Assembly: GCF_000317145.1 (NCBI RefSeq)
Contig: NC_019697.1
Span: forward strand, 1,674,001 to 1,738,000
Direction: 5' to 3'
DNA: 64,000 nt
Source of the DNA: Chamaesiphon minutus PCC 6605
GTDB lineage: Bacteria; Cyanobacteriota; Cyanobacteriia; Cyanobacteriales; Chamaesiphonaceae
In this document: piece by piece, positions 1 to 64,000 of the stretch
Position numbering within the stretch: the stretch's first letter is position 1
Layout: each line of letters opens with the position of its first letter
Notes under the pieces: generated by a model
Seen by the model: the letters and a program-made list of their open reading frames with translations, nothing else
What the model was told of the DNA's origin: nothing
Database searches by the model: none
Made by a program: the position numbers and the translations under genes

Positions 1-1486
1 CTTGTGGCTCTAATAGAGAGACTTGATGGAGTTGAGTACCCGTCGTCCGATTGGTACCACTGCCTTTACCCGAACTAGTAGATTTAGAAACAGTGGGCAA
101 CTCGATTTCTTGTTTATTGAGTAAATCTGAGAGGACTTTGGCCGTCTCTGGGTTGCCAGGGTTGTACCAGATTTTTGTCGCACAACTGGCAAGGAAGCCC
201 TCTGCTCTTGCCTTACCATATTTTTCTAGTTGACCGAGATACTGAATCCCAATGATGAGGCTGCACCCAGAAGAGCGATAGCGGTTGAGCCAATCGAGAA
301 CCACTGGCATGTTTAAGGTGTCAAACTCATCGAGAATAATTACTAGCGGGCGATCTCGGTGGTATTTGAGGTTGTAGCTGACGATTTGTTCTAGAGCCGT
401 CGCAATCAGGGGTAGCGTCGATTGTTCGTTGGCTTGGTTGACTCCAAACACTAACATTTGCTTGCCATCAACTTTGAGTGGTTCTGCTTCATCGAAGCGG
501 GGAAAAGTACTCGTGCCGCAGAAATTGTCAAGGAAGTTTGGAAGAATCATCGGTGAGAGGAACTTATTGGCGGTCGCCAGTAAGCCGCCCTCGGTATTGT
601 TTTTCTCGCCTTCACCACTACTGCTAATCAAGATCGAAAACGCACTGTAGCACCAGGGCGGAATCTTCTCTCGGTGCAGCTCAAGCCGTTTGGAGAGGTT
701 TGGCAGGGAGAGGATTTGGCTTGCCATCAAGATATTGGCATAGCTGGGCACGTTGAGATATTCAGCGACCCATCTTGCCATCAAGAACGCACCTTCAAGG
801 ATCGCCTTGCCTCCAGGATCGAAGAAGCCATCTGTTTTGGCATCTTTACTGGTGTTATTTCTAACCATGCTGCCAATAGCTTCTCTGGCTCCCGCTAAAT
901 CCGCAGAATTCTTAATCAGATCGAAGATATTAAACGTCCCCGACAACACGCTCCCAGGCGCGAGAGTGCGGACTTGATAGCCATAATCGATCGCCACAGG
1001 CATCAACGATTCCGCCAAGCCATTATTATCGAATTTGTAATCGAATAACACGAGCGAACATGCTTCTTTAATAGCTGAGATTGCCGCAGGTTCGATGAAG
1101 TTGAGCGTCTTGCCCCAGCCAGCCCCGCCAACGACCAACGTGCCGCAATTGATTTGGGGAAAAAACAGGATATTCTTGGCTTGATTTGGCGATTTCCATT
1201 GTTGGGGTGGCATCCCAATCGGTTCTTGAATATAGTAGGTTGCGTCGTTAAATTGAGAGTTCTTACCGACACAAGCTAGCCCTGCTTTTTTAGAGTTCTT
1301 GAGATCGTCGGCATTTGCCCACCGCGCTCTAGCAGTTTTGCCCTTTTTAGGGATTCTGTTTCTAAGCAAAGTGATAATCGCGATCCCGATTAACATCAAG
1401 CCAATGACTGCGAGCTGCGGGTCGGCTTTGAGTTTGGCAATGATATTATTTAGTGGTTTTACATCGATAGAAAATGTGTTTTTCAA
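1..1486 (-). CDS. traD: VirD4/TraD-type conjugative coupling ATPase (C-terminus off window)
   Basis: Inner-membrane ATPase expected to bring the relaxosome to the type IV secretion channel. The minus-strand frame, read by hand, has a membrane helix near residues 20-35 (LAVIGLMLIGIAIITLL), a Walker A GGAGWGKT near residue 120 and a Walker B LVIILDEFD near residue 380, the arrangement of VirD4/TraD proteins. The start is inferred as TTG at 1486, whose TTGA overlaps the TGA of the upstream gene; another in-frame TTG lies just upstream and no ATG is available. It is the last gene of the T4SS operon seen here. The C-terminus lies beyond base 1. Family is confident; the exact start is not. Confidence 0.85.
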   Translation of the reverse strand, partial: MKNTFSIDVKPLNNIIAKLKADPQLAVIGLMLIGIAIITLLRNRIPKKGKTARARWANADDLKNSKKAGLACVGKNSQFNDATYYIQEPIGMPPQQWKSPNQAKNILFFPQINCGTLVVGGAGWGKTLNFIEPAAISAIKEACSLVLFDYKFDNNGLAESLMPVAIDYGYQVRTLAPGSVLSGTFNIFDLIKNSADLAGAREAIGSMVRNNTSKDAKTDGFFDPGGKAILEGAFLMARWVAEYLNVPSYANILMASQILSLPNLSKRLELHREKIPPWCYSAFSILISSSGEGEKNNTEGGLLATANKFLSPMILPNFLDNFCGTSTFPRFDEAEPLKVDGKQMLVFGVNQANEQSTLPLIATALEQIVSYNLKYHRDRPLVIILDEFDTLNMPVVLDWLNRYRSSGCSLIIGIQYLGQLEKYGKARAEGFLASCATKIWYNPGNPETAKVLSDLLNKQEIELPTVSKSTSSGKGSGTNRTTGTQLHQVSLLEPQ

Positions 1487-2373
1487 TATCCTTGCTCGCA
1501 AATTTCAAAGTGACGATCTTCACCGTCTTGACGTTGAATGACTTTGAAGCAGTGGAATTTTGGGGATGCCTTAAACATCTCTTTGCCTACGCCAATATCT
1601 TCTAATTGCAACGAAATCGGCATTCCTTCATCGTCAGGTTTGACGATATACAAACATCCCAATTTGCCGCAAGTTTCGGGAGCGATAATTCTAAATACGG
1701 TATATTTGCGCTCTTGAGATTGAAATTGGGTAACGCTTAACTTGCTGCGAATATAAGCAAGTGTGACCTTCTCATCCAACCTGACCCCCGATTCAATCAC
1801 TTTGTCGATTTTTTCGTTAGTAAGATTAGGAATTTTTGAAGGATGCTTGAAGATTTCTGTCTTTTGCTGGAAAATTAAACGGCTGGCTCCAACTGCTAGA
1901 GTAAGGATGGCTAAAATTGCAGTTGTTGTCAGTAAAAAATTCCAGTTTTTGTTCTTACCGTCGCTTTTGGTTGCCTCGTCTTTAGCTGGTTTCTTAGTTG
2001 TTGCTTCTCCTTCTCCTGACTCGTCCTTAACAGGTTTAGTTTTAGCTACATCGCTCTTGGGGACTTCGCTTTTGGGTGGCTTACTTTTGGCAGGTTTACT
2101 CTCTGGTAACTCGGCTGGTATTTTGACTGGTGCCTCGGTTGATACATCGACTGGTACCTCGACTAGTGCATCTGTTACTAGTTCGACTGGTGCCTTTGCT
2201 GATACATCGACTGATGCCTTTGCTGAGGGGGATTGTGGGGCTGGTGCGGTGATTTTAAGTAAGATGCTTTTTGGTACTTGAGTATCGCTCGTGACACTGG
2301 GTATTAAATCTACTGTTGGTAGTTGCTCTGGATGAGGTTCGTTTCGATTCGGTTCGGTTGGCGTTAAATCCAT
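1483..2373 (-). CDS. Membrane-anchored hypothetical protein of the T4SS operon
   Basis: Unrecognised. With ATG at 2373 it has 296 residues: a low-complexity Pro/Ala/Lys/Val/Asp-rich N-terminal half made of short PVDVS/APV and KPAKSKPPKS-type repeats, one membrane helix near residue 155 (FLLTTTAILAILTLAVGASRLI) and a C-terminal domain of about 120 residues with four cysteines (CGKLGC, FHCF, ICEQ), probably exported. A TTG further up at 2427 could add 18 residues; I prefer the ATG, which has AAAGA upstream. Its TGA overlaps the TTG start of the coupling-protein gene, so the two are probably co-translated. The type II topology with a cytoplasmic Pro-rich arm suggests a T4SS accessory role, which is inference. 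Confidence 0.7.
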   Translation of the reverse strand: MDLTPTEPNRNEPHPEQLPTVDLIPSVTSDTQVPKSILLKITAPAPQSPSAKASVDVSAKAPVELVTDALVEVPVDVSTEAPVKIPAELPESKPAKSKPPKSEVPKSDVAKTKPVKDESGEGEATTKKPAKDEATKSDGKNKNWNFLLTTTAILAILTLAVGASRLIFQQKTEIFKHPSKIPNLTNEKIDKVIESGVRLDEKVTLAYIRSKLSVTQFQSQERKYTVFRIIAPETCGKLGCLYIVKPDDEGMPISLQLEDIGVGKEMFKASPKFHCFKVIQRQDGEDRHFEICEQGY

Positions 2374-2487
2374 AAGAATCTTTCGTGTGTTTGCCTCGAT
2401 AGATATAGATTTGGCGTGAGATCTCAATCATCTGTATGTAAATTGAGTTATCTGCATGTATGTAACGCCAACAATGGTGTTTGCTTT

Positions 2488-2643
2488 TTAAGCAGGCTGA
2501 AAATATAGAAACATATCGATTGGTACTTGTTTTTTATGCTCGATTTGAAAAGACCTTTCTAAGATGTCAACATCGGTCTTGCCAGTAACTAAAGAGTCAC
2601 TTTGAACGAGTCGATTGAGGATTAATTTCATTTGGTCGCTCAT
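2488..2643 (-). CDS. Small 51-aa protein of the T4SS operon
   Basis: Unrecognised short protein beginning MSDQMKLILNR, starting 10 bases after the stop of the upstream 487-residue secreted protein and followed by the gene at 2373. It has no signal peptide or membrane helix. Its first ten residues resemble SDQMKLVLER, an internal stretch of the upstream secreted protein, which may be shared ancestry or chance. The ribosome site is weak. It is included because of its tight operon spacing and protein-like composition; the upstream part of the longer open frame is antisense-like Arg/Gln-rich noise and was left out. Confidence 0.45.
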   Translation of the reverse strand: MSDQMKLILNRLVQSDSLVTGKTDVDILERSFQIEHKKQVPIDMFLYFQPA

Positions 2644-2653
2644 GATTTTTTTG

Positions 2654-4117
2654 CTAACTAAGATTGGTAATATTTGACAGTGGACTATAAGATCCGATCG
2701 TGTGCGAACCAAATAATTTCTGATAAGCGATCGACGTATCTGTTGTTGCTGGTGCCGCTGCTGCTGTGGATGTACTCGCCCCGCTGTTTGGCATTCGATC
2801 GATACTTTGTTTGGTCGGAATAATCGTCGGTAGCGTAGATACCGATGGAGTCGTAGGGGTCGATGGAGTGGTGGGAGTAGCAGCAATGTCTGGCATTTCC
2901 ACTTTCATGGGAAACAGTGCCAGTTTGTTCTTCTCGCTTACTTGCGGCAACGGGAGCGCGATCGGCCCGATGAATTTCGAGCTACAATTTCGCTCGAAAG
3001 CAATATTGGCGCAAAAAGCTAAGTACAGCCGTTGTTCGACGGTGCCAGCCTTGGCATTGCCGCGTTCTAATACCAGTTTCATTTGGTCTGAATCGAATGC
3101 TGGTGCTACCCCAGGCGGCTCCTTAAAGTTCCATAATGTCTTGCCAATCGACCCAACTCCACCATCGATCCATTTGGTTTGCCCTGGCTTATGTATTTGG
3201 ATGGCCAGATTGCGGTTGAGGGGATTCGATCTACCCGCGACGATGTTTTGTAAGACCGTATAGTCGCACTGAGCCTCTTTACAAGTCGAGTTGGGGACGC
3301 GATTACTGCCCGAAATTAAATTAATTCCTGTAATCTTCTGCCCATTTTTCCCTGGAACCTCCGTTTCCAGGTGATCCACCTTCATCAGATTGGCACTGGT
3401 AATGTTAGTTGATGGCAGTAGCAAGATTTTGGCAAAAGAAACATCTGCTGCCAGCGGAAAGCTACTTGTCGGTAAGTTTTGGATGTTGAGCTTGCTTGCA
3501 AAGTCCCCATAGGGGATGTTGTGCATTCCGGTTTGAGCGATGGGGATGGCAGCGCGGACATCCGCTGGAATTGGATTCCCACCGCAACTTGTCGCGGCAA
3601 TGCTCCCGAACGTTGGCACCGCACCCGCACCACAAGCTCCCCAGGAACCGACTTGCTCGGCATTAATGGCAACATTCGCCAGTTGGGGGAATGCCGTGAC
3701 GAGTTGCTTGACGGGGACTTTCTCTAAAAACCGGAAGTTACTCAACGCTCCCTGTACCGCCGTTTGGACTTCTGGGGTCGTCGGATAGATTTTTTGAGCT
3801 AACGTCACCATCGACTCATTTCCCCCGCTCCCGACACCTGTAAAAGCACCGATGGGCAGTTGCGACCACGAGCTACCTTTGGCGATCGTCGTCGTGGTAG
3901 GTTGACTCTGGGGTGTTGTAGCTGGAAATTGGATTTGAATGTTTTGAGTTGGTGGTGCGATGTTTTTAAGAGTGACGCTCCCAAATGCTTCTTTAATCAT
4001 TGCGATTGTTTTAGCACGATCGGCTGGACTTAATGTAGACGCTTCTTGCGATTTCACAATCGTTGCCATAGAGCCGATCGACAATAAAACTAAACTGAAA
4101 GTTTTGATAATGTTCAT
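2654..4117 (-). CDS. Secreted 487-aa protein of the T4SS operon
   Basis: Unrecognised. An N-terminal signal peptide (residues 1-23, MNIIKTFSLVLLSIGSMATI) indicates export to the periplasm. Cysteine pairs (GACGAG, TSCGG, CKEAQC, FCANIAFERNC) suggest disulfides. The last ~110 residues are Thr/Pro/Ser/Ala-rich (TPTTPSTPTTPSVST), a flexible or wall-associated tail. The ATG overlaps the TGA of the 61-residue membrane protein upstream (ATGA), a sign of translational coupling. Position between the VirB10 module and the coupling protein suggests a role in mating-pair formation or pilus assembly comparable to TraU/TraW-type periplasmic proteins, but no family motif was recognised. Confidence 0.7.
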   Translation of the reverse strand: MNIIKTFSLVLLSIGSMATIVKSQEASTLSPADRAKTIAMIKEAFGSVTLKNIAPPTQNIQIQFPATTPQSQPTTTTIAKGSSWSQLPIGAFTGVGSGGNESMVTLAQKIYPTTPEVQTAVQGALSNFRFLEKVPVKQLVTAFPQLANVAINAEQVGSWGACGAGAVPTFGSIAATSCGGNPIPADVRAAIPIAQTGMHNIPYGDFASKLNIQNLPTSSFPLAADVSFAKILLLPSTNITSANLMKVDHLETEVPGKNGQKITGINLISGSNRVPNSTCKEAQCDYTVLQNIVAGRSNPLNRNLAIQIHKPGQTKWIDGGVGSIGKTLWNFKEPPGVAPAFDSDQMKLVLERGNAKAGTVEQRLYLAFCANIAFERNCSSKFIGPIALPLPQVSEKNKLALFPMKVEMPDIAATPTTPSTPTTPSVSTLPTIIPTKQSIDRMPNSGASTSTAAAAPATTDTSIAYQKLFGSHTIGSYSPLSNITNLS

Positions 4118-4299
4118 CTTGTACTTGCTGCCTCTTTAAATAGTGAATAGGTCGGTAACAAATCATTTTTAATGAACCTAAAAGTTTCGGTTATTGACTG
4201 GTAGAGTTCGTAAAAAAGGATTGTTAAAATTACGGCGAGGACTAAATACAGTGTTAGTTTTAGGGTTCGCCACCCGATCGGTAAAAAAACTCGTCTCAT
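4114..4299 (-). CDS. Small single-pass membrane protein, 61 aa
   Basis: Short protein with one strong membrane helix (LKLTLYLVLAVILTILFYEL, residues 13-32) after a basic N-terminus (MRRVFLPIGWR), so the N-terminus is predicted cytoplasmic. Its stop overlaps the next start as ATGA. Its first 122 bases overlap the end of the secreted protein at 4178-4714 in another frame; the hydrophobic segment and the coupled stop favour this frame as real, and the C-terminal 40 residues of the other protein as the less certain part. Function unknown; small membrane proteins of this size are common in T4SS operons. Confidence 0.55.
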   Translation of the reverse strand: MRRVFLPIGWRTLKLTLYLVLAVILTILFYELYQSITETFRFIKNDLLPTYSLFKEAASTR

Positions 4300-4714
4300 G
4301 TTCTGGTTGAGGGCTGTTACTAACTTTGATGGTGATGGTATAGGGATGTAGTTGGTTGCGCCTGTCTTTAGTAATTACTCGAATCGTACCTCTGTAGCCG
4401 ATTTTGGTTGCCGAACGCGCACTAATTAACAGGATTGACGAGTTATTACATGCCGTCCGATTGCAACCGTTAGCATTAAACAGGAGGCTCTTAGTTAATA
4501 CCTCTGGGTTATCGACCATAATCGATTTAATCCGGCGATCCGTGCGCGACCAATCAAATAAATGTCCGGTGCCTTGAGTGATATTTATCTCGATATTTCT
4601 GTTTTCAGAGTTGAGATCTCTAGGGTGAGCGGGAGCTGCAACGAATACTGAAATACATCCAGCCAATCCCAAGAACCAAGATCTCAACTGGCGAACTTCG
4701 CTCCGTTTTAGCAT
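4178..4714 (-). CDS. Secreted protein, possibly VirB9/TraK-like N-domain
   Basis: 178 residues with a signal peptide (RSWFLGLAGCISVFVAAPAHP) followed by a beta-rich segment (NIEINITQGTGHLFDWSRTD then RRIKSIMVDNPEV and a TIRVITKD strand). That layout resembles the N-terminal domain of VirB9/TraK/TrbG proteins, which bind VirB10 in the T4SS core, and it sits directly downstream of virB10. No C-terminal outer-membrane VirB9 domain is present, so the assignment is tentative. A CNRTACN pair may form a disulfide. The last 40 residues overlap the next gene and are compositionally different. SD-like GAGG lies about 10 bases before the ATG. Confidence 0.6.
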   Translation of the reverse strand: MLKRSEVRQLRSWFLGLAGCISVFVAAPAHPRDLNSENRNIEINITQGTGHLFDWSRTDRRIKSIMVDNPEVLTKSLLFNANGCNRTACNNSSILLISARSATKIGYRGTIRVITKDRRNQLHPYTITIKVSNSPQPEHETSFFTDRVANPKTNTVFSPRRNFNNPFLRTLPVNNRNF

Positions 4715-4761
4715 TACTTGAAACCTCGATAGTCATGAGCGGTGGACTGCCAACGACTCAA

Positions 4762-7161
4762 CTACGGTAGAGGTGCCATTGCGGGATTTGGTGTAGTTGC
4801 TGGTTGAATATTGCCTCCGTTATCGAATTGAATGGGTATAAGTCCCGACTGGGTTCCGCCAGTCGTAGTTTGAGTAATTGCTGGTGCGGGATCTGGAGTG
4901 TTTTGTGCCTCAGTTAATTGAGTTGGCGTGACGATTGGCGGCGATTGTGCGTCGATGCCACTATTCGATTGAGTTGGTACGCTCGTTCGCGTAGCGTCCG
5001 CTTTGCGGAATCGCGGTTGAGTGTCGATCGTGTTGGGCTTGGTTGGTGCGATTGGGGTTGTGATGGTTGTCGCACCAGTCGGCTGTACTGGGATCGGCGC
5101 GGGTTGAGTCGGTATTGGTGCAGTTTGAGTCGTCGTGGATGGGATTGGTTGCGGTGGTATGAATGTCGTTGGCGAGCCTACGGAAGGTAATCGACCGCCT
5201 TGGTGGCGCGCTTCGCGTTCGCTTGTTGTAATTGAAGGTTGCTGAACTGGTTGTTGGGGTACGACAGAGGGCTGAGTAATGGTTGCTGGCTGGCTCAGTG
5301 TTGTGGGTGCTGGAGCTGTGACGATGGGTTGAGGGGTAGTTACTGCTGGCGTTTGGATGAGTTGCGTGGGTGTCGTGACAGACTGTGGGACTACATTCGA
5401 TCTGGTGTTAATGACGTTATTGGGCTTGGTGGGTGCAATCGGGGAGGGTGTATTTATTCCCTGCGTCGGTTGAGTAGTTGGAGTTATCGGTAGTTGAGGT
5501 GTAAATGTAGGTTGAGCCGTTGCAGTTACGGGGGCTGGTGCAATGACAGGTTGAACGTTTGCCGTTGTAGTTGGTGGTGCGACGACTGGTTGAACGTTAT
5601 TCGCACTAATGGGTTTAGCTGGAATCATTGTTGGTGGCTGCTCGACTTCCCCACCACCTAAAACTTGACCCTGTTCTGGCGTTCCTGCTGCTGCATTTAC
5701 ATCTGAACCAACCGGAACTTGAACTGTTGCCGCCGCCGCGACGAACACTCGCACCGGACTTCGCACCGGAATTTCATTGAGTCTGCTCGATTGTTGTAGC
5801 TCTTGTGCCAGAGCGTTCGCTCTATCTGCTTTGGCTTTGGCTAACGGACTGAATGCGCCTTGAAGCACGGCTCCAGGAATATTGACATTGCCATTATTGG
5901 TTTGGACGACCGAAGTACCCAACCCCGAAGTATTGATTACAGAGGTCGTACCAGAGTCAACCAAGGCTTTACCCACACTCCCCGCAGCTCCCCACATGGC
6001 AGCGTTAATATCGGCTCCTGATAACTCGCCTTCGCGTAACGATCTTTGGTTGGCAACTAGAGCCGCGCTATTATTGGCTGTTAACGCAAAGGCTCCGACT
6101 GGCACTTTAATTTCGGTACCGTCGATGAAAACGCCCTTGGACGTTGCACTCACCGCACCATTGTCTGCAACTGTCGCCCCGAATTGAACGATCGTGCCTG
6201 CGGGTAAATTGAATCCCTGCGACAGTTGGATCGGTTGGTCGAGTTGCACGGATAATGGTGTTTCCGTGCCGTTGGTGGCACTATTGCGAGAACTCAGTGA
6301 GGTATAGGGCGTGACTGTGTGCGCTGCCACATTTGCACCGACAGGTAATGCTAAGGTCAGTGTTGAATTGTCACCCGACGCTGAAGCTAAATCCCCATCA
6401 TCGGGCTTGTCGTTATCGCCCCCGAACATACCTAATGCTGATGCCTGTTCAAAGCTCAACGGTGGTTGCTCTGGCGTAACTGGTTGGGTAGGTTGAGTTG
6501 CGACTGCGATCGGGGTCGAACGCTGCGTTTGGGCGACTGGTGCGGGTGTCGGCTTTGGAACTATTCGCGCGACTGGTCGTGTTACGGGAATCGGCACGGG
6601 TCGAGCGACAGTCGCGGGTGTGGCGGCAACAACTGCTGGTTGTTGGACGGCAATTGTTTTAGGCTTTGGTGCCGGATCTCGAACGACTGGCTGGGTTTTA
6701 GGTGTTGGGGCTGTCTTGGGTGGAGTTGTGACTGTTGTTGCTGCTGGCTTTGGTGTCTGCGCGACAGTCTGAGGCTCGGATTTAGCTTGAATGTCGAGTG
6801 CGCTTTGAGTTTTGAGATTTTCGAGTTCGCGGTCTGTTTCGGAAGAAGAAGTATCTTCTACTTCGGGAACAGTAGGTTTGGTTGCAGTTTGAGGCGTACC
6901 GCCGAGTCCAAATAAAACGGTTAATGGTATGCCGACGGCACCTAGTCCGATCGCTCCAGCTACAATGTACTGTAGGAGGGGGTTTTTGCTACTGGGCTGC
7001 GAGTCGAACGTTCCCTCGATGTCGGCGTTGCTCTGTGAAGATGATGAGACGCTTTCGTCGTCAACTTGAATATGCGTCGTTGTGGAGAGAATTGGCGTAC
7101 CGAGTTGGTTGCCAATTTCTTGAAGTCTGCGTTCGCTAATCTCTACGTTATTGTCGCTCAT
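4762..7161 (-). CDS. virB10: VirB10/TrbI-like T4SS core protein with long Pro/Thr/Gln tail
   Basis: Energy-sensing channel component that spans inner and outer membranes in T4SSs. Residues 1-70 are cytoplasmic, a membrane helix lies near 70-90 (GAIGLGAVGIPLTVLFGLG), a Pro-rich periplasmic linker follows to about 240, then the VirB10 beta domain at about 265-480 (PLSVQLDQPIQLSQGFNLPAG, FIDGTEIKVPVGAF, AAMWGAAGSVGKALVDSG, VRVFVAAAATVQVPVG). After it comes a further ~300 residues of Pro/Thr/Gln/Ile low complexity with repeated PIAPTKPN units, which usual VirB10 proteins lack. ATG at 7161 lies 3 bases after the stop of the VirB8-like gene. Two short dispersed repeats (4980-5020, 5191-5220) are embedded in the tail coding sequence. 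Confidence 0.85.
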   Translation of the reverse strand: MSDNNVEISERRLQEIGNQLGTPILSTTTHIQVDDESVSSSSQSNADIEGTFDSQPSSKNPLLQYIVAGAIGLGAVGIPLTVLFGLGGTPQTATKPTVPEVEDTSSSETDRELENLKTQSALDIQAKSEPQTVAQTPKPAATTVTTPPKTAPTPKTQPVVRDPAPKPKTIAVQQPAVVAATPATVARPVPIPVTRPVARIVPKPTPAPVAQTQRSTPIAVATQPTQPVTPEQPPLSFEQASALGMFGGDNDKPDDGDLASASGDNSTLTLALPVGANVAAHTVTPYTSLSSRNSATNGTETPLSVQLDQPIQLSQGFNLPAGTIVQFGATVADNGAVSATSKGVFIDGTEIKVPVGAFALTANNSAALVANQRSLREGELSGADINAAMWGAAGSVGKALVDSGTTSVINTSGLGTSVVQTNNGNVNIPGAVLQGAFSPLAKAKADRANALAQELQQSSRLNEIPVRSPVRVFVAAAATVQVPVGSDVNAAAGTPEQGQVLGGGEVEQPPTMIPAKPISANNVQPVVAPPTTTANVQPVIAPAPVTATAQPTFTPQLPITPTTQPTQGINTPSPIAPTKPNNVINTRSNVVPQSVTTPTQLIQTPAVTTPQPIVTAPAPTTLSQPATITQPSVVPQQPVQQPSITTSEREARHQGGRLPSVGSPTTFIPPQPIPSTTTQTAPIPTQPAPIPVQPTGATTITTPIAPTKPNTIDTQPRFRKADATRTSVPTQSNSGIDAQSPPIVTPTQLTEAQNTPDPAPAITQTTTGGTQSGLIPIQFDNGGNIQPATTPNPAMAPLP

Positions 7162-7887
7162 GATTTATTTGGGGGTCGTAGGTGGAGAATTCGTATTAGG
7201 AGTAGTAAAACTAGAGGGAGTAGTAGCGGCGGGAGTAGGCGAAGTCGAAGTCTTTTCATTAAGGGTTGATGTTTTGGGATTGGGAGCAGCACCATTGGGC
7301 ACTGTAAAATTACGAGTTAGCGGTGCCATGCTGGTTGTTTCTAATCCCTGACTTCTAATCCTTGCCACCGCTACGGCGAGTCCTTTGTCCTTATATAAGA
7401 GGGAAGCTTCCGAAAGCGTTAGCGGGGGCACGGCGCGAATGGTGAGCCGTCGGTTGATGGGGATACTACTACCGACTTTTAAGTCCTTGCCATAAAACAG
7501 ACTCCCCACTACATCTACCGTCCAAGTTCCAGGCGATACCAGTACTGGTTTAGAAATATTGGCTGGGATGTAGACTGTTTCCTGCGCGCCATTATTCGTG
7601 AGCTTTGCCATCACGGTTGCTAGTTTGGTGCGAAAGACTTCAGCAAACTCTGTCGATAGCCCAAACGTATAGCGGTAAGATGTGGTGGAAATCTTGCCCT
7701 GTCCGACGGCAATACCTGGATCTGGGGGGTTGCCTTCAACAGGTAAAGTGTTGCGCCAAGTGAAGATGCCAATCATTTGCGATCGAGCAAAGTCGGCGAT
7801 TAAAGCAGGAGATCGATCGTTCCCTGCCATGTATTCCAGGGATTCGATTTCACCGTTACCACGGGTCACAAATGGTGTCATCGGCTT

Positions 7888-9372
7888 CATTCGTGACAAG
7901 TTAAGAAAATCAGAGATTTGTCAAAAAGGTAATAAAAAGATGCCAAACTGTTTCTAGTCAAGAGTTTGAGGGAATAGAGGCCTGATGACCAGCCGCCGAA
8001 GAAGTAACCGCGACCACGCCAAAAAGAACCACCAACCAGGTGTGGAAGATGAGATCATCGCCGCTCAAGTAGAGGCTTTATTGACACCAGCAATTTTCAA
8101 TCAAAGTCATTACTACCGACAATTAGGGCTGAGAAATCGGCTGTTAAATTTACCCTTGATGATGGCAGCAGTGCTGACGCTACTGTGGCGGAATGTGCCA
8201 GGAGTCAGAGAACTAAGCCGAATGTTAGGGCGAGAAGGATTTTTGTGGTGTGAGCCAACACAAGTAAGTCAACAGGCGATTGCACAAAGATTTCTGACCT
8301 TTCCATCTGAGTTATTTGAGAGAGTGTTTAAGGAATTACTGCCAGAATTTAGAGTGAAGTGGCACCAGAGAAAACAGCGATTGTTGCCACAAAGCATTGA
8401 ATTTGCTCAAGCAAAATTTGAGCGGATTTGGGCATGTGATGGCTCCACATTGGAAGCGATATTCAAGAAATTAGATAGCTTATCTGACGTGCCAATCGGA
8501 CAACTAGCGGGAAAAATGGGAGTAGTCATAGATTTGGTGACGAGATTGCCGATTGAAATCTGGTTTAGAGAAAATCCCAAAGCTTCAGATGTTAATTTTG
8601 AGAAAGATATCCTGAATTTAGTAACATCGGGCACTTTATTGCTCTTGGATCGAGGCTTCTATCATTTCCAATTTTGGCAAGAATTAATTAACAGAGATAT
8701 TCATTTTATTACTCGATTAAAAAAAGGTAGCATCGCTACAGATAGAGCGAGTATTTAGCAATAGTTATAGTATCCGTGACCGAATAGTGCGGATGGGGTC
8801 TGGCACCAAAAAGACTCCATATATAACTGTAAGATTAGTCGAAATTAAAGTGGGTAAAGTCTGGTATTCTTATCTAACTAGTGTACTCGACCCATTGAAT
8901 CTTCCTCCCTATGTAGTCGCCGATTTGTACGGAAGACGGTGGCGAATTGAAGAGGCTTTTAATACTGTTAAACGATTGCTCGGGTTGAGTTATTTATGGA
9001 CTGGTTCAGTTAATGGAATTAAATTACAGATGTGGGGGACTTGGCTGTTTTATGCAGTTCTAGTCGATTTAGGTGATGCTGTAGCTGATGAATTATCTCT
9101 CCCATTCGACCGCATTTCTTTAGAGATGATTTATCGAGGTCTTTATCATTTTCATGTAGCTCATCATAAAGGTTTAGCTGCCAATCCAGTCACCTATTTT
9201 GCTGCCCCAGAGAATCAAGATTTAGGTGTTGTTAAAACTGTTCGTAAACCTAATGTTAAGTTAATTATTGCACCTTTTCCTGATTCTATGAGTCGAACAG
9301 ACAATTTTTTCTTCGACTCATCGCCTCAAGCCCGCTTGACAAGTGCGATCGCTTCTTAACTTGTCACTAATG
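7888..9372. mobile_element. IS4-like insertion sequence, 1485 bp, 9-bp target duplication
   Basis: Bounded by 20-bp terminal inverted repeats with one mismatch (left CATTCGTGACAAGTTAAGAA, right complement CATTAGTGACAAGTTAAGAA) and flanked by the direct repeat CATCGGCTT at 7879-7887 and 9373-9381. It carries one transposase reading frame broken by a +1-type shift. It sits antisense to the virB8-like gene it interrupts. Confidence 0.9.
7985..9359 (+). pseudogene. IS4-family transposase, frameshifted at an A7 run
   Basis: DDE transposase. The first frame (7985-8758) holds IWACDGSTLE (first Asp) and LLLLDRGFYHFQFW (second Asp); the second frame (to 9359) holds YGRRWRIEEAFNTVKRLLG (Y-x2-RW-x-IE signature with the catalytic Glu). 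The frames meet after RLKK: the run of seven A at 8719-8725 would need one A fewer (or two more) to give RLKKVASLQIERVF and read straight through. A -1 slip leads to an immediate stop, so this is not the usual A6G programmed -1 site. Either a simple mutation or transcriptional slippage. Total about 455 residues when joined, normal for the family. Confidence 0.85.
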
Positions 9373-9652
9373 CATCGGCTTGGTTGCGGCTGCAAATTGC
9401 ATTGCCAAGATGACGATTAGTAACAGTCCGTTGATGCCCATAAAGCCCAGAGTTGCCATTCTCCAACCGCTAATCGTTAACGCATCCTTGGCACGGCGCA
9501 TCCGATCCGATTCTGCGTAATCCGAGTTAATCCCCGTAATGGCATCGATATCGATGACCTCTAAATCATCACCTGCTGGCTCGACGATTATTGGTGCTTT
9601 TCTTTTGCTATTGAGGATTGTCATAAAAATAGTTATTAAAACTAGCTGCTAT

Positions 9653-10717
9653 CTACAAGAATCGACCGACAGGGGTGAATTTTAAAGCGACTCCTGCAAC
9701 TTGAGGTACTAACTTAACAGCCTCGCCAGCTAAGTTTAAAGTGGCATTAAAGATCGCAATCCCACCGCCTCTAGCTAAAAGTCCGGCTATTGCAGGGGCA
9801 AATAAACAGATAGCGATATCGATAAAGTAAACTGAAATATTGGCACCCATTTTGACATTTAAATATTCAAATGTCCTGGTAAGTATTGTCAAATTAAACT
9901 GAAAGATACCGACAGCCCAGAAACTTGAGAACCAGACCATTAACGGTGATATATTAATCACACTCAGGCATAAAGGAATAGGCAGTGCGAGGATTGCGGC
10001 AAATATCGATACTTGGGCAAAATTACTAATTACCATCCGCCAACCTCCAAAAATTCCTTTGAGTGAGGCATCAATTAGATTGGTTAATTGACCGCCGATG
10101 CCCTTAAATATGTCTGCGGTCGCTTGACCGAAATCTCCCGAAGCTAAGTTACCGATCGCTGCGCCCATATTGTCTAGAGTTGTCGGGTTTTTGATTTTTC
10201 CGCTACTCGTATCTGCTTGAATTTGACCGGATAATTCACCTTTGCAAGCATTAAAAGCTGGATTCGGACTGCCGTTAGCTAAAGTCGGGGCAATTTTCAG
10301 ACATTGCTTGGTTTTTGTCTCGATCCCGTTTAGTGCCTCTGTCTCGCCAGTGAAGTCTTTCTTGAGCTGGATTAGATTGCTAACTTGCTCGATATTGTTG
10401 TCGATCGCGGTATTAATCGAGCTAATTGCCGCCCAATTAAAGAGGGCAAAATCTCTAGCTAATGTGCCTCTACCCACGATAAAAGCAACTAAAACCGCAG
10501 CCCAAAATAACTTACTTGCATTAGCCGGAAACTCTTCAAGTTGGGCAAAACTAGGCACGATAAAGTAGAGTTGAAAGGCAATTCCAAATACAGCAAAGAT
10601 CGTGCAAGGTGCCATAATTGCTCCAAACAAAGAGTTCGAGTCGCGCAGCCAATCTGTGACCAAACTATCCGCAACAGCAGGGGTAGCAGCTAGAAATAAT
10701 GTCAAGTAAATATCCAT
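9653..10717 (-). CDS. VirB6/TrbL-like polytopic T4SS membrane protein
   Basis: 354 residues with about six hydrophobic segments (for example near residues 35-55, 68-85, 240-260 and 290-315), a large soluble loop at about 95-200 rich in Asn/Asp/Thr, and a Gly/Ala-rich C-terminal region (LFAPAIAGLLARGGGIAIFN). This topology and the position between VirB5-like and VirB8-like genes match VirB6/TrbL, the inner-membrane part of the DNA channel. Sequence motifs of this family are weak, so the call rests on topology and synteny. ATG at 10717 precedes MDIYLTLFLAATPAVA. It is separated by 28 bases from the VirB8-like gene. Confidence 0.7.
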   Translation of the reverse strand: MDIYLTLFLAATPAVADSLVTDWLRDSNSLFGAIMAPCTIFAVFGIAFQLYFIVPSFAQLEEFPANASKLFWAAVLVAFIVGRGTLARDFALFNWAAISSINTAIDNNIEQVSNLIQLKKDFTGETEALNGIETKTKQCLKIAPTLANGSPNPAFNACKGELSGQIQADTSSGKIKNPTTLDNMGAAIGNLASGDFGQATADIFKGIGGQLTNLIDASLKGIFGGWRMVISNFAQVSIFAAILALPIPLCLSVINISPLMVWFSSFWAVGIFQFNLTILTRTFEYLNVKMGANISVYFIDIAICLFAPAIAGLLARGGGIAIFNATLNLAGEAVKLVPQVAGVALKFTPVGRFL

Positions 10718-10778
10718 GTCAGCAAACCTCTTTTAAAGATCGAACGCAGACGGTTAAAAGTTAGACTAATATCGCTTT

Positions 10779-11648
10779 TTACTTAGTGCTATTGGCGTAA
10801 ACATCCATCGCTTGTCGGATCGTCAGATCCTTATCGCGGCTTCGATCTAATCCTTCTCGCGCTGCTTGGACTTGAGCTTCATTAAGGGTTTGCAGTTGTT
10901 CTGCTTCGCCGTTAGCATGAGCGAGTAAGGTATTAATTCCTTGCCCCATCGTCGCTTGAAGGTTCCCAATCTGTGTGACACCGACAAGCGTACTTTCAGG
11001 GACAACGACACTACTATAGACACTGCTAGATTGTTCGATCTGTTGGGCATCTTGCTTCATTGTGTCTTTGACGACCTTCCCTTGACCCGCGATGACCGCT
11101 TCATTGATGGTGCTTCTGGCTTCTCGATCGGCGGTTGTGGCGGAATTACGACCGTTTTGAGAAATTGCTTGCACTAATTTACTAAACTCCGCCGTTGCAC
11201 TCACTGGCGTAAAGTTATTTTTGCTCTCGATGAGATTGGTTGCACTAACGGCGATACCTTGGGTTTTTGGGTCTAAATTAAAGACGTTGCTGCTTAGAAT
11301 TGCGGTTGATAGAGTGTTGGTAGTAAACGGTGATGGCGCATTAGCTCGACCTAAAAGTAAGCCCCACGCACTGCTAGGATTATTGACAATTCCAGCGATC
11401 TTATTTATCGTGCCGAGTGCATTGGTAATTGCGGCTGTGTCTGTCGTTCCTGCTGTTGTGCCGCTTGTCGCCGAGCCACCCGTAATTGTCGTATTTGGAT
11501 CGAATGTTGGATCGATCGGGATGGTAGTATTACCCGTTGTAAACACGCTATTAGCATCGGGGGTACCGCTTAAAGTTGCGGCTTTAGCGGGACTAGTTCT
11601 AAGTGCGACTAGTGACGAAATTATGCCTAAAATGATAAACTTTTGCAT
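10779..11648 (-). CDS. VirB5/TrbJ-like secreted T4SS protein
   Basis: 289 residues from ATG 11648 (a TTG five codons upstream is less likely). A signal peptide (MQKFIILGIISSLVALRTSP, cleavage after AKA) precedes a Thr/Asn/Ser-rich region and then a helical, Gln/Ala/Glu-rich C-terminal half (ANGEAEQLQTLNEAQVQAAREGLD), the usual look of VirB5/TrbJ minor pilus-tip proteins. Its place directly after virB4 matches virB4-virB5-virB6 order. No direct motif proves the family. It is probably periplasmic or at the pilus tip. Confidence 0.65.
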   Translation of the reverse strand: MQKFIILGIISSLVALRTSPAKAATLSGTPDANSVFTTGNTTIPIDPTFDPNTTITGGSATSGTTAGTTDTAAITNALGTINKIAGIVNNPSSAWGLLLGRANAPSPFTTNTLSTAILSSNVFNLDPKTQGIAVSATNLIESKNNFTPVSATAEFSKLVQAISQNGRNSATTADREARSTINEAVIAGQGKVVKDTMKQDAQQIEQSSSVYSSVVVPESTLVGVTQIGNLQATMGQGINTLLAHANGEAEQLQTLNEAQVQAAREGLDRSRDKDLTIRQAMDVYANSTK

Positions 11649-11664
11649 ATTAAATACAACCAAT

Positions 11665-14493
11665 TTAAGTTTGAGTTAACAGTGCTTGACGTGCTTGACG
11701 TTCTAATCGCTCGTCTACATTGTTGGCAGTCAGCGCGACTAAACTCGGTGGTAAATAAGCGGTGACGGCGGTAAATCTGTCGTTAAATTTAATCAACCAC
11801 CGCGAGGAATTGGTGGTCGGGTCGGGAGCAAAGTCGATCCCCGCGTTCAGTACGGCGAGTTCGTAAGGGAGATGTAAATACTTTTGGTAAGCATCGATAC
11901 TGTCACTCCCAATTCTGCCGATAAATTGGTAGGTCAAAGCGTCCATAATCTGGTCGCCATTAGCTGAATTAGCGATCGATCCTGGCTCTTGGGAGGCAAT
12001 CATCACCCGCATTCCCGCCTTTAGACCGTTAACCATCGTGGCGGCGATCGCATCCCCAATCGCCCGAATCGGAATCGTTCTTGCCGCTTCATCGACGAAT
12101 AGAAACGATCCCTTGGGACTTGCACTGGCGGCAATCGCCCGACGCATGGCAACTAAATAGATCAAACTGCCAAACACAGCCGCCTCGTCGTTTCCCGTTA
12201 CGCCCCGCATAGCAATTGCCAGCAGTGGCACCCTGTCAATTTCGACCGTTGAAGGTGAGTTCAAGACTTGGGCGTGTTGTCCCGATGTCCACTTGCGAAG
12301 TTGGTTGCGGATGAAACCCATTGTTTCTAAATCCTCCAACGTGGCATCGGTTAAGCCGATGAGCGAGACTTCACAGAATTGGACGTAATCGTCTAAGATC
12401 GGGTGTTGTTTCCACGCCTCAGAGCTGATGCCGCCTTCTCTAGCGCGAATGTAGCGCAGTTTAATCGAATTATTATCGAGAAAGTGTTGTAAGATGACGG
12501 GCAAGAACCCCTCAACGCGCTTGGTGTGTGGGCTGCTATCTTGGATATCCCCCAATACCATTGCCTTGATGACCCGCAATAGGTGAATTTGCGACTCTTG
12601 TTTTAAGTCGTCCTGTTGTCCCTTGCTGGCTGTTACAGGCAGATTGGGCAGCTCAAATGGGTTGATACTGTCTTTGAGAATATCGACATAACCCCCGCCC
12701 ATGTTGATGACAAAATCCTTGAAAGAAGATGCCTCGCCCGATGGCGGTTGATCGACGATCGTCGATTTGACTCCTTCAACTAGAGCGCGATAAAGCATCC
12801 ACGCGGCGAGTAGTGTTTTACCGGATCGCGTCTGCCCCCACAAGGCAATATGACCTTGATTTTTAGGATCGAAAGCATCGAAATAGATTGGAGTTCCACC
12901 TTTATTGGCAATAAACTCGATCCCTTTGCGGTGGGGCGATTGCGGTACTAGCAGGGGCATATAGGATGCCATTATCAACGCCGTCGTCCGGTCGCGCCTG
13001 TCGCGAGTATCGACTAGTAACGTTTTCCCGTAGTAGGGTAACGATTGGAGCCAAATTGCATCGCAAGTATCGGTATCGGCGAGTATCTTAGCTGGGGCGC
13101 GAAAGCTCTGGCGAAATGCGTCCATCACTTCCCGCAGCTCTTTTAAAGTGTCGCGGTAAAAATAGACTGTCAGTGCCAGATCCAAAGTTGGATCGCCAGC
13201 GGTGATATCCCGCTGACTGGCAACTGCTTCTTCCAGGTGCATCTCGGCGCGAACGTCAATTTTGCCTTTGCTTTTAGCCGTGTTGATTTGTTGAGCGGCT
13301 TGCTGGATTAGATCTTGGTTGTTAATGTTTACCGCCGTGCGATCGACGATCGACATTTCGAGGACGACCCGCACGTCATAGCAAAACCGCTTTGATAAAA
13401 TGTCCCACATGTACTGAAGCTGCACCAAGTCCAGCGTTCTGCGTCCCGCCGCATCGAATGAGTTAGGCTGGGCCTTTAAATACATGCAGCCAACATATTT
13501 ATTATCGACTTTGACGTAATCTCGACCCGTGGATGGAATGCTAGTCAACTCCTCATGAATCAGAGCCGTGGGGTGCAGGCGACTATTGGCAACTTCAGTA
13601 ATCTCACTCCGCGTCAGATCGCACGTAATTAAATGTGGAATGGTGGGAGATTGGCTTTGGCGACCCGCTTGAATATCGGCGACTCGGACTTTTCGATCGT
13701 GAAAGCGATTTGATTCGGCACGGCAAAACTGCCATACGCCCTCAGCATCTAAGGGCGTAAATGCCATCTGCAAGCGTTCCCGAATCAATGTCGTCCAATA
13801 CAGGTATCCCGATTGATAGCCTTTGAGTAAAAACCTGTCGAGATCTTCTTCGGCAATCAGTTTATCCGCTCCCGAAACTTTACCTAAGAATTTAGGAAAT
13901 ATCGACGAGCAAAACTCGATCGCACTCTCCAGCCACTCCTTTTCTAGATGTTCGCTTTTAGCCGTGTAGGTGACGGCTATGTATAGCTCTTGTTGGCGGC
14001 GATGTCCAGCTTCATGTGCGTCTTGGAGGATTTTAATCTCTTCAACGAGCATCTGGAGTGCGGGTTCTGACTGGAATTCAGGACGATCGTAAGTCGAGCG
14101 AAAGGTTTGCGCCAGTTCTAACTCGCGATCGATCGGATCGGGAAAACATTGCCAATGCACCCGCAGACTCTCACCTTGCGGTACCTCTCGAATCAAAGCC
14201 GCAATCCCAGAAATCGCCGCTTCTGCTTGAATCGCATCTTGGTAATCGTGGATGCCATTGCACTTGAGGATAAATCGCAGTCGATAAGCTGGATCGTCGA
14301 TCGTCCCAGTGTTAAGCAGGATCGCCCCGATGGGTTGCTCTCCAAGCTGTTGATACTCGACAAACGATCTCAGATGAGTGTTGGTTTCAAGTAAGTACAG
14401 CTTGTGTTTCTTGCCATCGATCGTTTTGTGCTTGATGAACTTGCGTTGCGTCTGGGTTTTTTGTGGCTTACTCTTTGACCTTGTTTTTGCCAT
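11665..14493 (-). CDS. virB4: VirB4/TraC-type T4SS ATPase
   Basis: 942 residues. Walker A GQTRSGKT near residue 555 and Walker B GSFLFVDEAAR near residue 798, followed by MRVMIASQEPGSI, typical of VirB4 ATPases that power pilus biogenesis and substrate transfer. The N-terminal half (TLDLALTVYFYRDTLKELRE, ILADTDTCDAIWLQSLPYYG) matches the VirB4/CagE N-domain that contacts the inner-membrane channel. The length is typical of the family (800-950). ATG at 14493 overlaps the end of the VirB3-like gene by 26 bases. Starting MAKTRSKSKPQKTQTQR, it has a strongly basic extension. Intact. Confidence 0.92.
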   Translation of the reverse strand: MAKTRSKSKPQKTQTQRKFIKHKTIDGKKHKLYLLETNTHLRSFVEYQQLGEQPIGAILLNTGTIDDPAYRLRFILKCNGIHDYQDAIQAEAAISGIAALIREVPQGESLRVHWQCFPDPIDRELELAQTFRSTYDRPEFQSEPALQMLVEEIKILQDAHEAGHRRQQELYIAVTYTAKSEHLEKEWLESAIEFCSSIFPKFLGKVSGADKLIAEEDLDRFLLKGYQSGYLYWTTLIRERLQMAFTPLDAEGVWQFCRAESNRFHDRKVRVADIQAGRQSQSPTIPHLITCDLTRSEITEVANSRLHPTALIHEELTSIPSTGRDYVKVDNKYVGCMYLKAQPNSFDAAGRRTLDLVQLQYMWDILSKRFCYDVRVVLEMSIVDRTAVNINNQDLIQQAAQQINTAKSKGKIDVRAEMHLEEAVASQRDITAGDPTLDLALTVYFYRDTLKELREVMDAFRQSFRAPAKILADTDTCDAIWLQSLPYYGKTLLVDTRDRRDRTTALIMASYMPLLVPQSPHRKGIEFIANKGGTPIYFDAFDPKNQGHIALWGQTRSGKTLLAAWMLYRALVEGVKSTIVDQPPSGEASSFKDFVINMGGGYVDILKDSINPFELPNLPVTASKGQQDDLKQESQIHLLRVIKAMVLGDIQDSSPHTKRVEGFLPVILQHFLDNNSIKLRYIRAREGGISSEAWKQHPILDDYVQFCEVSLIGLTDATLEDLETMGFIRNQLRKWTSGQHAQVLNSPSTVEIDRVPLLAIAMRGVTGNDEAAVFGSLIYLVAMRRAIAASASPKGSFLFVDEAARTIPIRAIGDAIAATMVNGLKAGMRVMIASQEPGSIANSANGDQIMDALTYQFIGRIGSDSIDAYQKYLHLPYELAVLNAGIDFAPDPTTNSSRWLIKFNDRFTAVTAYLPPSLVALTANNVDERLERQARQALLTQT

Positions 14494-14785
14494 ATTTGAG
14501 TACCGGAATATGTTCTAAACCGCCTCTGGTGTAATGCCTCGTTTTGCGGAGCCGACTCATTACCGTGTCCGTACCATCGCGGAAGATATAAATTGTGGCA
14601 ACTAGCAGCGAAACCGTCAGCGGTACTACCATGTTTATCGGTAGAAACTGCGTTGAGACGATGCCCAACACGACTACGCCCAGGCTCATCGTTGCCAAGC
14701 CCGAATTGATGCCAAAAAAGCCCGAACGTCGCCTCAGTGCCCGATTGACAACTAAGCGATCTCGCGGTGGTGAATTGTTATTCAT
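14468..14785 (-). CDS. VirB3-like small T4SS membrane protein
   Basis: 105 residues from ATG 14785 (MNNNSPPRDRLVVNRALRRR); a longer frame begins upstream but that part is antisense to nothing useful and lacks a good start. Basic N-terminus, then two adjacent membrane helices (GLATMSLGVVVLGIVSTQFL and MVVPLTVSLLVATIYIF), then a short basic C-terminus. VirB3 has this size and hairpin topology and is found immediately before virB4, as here, where the genes overlap. VirB3 is needed for pilus assembly with VirB4. The call rests on topology and position. Confidence 0.65.
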   Translation of the reverse strand: MNNNSPPRDRLVVNRALRRRSGFFGINSGLATMSLGVVVLGIVSTQFLPINMVVPLTVSLLVATIYIFRDGTDTVMSRLRKTRHYTRGGLEHIPVLKYGKNKVKE

Positions 14786-14808
14786 GAGCCGTTGCGATCG
14801 ATCGAGGA

Positions 14809-15228
14809 TTAAGTGACCATCGCATCGGTAATCTTGGCGGAGGTAAACAGTAATGCTACCAGTACCAAAATATTTAAGACGCACTTACCCATGCCCGAAA
14901 GATCTTCGCGATCGTAGGCTTGATAGCCCGTGTATGATTGCCAAGATATAATCGCACCGACGAGTAAGATAATCGACCAAGGAATGAGATCGAGAAATGC
15001 TAGTAATAAGGGTTGAACCGCCGTCAGCGTGGTGGCTGATAAGAAAGCTGTGGCTTGCTGTTTGATGTACGCTGTCATTGGTGCGAATAAAATCGCTGCA
15101 TCCGCAGGTCGATCGAAATCGCCACGTAGTAATAATGCAGTAGTATTAGTAATAACAGCGGTAATAAAAATGTGCCGTTGCTTAATCACTTTTCTGTTAG
15201 CAGAGATATTTGAAGTAAGCATATTCAT
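14809..15228 (-). CDS. VirB2/TrbC-like pilin, first gene of the T4SS operon
   Basis: 139 residues. Two hydrophobic helices at about 73-92 (LLLAFLDLIPWSIILLVGAI) and 113-130 (GKCVLNILVLVALLFTSAKI) are separated by a short polar loop, as in mature VirB2 pilins, after a long N-terminal leader with a hydrophobic stretch (IFITAVITNTTALLL). Pilins are the extracellular polymer of conjugative pili. ATG at 15228 is preceded by AGAGAG. As the promoter-proximal gene of the whole operon it is followed by the VirB3-like gene 23 bases later. Family call is by topology and synteny. Confidence 0.65.
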   Translation of the reverse strand: MNMLTSNISANRKVIKQRHIFITAVITNTTALLLRGDFDRPADAAILFAPMTAYIKQQATAFLSATTLTAVQPLLLAFLDLIPWSIILLVGAIISWQSYTGYQAYDREDLSGMGKCVLNILVLVALLFTSAKITDAMVT

Positions 15229-15601
15229 CTCTCTAATAAATATTTCTTAACGGATAATTAGTCGATCGATCTAATCTATCGGTTCGCCATTTTCACTCGA
15301 ATAAACTTTTTCATATAGTAACGTGCCCAGTCGATTGAAAATATGCAAATTCGGCTGAGTTTATATCCAAATTCGGCTGAATATATTTATGAAATAATCT
15401 TGAAATGTAATGAAATCATGTAATTTGATAAAATGTGCTGCTCGTGTTTCGTAATCGATCGCTTTAATTATTAAAGTCAAAATTCTGAGTGACCGATCCA
15501 CATAGCTCAAAATTCGACATGGAGAGAAAAAGAGCAGAAAAATATAGGTATTTTTCGTCAATTTAAAAGAGCCAATTTTGCAAAATAGGCAAGATAAAAT
15601 T
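15229..15601. promoter_or_regulatory. Divergent intergenic region with paired 13-bp repeats
   Basis: AT-rich region between the T4SS operon (leftward) and the hydrolase gene (rightward). It contains two direct copies of CAAATTCGGCTGA at 15346-15358 and 15368-15380, starting 22 bases apart (about two helical turns), a spacing common for dimeric regulator sites. No convincing gene was found in it; a 66-codon minus-strand frame (15361-15561) is AT-rich and has no good start. Confidence 0.5.
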
Positions 15602-16450
15602 ATGGGTAATATTGACTACTGTGAGTATTTATTCAAAACTACCGATCGCTCGAACCTATACGGACAGTCGTGGCGATCGACACATTCGCATGGAGTCGTT
15701 GTTATCGTACATGGTTACGCCGAACATAGCGGACGATATCAGTGGGCTGCTTTGCAGCTTGTAGATCGAGGCTTTGCCGTTTACACATTCGATCTGCGCG
15801 GACACGGTAAATCTTCAGGCATACGAAATCTTGTGCGCTCGTATGATGATTGTTTGACAGATTTAGCGACTTTTATACAACAAGTCAAGCTAAAGGAACC
15901 GGATCGATCGCTCTTTCTATTTGGACACTCTTTTGGTGGCACAATTGCTGCACTGTTTGCGATCCGATCCCAGCCTCTACTAAATGGACTCATTCTCAGT
16001 AGTGCTTTCCTTGGAGCAAACCGTCATATTTCAACGTTACAATTACGACTAATAATGTTAATCAGTTATTTGCTACCAAAATTTCCCACCCTATTTTTAA
16101 ATAGTCACACACTTTCTCGCGATTTAGATGTAGTCGAGATCTATGAAGCAGATTTACTTATCGGTCGCGGACGAATGCCAGCTCGAACCCTGGTAGAAAT
16201 GCTCAAAGCGACCGCTGAAATTCAATCTCGAACCAATGAGATCGAGCTGCCCATACTCATTTTGCACGGAACAGAAGATCGTTTAGTAAGCATGGAGGGG
16301 AGCAAAAACTTTTATTTAAGTGTGGGCAGTAAGGATAAATCGATCGAGTTGTACGATGGTTTCTATCACGAGCTATTAAACGAGCCAGAAAAAATTCGGG
16401 TATTATCAGATATTGAAGTGTGGTTGCGTAAGCATTTGCCCACGGTTTGA
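15602..16450 (+). CDS. Alpha/beta hydrolase, monoacylglycerol lipase / lysophospholipase type
   Basis: 282 residues from ATG 15602. Serine hydrolase with oxyanion motif VIVHGYAEHSGRY near residue 34, nucleophile elbow GHSFGG, acidic residue in HGTEDRLV and catalytic His in YHELLNE near the C-terminus; FDLRGHGKSSG is the typical strand-4 motif of the lysophospholipase L2/MGL group. It probably cleaves monoacylglycerol or lysophospholipid esters in the cytoplasm. A TTG at 15578 is a possible earlier start but lies before the SD-like AGGCAAG. It converges on the AraC-type regulator, with 18 bases between the stops. Intact. Confidence 0.9.
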   Translation: MGNIDYCEYLFKTTDRSNLYGQSWRSTHSHGVVVIVHGYAEHSGRYQWAALQLVDRGFAVYTFDLRGHGKSSGIRNLVRSYDDCLTDLATFIQQVKLKEPDRSLFLFGHSFGGTIAALFAIRSQPLLNGLILSSAFLGANRHISTLQLRLIMLISYLLPKFPTLFLNSHTLSRDLDVVEIYEADLLIGRGRMPARTLVEMLKATAEIQSRTNEIELPILILHGTEDRLVSMEGSKNFYLSVGSKDKSIELYDGFYHELLNEPEKIRVLSDIEVWLRKHLPTV

Positions 16451-16468
16451 TACCGAGCGTCAAAGTTA

Positions 16469-17368
16469 TTATTTTCGGGTATTGTCCTGCCTATATTTGT
16501 TTGGGGAAATAGTGTAGTGCTTGCGAAATGCACGACAAAAATTGTTAGAACTAGAGAATCCAGTCTGCTGGGCGACATCAAATATAGGAAGCTTTGTAGT
16601 TAACAGTAGTTTTGATGCTTGAGCAAGTCTAAACTTTAGCAAATAATCAAATGGAGAGTAGCCAGTAGAAGTTTTAAATAATTCGGAAAAATAGCGGCTG
16701 CTGAGTCCGACTAAATTAGATAATTCAGCCAACCCAAAGTCTTTGTTGAAATTACTGTGAATATAGTCAATTACTTTCTTGAAATCTTGCGTAGTCAAAC
16801 CACCTAACGCATTAAGATCGGTTGTTTTTTGATTAGAGTAGTTTTGCAGTATATGAAATATTGCAGTCGAACGTATTGACTCTAGATATATTTTACTAGC
16901 TGTATAGTTGCGATCTAGCTGCATTTTTAAAGACTGCGCTATGCCATAGATTAGTGGATCTGCCTGAGAAAAATGTGGCAGTACTTCTACTAAGTCTGGA
17001 TCGGCATAGTCAAAAGTAGCATTGGCGATTTCAGTAGATTTGAGCAGCAATAATGAAAATGAGATCGGGCTTTCCCACGAACAACTCTGAGGTGAGTAAG
17101 CCGGATTGACTTGGATTTCACCAACTTGAGTATGTTCTTCTCTAAATTCACCAGCAAGCCACCTCCGAATTAACATCGGGCTATGACCGATGGCAATCAC
17201 CAGCTCGGTATTTTGATGCTCTGGGATAAAGGCAGCTTGCTGGTAATGATATTCAAAATCAATATCATTCCAACCATTTTGAGAACTCGATAGTATAACG
17301 TTGTCGGAGAGGATTACAGAACTAGCTCCTTCTTTTTTTCCATCAATAACCAAACTTTTTTGTGTCAT
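16469..17368 (-). CDS. AraC/XylS-family transcriptional regulator
   Basis: 299 residues from ATG 17368 (GGAGAT upstream; a GTG at 17446 is possible). The N-terminal ~190 residues form a sensor domain of unknown ligand (DFEYHYQQAAFIPEHQNTEL is cupin-like). The C-terminal 100 residues hold the double helix-turn-helix: FGLAELSNLVGLSSRYFSEL, then GYSPFDYLLKFRLAQA and PIFDVAQQTGFSSSNNFCRA with FRKHYTISPNKYRQ, the AraC signature. It resembles cyanobacterial PchR-like or GlxA-like regulators that act on neighbouring genes. Candidate target: the adjacent hydrolase or the paired repeats at 15346-15380, which is inference. Confidence 0.88.
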   Translation of the reverse strand: MTQKSLVIDGKKEGASSVILSDNVILSSSQNGWNDIDFEYHYQQAAFIPEHQNTELVIAIGHSPMLIRRWLAGEFREEHTQVGEIQVNPAYSPQSCSWESPISFSLLLLKSTEIANATFDYADPDLVEVLPHFSQADPLIYGIAQSLKMQLDRNYTASKIYLESIRSTAIFHILQNYSNQKTTDLNALGGLTTQDFKKVIDYIHSNFNKDFGLAELSNLVGLSSRYFSELFKTSTGYSPFDYLLKFRLAQASKLLLTTKLPIFDVAQQTGFSSSNNFCRAFRKHYTISPNKYRQDNTRK

Positions 17369-17923
17369 TGAAAAATTATCTCCACTGTGAGTTGAAATAA
17401 AATATTCAGGTTTGGATGCTCGCTCGATTGCTTGGCTTGAACCCACCCTCGATCGGCTTTGCGTTATCGATTACCTCGCGGCGCGGCTATGCCAACGATG
17501 AACTGTGTCTGGAGAAACTAACTATTAAAGCCAACTATCTTGTCTGTGAGTCCAATGATTACCTATCCTCAATTGCCTATGAATCAGTAGGTATAAGTAT
17601 ATAATCTGCCCGAACACTTAGTTTGACGATCGTGGAGTTGTATATTTAGCTACTCAATCTCTCAAATATTTCTAAAACCTCCACACAACTGCCTCAGTGC
17701 AGACGAAGTGTGGAGAAAGATATTCAACAATAAATTCGGTAAATACGTAAATAGATCGGCAAAATCTGCAAAAATTGATAATTCTATTGCTCCGATATCT
17801 ATTGGCGTGATAAGCTTGCTGGCAAGTATTATAAATGTCAAGCTTATTTTTGCTGCAATCCATCGCTTGGATGTAAAAAAGCTTCCATCCGATTGACTGT
17901 ACGTAGCGCATTCGAGCAAGCAT
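17369..17923. other. Gene-poor interval with a large hairpin
   Basis: About 550 bases without a convincing gene. The reading frames present (for example 17708-17896 plus, 17662-17931 minus) overlap each other and resemble no family. A hairpin lies at 17679-17715: CTCCACAC pairs with GTGTGGAG, and inside it CTGC pairs with GCAG. Around 17470-17490 there is a GC-rich short repeat (GCGGCGCGGCTATGCC) of a type dispersed in cyanobacterial genomes. Confidence 0.35.
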
Positions 17924-18481
17924 TTACTCATGGCGCGTTCTTTCGGCTATTGCAGCCTGTCGATCTCGCTCTAGCCATTCATTTAAGATGCACCTGTCCG
18001 CATCAGCATGAAAACTGGCTCCTCGATACCGATATTCTAGTCGGCCATTTTCCACTACTCGATCGAAATAAATTATATCGAGTCCGAACAACCTAACTAC
18101 CCGTTGTGCGGCACATGCTAACCGAGTTTTCCGCGTAATCCCGATGCGTAATCTTGTTAGCTCGAATCGATATCGATACAAATTCTCAAACCAATCGGTT
18201 AAATTTTCTGGACTAAGAATTTTCTCTCCACCCAAGACATGAGGAATATTTAATTTATCTAGAATCTCTAACTTCTTGAGGATTTTAACTCGCTCGTAAT
18301 GGGCTAGGGTGCTTGAGTTAAGGTATTCTCGTCCAATTGTAAAATAATAGTAAAGTTGTAACTTTTTATACTTAGCTTTGCACTCTTTTTCTGTTAAAGG
18401 TCGATCGGGTTGTTCGACTGATGGTGGAACAACTATTCGATCGGGATCTTTTCTGGGTCTGCCCTTTTTACCCTGATTCAT
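17924..18481 (-). CDS. Hypothetical protein with AT-hook-like N-terminus
   Basis: 185 residues, unrecognised. It opens with KKGRPRKDPDR, an AT-hook-like minor-groove binding motif, followed by a charged helical body (KECKAKYKKLQLYYYFTIGR, LAHYERVKILKKLEILDKLN) and a basic C-terminus (NEWLERDRQAAIAERTRHE). This suggests a small DNA-binding protein. It is transcribed away from the replication gene at 19436 across a 950-base spacer, and may be a plasmid copy-control or accessory factor; that role is inferred only from position. Confidence 0.6.
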   Translation of the reverse strand: MNQGKKGRPRKDPDRIVVPPSVEQPDRPLTEKECKAKYKKLQLYYYFTIGREYLNSSTLAHYERVKILKKLEILDKLNIPHVLGGEKILSPENLTDWFENLYRYRFELTRLRIGITRKTRLACAAQRVVRLFGLDIIYFDRVVENGRLEYRYRGASFHADADRCILNEWLERDRQAAIAERTRHE

Positions 18482-19435
18482 GAGGTATTGAAAAGCTAAT
18501 TTAGAATGTTTGACAATTATCTACAATTTTTATGTCCAATTTACGATACTATAAGGAAATATCTTTATTCAAGCGGAGGAATTTGCCGATCGTGTAAACT
18601 CGACACTGTTACTGAACCTATGACCATAGCCAAATAGGGCGAAAGCCCCCGAACCTTGGTTCGAGAGCTTTCTAACGATACTATTTTGCTTCTTTGAAGA
18701 TCAACTTGTTTTTGCGGACGGGTTTAAATCTTTAAAGCTGCGACTTAGTTCTACTTTATCATGCAGTTGGATATTTATCTAGTTTTTTTTGAAATTCCTA
18801 GCCAATTGCGATCGAATCCAGACCTTGCTTGACTTACGACAGTTATGAATTTATTTGTGGTTGCAGAAATTACTAACAAACCTCACACTTGGCAGTATAA
18901 ACGTACTATCAGATGCGAGCTAAATCTGCTCGCAGTTTAATTCAGCCCGATTGGGGTGCTAACTGGTTTGAACGATCGTCATAGATGCCCATTATCCATT
19001 TGAACTACGTACTACAATAGCTAGATCATGTGACTTATGTAGTGTGATTACTTCATGTTGGATTCGAGATTCTAGACATTAGATCTTATCTCTGTGTAGG
19101 TTGCTACAGGATAAATGTAAAAACCTGCTTTGACGATCTACTCAAACCTTTAGTGACAACGGTTTTAAAATCTGGAATCTTCGGTGTTAATGTATTTTTT
19201 ATACCCATCCTACAGATTTTAGGCATCCCATCGTAATCCCCTGTTGGACTTAATCTTACTCCACGATCGATTTGTGGGGGATAGAAATTAGAGATCCAGC
19301 ACAGGTCTAACCGATGGAGATCGTGAAGCCTCCCCCCTGGAGCATCGACCCCAAGCAAGATCGATAAAGTAGAACTCTTCCGCCATTGCAAAACAGCATC
19401 GTGACCGCCCTAGTTACTCATCCTAACTAGCCGCC
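18482..19435. other. Long noncoding region upstream of the replication gene; candidate origin
   Basis: No supportable gene in about 950 bases. It contains two hairpins (18641-18672 and about 18914-18930, TGCGAGC with GCTCGCA) and AT-rich stretches. Lying directly upstream of the primase-like gene and the par genes, it is the most likely place for a plasmid origin, but I found no clear iteron array or DnaA box cluster. Confidence 0.3.
18641..18672. terminator. Strong stem-loop, possible terminator
   Basis: GAAAGC at 18641 pairs with GCTTTC at 18667, and the inner CGAACC pairs with GGTTCG around a two-base loop, with only a 3-base internal bulge. No clear U-run follows directly, so it may be a terminator, an attenuator or part of a small RNA. 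Confidence 0.4.
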
Positions 19436-21913
19436 ATGATACCTAACCTAGAACTTCACACCAAACTATCTAACCTATTCCACATCGGCTTTAACTTCAT
19501 CACCGCCGAGAATACCCCTAAACCCAAGTGGCGCACCAACCGAAAATATCGACTCACCCGTGGCGAATTCGTCAAACTTTACAGCGACAAACTCAGCCTG
19601 TTAGGAGTCAGCTTCGGCACAACCACTACATACTTCATGCTCGACATCGATTTTGGGAGTAAGTATCATCCCAGCAACGATCCTACAGCACTGCCAAAGA
19701 TCCGCCAGATTTTAGAAAAAGTAGGAATAGTTAGAATCGACCTCATCCGCAGTTCCCAAAGCGGAGGCATCCACCTCTACGGCTGCTTGCCCAAAAACGT
19801 CTCAACAATTCGCCTCGCCACCCTACTCCACGTCACACTCATCGACGCAGGAATCGAGCTTGCCAAAGGACAACTCGAATGTTTCCCCAACCCCAAACCG
19901 TATGGAGAAAAAGGACACTTTACATACTATAACCCACATCGAGTACCCCTACAGCCGAATAGTGGGAGTCTCTTGCTTTCGGAAGATGGCGACATCATCC
20001 TCAGTGCCGAGAATCTGACGCATGAAAGCATGTTAGCCGGATTCCTCGCACGAACCGAGCAATCGGCTCAAGCTCAAGACATGGAACTGCTGAATCGATT
20101 GATGGATGCCTGCTATGCCAAATATACCAGCAACGCAGGCATCGCCAAATATCAGCATCATCATCAAGATTATACCGAAGTCGCCCGTGAGTGGAAAGAA
20201 AACTTAGAATTGACGATCCAAACGATCGGCTGGACGGCTCACGGTCAAACCAACACTCTCCTTCCTAATTTTATTGCCTACGGGGTCGTATTTCTAGGGT
20301 TTAAAGGAGAAGAACTAGAGAATTGTCTCTACGACCTCATCCTTTCCGCTCCAGGCTACCAAGAGCATTGCCGCCACCAACATGAGATTAAAGCCGTAAT
20401 CAAAGGTTGGGTCGAAAATACCGAACGCCAGGGCTACTACGTCGAATACTGTGGATTTCCAGCTAGAAGCGGACTAAACCCCCATCTTATCGCCAAACGG
20501 ATCAAAGCCAACAGAAACGAACATAACGAGAATCTGGCAAAGCGTACCGAACAAAGGCTCAATGCCATCCTCGCCGCATTAACCGAAATTCCCGATCGAG
20601 TCGGAGCTAAAATCGCCGCGATCCGAACTAAGTCCCTCGAACTATTTGGAGAAGCCATCAGTCGCAATACATTGTATAAGCCAGCATACAAATCGCTTTG
20701 GGTTAAAGCTGAAGGAGCCAAATGTGACATTAATTTAGCCGAAAATCCCACACCCCCCTCCGATTGCATTCAAACCAGTGTTGTTACTGAAATGCAAGCA
20801 ATTAGAGATCGTCACGATCGACAAAACCCAGCCGCTCAAACCCAATCCCAGAAAGAATTATCCCATACCCCCTCTCTATATGAAACTTATGTGGAACAAT
20901 CTCATATTGCCTTGCTACATCACCAATTACAGTTGCACTGCATCAATCTATTTTGTCAATCTATCCTCGATCTACAACTTTTAAGCGGGGAATCAGAATT
21001 ACAGCAAGACCGATCCAACATTCAATCTACATCTGTCATACTAGACACTCAAAATCTGCCAGCTCAGAACATTTATAGTACTGAAGACTTCAAAGACGAC
21101 CTTCAGTCTGAGGGGATTGCTGATATTAGCAATGGTAATGGCGATGGCGAGTTTGAAAGTAGCTGCGAGCCTAATGTCCAAATCGATATCGATAAAGATC
21201 CAGCTAGTGCGATCGAGATTGGAACTAAGTTGCGACGAAATTCGCATCAAATTGGGCAAAAGACTTATGCTGCGTTAGTTAATTGTCAGGTGGTGTCTGC
21301 TAATGGATTGGATTGGGTGGTGAGGGATCGTGATGGTTCCTCATGGAATGTGTCCTACCACGCACTGGAGAGCGGGATCTGGGAAATTGAGAGCGATCTT
21401 GCTGTAGTTAGGGATGTGGGTGTCAGGTCTGTTGTGGAGATTGCTCGTCAGATGCGGATTAATCTTGCAGCTATACCCGATGCACTGCTGTTAGAATTTC
21501 TACATCATCCCGATCTGGATGCGATTCAGCGGACGATCGAGTTAGCCGAGCGACTTGCATCAGCTCGTTCTCGCCAGCAGATTGAGGAATTAGGATCTAG
21601 CCTCGATCGCTCTCAAAAGATGGACTTGTGGCGCGTGTTAACGGTTGAGGAGCGGTCTGTCATCGAAACTATAATGGCTCAACCTCACATTCCACCTCTT
21701 TCATCGAGTGTTGTTGAAGTGGAGACATCGGTTGAGAGTTGGCCTCCACTGAATTGTGAGTTATTTGTAGGTGTGATGGTTAACACATTAACAGGATTGG
21801 TGGGAGTAGTTAAACATGTCTTTCGATCGGTGGCTAAACCATTTCTTGTATATCACGAGAGTCTCGGTCGAACTATTCTCTATCGAAGTGAGGATCTGCG
21901 ATTGAGTTATTAG
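19436..21913 (+). CDS. Primase-polymerase-like plasmid replication protein (putative)
   Basis: 825 residues. The N-terminal ~190 residues carry features of the archaeo-eukaryotic primase superfamily: YFMLDIDFG (acidic D-x-D pair near residue 65), SGGIHLYG (S-x-H motif near 112) and LECFPNPKPYG, the order seen in primase domains of plasmids and TOTE-type proteins. The middle region is helical (residues 230-420, RCDINL-type end) and the rest low in motifs. No helicase P-loop is visible. A gene of this size beside parA/parB and a long noncoding region fits a plasmid replication initiator; role is inference, and the primase-like motifs are seen directly by eye. ATG at 19436. Confidence 0.55.
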   Translation: MIPNLELHTKLSNLFHIGFNFITAENTPKPKWRTNRKYRLTRGEFVKLYSDKLSLLGVSFGTTTTYFMLDIDFGSKYHPSNDPTALPKIRQILEKVGIVRIDLIRSSQSGGIHLYGCLPKNVSTIRLATLLHVTLIDAGIELAKGQLECFPNPKPYGEKGHFTYYNPHRVPLQPNSGSLLLSEDGDIILSAENLTHESMLAGFLARTEQSAQAQDMELLNRLMDACYAKYTSNAGIAKYQHHHQDYTEVAREWKENLELTIQTIGWTAHGQTNTLLPNFIAYGVVFLGFKGEELENCLYDLILSAPGYQEHCRHQHEIKAVIKGWVENTERQGYYVEYCGFPARSGLNPHLIAKRIKANRNEHNENLAKRTEQRLNAILAALTEIPDRVGAKIAAIRTKSLELFGEAISRNTLYKPAYKSLWVKAEGAKCDINLAENPTPPSDCIQTSVVTEMQAIRDRHDRQNPAAQTQSQKELSHTPSLYETYVEQSHIALLHHQLQLHCINLFCQSILDLQLLSGESELQQDRSNIQSTSVILDTQNLPAQNIYSTEDFKDDLQSEGIADISNGNGDGEFESSCEPNVQIDIDKDPASAIEIGTKLRRNSHQIGQKTYAALVNCQVVSANGLDWVVRDRDGSSWNVSYHALESGIWEIESDLAVVRDVGVRSVVEIARQMRINLAAIPDALLLEFLHHPDLDAIQRTIELAERLASARSRQQIEELGSSLDRSQKMDLWRVLTVEERSVIETIMAQPHIPPLSSSVVEVETSVESWPPLNCELFVGVMVNTLTGLVGVVKHVFRSVAKPFLVYHESLGRTILYRSEDLRLSY

Positions 21914-21969
21914 TGCTCTGTCAAGATTCAACTTGGTAAGAGAATTATGCTAATTGATAGTAAGATACT

Positions 21970-21999
21970 CTCAATTAGAAGATCGATCTTCTAATTGAG
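21970..21999. promoter_or_regulatory. 30-bp perfect palindrome upstream of parA (candidate parS/operator copy 1)
   Basis: Perfect 30-bp palindrome whose central 20 bases (21975-21994) are TTAGAAGATCGATCTTCTAA, repeated twice more after parA. It lies 93 bases before the parA ATG, in the expected promoter region. Confidence 0.7.
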
Positions 22000-22091
22000 C
22001 TAATTCTCTGAAACTAATGAAAAAATGATTGGCTTGACTATCAACATTCAATTGCTGACCCCCGATCTCAACGCAAATTCCGATCTCGATC

Positions 22092-22925
22092 ATGCCAAAA
22101 ATCAAAACATTTAAGCCCGCTCGTCAGATCGTTCTCTGGATTGCTGCAAATGCTGGTGGAGTTGGTAAAACTACTCTGGGCATTCATATCGGCTATAAAT
22201 TTGCTCAACTAGGCCTAAAGGTGTTATTTATCGATCTCGATACTAATGGCTCGCTTGCCAGGTTTTGCGGACTCGAATCAGACCTCAAACCCGAACTGAC
22301 GACTGCGGCATTATTCGATCGCAACTTCGATGGCAATTACCCGATTTTTACGCCAGAGTGGGGCAATCCTCAAGGTCGCTTCGATACTTGTTTGGGTGGA
22401 GATGTGATGCTTGGTGTCGCACTAGATCTACCAACTCGTACCGGACGCGAACTAATTCTCAAAAAAGCATTTAAAAAGTATCCGACCGACTACGATCTGA
22501 TTATCCTCGATTCTCCAGCCTCTCTGGATGTGCTCAGTTATGCCGCTTTAGCTGTAGCTACGCATATTTTAATCCCATTACCAATGTCGATCAAACTTTC
22601 TGGTATCGATTCGCTATTGAAATGGATTCGGATGGAAACTGAAGCACTCGACCTCACTCCACCGCCAACTTTGATCGGTGGCGTACCGATGCGGGTAGCC
22701 ACTAGTGCCGACCAACAAGCCTTCGGACAGGAAATTGCTGACGTTCTCGACGGACAATCCGTACCCTGTTTTCCCAGCGTGCGGTTTTCGAGTGAGTTTG
22801 AGAATGCCTCGAATCGAGGTATGGCACCGCTCTACTTGTATCGACCAAAACATCCTGCTTGCCAGGATTTTCAACCGATCGTTGACGAACTCACACGCTC
22901 TTTTCAAGTCACACCTGTAAGTTAG
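22092..22925 (+). CDS. parA: ParA-like partition ATPase
   Basis: 277 residues. Nucleotide-binding ATPase that positions plasmid copies with ParB at parS. P-loop NAGGVGKTT at residues 20-28, switch I-like FIDLDTNGSLARF, Walker B DLIILDSPASLD near residue 138. The signature lysine of deviant Walker A motifs (K-G-G-x-G-K) is replaced by alanine here (A-G-G-V-G-K), which is unusual. parB follows 170 bases later on the same strand. Three identical 20-bp palindromes flank the gene, one upstream and two at its stop codon, so self-regulation and centromere function are likely to share these sites. Confidence 0.88.
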   Translation: MPKIKTFKPARQIVLWIAANAGGVGKTTLGIHIGYKFAQLGLKVLFIDLDTNGSLARFCGLESDLKPELTTAALFDRNFDGNYPIFTPEWGNPQGRFDTCLGGDVMLGVALDLPTRTGRELILKKAFKKYPTDYDLIILDSPASLDVLSYAALAVATHILIPLPMSIKLSGIDSLLKWIRMETEALDLTPPPTLIGGVPMRVATSADQQAFGQEIADVLDGQSVPCFPSVRFSSEFENASNRGMAPLYLYRPKHPACQDFQPIVDELTRSFQVTPVS

Positions 22926-22941
22926 AAGATCGATCTTCTAA
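22922..22941. promoter_or_regulatory. parS-like palindrome copy 2
   Basis: Perfect 20-bp palindrome TTAGAAGATCGATCTTCTAA, overlapping the parA stop codon. Confidence 0.7.
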
Positions 22942-22968
22942 AATCTGACCGATCCCGTCCCTTGGCAA

Positions 22969-22988
22969 TTAGAAGATCGATCTTCTAA
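22969..22988. promoter_or_regulatory. parS-like palindrome copy 3
   Basis: Same 20-bp palindrome, 47 bases after copy 2 start to start, in the parA-parB spacer. Confidence 0.7.
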
Positions 22989-23095
22989 TCTGCCCGTTAC
23001 CGCTTAAACTTAGTTAGATATTCAAACAAGAGCTGTTACCGAACTGGCAAATTGCAGTTTTTCTCGAATCCCACCCCCATTTCCTGACGATTACT

Positions 23096-24121
23096 ATGGC
23101 TACCAAACCCCGTCCTAACGTCTCATCATTCTTATCGACCAGTGCTAAAGCACTCGATACCCAGCAAAGTTTACTCGAAGCACAAGAACGAATTATAGCT
23201 CTCGAACGAGAACTCGATAACGCTCGACAGAGCTTAGAAAAGCGAGTCGGACTAGATAAAATCTCCCACGCCCTCGTGCCGATTGAGGAAATCGTGCGTC
23301 GTCCCTATCAGTCCAGACGCGAAAAAGATCCCCAGAAATTTGCCGAATTATTGCACAGTATTAAAACATATGGATTTAAAGGTTCGATTTGGTTGCAGCG
23401 ACGACCGGATGGCACTTTACGACTGATTGCTGGGGAAACTAGATTGGATGCCGCGATCGAAGCTGGCTATACGGCAATTTCGTCTGATATCGCCGATGTC
23501 GATGATATTACTGCTGTCAAACTTTCACGGGTTGAAAATGCTCGACGTAAAGATTTGAACGCTCTCGACGACACTGAAGAACTGCTCTACCTACTGACGC
23601 TGACTCTCAAAAAAGATCGAGCTGAAACGATCGAGTGTTTGTACCGTTACAAGAATGCCGCTGAAGGTAAATCTTCGATTGCCGATCGCGATCGGGATGT
23701 CATCGAATCGGTATTTACAGAAGTCGCTCCAGATATTAGTTTGTCAACGTTTATCACTTCCAGGCTGCCACTGCTCAAGTTACCCGAAAATATCCTCCAA
23801 GCTTATAATGCAGGGCAATTGGAATACACCAAGGCAATGGCTTTGAGTCGGGTAGAAGATGAGTTACAACGCCAAGAGCTACTCGAAGAAGTTGTAGATC
23901 GAGGATTATCTTTATCAGCTTTAAAAGCCAAGATCGCGCCAACTTCGGGACGCACGGTAATCGATAAGGTTAATAAGATCGAGCGACAAATCGATAACTT
24001 AAATCCTCAATCGATCGCCGAATTATCAGTCGAGCAACGAGATCGATTGAAGGAGAGCTTACTGGGCTTGAAAGTATCTTTACAGAAAAAACTCAAACAA
24101 CTCGATGCCTATACCTCATAA
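23096..24121 (+). CDS. parB: ParB-like centromere-binding protein
   Basis: 341 residues. ParB/Spo0J family: a coiled-coil N-terminus (EAQERIIALERELDNARQSL), ParB N-domain with VPIEEIVRRPYQSRR, IWLQRRPDGTLRLIAGETR (the GETR variant of the GERR CTP-binding box) and VENARRKDLNALDDTEELLY, then a helical DNA-binding region (LSTFITSRLPLLKLPENIL, EYTKAMALSRVED) and a C-terminal dimerisation coil. It binds parS and loads onto DNA as a CTP clamp in relatives. The likely sites are the three palindromes at 21970-22988. ATG 23096; partner parA directly upstream. Confidence 0.88.
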   Translation: MATKPRPNVSSFLSTSAKALDTQQSLLEAQERIIALERELDNARQSLEKRVGLDKISHALVPIEEIVRRPYQSRREKDPQKFAELLHSIKTYGFKGSIWLQRRPDGTLRLIAGETRLDAAIEAGYTAISSDIADVDDITAVKLSRVENARRKDLNALDDTEELLYLLTLTLKKDRAETIECLYRYKNAAEGKSSIADRDRDVIESVFTEVAPDISLSTFITSRLPLLKLPENILQAYNAGQLEYTKAMALSRVEDELQRQELLEEVVDRGLSLSALKAKIAPTSGRTVIDKVNKIERQIDNLNPQSIAELSVEQRDRLKESLLGLKVSLQKKLKQLDAYTS

Positions 24122-24160
24122 TGGCGATCGGAGTTAACCTAGAAGATGGCAGGTAGCTTA

Positions 24161-24601
24161 TTAATGACCTGCCGCTGACTTAGTTTCTAAATCTAGTTCC
24201 AGTTGTTGATGCAACATCAGTGGTAATTGTGGCAACCTGTCGATTAAATCCGCAAGTGTCAATTGAAAATTCTGTTGCTGCTGGCGCATTCGTCGCACCT
24301 TTGGTAGTTTCAATTTCAACGATAATTGCCCTGGTGTCGGCTGAGGACGATGGCGGTGCATTCTTAAATGACACCCGCTGCACAAGCAGACGAGATTAGA
24401 CCTGTCATTCTGGGTGGGATTTCCATCCAGGTGGTGGACTTGCGCCGAAAGTTTGCGTCTGAGCGAGAGATCGAGATGGCGGTAACTATTGTTTGGTGGC
24501 AAACACTTCAAACCGCAGCGGTTACAACGATAACCCGCTGCTTGCTTAACTGTGGTGGCAATGTCTGACCAATTATCTGGATAATCCAGTGTGAGAGCCA
24601 T
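24161..24601 (-). CDS. HNH endonuclease domain protein
   Basis: 146 residues. A compact HNH zinc-finger nuclease: two cysteine pairs (CNRCGLKC and CLCSGC) bracket AQVHHLDGNPTQNDRSNLVCLC, followed by HLRMHRHRP; HH, N and H are the catalytic set. The C-terminal 60 residues are Gln/Leu-rich and of unknown role. It faces parB convergently, 39 bases apart. Stand-alone HNH proteins like this are common on cyanobacterial plasmids and may be homing or restriction nucleases; the specific role is unknown. Confidence 0.8.
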   Translation of the reverse strand: MALTLDYPDNWSDIATTVKQAAGYRCNRCGLKCLPPNNSYRHLDLSLRRKLSAQVHHLDGNPTQNDRSNLVCLCSGCHLRMHRHRPQPTPGQLSLKLKLPKVRRMRQQQQNFQLTLADLIDRLPQLPLMLHQQLELDLETKSAAGH

Positions 24602-24704
24602 AATTTGAATCAGATGTTTTAATCTTCAACGCAAACCTTTTGCGTTACTAGGCGACGATCCTTCACAATCTAAATTGTCCCACGCGATCGCCTTCATAAA
24701 TCCC

Positions 24705-25379
24705 ATGTCACAAAATCCTCACGATCGAACTATCGTACAACCCTACTTAGGATTTGACTGCGCCCAGTTATCCCCAACCGAAGCCTATCGATTGCTCAAC
24801 CATCTGGTTGCACCGCGCCCAATTGCCTTTGTCTCCACCATCTCTGCTGATGGCATTCCAAATTTAGCCCCATTTAGTTTCTTTATGGCGGGTGGACTCA
24901 ATCCCCCTTCAGTTGCCTTTTCTCCACTCACCAATCGCCACGGACAGCCCAAGGATACGCTCCAAAATATTCAAGCCACGGGTGAGTTTACAATTAATGT
25001 CGTCAGCGCAGGAATGCAAGAGCGGGTGAATATTGCCTCAATCGATTTTGAATCCGACGTGAGTGAATGGGATCGAGCTGGTTTTACTCCAGCACCCACA
25101 GTTAAAGTTCGTCCATCACGAGTAGCCGAGAGTTTGATGGCGATGGAATGTCGGCTCTATCAAATCGTCTCGCATGGGGACGATGCAAATTCCGCAAACT
25201 ACGTCATCGGCGAAGTCGTCTACTTCCATGTCGCTCGGTACTTAATGGTAAACGGGGAAATCGATCCAACTCAGGTGAGCTATATCAGTCGCATGGGTGG
25301 TAATTGGTACGATCTAGTCAATAGCGATTCGATGTTTGAATTGAGTCGTCCGCAAAGTCCTAAAGAGATGAATACCTAA
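24705..25379 (+). CDS. Flavin reductase-like domain (FMN-binding split barrel) protein
   Basis: 224 residues from ATG 24705 (a TTG at 24675 is less likely). It matches flavin reductase-like proteins: APRPIAFVSTISADGIPNLAPFSFF binds FMN, with AFSPLTNRHGQPKDTLQNIQ and GEFTINVVS following, and a C-terminal YISRMGGNWY. Members reduce flavins for partner oxygenases or bind FMN as oxidoreductases; the substrate cannot be read from sequence. It stands alone between the HNH gene and recD2, which is convergent with it. Intact. Confidence 0.85.
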   Translation: MSQNPHDRTIVQPYLGFDCAQLSPTEAYRLLNHLVAPRPIAFVSTISADGIPNLAPFSFFMAGGLNPPSVAFSPLTNRHGQPKDTLQNIQATGEFTINVVSAGMQERVNIASIDFESDVSEWDRAGFTPAPTVKVRPSRVAESLMAMECRLYQIVSHGDDANSANYVIGEVVYFHVARYLMVNGEIDPTQVSYISRMGGNWYDLVNSDSMFELSRPQSPKEMNT

Positions 25380-25453
25380 CTGGCGTTGCATTTATCGTCA
25401 GGAGATCGCCTTATTGTCCCCAAAGGTAAAATATTGATTGAGAGACGTAGATT

Positions 25454-27706
25454 TTAAGATTGATGGATTGTAGATGATGTATTTCCGCCTAATCTTGCTG
25501 GTAAGCGAGTATATCTTTTCCCAACTTGATTTTGCCTGACAGCCAACCCGATCGCCTTATTCGATCCTACTACGATCGCTAACTTCTTCGCCCGCGTCAA
25601 TCCGGTATAAACCAAATTCCTCGACAACAACAGATAGTGCTGCATGTAGAGCGGCAAAATTACCACTGGATACTCCGAACCTTGGGATTTGTGAATGCTA
25701 ATCGACCAAGCCAAGCCTAACTCATTTAAGTCAGCATAATCATAGATAACTTCTCTATTATCGAACTGAATCATCACCTCATGCTCGGTTGAATCGATCG
25801 ATCCAACCACCCCTAAATCACCATTGAATACCTCTCGCTCGTAGTCGTTCTTGAGCTGAATTACGCGATCTCCCACCCGCAACATATCCCCACCCCGATT
25901 AATTTGCGGCTTCTCCAGCGCAGGCGGATTGAGTAACTGCTGCAAGACCTGATTCAAATTGCGCGTTCCCACTATCCCTCTGGTCATCGGACACAATACC
26001 TGAACATCCGTAACCGGATCGAACCCCAAACTAGGCACGAAATCTCGAATCAACTCGCAAATCGCTTGCACCCCATGTTCCGGCTCGAATCCACCGCTAT
26101 GCCACAGACAATCCGACACAGGCGCATCAGAAATCGTTTCCAGAGTAGGATATTGCCCCCGATTGATCTGGTGAGCAGCGCGAATAATCCCACTCGATTG
26201 GGCTTGACGGAATACCTGAGTGAGTCTGACAACTGGAATCCGACTCGATTTAATCAGATCGCCCAACACGCTACCTGGGCCGACTGATGGCAATTGGTCG
26301 ATATCTCCCACAATCAGTAAGTGGGCATCAGTCCGAACCGCCTTAATCAGCGAATGCGCCAGAAATAGATCCAGCATCGAAGCCTCATCAACGACAATCG
26401 CATCGTGGGGTAATGGTTCATCGACACCCCGTTTAAACCCTCTCGTCGCCGGATCGAACTCTAATAGACGGTGAATGGTTTTAGCCTCGATTCCCGCCAT
26501 TTCTGACAGCCTCTGAGCGGCTCTTCCCGTCGGTGCAGCGAGTGCAATTTTCTTACCCATTGCCTTCCACAGCGCGACGATGGTGCGGGTACAGAAGGTT
26601 TTACCACAACCTGGGCCACCAGTGAGAATCATTACCCGTTGTGTCGCCGCCATCTCCACCGCTTGCTGTTGTTCGGGTGAGAGCGTAATTTTGTGGCTTT
26701 GAGTAAAGCGTTCGATCCAATTGCGGACGCGGGGTAAATCGACTGTTTGGGGTCGTTCTAGTAGCTTGAGGATCGAAATGGCTAAATTCTGTTCGGTGTA
26801 GAAGAAACTGGGTTGGAAATATAAGGGCACATCTTCCACTGTTTCCAGGATTAGCTCCTGTTCCACTCCCATTGTCCTCAACACTTCTAACACCGCATCT
26901 GCGGTTGATGTGTGTTCTTGCGTTGTCAGTTTAGTCGTCGCTGCTGTTAATAATTCTGGCTGGGGTAGGAAGCAATGACCATCTTCGGCGGCTTCTCCCA
27001 GAACGTGTTTGATGCCTGCTCGATAGCGAAAAGTAGAGGCGGGATCTACACCTAAATTTCGAGCGATGAGATCGGCTGTGAGGAAGCCAATCCCAAAGAT
27101 ATCTTCTGACAGTTGATAAGGATTATTCGTGACGATTGCGATCGATTTTTCGCCATACTGTTTGAAGATTTTCACCGCATAAGTCGTCGAAACTCCATGA
27201 GTCTGAAGGAACAGCATCACCTCCTTAATCGCCTTTTGCTCCACCCAAGCGCGTTGAATCATCTTGACGCGCTTTTTACCGATGCCTGGAACTTCGATTA
27301 GTCGATCGCTATCCTGTTCGATAATTTCTAAAGTATCCAGCGCGAAATGCGCCACAATCCGTTTGGCGGTGACGGGGCCGACTCCCTTAATCAAACCGCT
27401 ACCCAAATACTTCTCAATTCCTGTCAGTGTGGCGGGTTTGGTTTCGCTATATTTGATAACTTGAAACTGTTGACCGTATTGAAGATGCTCTTTCCATGTG
27501 CCCTGGAGCTGGAGGGTTTGTCCTGCTTGGATATTCGCGAAGTTACCAACGATCGTGGTTAATTCGCGAACGCGGGGCGATTGGAGGCGAGCGACAGTGT
27601 AGCCGCTTTCTTCAGAATGAAAGGTAATCCGTTCGACCACTCCAGTCAAAGAAACCTGGGGTGTAACTGATGAATCGCCTGATGTATTTGTCTGATAAGT
27701 AGACAC
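25454..27706 (-). CDS. recD2: RecD2-type SF1B DNA helicase
   Basis: 750 residues. 5'-3' helicase without RecBC partners. An N-terminal OB-like domain (SLTGVVERITFHSEESGYTV), helix-hairpin-helix region (GIGKKRVKMIQRAW), then helicase motifs: Walker A LTGGPGCGKTFCTR near residue 362, motif Ia AAPTGRAAQRL, Walker B VVDEASMLD, GDIDQLPSVGPG, and a late motif SIHKSQGSEYPVVILP with YTGLTRAKKLAIVVG. The family length is about 720-850. Start is GTG 27706, 51 bases from the divergent start of the DHH gene, so the two probably share a promoter region and a DNA repair theme. Confidence 0.92.
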   Translation of the reverse strand: MSTYQTNTSGDSSVTPQVSLTGVVERITFHSEESGYTVARLQSPRVRELTTIVGNFANIQAGQTLQLQGTWKEHLQYGQQFQVIKYSETKPATLTGIEKYLGSGLIKGVGPVTAKRIVAHFALDTLEIIEQDSDRLIEVPGIGKKRVKMIQRAWVEQKAIKEVMLFLQTHGVSTTYAVKIFKQYGEKSIAIVTNNPYQLSEDIFGIGFLTADLIARNLGVDPASTFRYRAGIKHVLGEAAEDGHCFLPQPELLTAATTKLTTQEHTSTADAVLEVLRTMGVEQELILETVEDVPLYFQPSFFYTEQNLAISILKLLERPQTVDLPRVRNWIERFTQSHKITLSPEQQQAVEMAATQRVMILTGGPGCGKTFCTRTIVALWKAMGKKIALAAPTGRAAQRLSEMAGIEAKTIHRLLEFDPATRGFKRGVDEPLPHDAIVVDEASMLDLFLAHSLIKAVRTDAHLLIVGDIDQLPSVGPGSVLGDLIKSSRIPVVRLTQVFRQAQSSGIIRAAHQINRGQYPTLETISDAPVSDCLWHSGGFEPEHGVQAICELIRDFVPSLGFDPVTDVQVLCPMTRGIVGTRNLNQVLQQLLNPPALEKPQINRGGDMLRVGDRVIQLKNDYEREVFNGDLGVVGSIDSTEHEVMIQFDNREVIYDYADLNELGLAWSISIHKSQGSEYPVVILPLYMQHYLLLSRNLVYTGLTRAKKLAIVVGSNKAIGLAVRQNQVGKRYTRLPARLGGNTSSTIHQS

Positions 27707-28809
27707 TACTGTTGTGGGAGAAATAACAAACGATCGATCGTTAGATATTATGTGATTATGTCAAAAATTTGTAGGGTAGGTCAGAGGCATTGCTGCCCCT
27801 TTCCCCCCGAGAAACCGTGCTTACAAGTTTTCCAAGTACACGGCTTGAGCAATTCACTTTTTGTGGTGAATTTTGTGGTGGCAATATTGATGAACCCAGA
27901 TTAAGTTTCTGATTTCGTCTTTGCCACCTTGACATTTAGGGATAATGTGGTGCAAGTCTATAGGTTCGTCATTAAAGAGCGATTCCCCACAAACCTTACA
28001 TTTATATCCTTGTAGGTTGGCTACCTTTTCTTTGGCTTTATTATATCTGGTGGCTTCACTCTTAGCTTTGGTTCTCCATCTTTTCTCCCAGTAATCCTTT
28101 AATTTAGGGTCATCTGGGGAGGCAGTTTTAGTTACCATTGCATATCTCTCGATCTTAAACCAAGCGAAGTTGAGCATGTATGCCCCGATCTTTTTATCGC
28201 CAAAGTCCCATTTGGAATTCCTCGACAGGTTCAGTCTACCCCAGTACTTTCCTTTTTTCCAATAAGTTGGTTTATTAGGGTGGGTTCTGTTGGCATACCT
28301 TTTTTGTCGAGTAAATAGGTAATCATCTAAATTCCTAAAAATTTCACTTGATACTACCTTGCGGCAATACTCGGCAATACCCCTAATGATGGGGTTTATT
28401 TTAGCAATTAAAAGTCCTACTGTTTGTCCGTGGTATTTAAGGAATGTTTTCCTAATTTTGGATTTAACTTCCTTCACAAACTTATTACTAGGCTTGATAA
28501 GTAGCTTCCATCCTGTTTTGGTGTTGTTGACTTTATATTGTCTGATGTTGAATCCCAGAAAGTCGAATCCTTCGGAAATGTGGATTATTTTGGTCTTTTC
28601 CTTAGAAAGTTCCAGACCTCTTAATCCTAGCCATTCTTCTGTGGTTTCTTTTGCTTTAAGAGCATCCTCTTCTGACTCGCACAGTATTACAAAGTCGTCC
28701 CCATACCTGACCAGTATTCTTTTACCTTGACTTTCGCCTCTGTTGTTGTATTTAACACCTAAATGTTTCTCCAACCCATTGAGAGCGATATTGGCTAAAA
28801 GTGGTGAGA

Positions 28810-31190
28810 ATGGAGTAGGAACAAAGCGCACCTCTAAACCTTACAGTTTATGTGTTTCTTCATTCCTCTCCCCAAACCGGACGTGAGACTTTCACCTCAT
28901 CCGGCTTTCCATCATTGTTACGTGCTTCGTCCATACGAAGGCGTTTGAACATGACAATCACGACAAAGAAGTTGAAGATTTTCCGCCTCATCTTTACCCT
29001 TTGATTTTCGGGATTTGATGTGGTGTAGATCTAAGTTAATCGTGCTCGAACACACTTGACACTTAGCTCCTCTTTCAGCTTTAATTGTCTCCTTCAGCTC
29101 GCGCCATTGGGAATTATCGGCGTTGCCCAGCCACACCTGTTCCGATAAAGGTTGGTCGGCTAGTGGCACCCCTGTCCGATACTCTCCCTGAATATAAGGA
29201 TTTTCGGGAGAGCGAGAACGATATTTAGTTAATGGTAAATCACTCAAGCGATAGAGATAAAGAATCTTGTCACCGTTGCGAATACCCAAGTTAAATCTCC
29301 GACCATCCTCGCGCAGTTTATACATCTTGATGATGTGTTTGGGGGATAACTTATGCCGTTTACAAAGCCAGCGAAATAGTCGTTGATTGACCCAAAAGTC
29401 TAAATCTTTGGCTATATCTTTAACATTGCAGTGACGATAATAGTTAATCCACCCTCTTAAAACTGCATTCAGGGCAGAGAATTTCAACAAGGGGGAATCT
29501 TGAAACCATTTTCGCTTGGTCATCTCCTTAATGGTCTGTTTGAACTTCTTAATGTTTTTCAATGCAGGTGTGACCAACATTTTAGGTCGGTCGTGTCCGC
29601 TGACATAGCGTTGAATGTGAAAACCTAAGAAGTCAATACCATCATTAACATGGGTAATGTGCGTTTTTTCCAGCGACAATTCAAGTTGGAGTTCTTCTTT
29701 GAGGAAGATGCTAAATTCTTCCTTGAGTCTCATCGCTTCTGCTTTGCTGCCATTGGTCAGTAATAACCAATCATCTGCATAGCGGATTAAAGCACAATTT
29801 CCTTGATGTCTGGTACGGCGACGTTCTTTCTCTTTGCGGTCGAGGTTGCCATATTTCTGCCACCAATAGAGATCTAATTGGTGCAAGTAAATATTCGCCA
29901 AAAGCGGCGAACAAATACCACCTTGCGGTGTACCGATATCGGTATGTTTGAACAGATGACCTTCCATGATTCCCGCTTTGAGAAAACTTTCTACCAGTTT
30001 CAGGAGACGATTATCGGCGATTCTTTTCGCCATGATTTTGAGCAGTATCTGATGATGAATACTGTCAAATGCCGCTTTGATATCTCCCTCAATTACCCAA
30101 TAGTATTTGTTGCGACGGTTAATGTAGCTATCTAATCTGGCGATGCAATCTTGAGTTCTGCGCTGTGGTCGAAAACCATTGGAGCAGTTCAGAAAGTCAC
30201 TTTCATAGATTGGCTCTAACACCATCTTCAACAACATTTGGACTGTTCTGTCCTTGAGTGTGGGAATACCTAGCGGTCGTTGTTTACCATTTGATTTGGG
30301 GATGTAAACGCGACGGACTGGCATCGGTCGGAATTGTTTGGTTTGTAATTCCGTCCGTAACGCATTCACGAATTCAGTTTTGGCTGATTCCGCTGCGAGC
30401 GTCTTTTTTGTAATGCCGTCTATCCCTGCCGTTTTAGCTCCTGTATTGGAGAGTACGGCTGTTAAGGCGGTTCTAATCCAATCCTCTCGACAAATGAGTC
30501 GATACAGATCGTCGAACTGATGTTCTGCTTGATGCTGTGCCTTGATGGCGAGACTATGTTGGGTTTTGATGATATCGGACATACGTTTTAGTCCTCTCTA
30601 GTTCCCTTAACTTATCTCTAACAATGACTGCCATCCTTCGCCATGTACCAGACTATTTTCTGGCTCGGACTACTACGATGGCTCTGCCACACGATAACTA
30701 CTTCAGTTGCAGCTAACCCAGTCTCAATCGACCAGTTATCGTGCTTCCTACGTTCATACAGTGGTACGTGATTGTCTAGCCTTAGACTTCCTCTTTACAC
30801 CAATCGGATACAGACCCAGTATCCGCGACAACAGCCGATGGTTTATACCTCTATAACCAGAGCAGTTCAGTCCGAATAAACAGACTTTTTCATCAGTAGC
30901 GTCGAACACTGATTTACCTGTTGTCTCACGCCATCTCTGTTGTTTATCAGCGTGTCCAAGGTGACGGTGCTTCGGACAAGGATTCCTCTCGTAGTCATAG
31001 CTAGACTCAGGCTCGAAACCTCATGCTGTAACAGAGTGCCAGCATTTTGTCCCTTGTTCCCCAGGCTTCAAACAGGTTCTCACTCATTGTCCCCTGCCTG
31101 CTGGGTCAGCCTTAATACCTTGAGGTAGGTATTATCTCGTGGTTGTTTTGGCTCACCTAGAGCATTACCACTGTACGCTTCGCAGCGCAC
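28810..31190 (-). mobile_element. Group II intron A (inner, nested), 2381 bp
   Basis: 5' end GTGCGCTGCGAAGCG at 31190; 3' end at 28810. Domain V sits near 28874-28908 (complement of AAACCGGACGTGAG...CTCATCCGGCTTT); domain VI has a stem (GGAG, AGGAA pairing TTCCT, CTCC) with a single bulged A and ends CTCCAT. It splits intron B's RT gene within QGGI|SPLLAN; removal gives GGG-ATT-ATC-TCA (GIIS). Confidence 0.9.
28918..30582 (-). CDS. Group II intron A reverse transcriptase/maturase with HNH domain
   Basis: 554 residues, intact. RT fingers and palm: [73 protein letters not shown] (catalytic YADD), then GIDFLGFHIQRYV, a maturase X region with RGWINYYRHCN, and a C-terminal HNH nuclease (CQVCSSTINLDLHHIKSR, LLCRDCH). 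It would splice intron A and drive its retrohoming. ATG at 30582; 608 bases to the intron 5' end hold domains I-III. Its RT differs clearly from the RT of intron B (CICSPLL versus IISPLL, YADD versus YGDD), so this is not a self-duplication but a different intron lineage. Confidence 0.93.
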   Translation of the reverse strand: MSDIIKTQHSLAIKAQHQAEHQFDDLYRLICREDWIRTALTAVLSNTGAKTAGIDGITKKTLAAESAKTEFVNALRTELQTKQFRPMPVRRVYIPKSNGKQRPLGIPTLKDRTVQMLLKMVLEPIYESDFLNCSNGFRPQRRTQDCIARLDSYINRRNKYYWVIEGDIKAAFDSIHHQILLKIMAKRIADNRLLKLVESFLKAGIMEGHLFKHTDIGTPQGGICSPLLANIYLHQLDLYWWQKYGNLDRKEKERRRTRHQGNCALIRYADDWLLLTNGSKAEAMRLKEEFSIFLKEELQLELSLEKTHITHVNDGIDFLGFHIQRYVSGHDRPKMLVTPALKNIKKFKQTIKEMTKRKWFQDSPLLKFSALNAVLRGWINYYRHCNVKDIAKDLDFWVNQRLFRWLCKRHKLSPKHIIKMYKLREDGRRFNLGIRNGDKILYLYRLSDLPLTKYRSRSPENPYIQGEYRTGVPLADQPLSEQVWLGNADNSQWRELKETIKAERGAKCQVCSSTINLDLHHIKSRKSKGKDEAENLQLLCRDCHVQTPSYGRST

Positions 31191-33480
31191 TAATCCCCCC
31201 TTGCGGGGTTCCAGATTCGGTTCGTTGGAATGTGTTACCATCCACGTAACCTGATTTGAGCCACGCACTGATTAATCTTCTAGCGGGAAAATTCCCGATT
31301 GATTTCATCAGATTATTATGGTCAATGTTATCGAAACATCCGCTGATGTCGGCATCTACTATCCATTTCTTCGTCTTATTAGGACGTGTAGCTGAATAGA
31401 TTTTGCAAATAGAATCATGGACGCTCCGACCTGGGCGGAAACCGTAGCTACACCCTTCAAACTTGGCTTCCCAGTAAGGTTCTAGGGCATTCTTGACGAT
31501 TGCCTGGAGACACCTATCTCTAATGGTTGGTATGCCTAGCGGTCTATTCTTTCCGTTTGATTTAGGTATGTATACTCGTCGGGTAGGTTTTGGTTGCCAA
31601 TCATTGTTATTCATGGCTAGGTCATTAGTTAGTTTCATCCTTTGTAAGGGTGTCTTGACTAAAACCCTGTCTACCCCTGCGCTCTTTCTTCCTTGGTTAT
31701 CTTGTGTCGCTTTCCTTACGGAGAGTAAGACGTTAGAATAACTACGGAGCATTAACCGCTGTAACGAGCGTACCCTTTTGATGTCACCATTTTGAGTTGC
31801 CTTAAATATTCGCTGTCTCAATTGCCTAACGATGCGATTAGATTTCCGCCAGTTGACGTTATGCCAGTCGCTGTTCTCAATCGTTACGCTTACATCAGTT
31901 ATCTGTTGCATCTAGCTTTTCTGATTAAGTTCGGTTCTTTTACTTTGAACATCTAGACTGAATCACCTGTTGAAGTCAGCACCCTTTCAAGTTGGGTATT
32001 GCCCTATCCATCCAGTTATTAGCATTGGAGCTTTTTCCTGTTCCCTTTCGAGCAATGGCATTCGCTTTTTCAACATCCTCTTCCCCCTTAGTAGTTCAGC
32101 TTTCCTTGCGGTTAGCTTACTTCAATTGTTAATTAAAGAACTAATGGGGATTGCCCCGTTTCACACCGTTGAGATGCGACGTATTTAGGTTCCTGCTATA
32201 CTCCGAGGGTATATGGTAGTCCAAATTAACTGAAGTATGAAGTTAATTCTTTTGTCAAACAAAATCTGGGTGTTTGACCTTAACCCTGAGATAGCCTAAT
32301 CATCGTTGGCTATTTTGATATAACGAAGTCTAAAATGCAAGTTCACAAAATGTTAACCATGTACGTCTTACCCTAGCCCGTTGTTTCCTCGTATGATTCG
32401 ATTCGCAGCAGACATTTAACCCTCTAGCTGTGATACGTTGCCGTTACCAGCAACGCACCTTTGAGCGGGTACAGTCTTGACTACTAGACTGGAGCCTTTC
32501 TAAGGGACTCACTCTTTGGTGCGCCTTTCGGGTCGCACATACTCTCTACCATAATAACTGTCCCGATGGATTTGGCAGTGCGCTCGCCGCTTACTTGAAA
32601 TTTGGTGACAAATCCGAATATATCGGTGTCAAACATCAACAAGACCCACCAGAAATGGAACCAGGTTCAGAAGTTTATATTCTCGACTTTAGTTACCCGC
32701 GACAGGTGATGGAATCACTGTTAGAACGACACACTCAAGTCATCACTCTCGACCACCATAAAACAGCCCAAGAAGCACTACTGGGATTACGCGGTGCCCT
32801 ATTCGATATGAATCGATCTGGCGCGATGATTAGCTGGGAATACTTTCATCCAGAGCGACCGATTCCCGACCTATTTAGGTACATTCAAGACCGCGATCTG
32901 TGGCAATGGAAATTAGAGGGTACTGGCGAAATTGCCGCCGGATTGCAATTACTCCCGCAAGAATTCGACCTCTGGATTGAATTACTTACGCCCGAAGGTT
33001 TAAAGCAGTTACGGCAAGATGGTAAGACTATTTTGAGATACCAAACTAAGGAAATTCAGGGTTTATTAAAGCACGTCTATCTAGACAATCTCCCGCCTTA
33101 TCAAGCCCCGACTGGAGCATGGATAACTGGAGCTAAAATCCCGCTAATTAATTGCTCCAATTACGATATCGTTTCCGATCTGTGTCACCAAATGCTCGAA
33201 GAGTACCCCGATTATCCCGTTGTGGCTAGCTGGTTGAGAGGGAAGTCGAGTATTTCTTATTCCCTCCGTTCTGTACCGGACTTTGACTGTTCGGAGATAG
33301 CTAAACTTTATGGAGGCGGCGGACACAAGAATAGTGCGGGGTTTAAACTTGCCATCTAAAACCTTTTGGTGGCTCCTTCGACTCAGAGGGGTTCGATTTG
33401 GCAGAAACTAATGAAGGATTGGCAGATCTCGATTGCAAACTTTGATGCTAAAGTTCTACTCACACCGATCTAAAAACAAC

Positions 33481-33693
33481 ATGAATTTATCACCGGAATG
33501 GGCTAAGACTTTTGCGGAACATGCCGAACTTTCTGCTCGTGAGGCTGCGGATTTATTGAATATTCCTTATGCGGTATTGGTCGCGGCGATTGAATTAGGG
33601 GAAATTCTACACCGGAAGGTAGGTAAGTCTTACCGGATTCGGTTCAACGATCTGATGGATTATAAAGCGAGGATCGATCTGGCTAAATCGTAA
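33481..33693 (+). CDS. Small excisionase-like helix-turn-helix protein
   Basis: 70 residues from ATG 33481 (the frame extends back to 33433). Winged-helix/excisionase-type domain: LSAREAADLLNIPYAVLVAA is the helix-turn-helix and VGKSYRIRFNDLMDYKARID the wing and following helix, as in Xis/MerR-like DNA-binding proteins and some antitoxins. No toxin or recombinase is adjacent. It is 120 bases after the DHH gene stop. Role unknown: excisionase, antitoxin or small regulator. Confidence 0.65.
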   Translation: MNLSPEWAKTFAEHAELSAREAADLLNIPYAVLVAAIELGEILHRKVGKSYRIRFNDLMDYKARIDLAKS

Positions 33694-33884
33694 TGAAATT
33701 AGGATCGCTAACCTGACTTTTCACGTTAAGTCTGAACTGCAATCTGGAGATGTAAAAAACCTCATCATTTTCACTGAGCATCGATCGCACAGCCATCATC
33801 ACAAAGCTCTCGATCTTTGAGCAGTTGCTGACGCTGGGCAACGATCGTTTTCAGGGACAAATATCTATGGAATGTACAATCGAA

Positions 33885-36062
33885 CTATTGTGCGTTTACC
33901 TTAATCGATTTAGCAACCTCCGCATCGAGATTACCCAATTTTGGACTCCACCATTGCCCTTCTTTGCCCCGAAAATAAGCGACATCCTTGTGTTTGAGCT
34001 TGGTTCTAGCTTCCGCATCCGAACACCTTAACATCGACTTGGATTGCCCGTCTTTCATGTAGCTATATTCTTCCAACGGCTTTTTGCAAACCGGACAAGG
34101 ATGTTCTGTTGACTTTGCTGGCGATGACTGCTCGGTTTTTGCCTGTGGAATCTGCCATTCATTCGTTCGCTCCGACCAAAACATTACCAATCCCTTTCCC
34201 TCACTATTTTTACAGCCATCCTCACACTTGAGGAAATAGCCCTTCTTAACTTTCTTGGTGGGTACTTTAGACATTGGCTTGCTACAGGTCGGACATTTCG
34301 ATCTTGATTTCTCCAGCTCTTTACCTTGGAACGATCCATAATCCTGTTCCGGTAGATTCAGAGTCGCCTTACTTAATGCTGGTGCAAAATAGCTCCGGTT
34401 CCATTCAATCAGGTAGCTTTGCCATTCCTGCTGACCCTTGGAGATCGCATCGAGTTGAGTTTCCATCCCAGCGGTAAATTCTGATTGAATCAACTCTGGC
34501 AATGCTTGCATCAGAAAGTCATCCACTTGCAAACCCACAGTCGTCGGCTGTACTTTGCTCTTGACTAGCTCGACATAATTACGCTGCTTGAGGGTGGCAA
34601 TCGTCGGCGCGTAAGTGGAAGGACGACCGATCCCGCGACGTTCCATCAATTGAACGAGTTTTGGTTCGCTGTAACGTGGCGGTGGTTGAGTCTGCTTCTG
34701 CTCGTGACTGACATTAGTAGCGGTGAGTGGTTGTTTTGGTTGCAAGCTCGGTAGGATGGCATCACCGCTAATATCTTTCCAATATTTGGCATAGCCAGCA
34801 AATTCAAGCATTTGCCCTCTCGCTTGCCACTGGATCTCGCCAGACTGGGTAACGATCGTGGTTTTACGAATCTGAGCGGGTTTGCATTGGGAGGCGATCG
34901 ATCTCATCCAAATCATCAGGTACAGAGCGAATTCATCCTCGGAAAGCTGCTGTTTGAGTTCGCTGGAGGCTTTGGTGATATCTGTCGGTCTGACCGCTTC
35001 ATGGGCTTCCTGAGCGTCTTTAGAACTCCGCTGTTTCGCTACCTTTGTAGGTACATTATCTTTATCGTGAGACAACAACCATTCTCTTGCAGCCTTACAA
35101 AAATCTTGACTGAGTTCGACCGAATCAGTCCGCATGTAAGTGATTAGCCCAGCTTCATAAAGCTTCTGAGCGACTGACATTGTATGTTCGGGACTGAACT
35201 TCAATCGCGCTCCAGCGGCTTGTTGGAGTGATGATGTGATAAAGGGTGCGGGTGGTTTTTTAGGAGTGAGTTTACCCTCGATCGATTTAACTTGATGGGG
35301 ATTAGCTCTGCCGCTCTCCACTAACCTGTCAGCTTCGGCTTGACTCAATACCCGCGTCGATTCGGTAACTTTCTCCATTGCTCCAGCATCGTCGCTAGTT
35401 TCCTCCTCTGGGGCTGGTGAAACAGCTTGAGCCGTGCCGTTGAAGAAAGCGCGAAAACCTTCGGCATAGTCCACAAATACCGACCAATAATCCTGCGGGA
35501 TGAAGGCTTGAATTTCCCGCTCTCGTTGACAGACAAGATGTAGGGTGGCAGACTGAACTCGTCCGACGCTTTTCGCGCCGTTATTCAGTCGCCAGATGAG
35601 GGGCGATCCTTTGTAGCCCACCAATTTATCCAAACAATCGCGACATCTACCCGCCTCGACAAGAGCCATATCTAGGGAGCGGGGAGAAGCAATTGCTTTC
35701 CTAACGGCGGATTCGGTAATCTCTTGATAGACCACTCGCTGGGGCTGTTTGAGCTTCAATACCTGGGCGATATGCCAGCCAATTACTTCCCCTTCCCGAT
35801 CTGGATCTGAGGCGATGAAGACTCGATCTGCTTGCTTTGCTGCGGCAATTAGTCCGGCTATTGTTTGTTTGGCTCTGTCGTCGCGGGGGATGTAGCGGCA
35901 ATCGATTGTCTCTGCACCCAGATCGAAGCCTAACGCACCGTCCCCATCGTTGGCGAGTTGGCGAATATGCCCGATTGAAGCCTTGACATCCCAGTCGGAG
36001 CCGAGGATACTCCTAAGCTTTTTAATTTTGCCAGCAGATTCGACGATAAGCAGATTTCGCAT
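33885..36062 (-). CDS. topA: Type IA DNA topoisomerase (topoisomerase I), plasmid copy
   Basis: 725 residues. Toprim domain at the N-terminus (LLIVESAGKIKKL, Glu; FIASDPDREGEVIGWHIA, DxD), KSVGRVQSATLHLV, catalytic Tyr in LITYMRTDSVELS near residue 308, GRPSTYAPTIATL, and C-terminal zinc ribbons (CPTCSKPMSKVP with CEDGCKN, and CPVCKKPLEEYSY). It relaxes negative supercoils in one-strand cuts. The second ribbon has only one distal cysteine (LRCSDAEARTK), so it may be degenerate. Shorter than many chromosomal cyanobacterial TopA. It often accompanies conjugative elements (TraE-like helper topoisomerase), which fits this plasmid setting. ATG at 36062. Confidence 0.92.
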   Translation of the reverse strand: MRNLLIVESAGKIKKLRSILGSDWDVKASIGHIRQLANDGDGALGFDLGAETIDCRYIPRDDRAKQTIAGLIAAAKQADRVFIASDPDREGEVIGWHIAQVLKLKQPQRVVYQEITESAVRKAIASPRSLDMALVEAGRCRDCLDKLVGYKGSPLIWRLNNGAKSVGRVQSATLHLVCQREREIQAFIPQDYWSVFVDYAEGFRAFFNGTAQAVSPAPEEETSDDAGAMEKVTESTRVLSQAEADRLVESGRANPHQVKSIEGKLTPKKPPAPFITSSLQQAAGARLKFSPEHTMSVAQKLYEAGLITYMRTDSVELSQDFCKAAREWLLSHDKDNVPTKVAKQRSSKDAQEAHEAVRPTDITKASSELKQQLSEDEFALYLMIWMRSIASQCKPAQIRKTTIVTQSGEIQWQARGQMLEFAGYAKYWKDISGDAILPSLQPKQPLTATNVSHEQKQTQPPPRYSEPKLVQLMERRGIGRPSTYAPTIATLKQRNYVELVKSKVQPTTVGLQVDDFLMQALPELIQSEFTAGMETQLDAISKGQQEWQSYLIEWNRSYFAPALSKATLNLPEQDYGSFQGKELEKSRSKCPTCSKPMSKVPTKKVKKGYFLKCEDGCKNSEGKGLVMFWSERTNEWQIPQAKTEQSSPAKSTEHPCPVCKKPLEEYSYMKDGQSKSMLRCSDAEARTKLKHKDVAYFRGKEGQWWSPKLGNLDAEVAKSIKVNAQ

Positions 36063-36074
36063 AAATATTGATAT

Positions 36075-36368
36075 TCATTCATTTGCTATTCTACCTATGT
36101 GCGTAGGGAATGAAATAATCATCTCTCGATAGCCTTCAAAATCGAACGTCCAGAACTTAAACTCCTTACTAATTCGATCGACAACCTTATATTCGGCGGT
36201 TGTCTTCATAGTAAAATTAGTTATTATCGAAAAGCCTTTGCTATCTTCTTCTGTGCTCACTACAATACTTTTTAAATTGTTAGTTAACTCAGATGCCGCA
36301 GATCTCAATTTATCCGTATTGCTGGACGTTGGGAGAGTTGAAACCTCAATCGTTACTCGAACATTCAT
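36075..36368 (-). CDS. Hypothetical 97-aa protein upstream of topA
   Basis: Unrecognised. 97 residues, soluble, with alternating beta segments (MNVRVTIEVSTLP, GFSIITNFTMKTTAEYKVVD, FWTFDFEGYREMIISFPT) and helical NTDKLRSAASELTNNLKS, an alpha/beta sandwich look. It ends 12 bases before the topA ATG and is probably co-transcribed with it. ATG 36368. Judged real from its composition, its start and its operon position. Confidence 0.6.
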   Translation of the reverse strand: MNVRVTIEVSTLPTSSNTDKLRSAASELTNNLKSIVVSTEEDSKGFSIITNFTMKTTAEYKVVDRISKEFKFWTFDFEGYREMIISFPTHIGRIANE

Positions 36369-36403
36369 ATTAGATCCCTTTACAAACTTGACGATCTAAA
36401 CCC

Positions 36404-36433
36404 TCGACCGCCTTAGTGGCGCGCTTCGCGATC
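36404..36433. repeat. 30-nt dispersed repeat, second copy
   Basis: Matches 5191-5220 at 28 of 30 bases (TCGACCGCCTT-G/A-GTGGCGCG...). The copy at 5191 is inside the virB10 reading frame; this one is in the intergenic region before the IS. Confidence 0.7.
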
Positions 36434-36522
36434 GTAGAAATCGACACTAAATTCTACCTCACAACTCAACTGGCGGCATAGCAAATAGCTTGTATCCTCC
36501 AACCCCAACCACACATCTACCA
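36434..36522 (-). pseudogene. Possible short coding remnant split by the IS at 36523
   Basis: Reading the minus strand from about 38000 to 36434 without the IS, one frame stays open and looks protein-like: ...YSESKVGLKLVDVWLGLEDT followed by SYLLCRQLSCEVEFSVDFYD, ending at a TAA inside the 30-nt repeat. No start codon is visible in the outside part, so this is at best a decayed small gene. Confidence 0.25.
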
Positions 36523-37947
36523 CAGCAATTCCAAATTCAAAAATCTAGGAAGAGTTGGCGACCAGAGTGGAAGCCGAGCCGTAAAGCATGAAATCAATCA
36601 AAGAAGGCCAACTCTCAAAGAGTAAATATTTGGTAAGACTGAGGATATCTTGAAAAAAGCCTTTACGAGTAACACGCTTGAGACGAATCTGTCCATATGC
36701 AAGATCTGTTAAATGCAAAACAGTGTGAAAAAGGAATGCCAACAGGTTCAGCGTCAATAAACAAGCAGCTAAATGCTGCTGACCATGCCCAAAGTTATGC
36801 TCCAGATGATATCCCTTTGTTTTGAGCACATTATGATTTTCATTTTCGGTCTTCCAACGACATCGACCAGCCGCAGCAACCAGAGGTACGCTCTGTTCGT
36901 TTAATTCATGGCGGGTAATAAATGAATTTTCATATAATATTTCTCCATCTGATTGGCGGGTATGGATTAGTTTACACCAATTGACCTTCATTGCTGGCTG
37001 GGAGTCCCTTAGAGGAATTCCATTCACATATTGATAGCTATATAATTCGCTTGAATTGCTGTTCCACTGTTTCACTTCTAGCTTTTTCACCTCGCCAATA
37101 CCATCCAAGTATTTCAACCAATCATAAACAGCAGTATGAGACGTTTCTAAACAGGTAAAGATAAAGTTCATTCCCGACGCTATCACCTGTTCACACATTG
37201 GTTGGTGACTGTAGAGGTCATCTCCGAGTAGAGTGATTGCTTGTCCTTGGAATTCTGGGGCATGAGTTTTGAGCCATCGTTTAGCTGCTGCCACTTCGCA
37301 GTCCTGCTTCTGGTGACCATCTTGAGGTGTGATGAATTCTGGAGCTAAGGAAATTACTTGAGATTGCCCAGGCGCAACTATTACAGGCAAAATGGCACTG
37401 TGGAAGTAAGTTACTGTGCCATTTTTGTGGGTACGGCTCGAACAGCATTTACAGTTGAGTTTGTGCGAGTCAAAATACTGAGTTCCATCCAGCGCAACTA
37501 GTAATCCACCGAGATATTCAAACGGTTTCAAGTGACCTTCTCGTCTTAAAGACTGATAGACGTGATTGAATACTCCAAATAGTGCCGTGGCTGAAATTTC
37601 ATCCAGGATATTCCGAATTTGCGGCACTGTTGGGATTTTAATCATGCCAAACAGTGTCTGAGCATTGCTTTTGCCCTGATTGCTATTCATGTGCCGCTGA
37701 TGTTCTAAAAAGGATTCGCTTTGCATGAAAAACATCGAAAATGCTCCCAACACAGCATCTCTGATGGTGTATTTAGTGCCATTGCTGGCAAGGCGCGGAT
37801 CTTTCATCTGAAGAATTGCTCGGTTCAGATAGACTATCAATACCCCAAAACTCAGCTTCATTGGCTCCATTCTGCTTCTCTTTTTGAAGTCTCTCTATTC
37901 TCCTGCTCACCCTACCAAGTTGTCAAAATCTGAATTTGGAATTGCTG
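36523..37947. mobile_element. Insertion sequence, 1425 bp, 9-bp target duplication
   Basis: Terminal inverted repeats CAGCAATTCCAAATTCA at 36523-36539 and 37931-37947, perfect over 17 bases. Flanked by direct repeat CATCTACCA at 36514-36522 and 37948-37956. Complete and carrying one transposase. Confidence 0.92.
36545..37870 (-). CDS. DDE transposase (IS4-superfamily / ISNCY-like)
   Basis: 441 residues filling the IS. DDE-type features: GGLLVALDGTQYFDSHKLNC (first Asp) and AITLLGDDLYSHQPMCEQV (second Asp), then WKTENENHNVLKTKGYHLEH with FGHGQQHLAACLL, where the catalytic Glu is expected in the KTENEN segment. The cysteine cluster CKCCSSRTHKNG may bind zinc. Family placement is tentative because the product is distinct from classic IS4. 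ATG at 37870. It looks intact. Confidence 0.85.
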   Translation of the reverse strand: MEPMKLSFGVLIVYLNRAILQMKDPRLASNGTKYTIRDAVLGAFSMFFMQSESFLEHQRHMNSNQGKSNAQTLFGMIKIPTVPQIRNILDEISATALFGVFNHVYQSLRREGHLKPFEYLGGLLVALDGTQYFDSHKLNCKCCSSRTHKNGTVTYFHSAILPVIVAPGQSQVISLAPEFITPQDGHQKQDCEVAAAKRWLKTHAPEFQGQAITLLGDDLYSHQPMCEQVIASGMNFIFTCLETSHTAVYDWLKYLDGIGEVKKLEVKQWNSNSSELYSYQYVNGIPLRDSQPAMKVNWCKLIHTRQSDGEILYENSFITRHELNEQSVPLVAAAGRCRWKTENENHNVLKTKGYHLEHNFGHGQQHLAACLLTLNLLAFLFHTVLHLTDLAYGQIRLKRVTRKGFFQDILSLTKYLLFESWPSLIDFMLYGSASTLVANSS

Positions 37948-37997
37948 CATCTACCAGCTTCAGCCCGACTTTCGACTCAGAGTAGGTCGCATTCTTT

Positions 37998-38039
37998 CTA
38001 GTTCTAGCTATATAATTAAAACTATTCAGCTAGAACTAG
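37998..38039. repeat. Inverted repeat element copy 1 (TAGTTCTAGCT family)
   Basis: CTAGTTCTAGCT at 37998-38009 and AGCTAGAACTAG at 38028-38039, an 18-base spacer. It lies directly before the gene at 38052. Confidence 0.7.
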
Positions 38040-38051
38040 AGATGATTGCCA

Positions 38052-38774
38052 ATGCCAATCCGAATGTGTGCCTATGGCTTTAGCTGCGCGTCCATGATGA
38101 TGGCACCAGGACTGACAGCCGAAGATTGTCCCAATAAAAACATTTGTGGCACGATTCGCCAACTAACCGAAGAAGATCGAGTCGAGCTGCATTACGCCAG
38201 AATCGAAAACAACGTGCGGACGATCGACACCATCATAACGAACAGGCGAGATGCCGCCCTCTACTTACTATCAACTCGCGCTTGTCCCCAAACTCCTGCA
38301 TCCCTGGGCGTAACAGCAACACTCGCTCGACTGTGCTCGACACTCTCACTTATAGAAGAAACGATCGCCCAGTTAAGTAGCGAAGATTCTTATATTGCCC
38401 CCATCGGCGTAGAAGCTCACCGCTATCTAGTCAAACGACCTTACGGAATATATCAATACAATAAATTGACTTCTAGGGAAGCCATCTTTCCACCCCAGGA
38501 GCGAGAAGCGGAGTCGGTGCGGCGAGGTTCCCTCGCCATGCAACCGACCCAAGAAGAATCGGTAAAAGTAATTCACCTATCGTCAGATTACGACAGTCGA
38601 AATTTTGAGGGGAGAGCCGGAATCGAGCGCAGAAACAGATTGCTGGCGATCGATACTGCGCTCAATGCGGCCGAAGCACTTTTAAATCGAGCGATTGAAG
38701 CTGCTGCCAATCCCCCAGTGAACGAGGTAGTGGCTGAAAAAATCGCCCGCATTCCGCTCGAAGATGGGGTGTAG
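38052..38774 (+). CDS. Hypothetical protein with an embedded dispersed repeat
   Basis: 240 residues from ATG 38052 (TTG at 38046 is possible). Unrecognised. The N-terminus has cysteines (MCAYGFSCASMM, CPNKNICGTI), the rest is helical (EERIARLCSTLSLIEETIAQ-like, DTALNAAEALLNRAIEAA). Bases 38508-38531 carry a 24-nt repeat, also present inverted in the neighbouring gene at 39738-39761, giving AESVRRGS in this protein and AESLRRGS in the other, so the repeat is translated in the same frame in both. Inverted-repeat copies 1 and 2 flank the gene. Confidence 0.6.
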   Translation: MPIRMCAYGFSCASMMMAPGLTAEDCPNKNICGTIRQLTEEDRVELHYARIENNVRTIDTIITNRRDAALYLLSTRACPQTPASLGVTATLARLCSTLSLIEETIAQLSSEDSYIAPIGVEAHRYLVKRPYGIYQYNKLTSREAIFPPQEREAESVRRGSLAMQPTQEESVKVIHLSSDYDSRNFEGRAGIERRNRLLAIDTALNAAEALLNRAIEAAANPPVNEVVAEKIARIPLEDGV

Positions 38775-38803
38775 TAGATCGATCTGGCTGGCAGGAGAAT
38801 TTT

Positions 38804-38847
38804 TATAGTTCTAGCTTATCAATCATAATATTATAGCTAGAACTATA
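38804..38847. repeat. Inverted repeat element copy 2
   Basis: TATAGTTCTAGCT at 38804 and AGCTAGAACTATA at 38835, between the convergent ends of the genes at 38052 and 38925. It could act as a bidirectional terminator. Confidence 0.7.
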
Positions 38848-38924
38848 GAAAATGTACCTCTAAAGAACCGGATCGCCACCTGAGACGATCGAGATTAAGG
38901 CGATCGATCGAAAGCCAGCAGAAC

Positions 38925-39959
38925 TCAAAGATGCTCGGCTCGCGGATGAAAATCGGGACAGTAACACTCCAAAGGCACTCCAGTCGGAAGACCCAATGGG
39001 TAGATAGCGCAACAAGTACCACCCAATAGAGCGGAGTGAGAGGCACATTGCAAGCATTGCTGAGTTTGAGTCTCAATCCTCAATTTAGTTGCCTGAGATT
39101 TAGCCACAATCGCCCGCGCAATCGCTAATCTTTTACCCCTACCCTCCAGCCATTCGGCATACTCTTGGGCATGTGTCGATAGGAAATCTTCGATCCGCAC
39201 GAGCGCGTACATCTTCATCGGCGCGTAATAACGCCCGTGGGGATTATCAAGTAATAAATCTGGCTCACCAATTCGCGCCAGCCAACCATCGGAAATTAAA
39301 TAAATCGATTGTAAATTGGCATTACTGATATATTTAGGCTGCACGGGTTGAGTGTCCTCAACGCGATACAACAACCGCCAACGACACTCGCCATCGGGAT
39401 GGCTAGAGCGAAAATAAACGGCTGCTGGTTTGGCTCCATGCTTGAGTTCGAGCCTTTTACTCCCAATTTCCCACAGCGTTTTTAAACCTTGACGATGGTT
39501 TTTATCCCAAGACGCGATTGGGTAAAAGTTTGGCTCGCACTCTTCAAACTCAGTACGCGCAAATAACAGATCGAAATTGGGATCGCCGAGCGGATCGCGA
39601 CGTGCGGCAATCGGCTTGGTTGAATGCTTTAATTGAAGGTTAGAGCGCAATGCGGTGTCGATTGAGATTGCGTCCTGCCAGTTTATAACCTTTGCTTGGG
39701 TCTTTTGCATGGCTGGTCGGGTCGATCGACCCGACCAGGAACCTCGCCGCAAAGACTCCGCTGCCGCCCCTGGAACTATAGGCAAGCCCAAACACTTAGC
39801 TCGTGGTTTTTTCAGCCACGAGCGATAGCAACATTGGCATTTCCATCCACCTTCAGTTTTTACCAATTCATGCGCTCGGTCTGGATCTTGCCAGGAGCTA
39901 TCTACTCTCGATCGAGAGCGATTGTTTGTCGATATTGTATCCTCACTCATCCGTACCAT
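38925..39959 (-). CDS. Hypothetical protein, Cys-rich at both ends
   Basis: 344 residues (ATG at 39959 or 39950). Unrecognised. The N-terminus has CQCCYRSWLKKPRAKC and the C-terminus CLQCASHSALLGGTCCAIYP with CYCPDFHP, possible zinc sites. The middle (LISDGWLARIGEPDLLLDNP, VEDTQPVQPKYISNANLQS) looks globular. An in-frame insertion near residue 67-84 (AESLRRGS and SGRSTRPA) derives from the 24-nt repeat plus a perfect 26-bp palindrome at 39713-39738. It converges with the gene at 38052; the pair looks like one accessory module. Confidence 0.6.
   Translation of the reverse strand: MVRMSEDTISTNNRSRSRVDSSWQDPDRAHELVKTEGGWKCQCCYRSWLKKPRAKCLGLPIVPGAAAESLRRGSWSGRSTRPAMQKTQAKVINWQDAISIDTALRSNLQLKHSTKPIAARRDPLGDPNFDLLFARTEFEECEPNFYPIASWDKNHRQGLKTLWEIGSKRLELKHGAKPAAVYFRSSHPDGECRWRLLYRVEDTQPVQPKYISNANLQSIYLISDGWLARIGEPDLLLDNPHGRYYAPMKMYALVRIEDFLSTHAQEYAEWLEGRGKRLAIARAIVAKSQATKLRIETQTQQCLQCASHSALLGGTCCAIYPLGLPTGVPLECYCPDFHPRAEHL
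39713..39738. repeat. 26-bp perfect palindrome inside a coding sequence
   Basis: CTGGTCGGGTCGA at 39713 followed at once by its complement TCGACCCGACCAG. It encodes SGRSTRP on both strands, adjacent to the 24-nt repeat (39738-39761). Confidence 0.75.
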
Positions 39960-40086
39960 CCGCGATGCTGTGACTTACTATCCATATTTTATGCAACAAT
40001 GGGGTCACGATCGAATATGGCGAGCGCACAGGCCGAGCTACTGGAGCGATTGTCACACCCATCCCGATTTGTTAGTCCATCCCTCA

Positions 40087-40126
40087 TAGTTCTAGCTAAG
40101 TAAATTAAGTATTTTAGCTAGAACTA
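40087..40126. repeat. Inverted repeat element copy 3
   Basis: TAGTTCTAGCT at 40087-40097 and AGCTAGAACTA at 40116-40126, 128 bases before the start of the gene at 39959. Confidence 0.7.
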
Positions 40127-40160
40127 CTGACAACGAGTGAAATTACTTGTTGGTTGTAGA

Positions 40161-40200
40161 GATTGATTTAATTTCAGATCTCGATCTATGTCGATCTCTA
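40161..40200. repeat. 40-nt direct repeat, left copy
   Basis: 36 of 40 bases match 50009-50048. The core GATCTCGATCTATGTCGAT also occurs inverted at about 49854-49884. Candidate transposon end or recombinase site. Confidence 0.55.
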
Positions 40201-40430
40201 TCTTTGCATTACCCAAACAAACCAAGTGTTAATCGCTGTAAACTATATTTAACGGGTATTCCAGCAAAGTTACTGTTCTACACCCCGATCGACATAAACG
40301 ACCAAAAGCCGTTAACTTAGATATAGATTTAGATAAACCTGGATCGCCCAAAGTCTTTACTTTTCACTTCAAAGCCTTACTGGATGTGATGTTGCCAGGG
40401 TATTTGTTCAATTTACGACCATAAACACAA

Positions 40431-40497
40431 TTTAACTTTATCTTTAACTCTATCTTTGTCTTTTTAACCCTATCTCTAACCCTATCTAAGTCTATCT
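40431..40497. repeat. Degenerate tandem repeats, about 12-bp period
   Basis: Units TTTAACTTTATC, TTTAACTCTATC, TTTGTCTTT, TTAACCCTATC, TCTAACCCTATC and a partial TAAGTCTATC in a row; an AACYCTATC motif recurs near 49855 on the other strand. Iteron-like. Confidence 0.6.
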
Positions 40498-40588
40498 TGC
40501 CTGGTAGTGCCAGCACAAATCACGATTCAAGAGACTCGAAGCTCAGCTCGGTCGCAAAAACCAGGAAATCAGGAGTAAATTTGCACCC

Positions 40589-41182
40589 TCAATCAGTAAA
40601 ATAAATACAACAGGTACTCAGATCGTAAAGGCTGCCCTCTCCACATAAAAAAGGTGCCTTAGCTCCAGTATTCTGAATTAGTTGGTAGATATCCTCATTG
40701 CCCTCAAAATTAGAACCATAACAAACTTGCAGTCGGACATAGTTAAGCTGATAAAGCTGAGTCACAAAAGTTCTCACGATATTATTACACATACTCGAAC
40801 ATGCTTGCAGTTGGCCGATACTAAAAGTTTGCAAAATTCGCATACTCATCCAGATTCGCTGACAAACCGTCCGAAAGTAGAGCGTGTTTTGGATAGGTTT
40901 TGCCTTTTTTGTACCTGGTATTCGCGGTCTAGGCTTGAGAGTATAAAATTTAAGCTGTGAATAGTACGTCGAATGCACTCGATATCGAGTGCGATTTCTA
41001 GCACGAGTGAGGAATCCTGCTGCTTCCCAGTAAGAAATTAAGATCGCCGCATTAGTTTCATCAATCCGGCTCCAGAAGGTAAGACGGCAGGGATCGCAAC
41101 TTTTACGCCATAGCTCCAACCAACAAGGTTGTCGATAGAATTCATCCGCATCATCTAACTTGTCCGCAATCGTTTTCTTCAT
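40589..41182 (-). CDS. Winged-helix-like protein of the Mu-like operon
   Basis: 197 residues from ATG 41182, with a strong GGAGG eight bases upstream. Unrecognised. A basic segment (TRARNRTRYRVHSTYY, KPRPRIPGTKKAKP) is followed by helical QRIWMSMRILQTFSIGQLQA, CNNIVRTFVTQLYQLNYVRL, which looks like a winged helix-turn-helix, so DNA binding is likely. It is the last gene of the Mu-like operon, 48 bases after the ATPase. In Mu-like systems this location often holds target or regulation factors; here it is inferred from position alone. Confidence 0.6.
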   Translation of the reverse strand: MKKTIADKLDDADEFYRQPCWLELWRKSCDPCRLTFWSRIDETNAAILISYWEAAGFLTRARNRTRYRVHSTYYSQLKFYTLKPRPRIPGTKKAKPIQNTLYFRTVCQRIWMSMRILQTFSIGQLQACSSMCNNIVRTFVTQLYQLNYVRLQVCYGSNFEGNEDIYQLIQNTGAKAPFLCGEGSLYDLSTCCIYFTD

Positions 41183-41229
41183 ATTACCAACCTCCAAATT
41201 TCCTCAATTAACACTAATATTCAATTACT

Positions 41230-41949
41230 TTAATCATCGTTATAGTCTACTTGACGAGCGAAAAAGAATGGACGATCTGCCCACTGTTGAGAGTCGATCT
41301 TTTCCCAACATTGAACCCTCGCAAATGACTCAATCCGGCTCAATCCCACCGTAATCAGCCGAATACTCCCCTTTGAAGCCTTGTGTAATCGATCGAGTAA
41401 ATCTGCTTGCACTTCCACTAAACAAAGTTCTTTAGTTAACAGTTGGGTGTCTTCCAGATCGCAGGGTTTAAAATTCACCCACTGCGAAATTCGACCAGCC
41501 ACAATTTTGCGTCGGGCGAGTAATTTCTCCAACTTATTGGAACCAATCAGCCAGACGGGAAGTTCGGCTAGATCGTGAATGTCTCGTGCCGCATCAATCA
41601 TCCGGGGATTGTGAAATAAATAATCAGCTTCATCGATAAATAACGGACGCTGACTCAGTTTCATCTGCTCCACAATTACTTGTAACATCTGAGCGGGGAA
41701 ACGCGGGGGTGGGATCGATAGCTCTGCCAGAATCGCCATTAACATCGTCGTCGGCGACCATAAAGACACCGCTCGGACATAAATTCCCCGTTCCCGATTC
41801 ACCAGCCAAGCGGCGGCGGTTGATTTGCCAAAACCAGTTGGTGCATAGATTAATCCCATTCTAGGAATTCCTGGCTCGCGTCTTTGGGACTCTTGAAAGC
41901 CACTGGATAAACTGATAATATTTTTTGTAGTAACAATTTTGTAGCGCAT
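41230..41949 (-). CDS. MuB-like transposition ATPase (AAA+)
   Basis: 239 residues from ATG 41949 (an ATG at 42018 would overlap the transposase end by 22 bases). Walker A YAPTGFGKST at residues 35-44 after GIPRMGLIY, Walker B RPLFIDEADYLF, arginine region LIGSNKLEKLL. AAA+ ATPases of the MuB/TnsC/TniB group choose and mark target DNA and activate the transposase. The length is near MuB's (about 310) and shorter than TnsC. It sits immediately downstream of the MuA-like gene as in Mu. Intact. Confidence 0.85.
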   Translation of the reverse strand: MRYKIVTTKNIISLSSGFQESQRREPGIPRMGLIYAPTGFGKSTAAAWLVNRERGIYVRAVSLWSPTTMLMAILAELSIPPPRFPAQMLQVIVEQMKLSQRPLFIDEADYLFHNPRMIDAARDIHDLAELPVWLIGSNKLEKLLARRKIVAGRISQWVNFKPCDLEDTQLLTKELCLVEVQADLLDRLHKASKGSIRLITVGLSRIESFARVQCWEKIDSQQWADRPFFFARQVDYNDD

Positions 41950-42255
41950 TATTTTCACTCTTAAATAAAGATCGTTCGCTCGGCATAGATAACTCCTCAG
42001 AACTTCTCTATTAGCCATGTTTGAAACTGCTGCTCTTGTTCGGGACTGGTATAAGCTTTGAGTACGCCCAATCCTTCCGGTTCTCGAACATAGTAAAGTA
42101 AACTCTGCTTATCCTCAATCGATAAACTTTGTCGATCTCGCCAACGTGCCAGTGCCTCTTGCAGCAGGGGACGACGATCCACGACTGTCAATTGAGAAGT
42201 AATCCGTCCCATCAGCCAATCAAAAAATTGCCTTTCTTCCTGTGAAGAACTAGTA

Positions 42256-43545
42256 TAGAGCGGCGGAAATAAACCAAGTATCTAAGAGGTTAGAGGTTTA
42301 CCCTTGTAAGTCCATTTGAAGGGTTTGGCCATCGTAATGTTAAAGTAGTCCACAAACTCATGGATCCGGGCTTTCAAGTGATTTGTACTGGTAAAGCTAC
42401 CGCGTCGTAACAATTTCCGTACTAGAATCCCAAACCAGATCTCAATCTGATTCATCCAAGAACAATGTTTGGGCGTGTAATGAATCACTAGCCGATGGTT
42501 TGGGTCGGCTAAAAATTGCGCTCGCGTCTCCATTGACTTCAAAATCCCCGACTGACCTTTAACACCCAGCTCCTGTGGAGTTGTCTCTAATCCGGCCACC
42601 AGCCTAACCAGCGTCTCGGATTGATGGGTATTGAGACAATCCATGACCAAATGGTATTTTGCGGCAGTGGGATATTGTGCTAAGGAACGGGTGACATGCT
42701 CGGCGAAATCAGCTTCGGTTCGAGTTGCGCCCACACTGGCCAACGCAATTCGACCAGTTGCCACATCGAAACTGGCAATTAATGATTGAGTTCCGTGTCG
42801 AGTATATTCAAACTCTACACGTTCGCACTGTCCTGGTTTCATCGGAATATTTGGCATAGTTCTCTCCAGTGCTTGAATCCCAGTCATTTCGTCCAGGCTG
42901 AGGGTGACTTCTCCTGTCAGCGCACGTTGGGGTGCTTGTTCGTAGACACGACAGATGTGTTCAACTTTGTGCCCCAATTCTGGGTCGGGGGGGGATGCAA
43001 CCAGTAACTACTCTGGTGGGGTTTGAGTTCGGCTTCAGCTAGGAGTCTGCCCACATGTCGCTGGCTAATCGATGCGACGATGCCCTGTTTTATCAGTTCG
43101 GCGGCTAATTCTCTGCTCGTCCACTGACTGATGGGACGGCCGTACTGTTCGGGCGGGGCACATGCGATGGCGTATAGTTGTGTGATTTGTTCGAGGGTGA
43201 AGGTGGCTGGCGCACCTGGTCGCACGGCATCCATCAGCCGCTCGATGGCTGGCAGTTGTCGATCCTTCAACTCCAACCATCTGTTTCGCCATAATCTACT
43301 CATATCCTTGCTAATTTCTAATGTCTCAGCAATCTCACCGTGACTTTTCCCTTGGGCTGCCAAGACGATGATTTTGGCTCGGAGTGCGATTTGTTGTGGC
43401 GTTTTCTTGCGCTTGAGTAGTTGTTGTAGTTCGGCTTGTTCTACTTCATTGAGTGTAATTAGGGCAGCGGATAATCTTGGCATCCTCTGTGTTCCTCTCA
43501 TTTTGATGAGCTGCTTTCAATCATAGGTCTATTTACGCCGCTCTG
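42256..43545. mobile_element. IS630-type element, TA target duplication
   Basis: 1290 bp with inverted ends (T/C)AGAGCGGCG(G/T)AAATA(A/G)ACC and TA at both flanks (42254-42255 and 43546-43547). Encodes two overlapping transposase frames that look like one gene with a single-base shift. It inserted in ACTAG-TA-CTAGT, restoring the MuA frame when removed. Confidence 0.88.
42282..43501 (-). pseudogene. IS630-family transposase in two frames, shifted at a C8 run
   Basis: Frame 1 (43501-42917) encodes the helix-turn-helix half (EIAETLEISKDMSRLWRNRW, GRPISQWTSRELAAELIKQG). Frame 2 (42977-42282) encodes the DDE core: [25 protein letters not shown] and [20 protein letters not shown]. They meet at a run of eight C (coding strand; plus 42987-42994); nine C, or a -1 slip on this run, gives one protein reading [20 protein letters not shown]. 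So it is either a frameshift mutation or programmed -1 frameshifting. Joined length about 390 residues. Confidence 0.85.
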
Positions 43546-45730
43546 TACTAGTAACAGCAGCCAGAAAACCTCGTCCTTCAGGTAAGGATAAGTGTTGCAT
43601 TAACAATTCCAATTCACTGGTTTCCAAAACTGGGCGAGTTTGCTGCTGTTGCCAACGATTTATCAATTCTTCTACCCGATATTGCCGCGATTGTTGTTGT
43701 TCTTGCAGCAGTAACTGTTGCTCGGACTCTGCTTCTAGCCGTTTTAGCTCTTGATGATACCGTTCTAGTTCTATTGTTGGTGGTTCTACATCAGAGCGAG
43801 CTTCAGACTCTGTAATCGCAGCAGTTATCGCTTGAATTGCTGGATAATCATGAAGTTTAGATTTGAAAACTTCTGTCAGTTCTTGAGCCGTTTTACCAAC
43901 TAGCAAATAAGGATCGCTGGCTAGTTTACGCAGTAATGTTTTACCACGCTTGCGAATCTGACTCACCGATCGCAGCAAGATTTCATAGAGATGTCTGGCA
44001 CGATTGGCAATGTCAGCCAGATCGATATCTGCGGCTTCCCGCCACACAGCTTGGCAAACAAATTTAGTCAGTCGATCGCTACCATAAACATAGATAGTAC
44101 GAGGCTGTTGTGGATCGAAGCAGACATAGACAGTTTTGCCAATCCAACCAGCGAGTTCCGCCGCGACGTACAGACGACCACAAACTGAGATACCTTGCCT
44201 TCCAACTTGTCGCGTCCCCTCCTTGCCTGGTGCTGTCATCATTAAAAAATCTAGCTCGCGTGGATTGTGGATCTGGTGTGGCACCCAACCACCATCAACC
44301 GCTGCCGCTAAAACCTCCAGCGGAGATTTACCCTCTAGTCCAATCCCCGCTCGTCCGTGTGGACGTTGCTCGTAATCTAACCGCCAGAGATCGCACCACC
44401 GTTGAAAATCCTCAACTGACATCGCCAGTTCGATTCCAGCACAATTTCGATTGGATGAAGCACGTAACGATTGACGTTCTGCAACGCTGTGACCGACAAA
44501 AAAGGGGTTTTTAACTAGATCCCGATGTTGAAAAGTCCGGTTGAACCGTTCGACAAACGGCTTTTGTTCGGGATGCCCAGGTAAACAGCGCAAATCTTCG
44601 GTATCCACTCCTAAATTAGCCAGAAACCTTTGAACGCGGCGGCTGAGATATTCCTTGCCACAATCGGTGCGGATCTGTTCTGGCACTCCCCACTTCAAAA
44701 TTGCCCGAGCAATTAACAGACAAACAGCCTCACCATTGTTCTGGGCTGACACTTTCAGCATCACTCGGCGGGTAAAAATATCGATACAGGCAATTACAAA
44801 TACTCGATCCAGTCGAATCTCACCAGCACGTTCCGATTTACACTCGATATCAACGCGCATCGAGTCGATCTCCCACACCTGATTCGGGCGAAATACATTT
44901 TGCGATCTCGACCCAAATGCTGGACTGACCGTTCCTTTAACCCGATCTGGCGACATGTACATTGCCCACTCCTGCGGACGATTGGAGCGGAATTGCCTCA
45001 GCCACGCTCGTACTTGTCCGAGCGAACAAGTCTCAGGATCTAACCCAAATTCAAACTGCAAGATGTCATAAATCTGGCTTGCACCCCAATGCTTGCCACC
45101 AGCAGCCAGACAAGTTTCAATCGCCGCTGGCAAGTCTGGATCTGAGTCAATTCTGCCAGTGCCACGACGATGACCGTAGTTGCCACCGAGTGCCGAGATG
45201 GTAGGAGCTTCTCGACGCAGCTTTTGTTTGGCTTTAAGGGTACTGCGAGAGAGCTTGGGCAGGTACGCATAAACCCAATTTACTAGAGCTAATTGTCGGT
45301 CGTTATAAGCTCGAACGAAGGCTGTATCTCGATCTAGTACCGTCTCAAATGTATTGCTAGCGCACCAATGTTCGTAGGCTCTGAGAATTGCCAGCCAAGC
45401 ATCGATCCGTTGCTCGCTCGTTGGTTTGACTTGCTGTACTTGAGGTCTGACCTTTGGACTCCCGATTGAAGGCTCGATATTTACATCGACTATCCGACCG
45501 GAGTTATGAATCAATGCTGTTTGAGCTGTTTGTGGCAAGCTATTGTAAGCGTACTCTCGACCGCCGCCGCGCCCCGTTCGCTGCCGCGACTGCCATTGTT
45601 CGGCTTTGGCTTTTCTTGCAACGTTGTTGGGCAAAGCTGGTAGATCTGGTAATCCTGCTAGCTCGAATGCTGAGTACCATTGTTTCATATTGGCTCCACT
45701 TTAGAATTATCACAGACGATTGAAATCCTC

Positions 45731-46408
45731 TCAGCGCAATACCCAAACCTGCTCGGTTTGATAAAAATCACCACGTTGTTCTAGTGGTATCCCATTGAGC
45801 AGCAACGCCAGCCAAACCTGCACCAGTGGCATCTCGATCGATCCTTGTAATGCCAATAACGACACAGGCTCACCCCACTCCTCTAGCCGCGCCGAGATCG
45901 CCGCACCCCACGCCGACACATCTTCATCGTGTGCTAATCCAATTGCTTCTTTATAAGCTATTTCCGGATCTACTGGTTCGGGTAAAATCGCCTCAAGTAA
46001 AACTTTTCGATCGATCTCAGCCACAACCGAGCGAACTTCATCAATTTCACTTTCTGAAAATTCAGATACCTTACGCGGCAAACTAGACAATGGCTCGATA
46101 TAGACATCGAAGTCAATTTGCATCGATTGGCGCACATATCGATCGAAAGCATCCTCAGACATCACTGGGCCATCATCACTCCCAACCGCTTGAATCGACT
46201 CAAATGCCAACTGCGAACGCAACTCATACAAATCTGTAATCTGCGAAATCGCCTCCCCTGCCACCTGTAACCGTCCCAGACAGCCCAAATTAACAATTGC
46301 GTCTTCCACCTCCTGCCACAACCTAGCTAAATCGGCCTCTTCTGGCTCACTCGCGGCAACTTTAATTTTCGTCCATACTGGCAGGTCAATCCATTCAAAC
46401 TGTGGCAT
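45731..46408 (-). CDS. Hypothetical acidic protein of the Mu-like operon
   Basis: 225 residues from ATG 46408, with GAGG six bases upstream (an ATG at 46423 also fits). Unrecognised, strongly acidic and helical (SEPEEADLARLWQEVEDAIV, EFSESEIDEVRSVVAEIDRK). It overlaps the end of the upstream zinc-motif gene and is followed 42 bases later by the MuA-like gene, so it belongs to the transposition operon. A role as transposase partner or regulator is inference from position only. Confidence 0.6.
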   Translation of the reverse strand: MPQFEWIDLPVWTKIKVAASEPEEADLARLWQEVEDAIVNLGCLGRLQVAGEAISQITDLYELRSQLAFESIQAVGSDDGPVMSEDAFDRYVRQSMQIDFDVYIEPLSSLPRKVSEFSESEIDEVRSVVAEIDRKVLLEAILPEPVDPEIAYKEAIGLAHDEDVSAWGAAISARLEEWGEPVSLLALQGSIEMPLVQVWLALLLNGIPLEQRGDFYQTEQVWVLR

Positions 46409-46946
46409 TCTCGACCTCACCATAATGAATGCAAGGACGAATCGGGCACAGATAAGGATCGAGTCGTTCTAAAGCCGCAAACTTACGAACGCCGTACTTA
46501 TCCTCCAACAAAGCCAACAGCTTTTTTATATATAAATGGATTTGACTTGGCACCATCCCGATACAATGAATCGGCTGAACGATCGCTACCCGTTCTTGCC
46601 CCTGCCACACTTGGGCGGAAACGGCATGAACGATCGATTCGGCTCCCGCCTCACGGTATACAATCAAAACAGCGTATTGCAAATCCGCAAATGCGGCTAG
46701 ATCGGCAGGTGGTAATTCAATGACTGTTTCTTGACGGTGCCGATTGCGCTGCTGATTCTTACGATCTCGATGACGGGCATAGGATCTGCGACTGTAACAA
46801 ACCTTGGGATTCCAACATCCATCGCCGTCTTTTCCATGTAAAGCTTGAGCCTGAGCAGCCGAGAGCATGGCACACTTTTTACATTTGAGGGGAATCGATC
46901 GTGGGGAGGTCGATTTTGAGGCTGATTCGGATGGAGTTTTGGTCAT
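46395..46946 (-). CDS. Putative zinc-binding protein of the Mu-like operon
   Basis: 183 residues. The N-terminal part holds CKKCAMLSAAQAQALHGKDG then CWNPKVCYSRRS, a possible four-Cys zinc site, followed by a very basic stretch (RHRDRKNQQRNRHRQ) suited to DNA or RNA. The C-terminal domain (LQYAVLIVYREAGAESIVHA, VAIVQPIHCIGMVPSQIHLY) looks alpha/beta. Unrecognised family. The ATG at 46946 follows the stop of the 35-residue membrane peptide by 7 bases and overlaps the next gene. Confidence 0.6.
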   Translation of the reverse strand: MTKTPSESASKSTSPRSIPLKCKKCAMLSAAQAQALHGKDGDGCWNPKVCYSRRSYARHRDRKNQQRNRHRQETVIELPPADLAAFADLQYAVLIVYREAGAESIVHAVSAQVWQGQERVAIVQPIHCIGMVPSQIHLYIKKLLALLEDKYGVRKFAALERLDPYLCPIRPCIHYGEVENATV

Positions 46947-46953
46947 CGGTAAC

Positions 46954-47061
46954 TCACCGCTCGAACTGCATGGCCTTAGCCACTGTAGCTACAGACAGGA
47001 ATAGGGGTAACAACAACTCCCAGATGCGTGTTGGCAAAGGAAGACAAATTTCAGACATCAT
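46954..47061 (-). CDS. Tiny membrane peptide, 35 aa
   Basis: MMSEICLPLPTRIWELLLPL and a further hydrophobic stretch (FLSVATVAKAMQFER). One membrane-inserting segment. Its tandem ATGs overlap the stop of the upstream 92-residue gene and its stop is 7 bases before the next start. Because coupling on both sides is tight it is plausibly translated, perhaps as a leader or lysis-type peptide; unproven. Confidence 0.4.
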   Translation of the reverse strand: MMSEICLPLPTRIWELLLPLFLSVATVAKAMQFER

Positions 47062-47329
47062 CCGCACCTGAATGACAGAATTCGATCGATGGCAAGCATT
47101 TTCCGTACCCCAGCAAATAGTCATGCTCTTTGCGAAAATCACCCGTTCGGTCTTTACCATCGCGAGCTATAACCCTAACAAGATGCTCGTCGCCATCCCC
47201 AAACAAGATAACGTTGAGTTCGCAGTAGCTCTCAAACCGCTCCAGAAAATGACCTTTGACAGTACAAGCATCAAAATAAGTACTAGCCCGAAGTTCCATC
47301 CAAGTTACGACGATCGAACCGCTCTTCAT
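47051..47329 (-). CDS. Hypothetical 92-aa protein, first gene of the Mu-like operon
   Basis: Unrecognised. 92 residues, soluble, beta-rich start (SGSIVVTWMELRASTYFDAC, YCELNVILFGDGDEHLVRVI) and a C-terminus with CLPSIEFCHSG. A strong GGGAG lies 7 bases before the ATG at 47329, which favours this strand over a plus-strand frame at 47072-47389. It starts the run of co-directional genes leading to the MuA and MuB genes, downstream of the palindrome at 47411-47440, which could be its operator. Confidence 0.5.
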   Translation of the reverse strand: MKSGSIVVTWMELRASTYFDACTVKGHFLERFESYCELNVILFGDGDEHLVRVIARDGKDRTGDFRKEHDYLLGYGKCLPSIEFCHSGADDV

Positions 47330-47610
47330 CCGATAACTCCCTTCTACGAAGCACGCCTACTATCATACCACGATCGCGATTTAATCTGAGATTTCGTCTG
47401 ATACCCGTCTAATTCCAGATAAGAATAATTATCTGGAATTGAGAAATGATGGTAAAATTGAAATTGCGCCGTACAGCCAACGTTGGCAGCCACTCTCCTC
47501 AAATTTCTCGGTAATCTCACATCTGTGAAGTCAGGGAAGGGCGAAAGGAACAGACTTACGATCGATATTCAAGATCCGAGCGATAATAGTAGCTATGTAT
47601 TATTAGTGAT
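47330..47610. promoter_or_regulatory. Control region of the Mu-like operon with operator-like palindrome
   Basis: About 280 bases between divergent genes. AATTCCAGATAA at 47411 and TTATCTGGAATT at 47429 form a 12-bp inverted repeat with a six-base spacer. The stretch 47362-47401 resembles 50378-50416. No gene seen. Confidence 0.5.
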
Positions 47611-48813
47611 ATGAATTTAAAAGAAGTAGAAGACTTAATCTCAACTGCTAAAGATAAAAACCTCCAAAGAATTAGTATCGAGCATGGGAATTTGGGAGCT
47701 TTACCAAGTTCGATCGGGCAAGTTACTAGTCTGTTGAGGCTTACTCTTGTTAATAATATGTTAAAAACTCTACCCGAATCTATCGGCCAACTTACCAACC
47801 TAAAAAGCCTAGAAATCAGAGATAATCGATTAACAACTTTACCAGAGTCGATCGAACTACTTACTAATCTTGAATCACTCGAACTCTGGAATAATCGACT
47901 GATAAATTTACCAGAATCCATCGGAAGACTGACTAATCTCACGTTGCTGGATCTCCAACAAAACCAACTTACCACTTTACCCGAATCGGTCGGACAACTG
48001 ACTAGTCTTAATTACATCGAACTCGGCAACAACCAGCTTACCAGTTTGCCAGACTCTTTTAAGAATCTGATCGATCTTCAGTCGCTCCAGCTCAGTGATA
48101 ATCAATTCACCAGCGTACCCGAATCAATCGGGGAACTAACTAACCTCAAGTGGTTAGATCTCGACGGAAATCAATTAACAAACTTACCAGAATTTATCGG
48201 CGAGTTTTCTAATCTTAAACGTCTGAAAATACAAGATAATCACTTAACAAGTTTGCCACTCTGGTTTACCAAGCTTGAAAAACTCGAACGACTCGAATTA
48301 AGTAATAATCCCTTGACCGATCTTTCGATTCTACAATCTTTACCTAAGCTAAAGGAAGTTGTCTTTTTTGATGTTAGCCTTCCCCCTAGATATTGGATTG
48401 AAATCAATGAGTGGAAGCCAGAGTGGTTGTTAGATGAAAGCAATCCTACGATCGAACAGATTTTAATCGAGCAAATCGGTGACGAGCGGATTCGTCAAGA
48501 ATTAGGGTCTAGGTTTGACATCGAGCCAAGCCGTACTGTCAAAAAACAATTAAGTATCGACGAAATGCAAAGCCTAGATTGGAAAGCTTTAGAACAACAG
48601 CCTCTGAGTGTTGCTCTGAAAATGGTAGCTAAAACAGGTTTGATTTATGGTGGCGGATTTAATTCTGGTGATAGTTTGAGTACGAGCTACTGGCTTGGCT
48701 CAGAGCATCAGGACTATTTTTCAGTTCGCTTTTACCATTCCCTATATGATTCTCCATTAGATCCTGAAAACATTGTATCTCGTGTTGAAGTTAAACTCGA
48801 TCGCACGACGTAA
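47611..48813 (+). CDS. Leucine-rich repeat protein
   Basis: 400 residues. After a short lead (MNLKEVEDLISTAKDKNLQR) come nine 23-residue repeats of the form LPESIGQLTNLKSLELxxNxLTT, the cyanobacterial/plant-like LRR class, spanning about residues 30-230. The C-terminal 170 residues (MQSLDWKALEQQPLSVALKM, GDSLSTSYWLGSEHQDYFSV) are a separate non-repeat domain, unrecognised. LRR arrays bind proteins; cytoplasmic because there is no signal peptide. It lies between the Mu-like operon and a tyrosine recombinase, 24 bases before the latter, and so looks like cargo of one element. Confidence 0.85.
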   Translation: MNLKEVEDLISTAKDKNLQRISIEHGNLGALPSSIGQVTSLLRLTLVNNMLKTLPESIGQLTNLKSLEIRDNRLTTLPESIELLTNLESLELWNNRLINLPESIGRLTNLTLLDLQQNQLTTLPESVGQLTSLNYIELGNNQLTSLPDSFKNLIDLQSLQLSDNQFTSVPESIGELTNLKWLDLDGNQLTNLPEFIGEFSNLKRLKIQDNHLTSLPLWFTKLEKLERLELSNNPLTDLSILQSLPKLKEVVFFDVSLPPRYWIEINEWKPEWLLDESNPTIEQILIEQIGDERIRQELGSRFDIEPSRTVKKQLSIDEMQSLDWKALEQQPLSVALKMVAKTGLIYGGGFNSGDSLSTSYWLGSEHQDYFSVRFYHSLYDSPLDPENIVSRVEVKLDRTT

Positions 48814-48837
48814 ATTAATCTCAATCTATAGTACTAA

Positions 48838-49842
48838 ATGCCACTTAAATCTATCCCCGAACCAACCTTACTGACTATTCTACCTGCACCATTACCCGCT
48901 CCAAGTCCGGTTGTCGAGCTGCGAGAGGCGCGGATTGATGAGTTTTTACAGGCGCGATCGTTATCTCCTAATAGCAAGATTGCATATCGTCGCGATCTCA
49001 ACCACTTTTTACGCTGGATTACCATCGGTTGGGCGGCAGTTACACCACGTCAAGTGGCTCAATTTAAAGCGCACCTACTCCGTATCGATTCAGATACAAA
49101 AGAGCGAGTATTGAAAGATAGTTCCGTGTGTCGAATTTTAGGCACGCTAAAAAACTTTTATGGTTGGTTGCTCAAAAGTCAGTATATTAGTCTCGATCCC
49201 ACCATCGCGATCGAGTTACCTAAGTTAGTCGAACCCGAAGCTCAAAATCTTGATGACATTACTGTCGAGCAGATTCTCCACGCAGCTACGAACAGTTCGC
49301 TCCCCGAACGCAATATCACGATCGTCTCGGTATTATTGCACGGACTTAGAGCTAGTGAAGTTGTCAATCTCAACTTGGAGGATTACGACGGGCAGCGTTT
49401 GAATATCCGTCAAGCTAAGGCTGATAGTAAGGGCAAGGTACCACTAACCGTGCAAACACGATCCAGGCTCGATCGGTATTTAGAATGGCGCGAACGTCAG
49501 GGGCATTCGATCGAAAATGGCAGTCCGATCTTCATCTCTGAATCTAATCGCAATCGGGGTAAGCGTTTGAGTTATGACGGTATTTATAAGGTCGTCAAAG
49601 AGTTTGAAAAAGCCACTAATACCTCCATCCATCCCCATCAATTTAGACATACATTTGCCACTAATATGATGGTACAAGGCATGAATCCTTATCATGTGAT
49701 GACGATGACGCGCCATCGTTCTTCGGCTAGTTTTCGGCGGTATACGAAGGCGGCTGACCAGGCGGCGGCTGAGGCAGCTTTTTATCAGACGATCCGACAG
49801 GACAGCGAAGCTATCGATTCTCACAACCCCAAGTCTATCTGA
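48838..49842 (+). CDS. Tyrosine recombinase / site-specific integrase
   Basis: 334 residues. An N-terminal core-binding SAM-like domain (IDEFLQARSLSPNSKIAYRR, VCRILGTLKNFYGWLLKSQY) and a catalytic domain with LLHGLRASEVVNL (Arg), HPHQFRHTFATNMM (H-x2-R), TRHRSSASFRRYTKA (His and nucleophile Tyr). XerC/XerD-like layout. It likely integrates or resolves the surrounding element. The first ATG at 48838 is 24 bases after the LRR stop. A 31-base repeat at 49854-49884, just 12 bases past its stop, may be its site. Confidence 0.88.
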   Translation: MPLKSIPEPTLLTILPAPLPAPSPVVELREARIDEFLQARSLSPNSKIAYRRDLNHFLRWITIGWAAVTPRQVAQFKAHLLRIDSDTKERVLKDSSVCRILGTLKNFYGWLLKSQYISLDPTIAIELPKLVEPEAQNLDDITVEQILHAATNSSLPERNITIVSVLLHGLRASEVVNLNLEDYDGQRLNIRQAKADSKGKVPLTVQTRSRLDRYLEWRERQGHSIENGSPIFISESNRNRGKRLSYDGIYKVVKEFEKATNTSIHPHQFRHTFATNMMVQGMNPYHVMTMTRHRSSASFRRYTKAADQAAAEAAFYQTIRQDSEAIDSHNPKSI

Positions 49843-50049
49843 ACATTTACAGGGATAGAGTTAGATCGATATAGATCGAGATCCAAACCCATTTCGATCT
49901 CATCTGGTCAAACAGTTGCAGTATCTAAAACTCAGCCAATCGATCGGATAACTTTATCACAACTGTGTCTTATGAAATTGCTTTGGTATATAGGTTTCAG
50001 AAATTAAAGATCGATTTAGTTTCGGATCTCGATCTATTTCGATCTCTAC
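49843..50049. other. Noncoding spacer with recombination-type repeats
   Basis: Contains an inverted copy of the 40161 motif at 49854-49884 and a direct copy at 50009-50048. No gene seen. Confidence 0.45.
50009..50048. repeat. 40-nt direct repeat, right copy
   Basis: 36 of 40 bases identical with 40161-40200, ending just before the group II intron remnant. Confidence 0.55.
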
Positions 50050-50315
50050 GGTGGCAGAAAACCAACATTGGAAATGCCCAATCTGTGGAGAGCATCTGCT
50101 CAACGGTGAAAAACTGCATATCCACCATCTCGAAAGCGTAAAACTTGGCGGCACGGACTCAATCGACAACCTTGTGCATCTGCACGTCGCGTGCCACAAA
50201 TATCTTCATGCAGGTGGAGTCCTATGATGCAAGAGGCTTGAGCGGCTTGATGTGAAAGTATCACGAGCCGTTCTGAGGGGAGGGAGACAGGGCGACCTGC
50301 TCTCTCTTACCCGAC
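50050..50315 (+). mobile_element. Group II intron 3' remnant (HNH end of RT, domains V and VI)
   Basis: 5'-truncated intron on the plus strand. 50050-50227 encodes only the HNH tail of an intron RT (HWKCPICGEHLLNGEKLHIH, LGGTDSIDNLVHLHVACHKY). 50239-50275 is domain V (GAGCGGCTTGATGTGAAAGT then ATCACGAGCCGTTC) and 50276-50315 domain VI (GGGAGGGAGA pairing TCTCTCT..CCC, bulged A). The 3' end is taken as CCCGAC at 50315. A third, different intron from A and B. Confidence 0.85.
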
Positions 50316-50497
50316 AGCGATCGTTTGAACTGTCTTCATCTTCAGTGCCACGTAGTGAAGGGTTTTTTGACCATTCAATTATATCACGATCGAGATTTAA
50401 TCCAAATCTTGTCTGAGAGATATCTGAGTCACGATAATGTGACTTATCATTAGTCTGTAGTGTTATAATGCTGTGTAACTGATGGGATGTGGGGTAA
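50316..50497. other. Noncoding region resembling the Mu-operon control region
   Basis: 50378-50416 resembles 47362-47401 (about 22 of the first 25 bases), followed by a different short inverted repeat (AGTCAC-GATAAT-GTGACT). A weak stem followed by T6 lies near 50347-50370. No gene seen. Confidence 0.4.
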
Positions 50498-51993
50498 CTG
50501 GAGTTTAGACTAAAAAATAATCGCAGCTAAAATAACCGCCTTGTAAAAAGACAAGCCGATGCCAAAAAATTGTTAGAGTAGTGAAATTAGGCGGCTACTT
50601 TTTTAGACTTTTTAGGTCGAGAACACCGTTTTTTAACAGTCGGATAACGAGGTGGTTTAGTACGTGTGTTTCCTTTAGCCCAGCCAGGAGATTTACCCCT
50701 GGGTTTAGGTACTTGAGTGGGAGTTCCAATCTCCACCAAAACGGAAAACATCGATTGAGCAACACGTCCAGGAGTTAAATTAAGAGTAGCAGATTGCCAA
50801 GGTAGTCTAGTTTCAACCACAACATCTCTAGCCAACCACAGTTGCCAACTCATTAACGGCATCAGATCGCTCCACCGCTCACATTGTTCGGGAGTTCTCA
50901 AGTTCGGCAATGTCCAATGCAATCGCTGCTTGGCAAACCGATACCAGTGGTCTACTCCAAAGCGACGTAAATATTTAAACCAAACCTGTTCTAGCGGCAG
51001 AGTTCTGGCACCGACCCAAGCTAACCACAATGGTGGAAAAGGCCGACCGTTAGACATGGGGTTGATTCTTTCAACCAGAATCAAATTTAGGGGATGCCCA
51101 GCGGCACGATAGAAATGTAAGTTTTTCCACTGACGAACTCTGACTTGTCCTAGTCGTGGATGATGGTCGATTTCAACTATTTCATTTGTTTCTAGCCAGG
51201 TGTCGGGGTCGTTAAGCTTCATTTTCTGTCCATGTTTGCGTGGTCTGCCCCGACCGCTATAAGCTGGTGGTGCCGACCAAAAACAGGCATTCTTTCTGAC
51301 TCGCATCAGACAATCAGCTTGAATGTCTGCGCTGGCAAGTACCCATGTTGCATTGCCATATTCGCGATCTAAGACTGCCAGCACTGGATTGGCGAGCTGT
51401 TTGCACACTTGTTTAAGTTGGGCAGCCGCTTTGGGCAACGGTGATTCACTACTACTAATTCGCTCGTGTAACAACGGTAATGCCCAACTCCCTTCTAATT
51501 CAGGTATCCAGGCAATCGTGCTATATCCTTGTCCGATTACTACTCCTTGTTGATATTCGTGTGTTCGGTCTTTCAATGTTTGGGCATCTGGTCTTCCCCA
51601 TGCGGTATGGTCGATTGCCATCAACACATACTCTTGGCTGGAGACGACTTGCCGCTCTAACTGTTTGATGTATAGCACCATTAGTTGTTTCCGGTCTGGT
51701 CGGCTATCTTGTAATGCCTCATAGATACTCGACCATTGGCGATTGAATAATGGACTGAGTGCAAATTCCGCCAGACATGCCGCATTTCTGGTGGTCATCA
51801 CGGCATCCATCAACTCAAATGTCGCATCTTTGGCTTTGACTAGTAATTCGTATGCTGCTTGACGAAATTCCTTTAATCGTTCACTGTTCATTTAGGGCGT
51901 GAATGGGTTTTCTGTTTCACCCTCATTCTCTCCCCAACGGTAGCCTCAGTTCTTCTTTGGCTGCCGTTCTCTCTTTTTTAGTCTAAACTCCAG
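50498..51993. mobile_element. Insertion sequence, 1496 bp, 7-bp target duplication
   Basis: Perfect 20-bp inverted repeats CTGGAGTTTAGACTAAAAAA at 50498-50517 and 51974-51993. Flanked by GGGGTAA at 50491-50497 and 51994-52000. Complete. Confidence 0.92.
50587..51891 (-). CDS. DDE transposase (IS701-like / IS4 superfamily)
   Basis: 434 residues. DDE-type features: VLMAIDHTAWGRPDAQTLKD (first Asp) and NPVLAVLDREYGNATWV (second Asp), then a region with EQVWFKYLRRFGVDHWYRFA (Y-x2-R-x-D-W type signature in place of the usual E box). Basic C-terminus (KKRCSRPKKSKKVAA). Fills the IS; ATG at 51891. Belongs with cyanobacterial IS701-like elements, tentatively. Intact. Confidence 0.85.
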   Translation of the reverse strand: MNSERLKEFRQAAYELLVKAKDATFELMDAVMTTRNAACLAEFALSPLFNRQWSSIYEALQDSRPDRKQLMVLYIKQLERQVVSSQEYVLMAIDHTAWGRPDAQTLKDRTHEYQQGVVIGQGYSTIAWIPELEGSWALPLLHERISSSESPLPKAAAQLKQVCKQLANPVLAVLDREYGNATWVLASADIQADCLMRVRKNACFWSAPPAYSGRGRPRKHGQKMKLNDPDTWLETNEIVEIDHHPRLGQVRVRQWKNLHFYRAAGHPLNLILVERINPMSNGRPFPPLWLAWVGARTLPLEQVWFKYLRRFGVDHWYRFAKQRLHWTLPNLRTPEQCERWSDLMPLMSWQLWLARDVVVETRLPWQSATLNLTPGRVAQSMFSVLVEIGTPTQVPKPRGKSPGWAKGNTRTKPPRYPTVKKRCSRPKKSKKVAA

Positions 51994-52099
51994 GGGGTAA
52001 AGGGGAAAGGGTAAAGGGGAAAGGAAGATCGTGATTGACAAGACAATGCAATTGCATTACTTTAGGAATAGAGTTTACCCTATCAGTTGAGAAGTTGCT

Positions 52100-52432
52100 A
52101 TGGCTACACCATCAACCCCCTGCTCGGAATCTACTTTGACCGATCGTTATCAAACGACAGTTCCCGATCCTGTTCGGAAAGTATTGGGCTTGAATAAGCG
52201 CGATCGAATTGCCTACACCATCGAATCTGATGGTCGGGTGACGATCTCGCGTGCTGGGGATGCAAATAACGATCCGCTGTTGGGACAGTTTCTCGATTTT
52301 CTAGCTACAGATATCCAAGTCAATCCCCAGCATGTGCGACAGGTCAGCTCCGATTTAGCAAATCGGATTCGATCGTTAGTCGGCAATGTCGATCTCGATC
52401 TTGACGCACCACTGGCGGCTGAAGATGAATGA
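52100..52432 (+). CDS. prlF: PrlF/SohA-type antitoxin
   Basis: 110 residues. N-terminal swapped-hairpin AbrB domain: STLTDRYQTTVPDPVRKVLG with LNKRDRIAYTIESDGRVTIS. PrlF antitoxins bind their promoter and neutralise the YhaV RNase. Its ATG..TGA stop overlaps the next start (the TGA at 52430 lies in ATGA at 52429), the usual antitoxin-toxin coupling. The AbrB domain binds the promoter upstream, perhaps in the 52001-52099 region. Confidence 0.85.
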   Translation: MATPSTPCSESTLTDRYQTTVPDPVRKVLGLNKRDRIAYTIESDGRVTISRAGDANNDPLLGQFLDFLATDIQVNPQHVRQVSSDLANRIRSLVGNVDLDLDAPLAAEDE

Positions 52433-52929
52433 ACGAATCCGAACCTCAGCCGCTAGTAATTAATGAATGGACTATATTTGCTCACGATCTGTTTCTATCA
52501 CAGGTTGAAGAACTTTTAATCCAAGTCGAAAATCTGCGGCTAAAGTATCCGCAGGATTATCATAAGAAAAATGTTACTAAGCGGTTAGCTGCGATCGCCA
52601 AGTTAGCATTTGATATTATTCCTCAAGATCCTACTTTATCAGTATATCGACAGGGTGCGACGCTGGGGGATGATTATAAACATTGGTTTAGGGCTAAGTT
52701 TTTTCAACAGTACCGATTGTTTTTTCGATATCATCAAGACAGTAAAATTATCGTCTATGCCTGGGTTAATGATGAGGATACCAAACGGGCTTATGATAGT
52801 AATACGGATGCTTATTTAGTTTTTAAGAAGATGCTCAATCGCGGTCATCCGCCTGATGATTGGAATGAATTACTGGCAGCGGTAAAAGGTGAAATAGATC
52901 GCCTGGATAAACTTAATCTAGAAACTTAA
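52429..52929 (+). CDS. yhaV: YhaV-family toxin (RNase)
   Basis: 166 residues. YhaV toxin family (RelE-like fold mRNA interferase): VINEWTIFAHDLFLSQVEEL, YRQGATLGDDYKHWFRAKFF, FFRYHQDSKIIVYAWVNDED, NRGHPPDDWNELL near the C-terminus. The conserved Arg/His catalytic positions (R in FFRYH and R/H in NRGHPPD) are present. Coupled to the PrlF-like antitoxin through an ATGA overlap. It stabilises the plasmid or region by post-segregational killing. Intact. Confidence 0.88.
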   Translation: MNESEPQPLVINEWTIFAHDLFLSQVEELLIQVENLRLKYPQDYHKKNVTKRLAAIAKLAFDIIPQDPTLSVYRQGATLGDDYKHWFRAKFFQQYRLFFRYHQDSKIIVYAWVNDEDTKRAYDSNTDAYLVFKKMLNRGHPPDDWNELLAAVKGEIDRLDKLNLET

Positions 52930-52995
52930 TGGTTAAGTCGATTCCAATGAATAGATCGAGTGATTAAACATTAGAAAAAGTCGAGATCGCAATTT

Positions 52996-53598
52996 ATGCC
53001 CTACAGCAGCTTCACGATCGCTCAAGTTAAGCGGCAATTTCAAATCGAGGTGGTCACAGAGCCGTTCTTTCGCGATCTACCGACACTTACCCCTGGTGAG
53101 TGGTTGACTACTCTATTGGCAAAGTCAGCCCCTCTGGCGGTGACTTTGGGGACTGAGAAGGTACGTTCAGAGTTAATCATCGCTCCATTGTTATTTGAAT
53201 TTCGCGAACTGCTCGATCGTCAGGTCAGTTTTTTCTCAGGCACGGATTTCAGCATCGATTTAGAGTCAGGCTTGAATGGGGTCTGTGATTTTTTGCTTAC
53301 CCGATCTACTTCTGAAGTTAGTATCGAAGCTCCAGCGATTATCATCATTGAAGCTAAGAAAGGGGAGTTGAACGCTGGCTGGGGGCAATGTGCAGCGGAA
53401 ATGATTGCTGCTGTGAAATTCAATCAAGCTAACGGACAAGAAATATCCAATATCTATGGTAGTGTTACCACTGGAACGATGTGGCAATTTCTCAAACTGA
53501 CAGGGCAAGTTCTGACGATCGATGTTACTGAGTATCCACTCGATCCAATCGACCGAATTCTGGGAATTCTCCAGTGGATGGTGAGTGCAGTTGATTAA
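52996..53598 (+). CDS. PD-(D/E)XK nuclease-like protein
   Basis: 200 residues. The central part has restriction-endonuclease-fold signs: ELIIAPLLFEFRELLDRQ (Glu), LNGVCDFLLTRS (Asp), IIIIEAKKGELNAGWGQCAA (E-x-K followed by a conserved Gln). This group of small cyanobacterial proteins often carries no restriction partner. It overlaps the GTG of the recombinase gene by 14 bases, suggesting co-translation. Role, nuclease or degraded nuclease, not known. Confidence 0.7.
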   Translation: MPYSSFTIAQVKRQFQIEVVTEPFFRDLPTLTPGEWLTTLLAKSAPLAVTLGTEKVRSELIIAPLLFEFRELLDRQVSFFSGTDFSIDLESGLNGVCDFLLTRSTSEVSIEAPAIIIIEAKKGELNAGWGQCAAEMIAAVKFNQANGQEISNIYGSVTTGTMWQFLKLTGQVLTIDVTEYPLDPIDRILGILQWMVSAVD

Positions 53599-54589
53599 TC
53601 TTCCAGCAATTAAGATCGTCCACACCAGTTCTACTGTCATAGACCCTTCGATTGAGACTCAGTTGAGAGTCAAACCAGTTGAATCGGGGGTTTGGGATGA
53701 GTTTCTTCAACTTCAAATTTCACCTGCTACCAGACGCTCGTATTCAGCGGGGATTAGAGATTTTTTTCGGCGTGAGTTTCAAGTAGCGGTTTCTCCAGAG
53801 ACGATTTTAGCTTTTTTGCAACTCCCCGAACGTTCGGCGATCGGTCATGTGATTGCCTATCGGGGACATTTGCTCGCAGCTCAATTGTCAGCCGGAACGG
53901 TGAATGCGCGGCTGGCTGCGTTAAAGTCGTTTGTGACTCATGCTGCCAAGCGTAAACTGTGTGCATTTAGATTGGATGATATTAAGTCGGTGAAGGCTCA
54001 GACTTACAAAGATACTAGGGGAATCTCGATCGACCAATTTCAGTTATTAATCGATAGGATCGATCGAACGACCGTCATGGGTAAGCGCGATTATGCCATG
54101 CTGCGGTTGCTGTGGGACAATGCGCTCAGACGTGCTGAGGTGTGTGGACTCGATCGATCTGATTTTTACCCCAAGGAGGCGAGATTGATGCTCAAGGGGA
54201 AGGGGAGAATTGATAAAGAACCGATCGATCTGGCTGCGGCTACGGTTGGGGCGATTTCTGATTGGTTGGCGAGTATGGGTGAGAGTAGAAGTCCGGCTCT
54301 ATTTGTCTCTAGTCGGGATACACGATTGAGTGTAGACAGGCTGTATCAGATCGTTGGGGGATTGGCTGAGTCAGCAGGGATCGATCGGGTGGTGAGTCCG
54401 CATAAGATTCGACACTCTAGTATTACGGCATTACTGGATCTCAATGGTGGGGATGTGCGCTCGGCTCAGGCTCATAGTCGGCATAAGAATTTGTCCACGC
54501 TGATTCGGTATGACGATGGGCGACAGCAGTTGCAGGGTAAGGCAGCTAAAACACTGGCAGATGCGATTTCGGAGCGGGAGGTGGATTAG
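53585..54589 (+). CDS. Tyrosine recombinase, XerC/XerD-like
   Basis: 334 residues from GTG 53585. Core-binding domain (PATRRSYSAGIRDFFRREFQ, NARLAALKSFVTHAAKRKLC) and catalytic domain: LLWDNALRRAEVCGLD (Arg), SPHKIRHSSITALLD (H-x2-R), QAHSRHKNLSTLIRYDDG (His, Tyr). Different from the integrase at 48838. A near-perfect 56-bp palindrome lies 121 bases past its stop, a candidate substrate or terminator. It overlaps the PD-(D/E)XK gene. Confidence 0.88.
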   Translation: MQLINLPAIKIVHTSSTVIDPSIETQLRVKPVESGVWDEFLQLQISPATRRSYSAGIRDFFRREFQVAVSPETILAFLQLPERSAIGHVIAYRGHLLAAQLSAGTVNARLAALKSFVTHAAKRKLCAFRLDDIKSVKAQTYKDTRGISIDQFQLLIDRIDRTTVMGKRDYAMLRLLWDNALRRAEVCGLDRSDFYPKEARLMLKGKGRIDKEPIDLAAATVGAISDWLASMGESRSPALFVSSRDTRLSVDRLYQIVGGLAESAGIDRVVSPHKIRHSSITALLDLNGGDVRSAQAHSRHKNLSTLIRYDDGRQQLQGKAAKTLADAISEREVD

Positions 54590-55094
54590 AGGATAGGGCT
54601 TGTATTTTTATAAGTCAATATATCTCTCCAGATTACCACGATGCAACTAAGTACCGAATATTTCGATCGCTACTGTTTCAAAGTGACTTTTGAGATCTGA
54701 ATTTATTTATGGGGTTTGTTAAACTAAGTGATTCCCGCGCGGGAATCACTTAGTTTAATGAACCCCATGATGAGAGCTTTTTTCGAGTTGCTAATGCAGG
54801 AGTAAGGATCGTAATAAAATCTATTGAAACATAATAGAATTATGGATGATCTGAATCTAACCCACATTCCGCTAGTTCGACCACCCTTGGGGGTGCGCTT
54901 ACGCGTTCGGCTAAAAAATTATAAGATCTATAATTCTCTTCTAGCAATGCTTTTACCGATTTAAATTGTTTCTGACGATCGAGAGTACATTCTCAATAGT
55001 CTTAGCTTATTGATAATAGGATCGCTAAGACCCTATGGCTTCGTTTTAATTATTTTTCGAGCGCATAAACTAGCGAAATGTGGGATCTAAAACT
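54590..55094. other. Noncoding region with a 56-bp palindrome
   Basis: About 500 bases without a gene. Includes the palindrome at 54711-54766. The rest is AT-rich spacer with a GC-rich dispersed repeat around 54885-54910. Confidence 0.4.
54711..54766. repeat. 56-bp palindrome (40-bp perfect core)
   Basis: The core at 54719-54758 reads TTAAACTAAGTGATTCCCGC followed by its exact complement. The arms extend to GGGGTT and AACCCC at the outer ends with two mismatches. Possible bidirectional terminator, cruciform or recombination site. Confidence 0.75.
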
Positions 55095-55380
55095 CTATCC
55101 TGTCCGCACAGTAAAGAATCTGCGCTGCAACCAAAAGGAGACATTTACAAGACCGATTAACACTGGCACTTCCACCAGCGGGCCGACAACAGCGGCAAAT
55201 GCTACACCAGAGTTAATCCCAAACACGGCAATAGCGACGGCGATCGCTAATTCAAAATTGTTACCCGCAGAGGTAAACGTCACACTAGCGGCTCTAGCGT
55301 AATCTGTCTTAATTCGCCACGCCATATAGAAACTTATCAAGAACATTACGACAAAGTAAATAACGTGAGTTCTGGATAAG
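55095..55380 (-). pseudogene. C-terminal remnant of ACR3-type arsenite efflux pump
   Basis: About 95 residues of the end of an ACR3/ArsB-type arsenite exporter: [59 protein letters not shown]. These are the conserved last helices, including the [10 protein letters not shown] and GPLVEVPVL motifs. The N-terminal three quarters are missing; the upstream side runs into the IS982 remnant at about 55380-55446. Non-functional. Confidence 0.8.
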
Positions 55381-55445
55381 GAAAAAGCAAAGAAGGGACA
55401 AAAAAGGTAGTCTGGAAGTACCAACTAACCAACCTGAATTGCCTT

Positions 55446-55907
55446 ATGCCTAGTGTAGAAGAACTATTTTTCTCCGTCGATGATTTCTGCCAATTTTTTG
55501 AACAGCAGTGGCAAAGTCAATTGATTAGTCATGATTTGCAAACGCGAAAACGTAAGCGCAGCTTATATTTGAGAGAAGTAATGACCATTCTGATTGGTTT
55601 TCATCAATCTTACGATCGGAATTTCAAAAGTTATTATCTCGAAAAAGTTCAAACTCAGTGGCAGAGTCATTTTCCCAAATTGGTTAGTTACAACCGCTTC
55701 ATTGAATGGATACCTGATACCTTAATCCCCTTGTGTGGCTATCTCCGCTCTTGCTTCGGTACTTGTACATGTATCAGTTTTATGGATTCTATTTGCCTGA
55801 AAGTTTGCTGGGCGAGGAACCCGCCTAGCAGTCACAATCGCCGGATCTATCGGCATAAAGTGTTTAAAGACGTTGCTGCTGGCGGGAAAATCTTCCCGCT
55901 GTTCTAA
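55446..55907 (+). pseudogene. IS982-family transposase, truncated
   Basis: Only the N-terminal ~145 residues of an IS982 transposase: SVDDFCQFFEQQWQSQLISH, REVMTILIGFHQSYDRNFKS, FPKLVSYNRFIEWIPDTLIP, CISFMDSICLKVCWARNPPS. The first Asp (FMDSICLKVC) is present; the rest of the DDE core is gone. It breaks off after VFKDVAA, where antisense IS630 sequence begins. It truncates the ACR3 gene. Confidence 0.8.
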
Positions 55908-55946
55908 TGTGAGTTCTACTCTATACTTGATATTGGGGTTACTCAT
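55893..55946 (-). pseudogene. N-terminal scrap of an IS630-type transposase
   Basis: ATG at 55946 followed by SNPNIKYRVELTLEQRE, typical opening of an IS630 helix-turn-helix transposase, which then breaks into the IS982 fragment. Only about 17 codons survive. Confidence 0.55.
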
Positions 55947-55992
55947 AGTCGCGATCGCTAGCTCTTATACACAATTTTAAGCTTGCCGAGCT

Positions 55993-56173
55993 AGTAGGGT
56001 GGGCAGTGCCCACTACTGGATTTTAGGTAAAGTATATCTTTAAATAATTGTAACTGCCTATCAATCTATTCAAAATATCTGAATTTTACCAGTAATTTAT
56101 AGATGGTGGGCAGCGATGCACGCTCGTCGGGGAACCCGACGGTCTAGTGCATCAAGACAGTGCCCACCCTACT
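55993..56173. mobile_element. MITE-like element, 181 bp
   Basis: Terminal inverted repeats AGTAGGGTGGGCAGTG (55993-56008) and CAGTGCCCACCCTACT (56158-56173), 15 of 16 pairs. An internal hairpin has GATGCAC pairing with GTGCATC and CGTCGGG with CCCGACG. No coding capacity. It lies just upstream of ictB. Confidence 0.65.
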
Positions 56174-56295
56174 GGTACGACACACTTAATTCTGTGGGTA
56201 AAGCGATCGCTTAAAGTATTGCTGATTATATTTTTTACGATTCTGAATGCCCACATTTTCAAGCGTGTCGTCCCACTACAGCATATTTTATTTTG

Positions 56296-57738
56296 ATGAA
56301 TTCTTTGTGGCAACGCCTGACATTATCGGACTTATCACCAGATAGATGGGTTGATGCTAGTTATGTGCATCGATGGGTGGGGAGTCTCCAATCTTGGCGA
56401 CAGCAGAGTTGGTTAATGCAGTGGGGCGATGAGATTGGTGCGATCTTGACATCGCTCGTGTTTGTAATCTCGCCCTTTATCCCCTCCACACCCGGATTAT
56501 CGACAGAGACGATCGCGTTATTGCTCGTTGGGGTGGCGGCTTTTTGGATCTTATTGACGCTAGCTGACAATCGTGGTGGTGGCATTACGCCCATTCATAT
56601 CACCCTGCTAGTATTCTGGGGGATTTCGGCAGTCTCGACGGGATTGTCGCCAGCCAAAGATGCCGCGTTGAGAGGACTGAATTTGGTCAGCCTTTATTTG
56701 GTATTTTTTGTGATGTTGGCGCGGTTGTATCGCTCGCCTCGGATTCGCAATTGGCTGATCGGAATCTATTTACATATGGCGTTGATTGTCAGTGTTTACG
56801 GCGTCCATCAATCGATTTATGGTGCCAAACAGTTGGCGACTTGGGTCGATGCTGAGTCCACATTGGCGAAGACAACTCGGGTCTATAGTTATCTCAATAA
56901 TCCCAATCTACTTGCTGGATATCTGTTACCAGCGATCGTTTTTAGCGTTGCCGCCTGTTTTATTTGGCGCGGTTGGTTGCCCAAAACATTGGCGATCGTG
57001 ATGGTAGTCGTGAATACTTATTGTCTTCAGGTAACATACTCTCGCGGTGCTTGGGTAGGCGCATTTTTGGGCATCCTCGTCGCGGCGGGACTCATCTACT
57101 ATTGGCTGCGTCCGAGACTACCCAGGTTTTGGAGATCGTGGGCGTTGCCGATCGCGCTAGGGGGGATTATCGCTATTGTGGGGATCTCACTGCTACTGGT
57201 GCCGAGCTTGCGCGATCGCGTCTTGAGTATTTTTAGCGGTAGCAAAGATAGTAGTAATAATGTGCGACTAGAAGTCTGGAAGGCAGTGGGTAAGATGATT
57301 CACGATCGACCGCTATTTGGCTTTGGGCCGGGCGATCGGGTGTTCAAGAAGATTTATCCAATTTATCAAACCAGCCCCCGCTTCAGTGCGCTGAGTGCTT
57401 ACTCGATCTTTCTGGAAACGATCGTCGAAATTGGCTATGTCGGTGTTGCGGCTCTCCTATGGTCGATCGTGGTAACTTTCAATTGCGGTCTTCAGGGCTT
57501 GGCAAAATTGCGGCAAGCTAGAGACATGCAGGCTGTGTGGCTGATCGCCGCGATCGTCTCGATGGTCGCCCTCCTCGGTCAAGGTACTACTGATACTGAG
57601 TGGTATCGCCCCCAGATTCAAACCCTGTGGTGGTCGATCGTAGGTATCATTGCCAGCTTTTATCCCGGCGTCGAGCAGATCGATCGAGGTATGTCCCCAA
57701 CTGCTGACACTCTCAGCCGATATGCAACCGATGCCTAA
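56296..57738 (+). CDS. ictB: IctB/O-antigen-ligase-type polytopic membrane protein
   Basis: 480 residues. Matches cyanobacterial IctB: WQRLTLSDLSPDRWVDASYV and HRWVGSLQSWRQQSWLMQWG at the start, TPIHITLLVFWGISAVSTGL, DAESTLAKTTRVYSYLNNPN, VTYSRGAWVGAFLGI, SSNNVRLEVWKAVGKMIHDR, TDTEWYRPQIQTLWW, with about 10-12 helices. The family belongs to the Wzy/O-antigen-ligase fold; IctB was linked to inorganic-carbon accumulation although the true reaction is unsettled. Start ATG 56296. The MITE lies upstream and may have altered its promoter. Intact. Confidence 0.9.
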   Translation: MNSLWQRLTLSDLSPDRWVDASYVHRWVGSLQSWRQQSWLMQWGDEIGAILTSLVFVISPFIPSTPGLSTETIALLLVGVAAFWILLTLADNRGGGITPIHITLLVFWGISAVSTGLSPAKDAALRGLNLVSLYLVFFVMLARLYRSPRIRNWLIGIYLHMALIVSVYGVHQSIYGAKQLATWVDAESTLAKTTRVYSYLNNPNLLAGYLLPAIVFSVAACFIWRGWLPKTLAIVMVVVNTYCLQVTYSRGAWVGAFLGILVAAGLIYYWLRPRLPRFWRSWALPIALGGIIAIVGISLLLVPSLRDRVLSIFSGSKDSSNNVRLEVWKAVGKMIHDRPLFGFGPGDRVFKKIYPIYQTSPRFSALSAYSIFLETIVEIGYVGVAALLWSIVVTFNCGLQGLAKLRQARDMQAVWLIAAIVSMVALLGQGTTDTEWYRPQIQTLWWSIVGIIASFYPGVEQIDRGMSPTADTLSRYATDA

Positions 57739-58349
57739 CTTGATGTCCCTGATGCCCGGATCGAATTGGCAGCATCCCAATCCGCAATTACAATCGGCGT
57801 GGCAATCGGCACGGATCGGATTTGCCGTTTTGCCATTGGTGCCGCTCGTCGGTGTGCTGCTCATCTTGTTTTCGATCGGCAAGACCTGGCAACACTGTGG
57901 GCGCGAGATCGTCCGGCATCGCTTGAAGATGAAACAATAGCGGCAGTCGTACCAATTATCGATCGCGATAATCAACGGCAAATTGGTTACGTGCGGATTA
58001 CCCAATCTTTAGAATTACTCGGTGGCGGAGCCTCTCCCACGGAGAATCGAACATTCCACCAACTAGATATCGGCTTAATTAGTGGATGATAATTTCGCTG
58101 GTAATTAGTAGTGGTGTGGGAATTTGGCTGACGCGCAGGGCGATGAAGCCTGCTACTCGCAGTTATCAACAATTACAACAATTTACCGCCGATCCCGCTC
58201 ACGAGCTACGCAGTCCGTTGATGGCAGTCAAAACTAATGCTAGTAACACTCTCAAACATCCCGATGGCATCCGCGCTGGAGATCTAAAAAAGTTTACGGC
58301 GATCGCTAGTGCTACAGATCGAATTATTAATCTAACTGAAGATTTATTA

Positions 58350-59617
58350 CTGACGGGGCGACAGGTCGCCTGAAAACTCGGCAGAGAGACAACTCTAGAC
58401 AAATAGTATCAAAAAAGATAGGGTAAGAGAGCTTCTTACCCAAAAAACAATTAAATGTTACCAGAATTGTATCATGCCCATTTGTCAGAAAAATTCACAC
58501 GCGGTAACTACTTATTGACAATTTTATTGATTCAAGTAGTGCAATCTATTAAAGAAGTCACGCTAGAAAGCATCGCAACAAAACTAGCGATGCCAATTAA
58601 ATTTGAAAGCAGAAGAAAAAAAGTCCAGAGATTTTTATCAAATGATGAATGGGATTTAGATAATGTTTGGTTATCACTAGTGATTGCTTGGATTAAAGGC
58701 AATGTCAAACAGAATAATATTATATATTTAGCAATAGATCGAACCAAATGGCAATCAAACAATATTTTGATGGTCAGTATGATTTGGCGAAAGAGAGCAA
58801 TTCCTATTTATTGGCAAATGCTTGATAAACAAGGGAACAGTACATTGGAAAACCAACAATTAGTATTAACCCCAGTATTCGCTGCCCTATCAGATTATAG
58901 CTTGTTGGTACTGGGAGATCGTGAATTTTGTAGTGTTACTCTTGCGAACTGGCTTAGAGAGCAGAAAATAGATTTCTGTTTACGACTGAAAAAGAATGTT
59001 TGTATCAAGACTGAAGAGGAATTGTGGACTGAACTGAAAAGGCTAGGATTAGAGCCAGGAAATAGCTTTTTTAATCAAGAAGTAACAATTAGAAAAACTG
59101 CACCAGTTGAAGGATTTAACCTAGCAGGTAAATGGCTAGGTAAATATCGAAATATTACCACAAAAGAGCCTTGGTATATTCTGACCAGCTTGGCAGATCT
59201 ACAAGCAGCAGTTGATACCTATGCTAAAAGATTTGGAATTGAGGAGATGTTTCGAGACTTTAAGGGCGGAGGATATAACTTAGAAAAGACTAATTTAACG
59301 GGCGAACGATTGAGCAAATTATTGATTTTGCTATCACTAGCATACTTGAAGAGTATCATCCAAGGGATAGATATCAAATCAAAGCAAGTTCAAGAATATC
59401 TCGGCAGAAAAACAGAACATCACCGAAAATATGCTAGACATAGCACTTTCTATATTGGACTCTGGGGTGAATCATGGGTCGATTCAACATCTAGTAATTG
59501 GCAGGTTGTTGTTGAATTAATGTCTTTGTCCCCACATAAACTACCTAATTATCAACAAGGCTTGAGAGCTATGAGACTTATCCTATCAGCGTTATAGGCG
59601 ACAAGTCGCCCCGACAG
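58350..59617. mobile_element. IS4-type insertion sequence, 1268 bp, 9-bp target duplication
   Basis: Inverted repeats of 22 bp with three mismatches (CTGACGGGGCGACAGG... and CTGTCGGGGCGACTTG...). Flanked by GATTTATTA at 58341-58349 and 59618-59626. Complete, one transposase. Confidence 0.9.
58455..59597 (+). CDS. IS4-family transposase
   Basis: 380 residues, intact. DDE-type core: IYLAIDRTKWQSNNILMVSM (first Asp), LLVLGDREFCSVTLANWLRE (second Asp), AKRFGIEEMFRDFKGGGYNL (Y/F-x2-R-x3-E-x6-K type signature with catalytic Glu). Preceded by a helical DNA-binding region (KEVTLESIATKLAMPIKFES). ATG at 58455, about 105 bases inside the left IS end. It interrupts the histidine kinase. Distinct from the transposases at 7985 and 36545. 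Confidence 0.9.
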   Translation: MLPELYHAHLSEKFTRGNYLLTILLIQVVQSIKEVTLESIATKLAMPIKFESRRKKVQRFLSNDEWDLDNVWLSLVIAWIKGNVKQNNIIYLAIDRTKWQSNNILMVSMIWRKRAIPIYWQMLDKQGNSTLENQQLVLTPVFAALSDYSLLVLGDREFCSVTLANWLREQKIDFCLRLKKNVCIKTEEELWTELKRLGLEPGNSFFNQEVTIRKTAPVEGFNLAGKWLGKYRNITTKEPWYILTSLADLQAAVDTYAKRFGIEEMFRDFKGGGYNLEKTNLTGERLSKLLILLSLAYLKSIIQGIDIKSKQVQEYLGRKTEHHRKYARHSTFYIGLWGESWVDSTSSNWQVVVELMSLSPHKLPNYQQGLRAMRLILSAL

Positions 59618-60191
59618 GATTTATTAATATTAGATAGAGCTGAAAAAGATTGTCGTTCTGACAAGATGCACCGAAGCGATCGCGCGAGCGAACCGATCGA
59701 TCTGACACTACTCCTAGAGCAAATAGCAGCAACATATCGATCCCAACTCGATGCAAACTTTCTAGAATTCGATCTCAATATTCAATCTAATTTGTCAGTT
59801 CGGGGATATATTAGTAGCCCGAACGTCAAGCAATGCCTTCGATCGGTCGAGTGTTTGTCAATCTCATTGAAAATGCCATTCACCATACTCCATCGGGCGG
59901 CAAAATTATTATGTTAGTTCATCAGATTGAGAGACAGGTTGAGATTAGGATTATCGATACTGGGGTGGGAATTGCTACTGATGAGCTAGAGCGAATCCTC
60001 GATAGATTTTGGCGAGGAGATCGTTGGCGAAGCCTACCGGAGGTAATCGCGCACCCGTTGGGCAGGTGGTTCGGGCTATCGATCGGCAGTTGCTAAATAG
60101 ATCGTCGATCGTCATCATGATTCGATCGATGTTCAAAGTAAATTAGGTGAAGGTAGTCAATTTATCGTCAGATTGCCTGCAATTTTCTCTG

Positions 60192-60992
60192 CTAGTTAAG
60201 TAAGACTTGAATTAAAACAAAAGTAGCTACCGCTAGCAAGAAATAACCAAACCACTTCTGCAATTTATCAGCGGAGACAAACTTAGATAGATATGTGCCG
60301 ATTATGCTCCCTAGCGCAGCCGCAAGCGTAAAAGAGCCAGTCAGGTACCAATCGATCGATACCTGTCCCAAATAACCGATTAACCCAGCTCCAGAGTTCA
60401 AGGCAATAATTACCAAAGAGGTTGAAATTGCCACTGGCATCGTCAGATTTCTCAACAGCACCAACGCTGGCACAATCGCAAAGCCTCCGCCTACTCCCAC
60501 TAATCCAGTCAGCATACCGACTCCGATTCCCTCCGTCAACAGCCATAGCCAACAATACTTACATAGAGGTCGAGGATAGCTACTGAGGGAGTCTTGATGC
60601 TCTCGATCTCCGATTGAATTGTCCGATTGAGGTTGGCGAACAATCATAAACCCAGCAGCTACCAACATCGCTACTGCAAATAGCACCATTTGCAAAGTTG
60701 CAGTGACAAACGAAAATCCAGCTAACTTTGCACCCAAAAAAGCTCCAATTGTCGTTGCCGAGCCAAAAATGAGTACTGTCTTGAGATCGATCTGCTTGCG
60801 CCGCGAGTGTGGCACTAGCCCGAATAAACTAACAACCCCAACCACGATTGAAGTCATCGCGATCGCCGATTTAGGGGCGACCCCCATCGCATATACCAAG
60901 ATTGGTAAAGTCAGTACCGAACCACCACCACCGAGCAAAGCCAAGCTAATGCCAACTCCAATCGCGAGGAGATGTCCCACTAGCCAAATCAT
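60192..60992 (-). CDS. TSUP/TauE-SafE family anion exporter
   Basis: 266 residues from ATG 60992 (ATGA overlap with the rhodanese stop). Polytopic membrane protein: GHLLAIGVGISLALLGGGGS, LPILVYAMGVAPKSAIAMTS, TGLVGVGGGFAIVPALVLLR, the duplicated GGGG/GVGGGF TSUP signature. TauE/SafE proteins export sulfite, sulfoacetate or thiosulfate-like anions. In this operon the substrate is probably sulfite or thiosulfate made by persulfide oxidation. The stop overlaps the end of the histidine-kinase remnant by 8 bases, convergently. Confidence 0.88.
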   Translation of the reverse strand: MIWLVGHLLAIGVGISLALLGGGGSVLTLPILVYAMGVAPKSAIAMTSIVVGVVSLFGLVPHSRRKQIDLKTVLIFGSATTIGAFLGAKLAGFSFVTATLQMVLFAVAMLVAAGFMIVRQPQSDNSIGDREHQDSLSSYPRPLCKYCWLWLLTEGIGVGMLTGLVGVGGGFAIVPALVLLRNLTMPVAISTSLVIIALNSGAGLIGYLGQVSIDWYLTGSFTLAAALGSIIGTYLSKFVSADKLQKWFGYFLLAVATFVLIQVLLN

Positions 60993-61537
60993 GACGCTTT
61001 CGCCCTTTGATTGTAAGGAAGCTTGGCAAGCAGCATTCCCATCGCACAAGTATCTGAGATCCCTGCATATACCAACCCACAACCAACAAAACCACTCAAG
61101 AGTAAAAACCAAGGTGATACTAATACACCGCATACAGTAGCGATTGCCACCAAAGAACCCGCCACAATTTGCACCTGCCGAAAGAGACTAATTGGTGCCT
61201 TTTTATCGATTTGAGTGGGATATGCAGCGGCTTTCCAAGCATTTAAGCCACCTTCAAGATGAATGACTTCAATCCCTCCTGCTTCAAAAAGTTTTCGGGC
61301 AGCCTGAGCCGAGCGTCTACCAGATTTACAGTACAGCACGAGCTGTCGATCTGGTTGCAGATCGATTTCCACGAGATCGATCGTTGACAGCGGCAGCGAT
61401 ACCGAGTCAGCAATCCGCTCTGCGGCGTGTTCGCCAGCTTCGCGCACATCGAACAAAATTGCTTGCTGGTTGGAAAGCAATCGATCGAGAGTAGCAGGAT
61501 CGATTGTCTGTATTTTCGGTTTTTCGGGAGATATCAT
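60989..61537 (-). CDS. Rhodanese domain protein with C-terminal membrane anchor
   Basis: 182 residues. A single rhodanese domain: AILFDVREAGEHAAERI, LVLYCKSGRRSAQAARKLFE (catalytic Cys in the CKSGRRS loop), HLEGGLNAWKAAAYP. The C-terminal part has two helices (VQIVAGSLVAIATVCGVLV, FLLLSGFVGCGLVYAGISDT) of the DUF2892/YgaP type. It would transfer sulfane sulfur from persulfides to thiophilic acceptors at the membrane. It is followed with ATGA overlap by the TauE-like exporter. Confidence 0.9.
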   Translation of the reverse strand: MISPEKPKIQTIDPATLDRLLSNQQAILFDVREAGEHAAERIADSVSLPLSTIDLVEIDLQPDRQLVLYCKSGRRSAQAARKLFEAGGIEVIHLEGGLNAWKAAAYPTQIDKKAPISLFRQVQIVAGSLVAIATVCGVLVSPWFLLLSGFVGCGLVYAGISDTCAMGMLLAKLPYNQRAKAS

Positions 61538-61553
61538 CGTTAATTTCTAAATA

Positions 61554-62267
61554 TTAAAGCTCGATCGATTCATTAACACTCGTCAACTTGCCGCAATGTT
61601 CGTTAGCAGGTATCGCTGCTGCCATCCGTTGCGGATCGGGCAAGTTTAAATTTGCCATCAACTCAATGAACTGTTGACGGCTGCGTCTGGCAAATCGCGG
61701 ATTAAACAGCTTTTCTTCGCCGATAGTAGAGACACCTAGCCCTCGATAGTCATGGGCAGGATAAACTAGAGTGCCATCGGGCAAAGTAAACAGTCGCTCG
61801 GTTACTGAGTCAAATAGGCGACTCGCATCGCCACCTTGAAAATCAGTGCGTCCGCAGCCGCGAATTAGCAGTGAATCGCCACTTAACAAGTGAGTTCGAT
61901 CCACTAGATATGCCATGTGATTGTCTGTGTGTCCGGGTGTGGCAATCGCCTGAATTTGTACTGCTCCGATTTTTAAGTTTTCACCATCTTGAATAAATAA
62001 ATCTGCACAACTCGCGCCAGATCCAGCAGGAACGACCCCCTGACAGTTGGTGAGTTCCCGCAACTTGGCAGTTCCAGTAATATGGTCGGCATGAATATGG
62101 GTTTCTAAGCAATACTTGAGAGTGAAACCCAATTCTTTTAGTTGTTGTAGATCTCGTTCCACTCGTTCTAGTACTGGGTCGATTAAGATTGCTTCTTTGC
62201 TATCTAAATCGGCGATGAGGTACGTGTAGGTGCTTGTTTCGAGATCGAGCAATTGACGGAATAGCAT
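61554..62267 (-). CDS. ETHE1-like persulfide dioxygenase (MBL fold)
   Basis: 237 residues. Metallo-beta-lactamase fold: ETHIHADHITG (H-x-H-x-D-H), IATPGHTDNHMAYLV (His), LLSGDSLLIRGCGRTDFQGG (Asp and the ETHE1 GRTDFQ motif), YPAHDYRG. It oxidises glutathione persulfide to sulfite with an Fe(II) centre. Complete, first part of the sulfide-detoxification set, 43 bases downstream of the MBL-rhodanese gene and 16 before the rhodanese gene. GGAG upstream of ATG 62267. Confidence 0.92.
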   Translation of the reverse strand: MLFRQLLDLETSTYTYLIADLDSKEAILIDPVLERVERDLQQLKELGFTLKYCLETHIHADHITGTAKLRELTNCQGVVPAGSGASCADLFIQDGENLKIGAVQIQAIATPGHTDNHMAYLVDRTHLLSGDSLLIRGCGRTDFQGGDASRLFDSVTERLFTLPDGTLVYPAHDYRGLGVSTIGEEKLFNPRFARRSRQQFIELMANLNLPDPQRMAAAIPANEHCGKLTSVNESIEL

Positions 62268-62310
62268 TTTAGTTTTTCTCCAAATGAAAACAGTGAATCT
62301 TGCAAATGTT

Positions 62311-63705
62311 TTAGGGATTTTTTTCTACCAGTAATTTAGCCGCCGTCCAAGCATTCCAAGAACCAGGAACATTGACTACTTTCTCAAAGCCATGTTTTTG
62401 TAACAAACTGGCAGCAATTGAAGCGCGATAACCACTGCCACAGTAAGTTGCAATAGTTTGATTTTTGTCTAACTCATCTAGATGTTCTTCTAAATGCGGG
62501 ACGTAGATGTGTTTAGCACCAGGCACGTTACCGTTTTTAAACTCATCTTCCCCACGTACATCTAGCACCGTCACATCAGGATTATCTTTCTGCTGGTTTA
62601 ACTCCTGCACAGTCCATTCACCAAGATGCTTCAAAGGCTTGCCTGCATCCTGCCAACTTGTCATGCCATCGTGAAGATACCCCACAATATTGTCATAGCC
62701 AATTCGGAATAACTGCTGGGAAGCTAAACTCACACCGCGTTCACTTTCTAGCACCATTAAAATTTTCTTTTCTGGGTCAATCATCCAACCTATCCAGTTA
62801 GGAAATTCTGGACGCAAAGCGATGTTAATTGCGCCTGGTATATGTCCGCCACCAAAGGCAAGAATAGAGCGGGTATCAATAACTACTGTATTTTCATCTT
62901 GCATCAACTGTTGAAATTCTTGAGGTGACAATGGCGGTAAAATCGGTACATCACCTAATACTTTTGCCCCTTTAGCATTGACCTTTTTTAGACGTGGGTA
63001 GTGTGTAGGTGGTTCTGGCATTCCACCTAATACCCATTCGACAAATTCTGCTTCGGTACGCTGTTTAAATACTGGGCTAAAAATTCTTTCATTACCAATG
63101 GTACTTTGTCGGCGATCTCCGATTGATTTACCACATGATGAACCTGCACCGTGACAAGGATAAATTTCTAGGCGATCGCCCAACGGTACGAGTTTATCGA
63201 ACAATGAATGATAGAGTTGTGCCGCTAGTTTCTTTTCCGTTCCCCCGCCTAGTAAATCCGGTCTTCCCACATCCAAGTTAAACAAAAAATCACCAGTAAA
63301 TATGGCAAATGGTTCCTTACCTTGTTTCGCGTCAAAAATTAGCAGCGAGATGTGTTCTGGGGTATGCCCAGGGGTATGTAGTGCGCGAAGGGTAACGTTA
63401 CCAATTTTTAATTCATCGCCCTCATTTAGCTGATGTAAATCAAATTGATAGTCATCACTTTTACCACCATATATCGGCGCATTTGTTCTCGCTTGTAGTT
63501 CGTGTGAACCCGAAACAAAATCCGCATGAATGTGAGTCTCGATAATGTGGGTAATTCTTACACCTATTTCTCTGGCTCTTTGGATATAAATATCTACATC
63601 GCGGCGGGGGTCAAGCACTGCTACTACGCCTGCTTTATCGTCACCAATCAGATAGGATAAGTGGGCTAATCCTTCAACATTTATTTGCTCTAAAACTAAT
63701 GCCAT
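62311..63705 (-). CDS. MBL-fold hydrolase fused to two rhodanese domains (CstB-like)
   Basis: 464 residues from ATG 63705, chosen because GGAGG lies 7 bases upstream. N-terminal MBL domain: ETHIHADFVSGS, HTPGHTPEHISLL, FTGDFLFNLDVGRPDLLG, YPCHGAGSSCGK. Then a first rhodanese domain lacking the active-site Cys (LMVLESERGVSLASQQLFRI where CRSG would be) and a second with TIATYCGSGYRASIAASLLQ (catalytic Cys). In CstB-like persulfide dioxygenase-rhodaneses a rhodanese domain passes sulfur to form thiosulfate. Intact. Confidence 0.9.
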   Translation of the reverse strand: MALVLEQINVEGLAHLSYLIGDDKAGVVAVLDPRRDVDIYIQRAREIGVRITHIIETHIHADFVSGSHELQARTNAPIYGGKSDDYQFDLHQLNEGDELKIGNVTLRALHTPGHTPEHISLLIFDAKQGKEPFAIFTGDFLFNLDVGRPDLLGGGTEKKLAAQLYHSLFDKLVPLGDRLEIYPCHGAGSSCGKSIGDRRQSTIGNERIFSPVFKQRTEAEFVEWVLGGMPEPPTHYPRLKKVNAKGAKVLGDVPILPPLSPQEFQQLMQDENTVVIDTRSILAFGGGHIPGAINIALRPEFPNWIGWMIDPEKKILMVLESERGVSLASQQLFRIGYDNIVGYLHDGMTSWQDAGKPLKHLGEWTVQELNQQKDNPDVTVLDVRGEDEFKNGNVPGAKHIYVPHLEEHLDELDKNQTIATYCGSGYRASIAASLLQKHGFEKVVNVPGSWNAWTAAKLLVEKNP

Positions 63706-63804
63706 CGTGATTCCTCCATACAACAGTAATCTATCCCAGGAAAGTCAGGCGATCGTCAAAAATATTTATGTCCGAACCTGACTTTATTAAGTAGTCGAAA
63801 AAAC

Positions 63805-64000
63805 TTAAACTTTTTTTGAGTGCTTAGAGACGTAACTCTCTAAAAATTGCTTCATCTGTGGTTGAGAATCACAGTCAAAGCCAGCTTCAGTTGCTTTCTC
63901 AAACATTTGCTCTGGTGTCATACCTTGTCGCGTTGCCACGTTCATAAATGCCATTGCACCTGCACGCATCGAACTCGCGCAATGAATCAGAGCGGGTTTT
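63805..64000 (-). CDS. BLH-type phosphatase/rhodanese-like protein (N-terminus off window)
   Basis: Only the C-terminal 64 residues are in the window, ending at TAA 63805: PALIHCASSMRAGAMAFMNV, ATRQGMTPEQMFEKATEAGF, then SQPQMKQFLESYVSKHSKK. The HCASSMR loop resembles the beta-lactamase hydrolase-like (BLH) phosphatase active site (C-x4-R; commonly CRSGTR), in which the Gly is replaced by Ser here. It is found beside ETHE1/rhodanese operons. It is separated from the MBL-rhodanese start by about 100 bases. The start is outside the window. Confidence 0.75.
   Translation of the reverse strand, partial: KPALIHCASSMRAGAMAFMNVATRQGMTPEQMFEKATEAGFDCDSQPQMKQFLESYVSKHSKKV

Follow-up and report, generated by a model that had tools for sequence, protein, structure and literature searches.

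Candidate ParB-binding palindromes around parA in Chamaesiphon minutus and their relation to sites embedded in parB of cyanobacterial and Thermaceae plasmids

Introduction

ParABS partition systems and the palindromes bound by ParB are already known. In characterised systems, ParB CTP clamps are loaded at the sites and moved by ParA. One parS inside parB has been reported, from Thermus: in ParABSm of the T. thermophilus HB27 megaplasmid pTT27, the published parSm is a 14-mer, AAGGACGCGTCCTT, within parBm that was bound in EMSA (PMC4409726; restated in PMC10085754). An EMSA competition reported in PMC4409726 supports the 14-mer, which by position falls at codon 221 of HB27 parBm. Chromosomal ParB-parS and Noc-NBS offer a second comparison, as even-length palindromes read by the ParB helix-turn-helix; the parS consensus half-site is GTGAAACA, as quoted in PMC4409726.

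Here we analyse 64,000 nucleotides of Chamaesiphon minutus PCC 6605 (contig NC_019697.1, positions 1,674,001 to 1,738,000; hereafter the window). Like ParABSm, the window holds a plasmid-type ParA-ParB pair and a palindromic site at the parAB locus, and ParBm is a homologue of the window ParB with the same linker and recognition-helix layout. Unlike that of ParABSm, the window sites lie outside parB, are 20 bp long, occur in three copies and have the core GATCGATC. They also differ from chromosomal parS in sequence and in length (20 bp versus 16 bp).

Results

Three palindromes at parAB

The window encodes a ParA-type Walker ATPase (AAA_31, 83.6 bits; cut-off 27) and, adjacent to it, a ParB with ParB_N (44.5 bits; cut-off 26.3) and a helix-turn-helix (HTH_ParB, 31.8 bits; cut-off 22.6). 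The features, in window coordinates, are:

21902..24221, no strand: partition cassette (three palindromes, parA and parB), over which no DNA homology was found between two otherwise similar elements
21970..21999, no strand: palindrome 1, perfect over 30 bp, 20-bp core at 21975-21994, 92 bp 5' of the parA start; candidate parS/operator
22092..22925, + strand: parA, 277 aa, ParA-type ATPase (Pfam AAA_31 2.1e-23, CbiA 4.1e-16)
22922..22941, no strand: palindrome 2, 20 bp, overlapping the parA stop codon, with the same overlap in the sister species (L024); candidate parS
22968..22989, no strand: palindrome 3, 22 bp perfect, within the parA-parB gap; candidate parS
23096..24121, + strand: parB, 341 aa (Pfam ParB_N 1.6e-11, HTH_ParB 1.6e-7)
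23654..23656, + strand: codon of ParB Asn187, in the column coupled to half-site base 9 among relatives, a rule that the window site breaks
23678..23679, + strand: approximate junction in parB (residues 194/195) where, by alignment, the relatives' Asn-Val codons with their embedded palindrome are absent
23747..23761, + strand: codons of ParB residues 218-222 (Thr218, Ser222), predicted recognition helix by alignment to solved ParB; column 222 covaries with half-site base 4 in relatives

An earlier note, made from the letters of the window, had placed the 20-bp palindrome TTAGAAGATCGATCTTCTAA at 21975, 22922 and 22969, with one copy reaching 30 bp, and had noticed no other in the window. All three copies lie at these positions, the window holds no further match at up to three mismatches, and the longer copy is palindrome 1. 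The arrangement that it described, one copy in the parA promoter and two in the gap, holds for palindrome 1, which is upstream, and for palindrome 3; palindrome 2 overlaps parA by 4 nt (ORF end 22925) and is therefore not wholly inside the gap.

No match to TTAGAAGATCGATCTTCTAA arose in 100 dinucleotide shuffles. Perfect palindromes of at least 20 bp in the window number five (the three at parA and two unrelated); 60 first-order Markov sequences averaged 0.08. Across the whole genome (6,761,765 bp, three contigs), the only copies at up to two mismatches are the three at parAB, and a single 3-mismatch site is the sole other place at up to three; the many dispersed copies that the note had named as refuting its reading were thus searched for genome-wide and not found.

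Several other identities for the palindromes were rejected. The canonical 16-bp chromosomal parS (TGTTNCACGTGAAACA) has no match in the genome at up to one mismatch, and its 2-mismatch matches (4 and 2) compare with 6 and 5 for the control. HIP1-type or simple GATC repeats do not account for the copies, as the window has 27 occurrences of GATCGATC and only 3 of the 12-mer AAGATCGATCTT. Nor do terminators: the palindromes are loopless, and prediction of terminator-like sites gave none there. Promoter-like matches (2 found, 1.8 expected) were uninformative.

The window ParB is 27-34% identical to 17 aligned members of its family from outside its own clade, which were found by profile search and share homology over the N-terminal and helix-turn-helix domains. 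Among 190 plasmid records matching it, none reached 60% identity, and a contig scan returned the sister species as the sole match. A ParB structure model from two sequences was poor (mean pLDDT 52; block means 68-80 over residues 161-220), so we take it as evidence for nothing beyond the helices at residues 175-189 and 216-226. PADLOC gave nothing useful.

The cassette differs between two paralogous elements

The note had assigned the locus to a plasmid. It lies instead at 1.696 Mb of a 6,284,095-bp, chromosome-sized contig, among genes for a VirB4/TraC-type ATPase (TraC/VirB4 matches under NCBI cut-offs), RecD2, XerC-like recombinases and a topoisomerase. This gene content is that of a conjugative-type element, which carries the partition cassette. 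A tRNA-flanked island was rejected, since neither the window nor six flanking stretches contained a tRNA. At 27854-31911, adjoining recD2, are several ORFs that resemble reverse transcriptases, by eye of the group II intron type, and a 26-bp perfect palindrome, CTGGTCGGGTCGATCGACCCGACCAG, lies at 39713-39738 inside a minus-strand ORF (38925-39959).

A second, paralogous conjugative-type element lies about 185 kb away on the same chromosome (G000:C1, about 1838000-1903294; L174, L172, L166, L173), and the two are 69-89% identical in aligned stretches. Homology breaks off at window position 21901, the end of an 825-aa gene, and returns at 24222. In this interval, the second element carries a distantly related parAB on the opposite strand (ParB 32%, ParA 28% identical), with a near-palindrome of its own in parB (TAGGGGAAACGTTTTCCCTA, 9/10) and without the window palindrome; the 825-aa gene and the VirB4-type gene, with their neighbours, are present there too. 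Since the gap in homology spans parAB together with the palindromes, and the second element has a different parAB and no such palindrome, the palindromes go with the window parAB. The parAB cassettes of both elements are open frames, and two coexisting elements with different cassettes would fit avoidance of partition incompatibility.

Two further palindromes were seen in these elements. A 40-bp perfect palindrome at window 54719-54758, just 3' of a XerC-like recombinase ORF (53585-54589) and near the end of inter-element homology (54708), is possibly a recombination site; no second copy was found in the six flanking stretches searched. The second element carries a perfect 20-bp palindrome, TTCCAAGTAATTACTTGGAA, three times around 8834-9130 of L166 (G000:C1:1884834, 1884973, 1885130), between a parA-adjacent 121-aa ORF and a recombinase-like ORF.

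The palindromes are conserved with parAB

In the sister species (L024, same genus), ParB and ParA are 87% and 89% identical to those of the window, and all three palindromes are identical in letters and place (copy 1 at L024 596-615). The surrounding non-coding sequence is 46% identical upstream of parA (44/95 columns) and 68% in the rest of the gap (90/133), with 5 and 34 gap columns left out, respectively. Two genera from another family of the order (L017 and L055) carry ParBs 58% and 60% identical to that of the window. L017 has one copy 5' of parA (3 mismatches) and one in the parA-parB gap (1 mismatch), and L055 has one in each place, both perfect, so that all four clade members have sites in both positions. 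No other window protein was found near L017 (its 12 kb of contig plus a far 12-kb end) or in the 20 kb around L055.

Eight of 195 genomes of the order contain the site at up to two mismatches: the window genome, the sister species, L017 and five others that each have one copy. In these five, the 3 kb examined contained neither a ParA nor a ParB of the window-type family; four hold isolated 2-mismatch copies. In the fifth, a contig of the same genus (L015 1501-1520, G001:C661), a 1-mismatch copy lies 28 nt 3' of a 292-aa ORF whose P-loop looks ParA-like by eye but which has no Pfam match. L015 and the four isolated copies count against the palindromes being ParB sites.

Relatives carry a palindrome inside parB

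ParB matches occurred in 167 of 388 genomes. We aligned a sample, not a census, of 140 loci, for which 80 further matches had been added from among those listed. Fifteen loci were left out before this number was reached, as duplicates of the window, sister or L017 loci (L001-L003, L005, L006, L016, L022, L023, L054) or as pattern matches without a window-type parAB (L004, L015, L018-L021). Between the N-terminal and helix-turn-helix domains, 136 of the 140 have a residue in the column of an Asn that is mostly followed by Val; the remaining four, exactly the window clade, have a gap there.

At this Asn-Val codon boundary, 98 of the 136 loci have a perfect palindrome of at least 16 bp, 97 of these with the core AACGTT, a length that 36 of 2,720 synonymous shuffles reached. 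The core is present in 124/136 loci and at least 8 of 10 half-site positions are matched in 127/136, with a mean match of 9.34/10 versus 5.67 in the 2,720 shuffles. Counted per 80% ParB cluster, 66 of 93 are perfect and 84 have at least 8 matched positions. The 98 perfect palindromes comprise 37 distinct half-sites: flanks vary and palindromy is kept. In one locus (L093), the protein has a 12-codon insertion and the site is present twice. The sequence TAGGCATAACGTTATGCCTA occurred once per genome at up to two mismatches, inside the parB match, in all 10 carrier genomes tested, and was absent from one control genome.

The window site resembles this family in its homologous ParB and in the outer TTAG/CTAA found in the family site TTAGGCATAACGTTATGCCTAA. 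It is unlike the family in that the linker codons are missing, the core is another one in place of AACGTT, the sites lie outside parB rather than centred on Asn-Val codons, and base 9 does not fit (below). Of 127 relatives' loci, 10 have a second copy of the palindrome within the 100 bp preceding the longest parA ORF and four more have one inside the first 80 bp of that ORF, which by analogy supports autoregulation. In the Nostoc sp. UHCC 0926 plasmid pn1 (L160), a perfect palindrome, ACGGAAAACGTTTTCCGT, lies at 2899-2916, about 100 bp 5' of the ParA ORF (3019); the downstream ParB frame is split into two ORFs (3710-4291 and 4330-4833).

A full-text search of open-licence papers found no report of the embedded AACGTT family, the residue-base series or the window site, and the passages searched in a survey of the ParB fold (PMC12704722) contain nothing on such sites.

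Residues of ParB covary with bases of the site

For coupling analysis we used the 121 of 136 loci whose core is exactly AACGTT and in which 8 or more of the 10 positions match, grouped into 80 clusters at 80%. Among 288 ParB columns, the one most coupled to half-site base 4 was residue 222 (window numbering; z = 32.5). For base 9 it was residue 187 (z = 33.0), whose codon lies outside the palindrome. These scores come from label shuffles that ignore relatedness, and only the tree count below controls for it. At the other five half-site bases that were tested, the strongest coupling was, as expected, to a column encoded by the palindrome itself.

Residue 222 and base 4 pair as Asn-A (47/47 clusters), Ser-T (17, with one Ser-C), Thr-T (8/8), Ala-T (3/3) and His-G (2/2 readable, one unreadable); the one remaining cluster is a truncated ParB with a gap at this residue. 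Residue 187 and base 9 pair as Asn-T (68/69), His-C (7/7 readable, two unreadable) and Asp-G (2/2), or, read on the opposite strand, as Asn-A, His-G and Asp-C. These last three pairings are chemically common. On a tree built without the tested columns (166 branches, one parsimony reconstruction), base 4 changed 17 times and residue 222 (Ser, Thr and Ala pooled) 16 times, with both changing on 14 branches, where by our arithmetic about 1.6 would be expected under independence; base 9 changed eight times and residue 187 six times, five of them jointly.

Four loci (L012, L014, L075, L106) have perfect AACGTT palindromes outside parB and none perfect at the codons, and all combine Asn222 with A at base 4; as these sites outside parB fit it, the base-4 rule is not a coding artefact. 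One embedded palindrome with another core (L149) has His222 with G. Aligned with solved ParB and Noc, residue 222 falls where the helix of those proteins has its Asn. Counting in a Thermus Spo0J alignment, the window Ser222 would correspond to Asn178 of Caulobacter ParB, which is reported to contact parS (PMC7383237). The canonical parS half-site GTGAAACA has A at base 4, in agreement with the Asn-to-A rule.

At base 4, the window site agrees with the code. Thr218 occurs in 6 of the 140 loci (the window clade, L087 and L124), and all six have Ser222 and C at base 4. A Thermus locus outside the 140 (L155) combines Thr218 with His222 and has G at base 4, so that Thr218 by itself does not imply C. 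At base 9, the window has Asn187 but A, where the rule gives T. Moving the window half-site by 1 bp against the family, by eye, would satisfy base 9 at the cost of bases 5 and 7, and was not adopted. The four clade members have Leu-Ser, Leu-Ala, Val-Met and Ile-Thr at residues 216-217, where 88 of the 136 relatives have Trp-Glu or Trp-Gln; this difference may account for the window core having GAT instead of GTT.

Thermaceae and other plasmids as outside tests

Five Thermaceae plasmid records, picked by hand from lists that included 50 of 1,770 matching records and lying outside the set from which the rules were derived, all carry the site at the same codons (four perfect, 18-24 bp; HB27 9/10). 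All five fit the base-4 rule, twice as His-G, and Trichormus plasmid D fits it as Ser-T. Nostoc pC052_F (L179) has Lys222 and an altered core. Three Deinococcus plasmid ParBs had no Asn-Val linker in the region examined and no near-palindrome in parB, so the embedded site is not a general trait; one of these loci (L177) has two near-palindromes upstream.

In HB27 (L156), the imperfect family-type palindrome TTAGGGACAAC|GTTGTTCCTAC is centred after nt 1896 at the Asn-Val codons of parBm, 184 nt upstream of the parSm 14-mer, centre to centre. As both lie within parBm, the published in vivo foci fit either site.

Discussion

We consider it highly likely that the three palindromes are ParB binding sites (parS) of a type I ParABS cassette, with the promoter copy doubling as an operator. 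The ParB binding and autoregulation proposed by the earlier note agree with what was computed, namely the presence of the palindromes, their uniqueness at up to two mismatches, their conservation in position and sequence with the cognate parAB, the cassette exchange that leaves the paralogous element without them, and the agreement of residue 222 with base 4; from these we infer binding, repression and partition. Counting against parS are the window core GATCGATC in place of the family's AACGTT, the misfit at base 9 and the chromosome-sized contig.

In the mechanism that we propose, a ParB dimer would read each palindrome through its helix-turn-helix, with Ser222 and Thr218 of the predicted recognition helix facing base 4 of each half-site. 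ParB bound at palindrome 1, on the promoter side, would repress parAB, and palindromes 2 and 3, between the genes, would be loading sites of the partition complex. There, ParB would load as CTP clamps to be moved by ParA.

The palindromes could alternatively be ParB operators only, serving autoregulation of parAB and, through copies 2 and 3, of parB, in an element for which, once it is part of the chromosome, partition is neither needed nor carried out any more. We regard this as unlikely. Copy 1 does sit in the region upstream of parA, a second copy lies near the parA start in some relatives, and partition of an element on a chromosome-sized contig may be irrelevant; however, two of the copies flank the end of parA and not the start of the operon, both chromosomal parAB cassettes are open frames, and an operator role is in any case compatible with a parS role.

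It is considerably less probable that the palindromes merely accompany parAB and are recognised by some other factor, be it a replication protein, an integrase, a nucleoid protein or a restriction-modification enzyme, or act as RNA hairpins or terminators. Candidates for such a factor are close by, in the recombinases and in the 825-aa gene, which has no Pfam or NCBIfam match and which we ourselves read as rep-like; GATCGATC is frequent in the window, and the near copy at L015 lacks a ParB of the window ParB family. Yet the paralogous element retains the 825-aa gene, the VirB4-type gene and their neighbours without the palindrome and differs in its parAB, L017 and L055 share parAB and palindromes with the window and, in the stretches searched, no other window protein, and a hairpin or terminator is at odds with loopless palindromes at which none was predicted. 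Chance or copy-paste repeats without function have nothing in their favour and can be set aside, contradicted as they are by the shuffles and by perfect conservation across species amid diverged flanks, with sites in other genera too.

Taking the palindromes as ParB binding sites, we lean, with some reserve, towards a joint reading of the window and its relatives. Cyanobacterial and Thermaceae plasmids would hold their centromere in the linker codons of ParB, site and protein changing together by an amino-acid-to-base code in which, at base 4, Asn goes with A, His with G, Ser, Thr or Ala with T, and Thr218 plus Ser222 with C (as in L087 and L124, in common with the window), and in which Asn, His and Asp face A, G and C at base 9. 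The window clade would have lost these codons, its site now lying outside the gene with a new core, and the whole cassette would have been exchanged between paralogous elements so that two share one cell. By the same reading, the published parSm may not be the main site of its plasmid.

If this is true, the code gives many mutually exclusive partition specificities, and the centromere of many cyanobacterial plasmids may have been overlooked because it lies inside parB. The window provides a concrete, testable site for a ParB clade with none described in the literature searched, and its site joins a large natural series (37 half-sites, 80 ParB clusters) from which the pairing of residues with bases can be read. 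Residue and base swaps would make it possible to test directly how ParB-parS specificity, and hence plasmid incompatibility, evolves, and the series offers candidate orthogonal ParB-site pairs.
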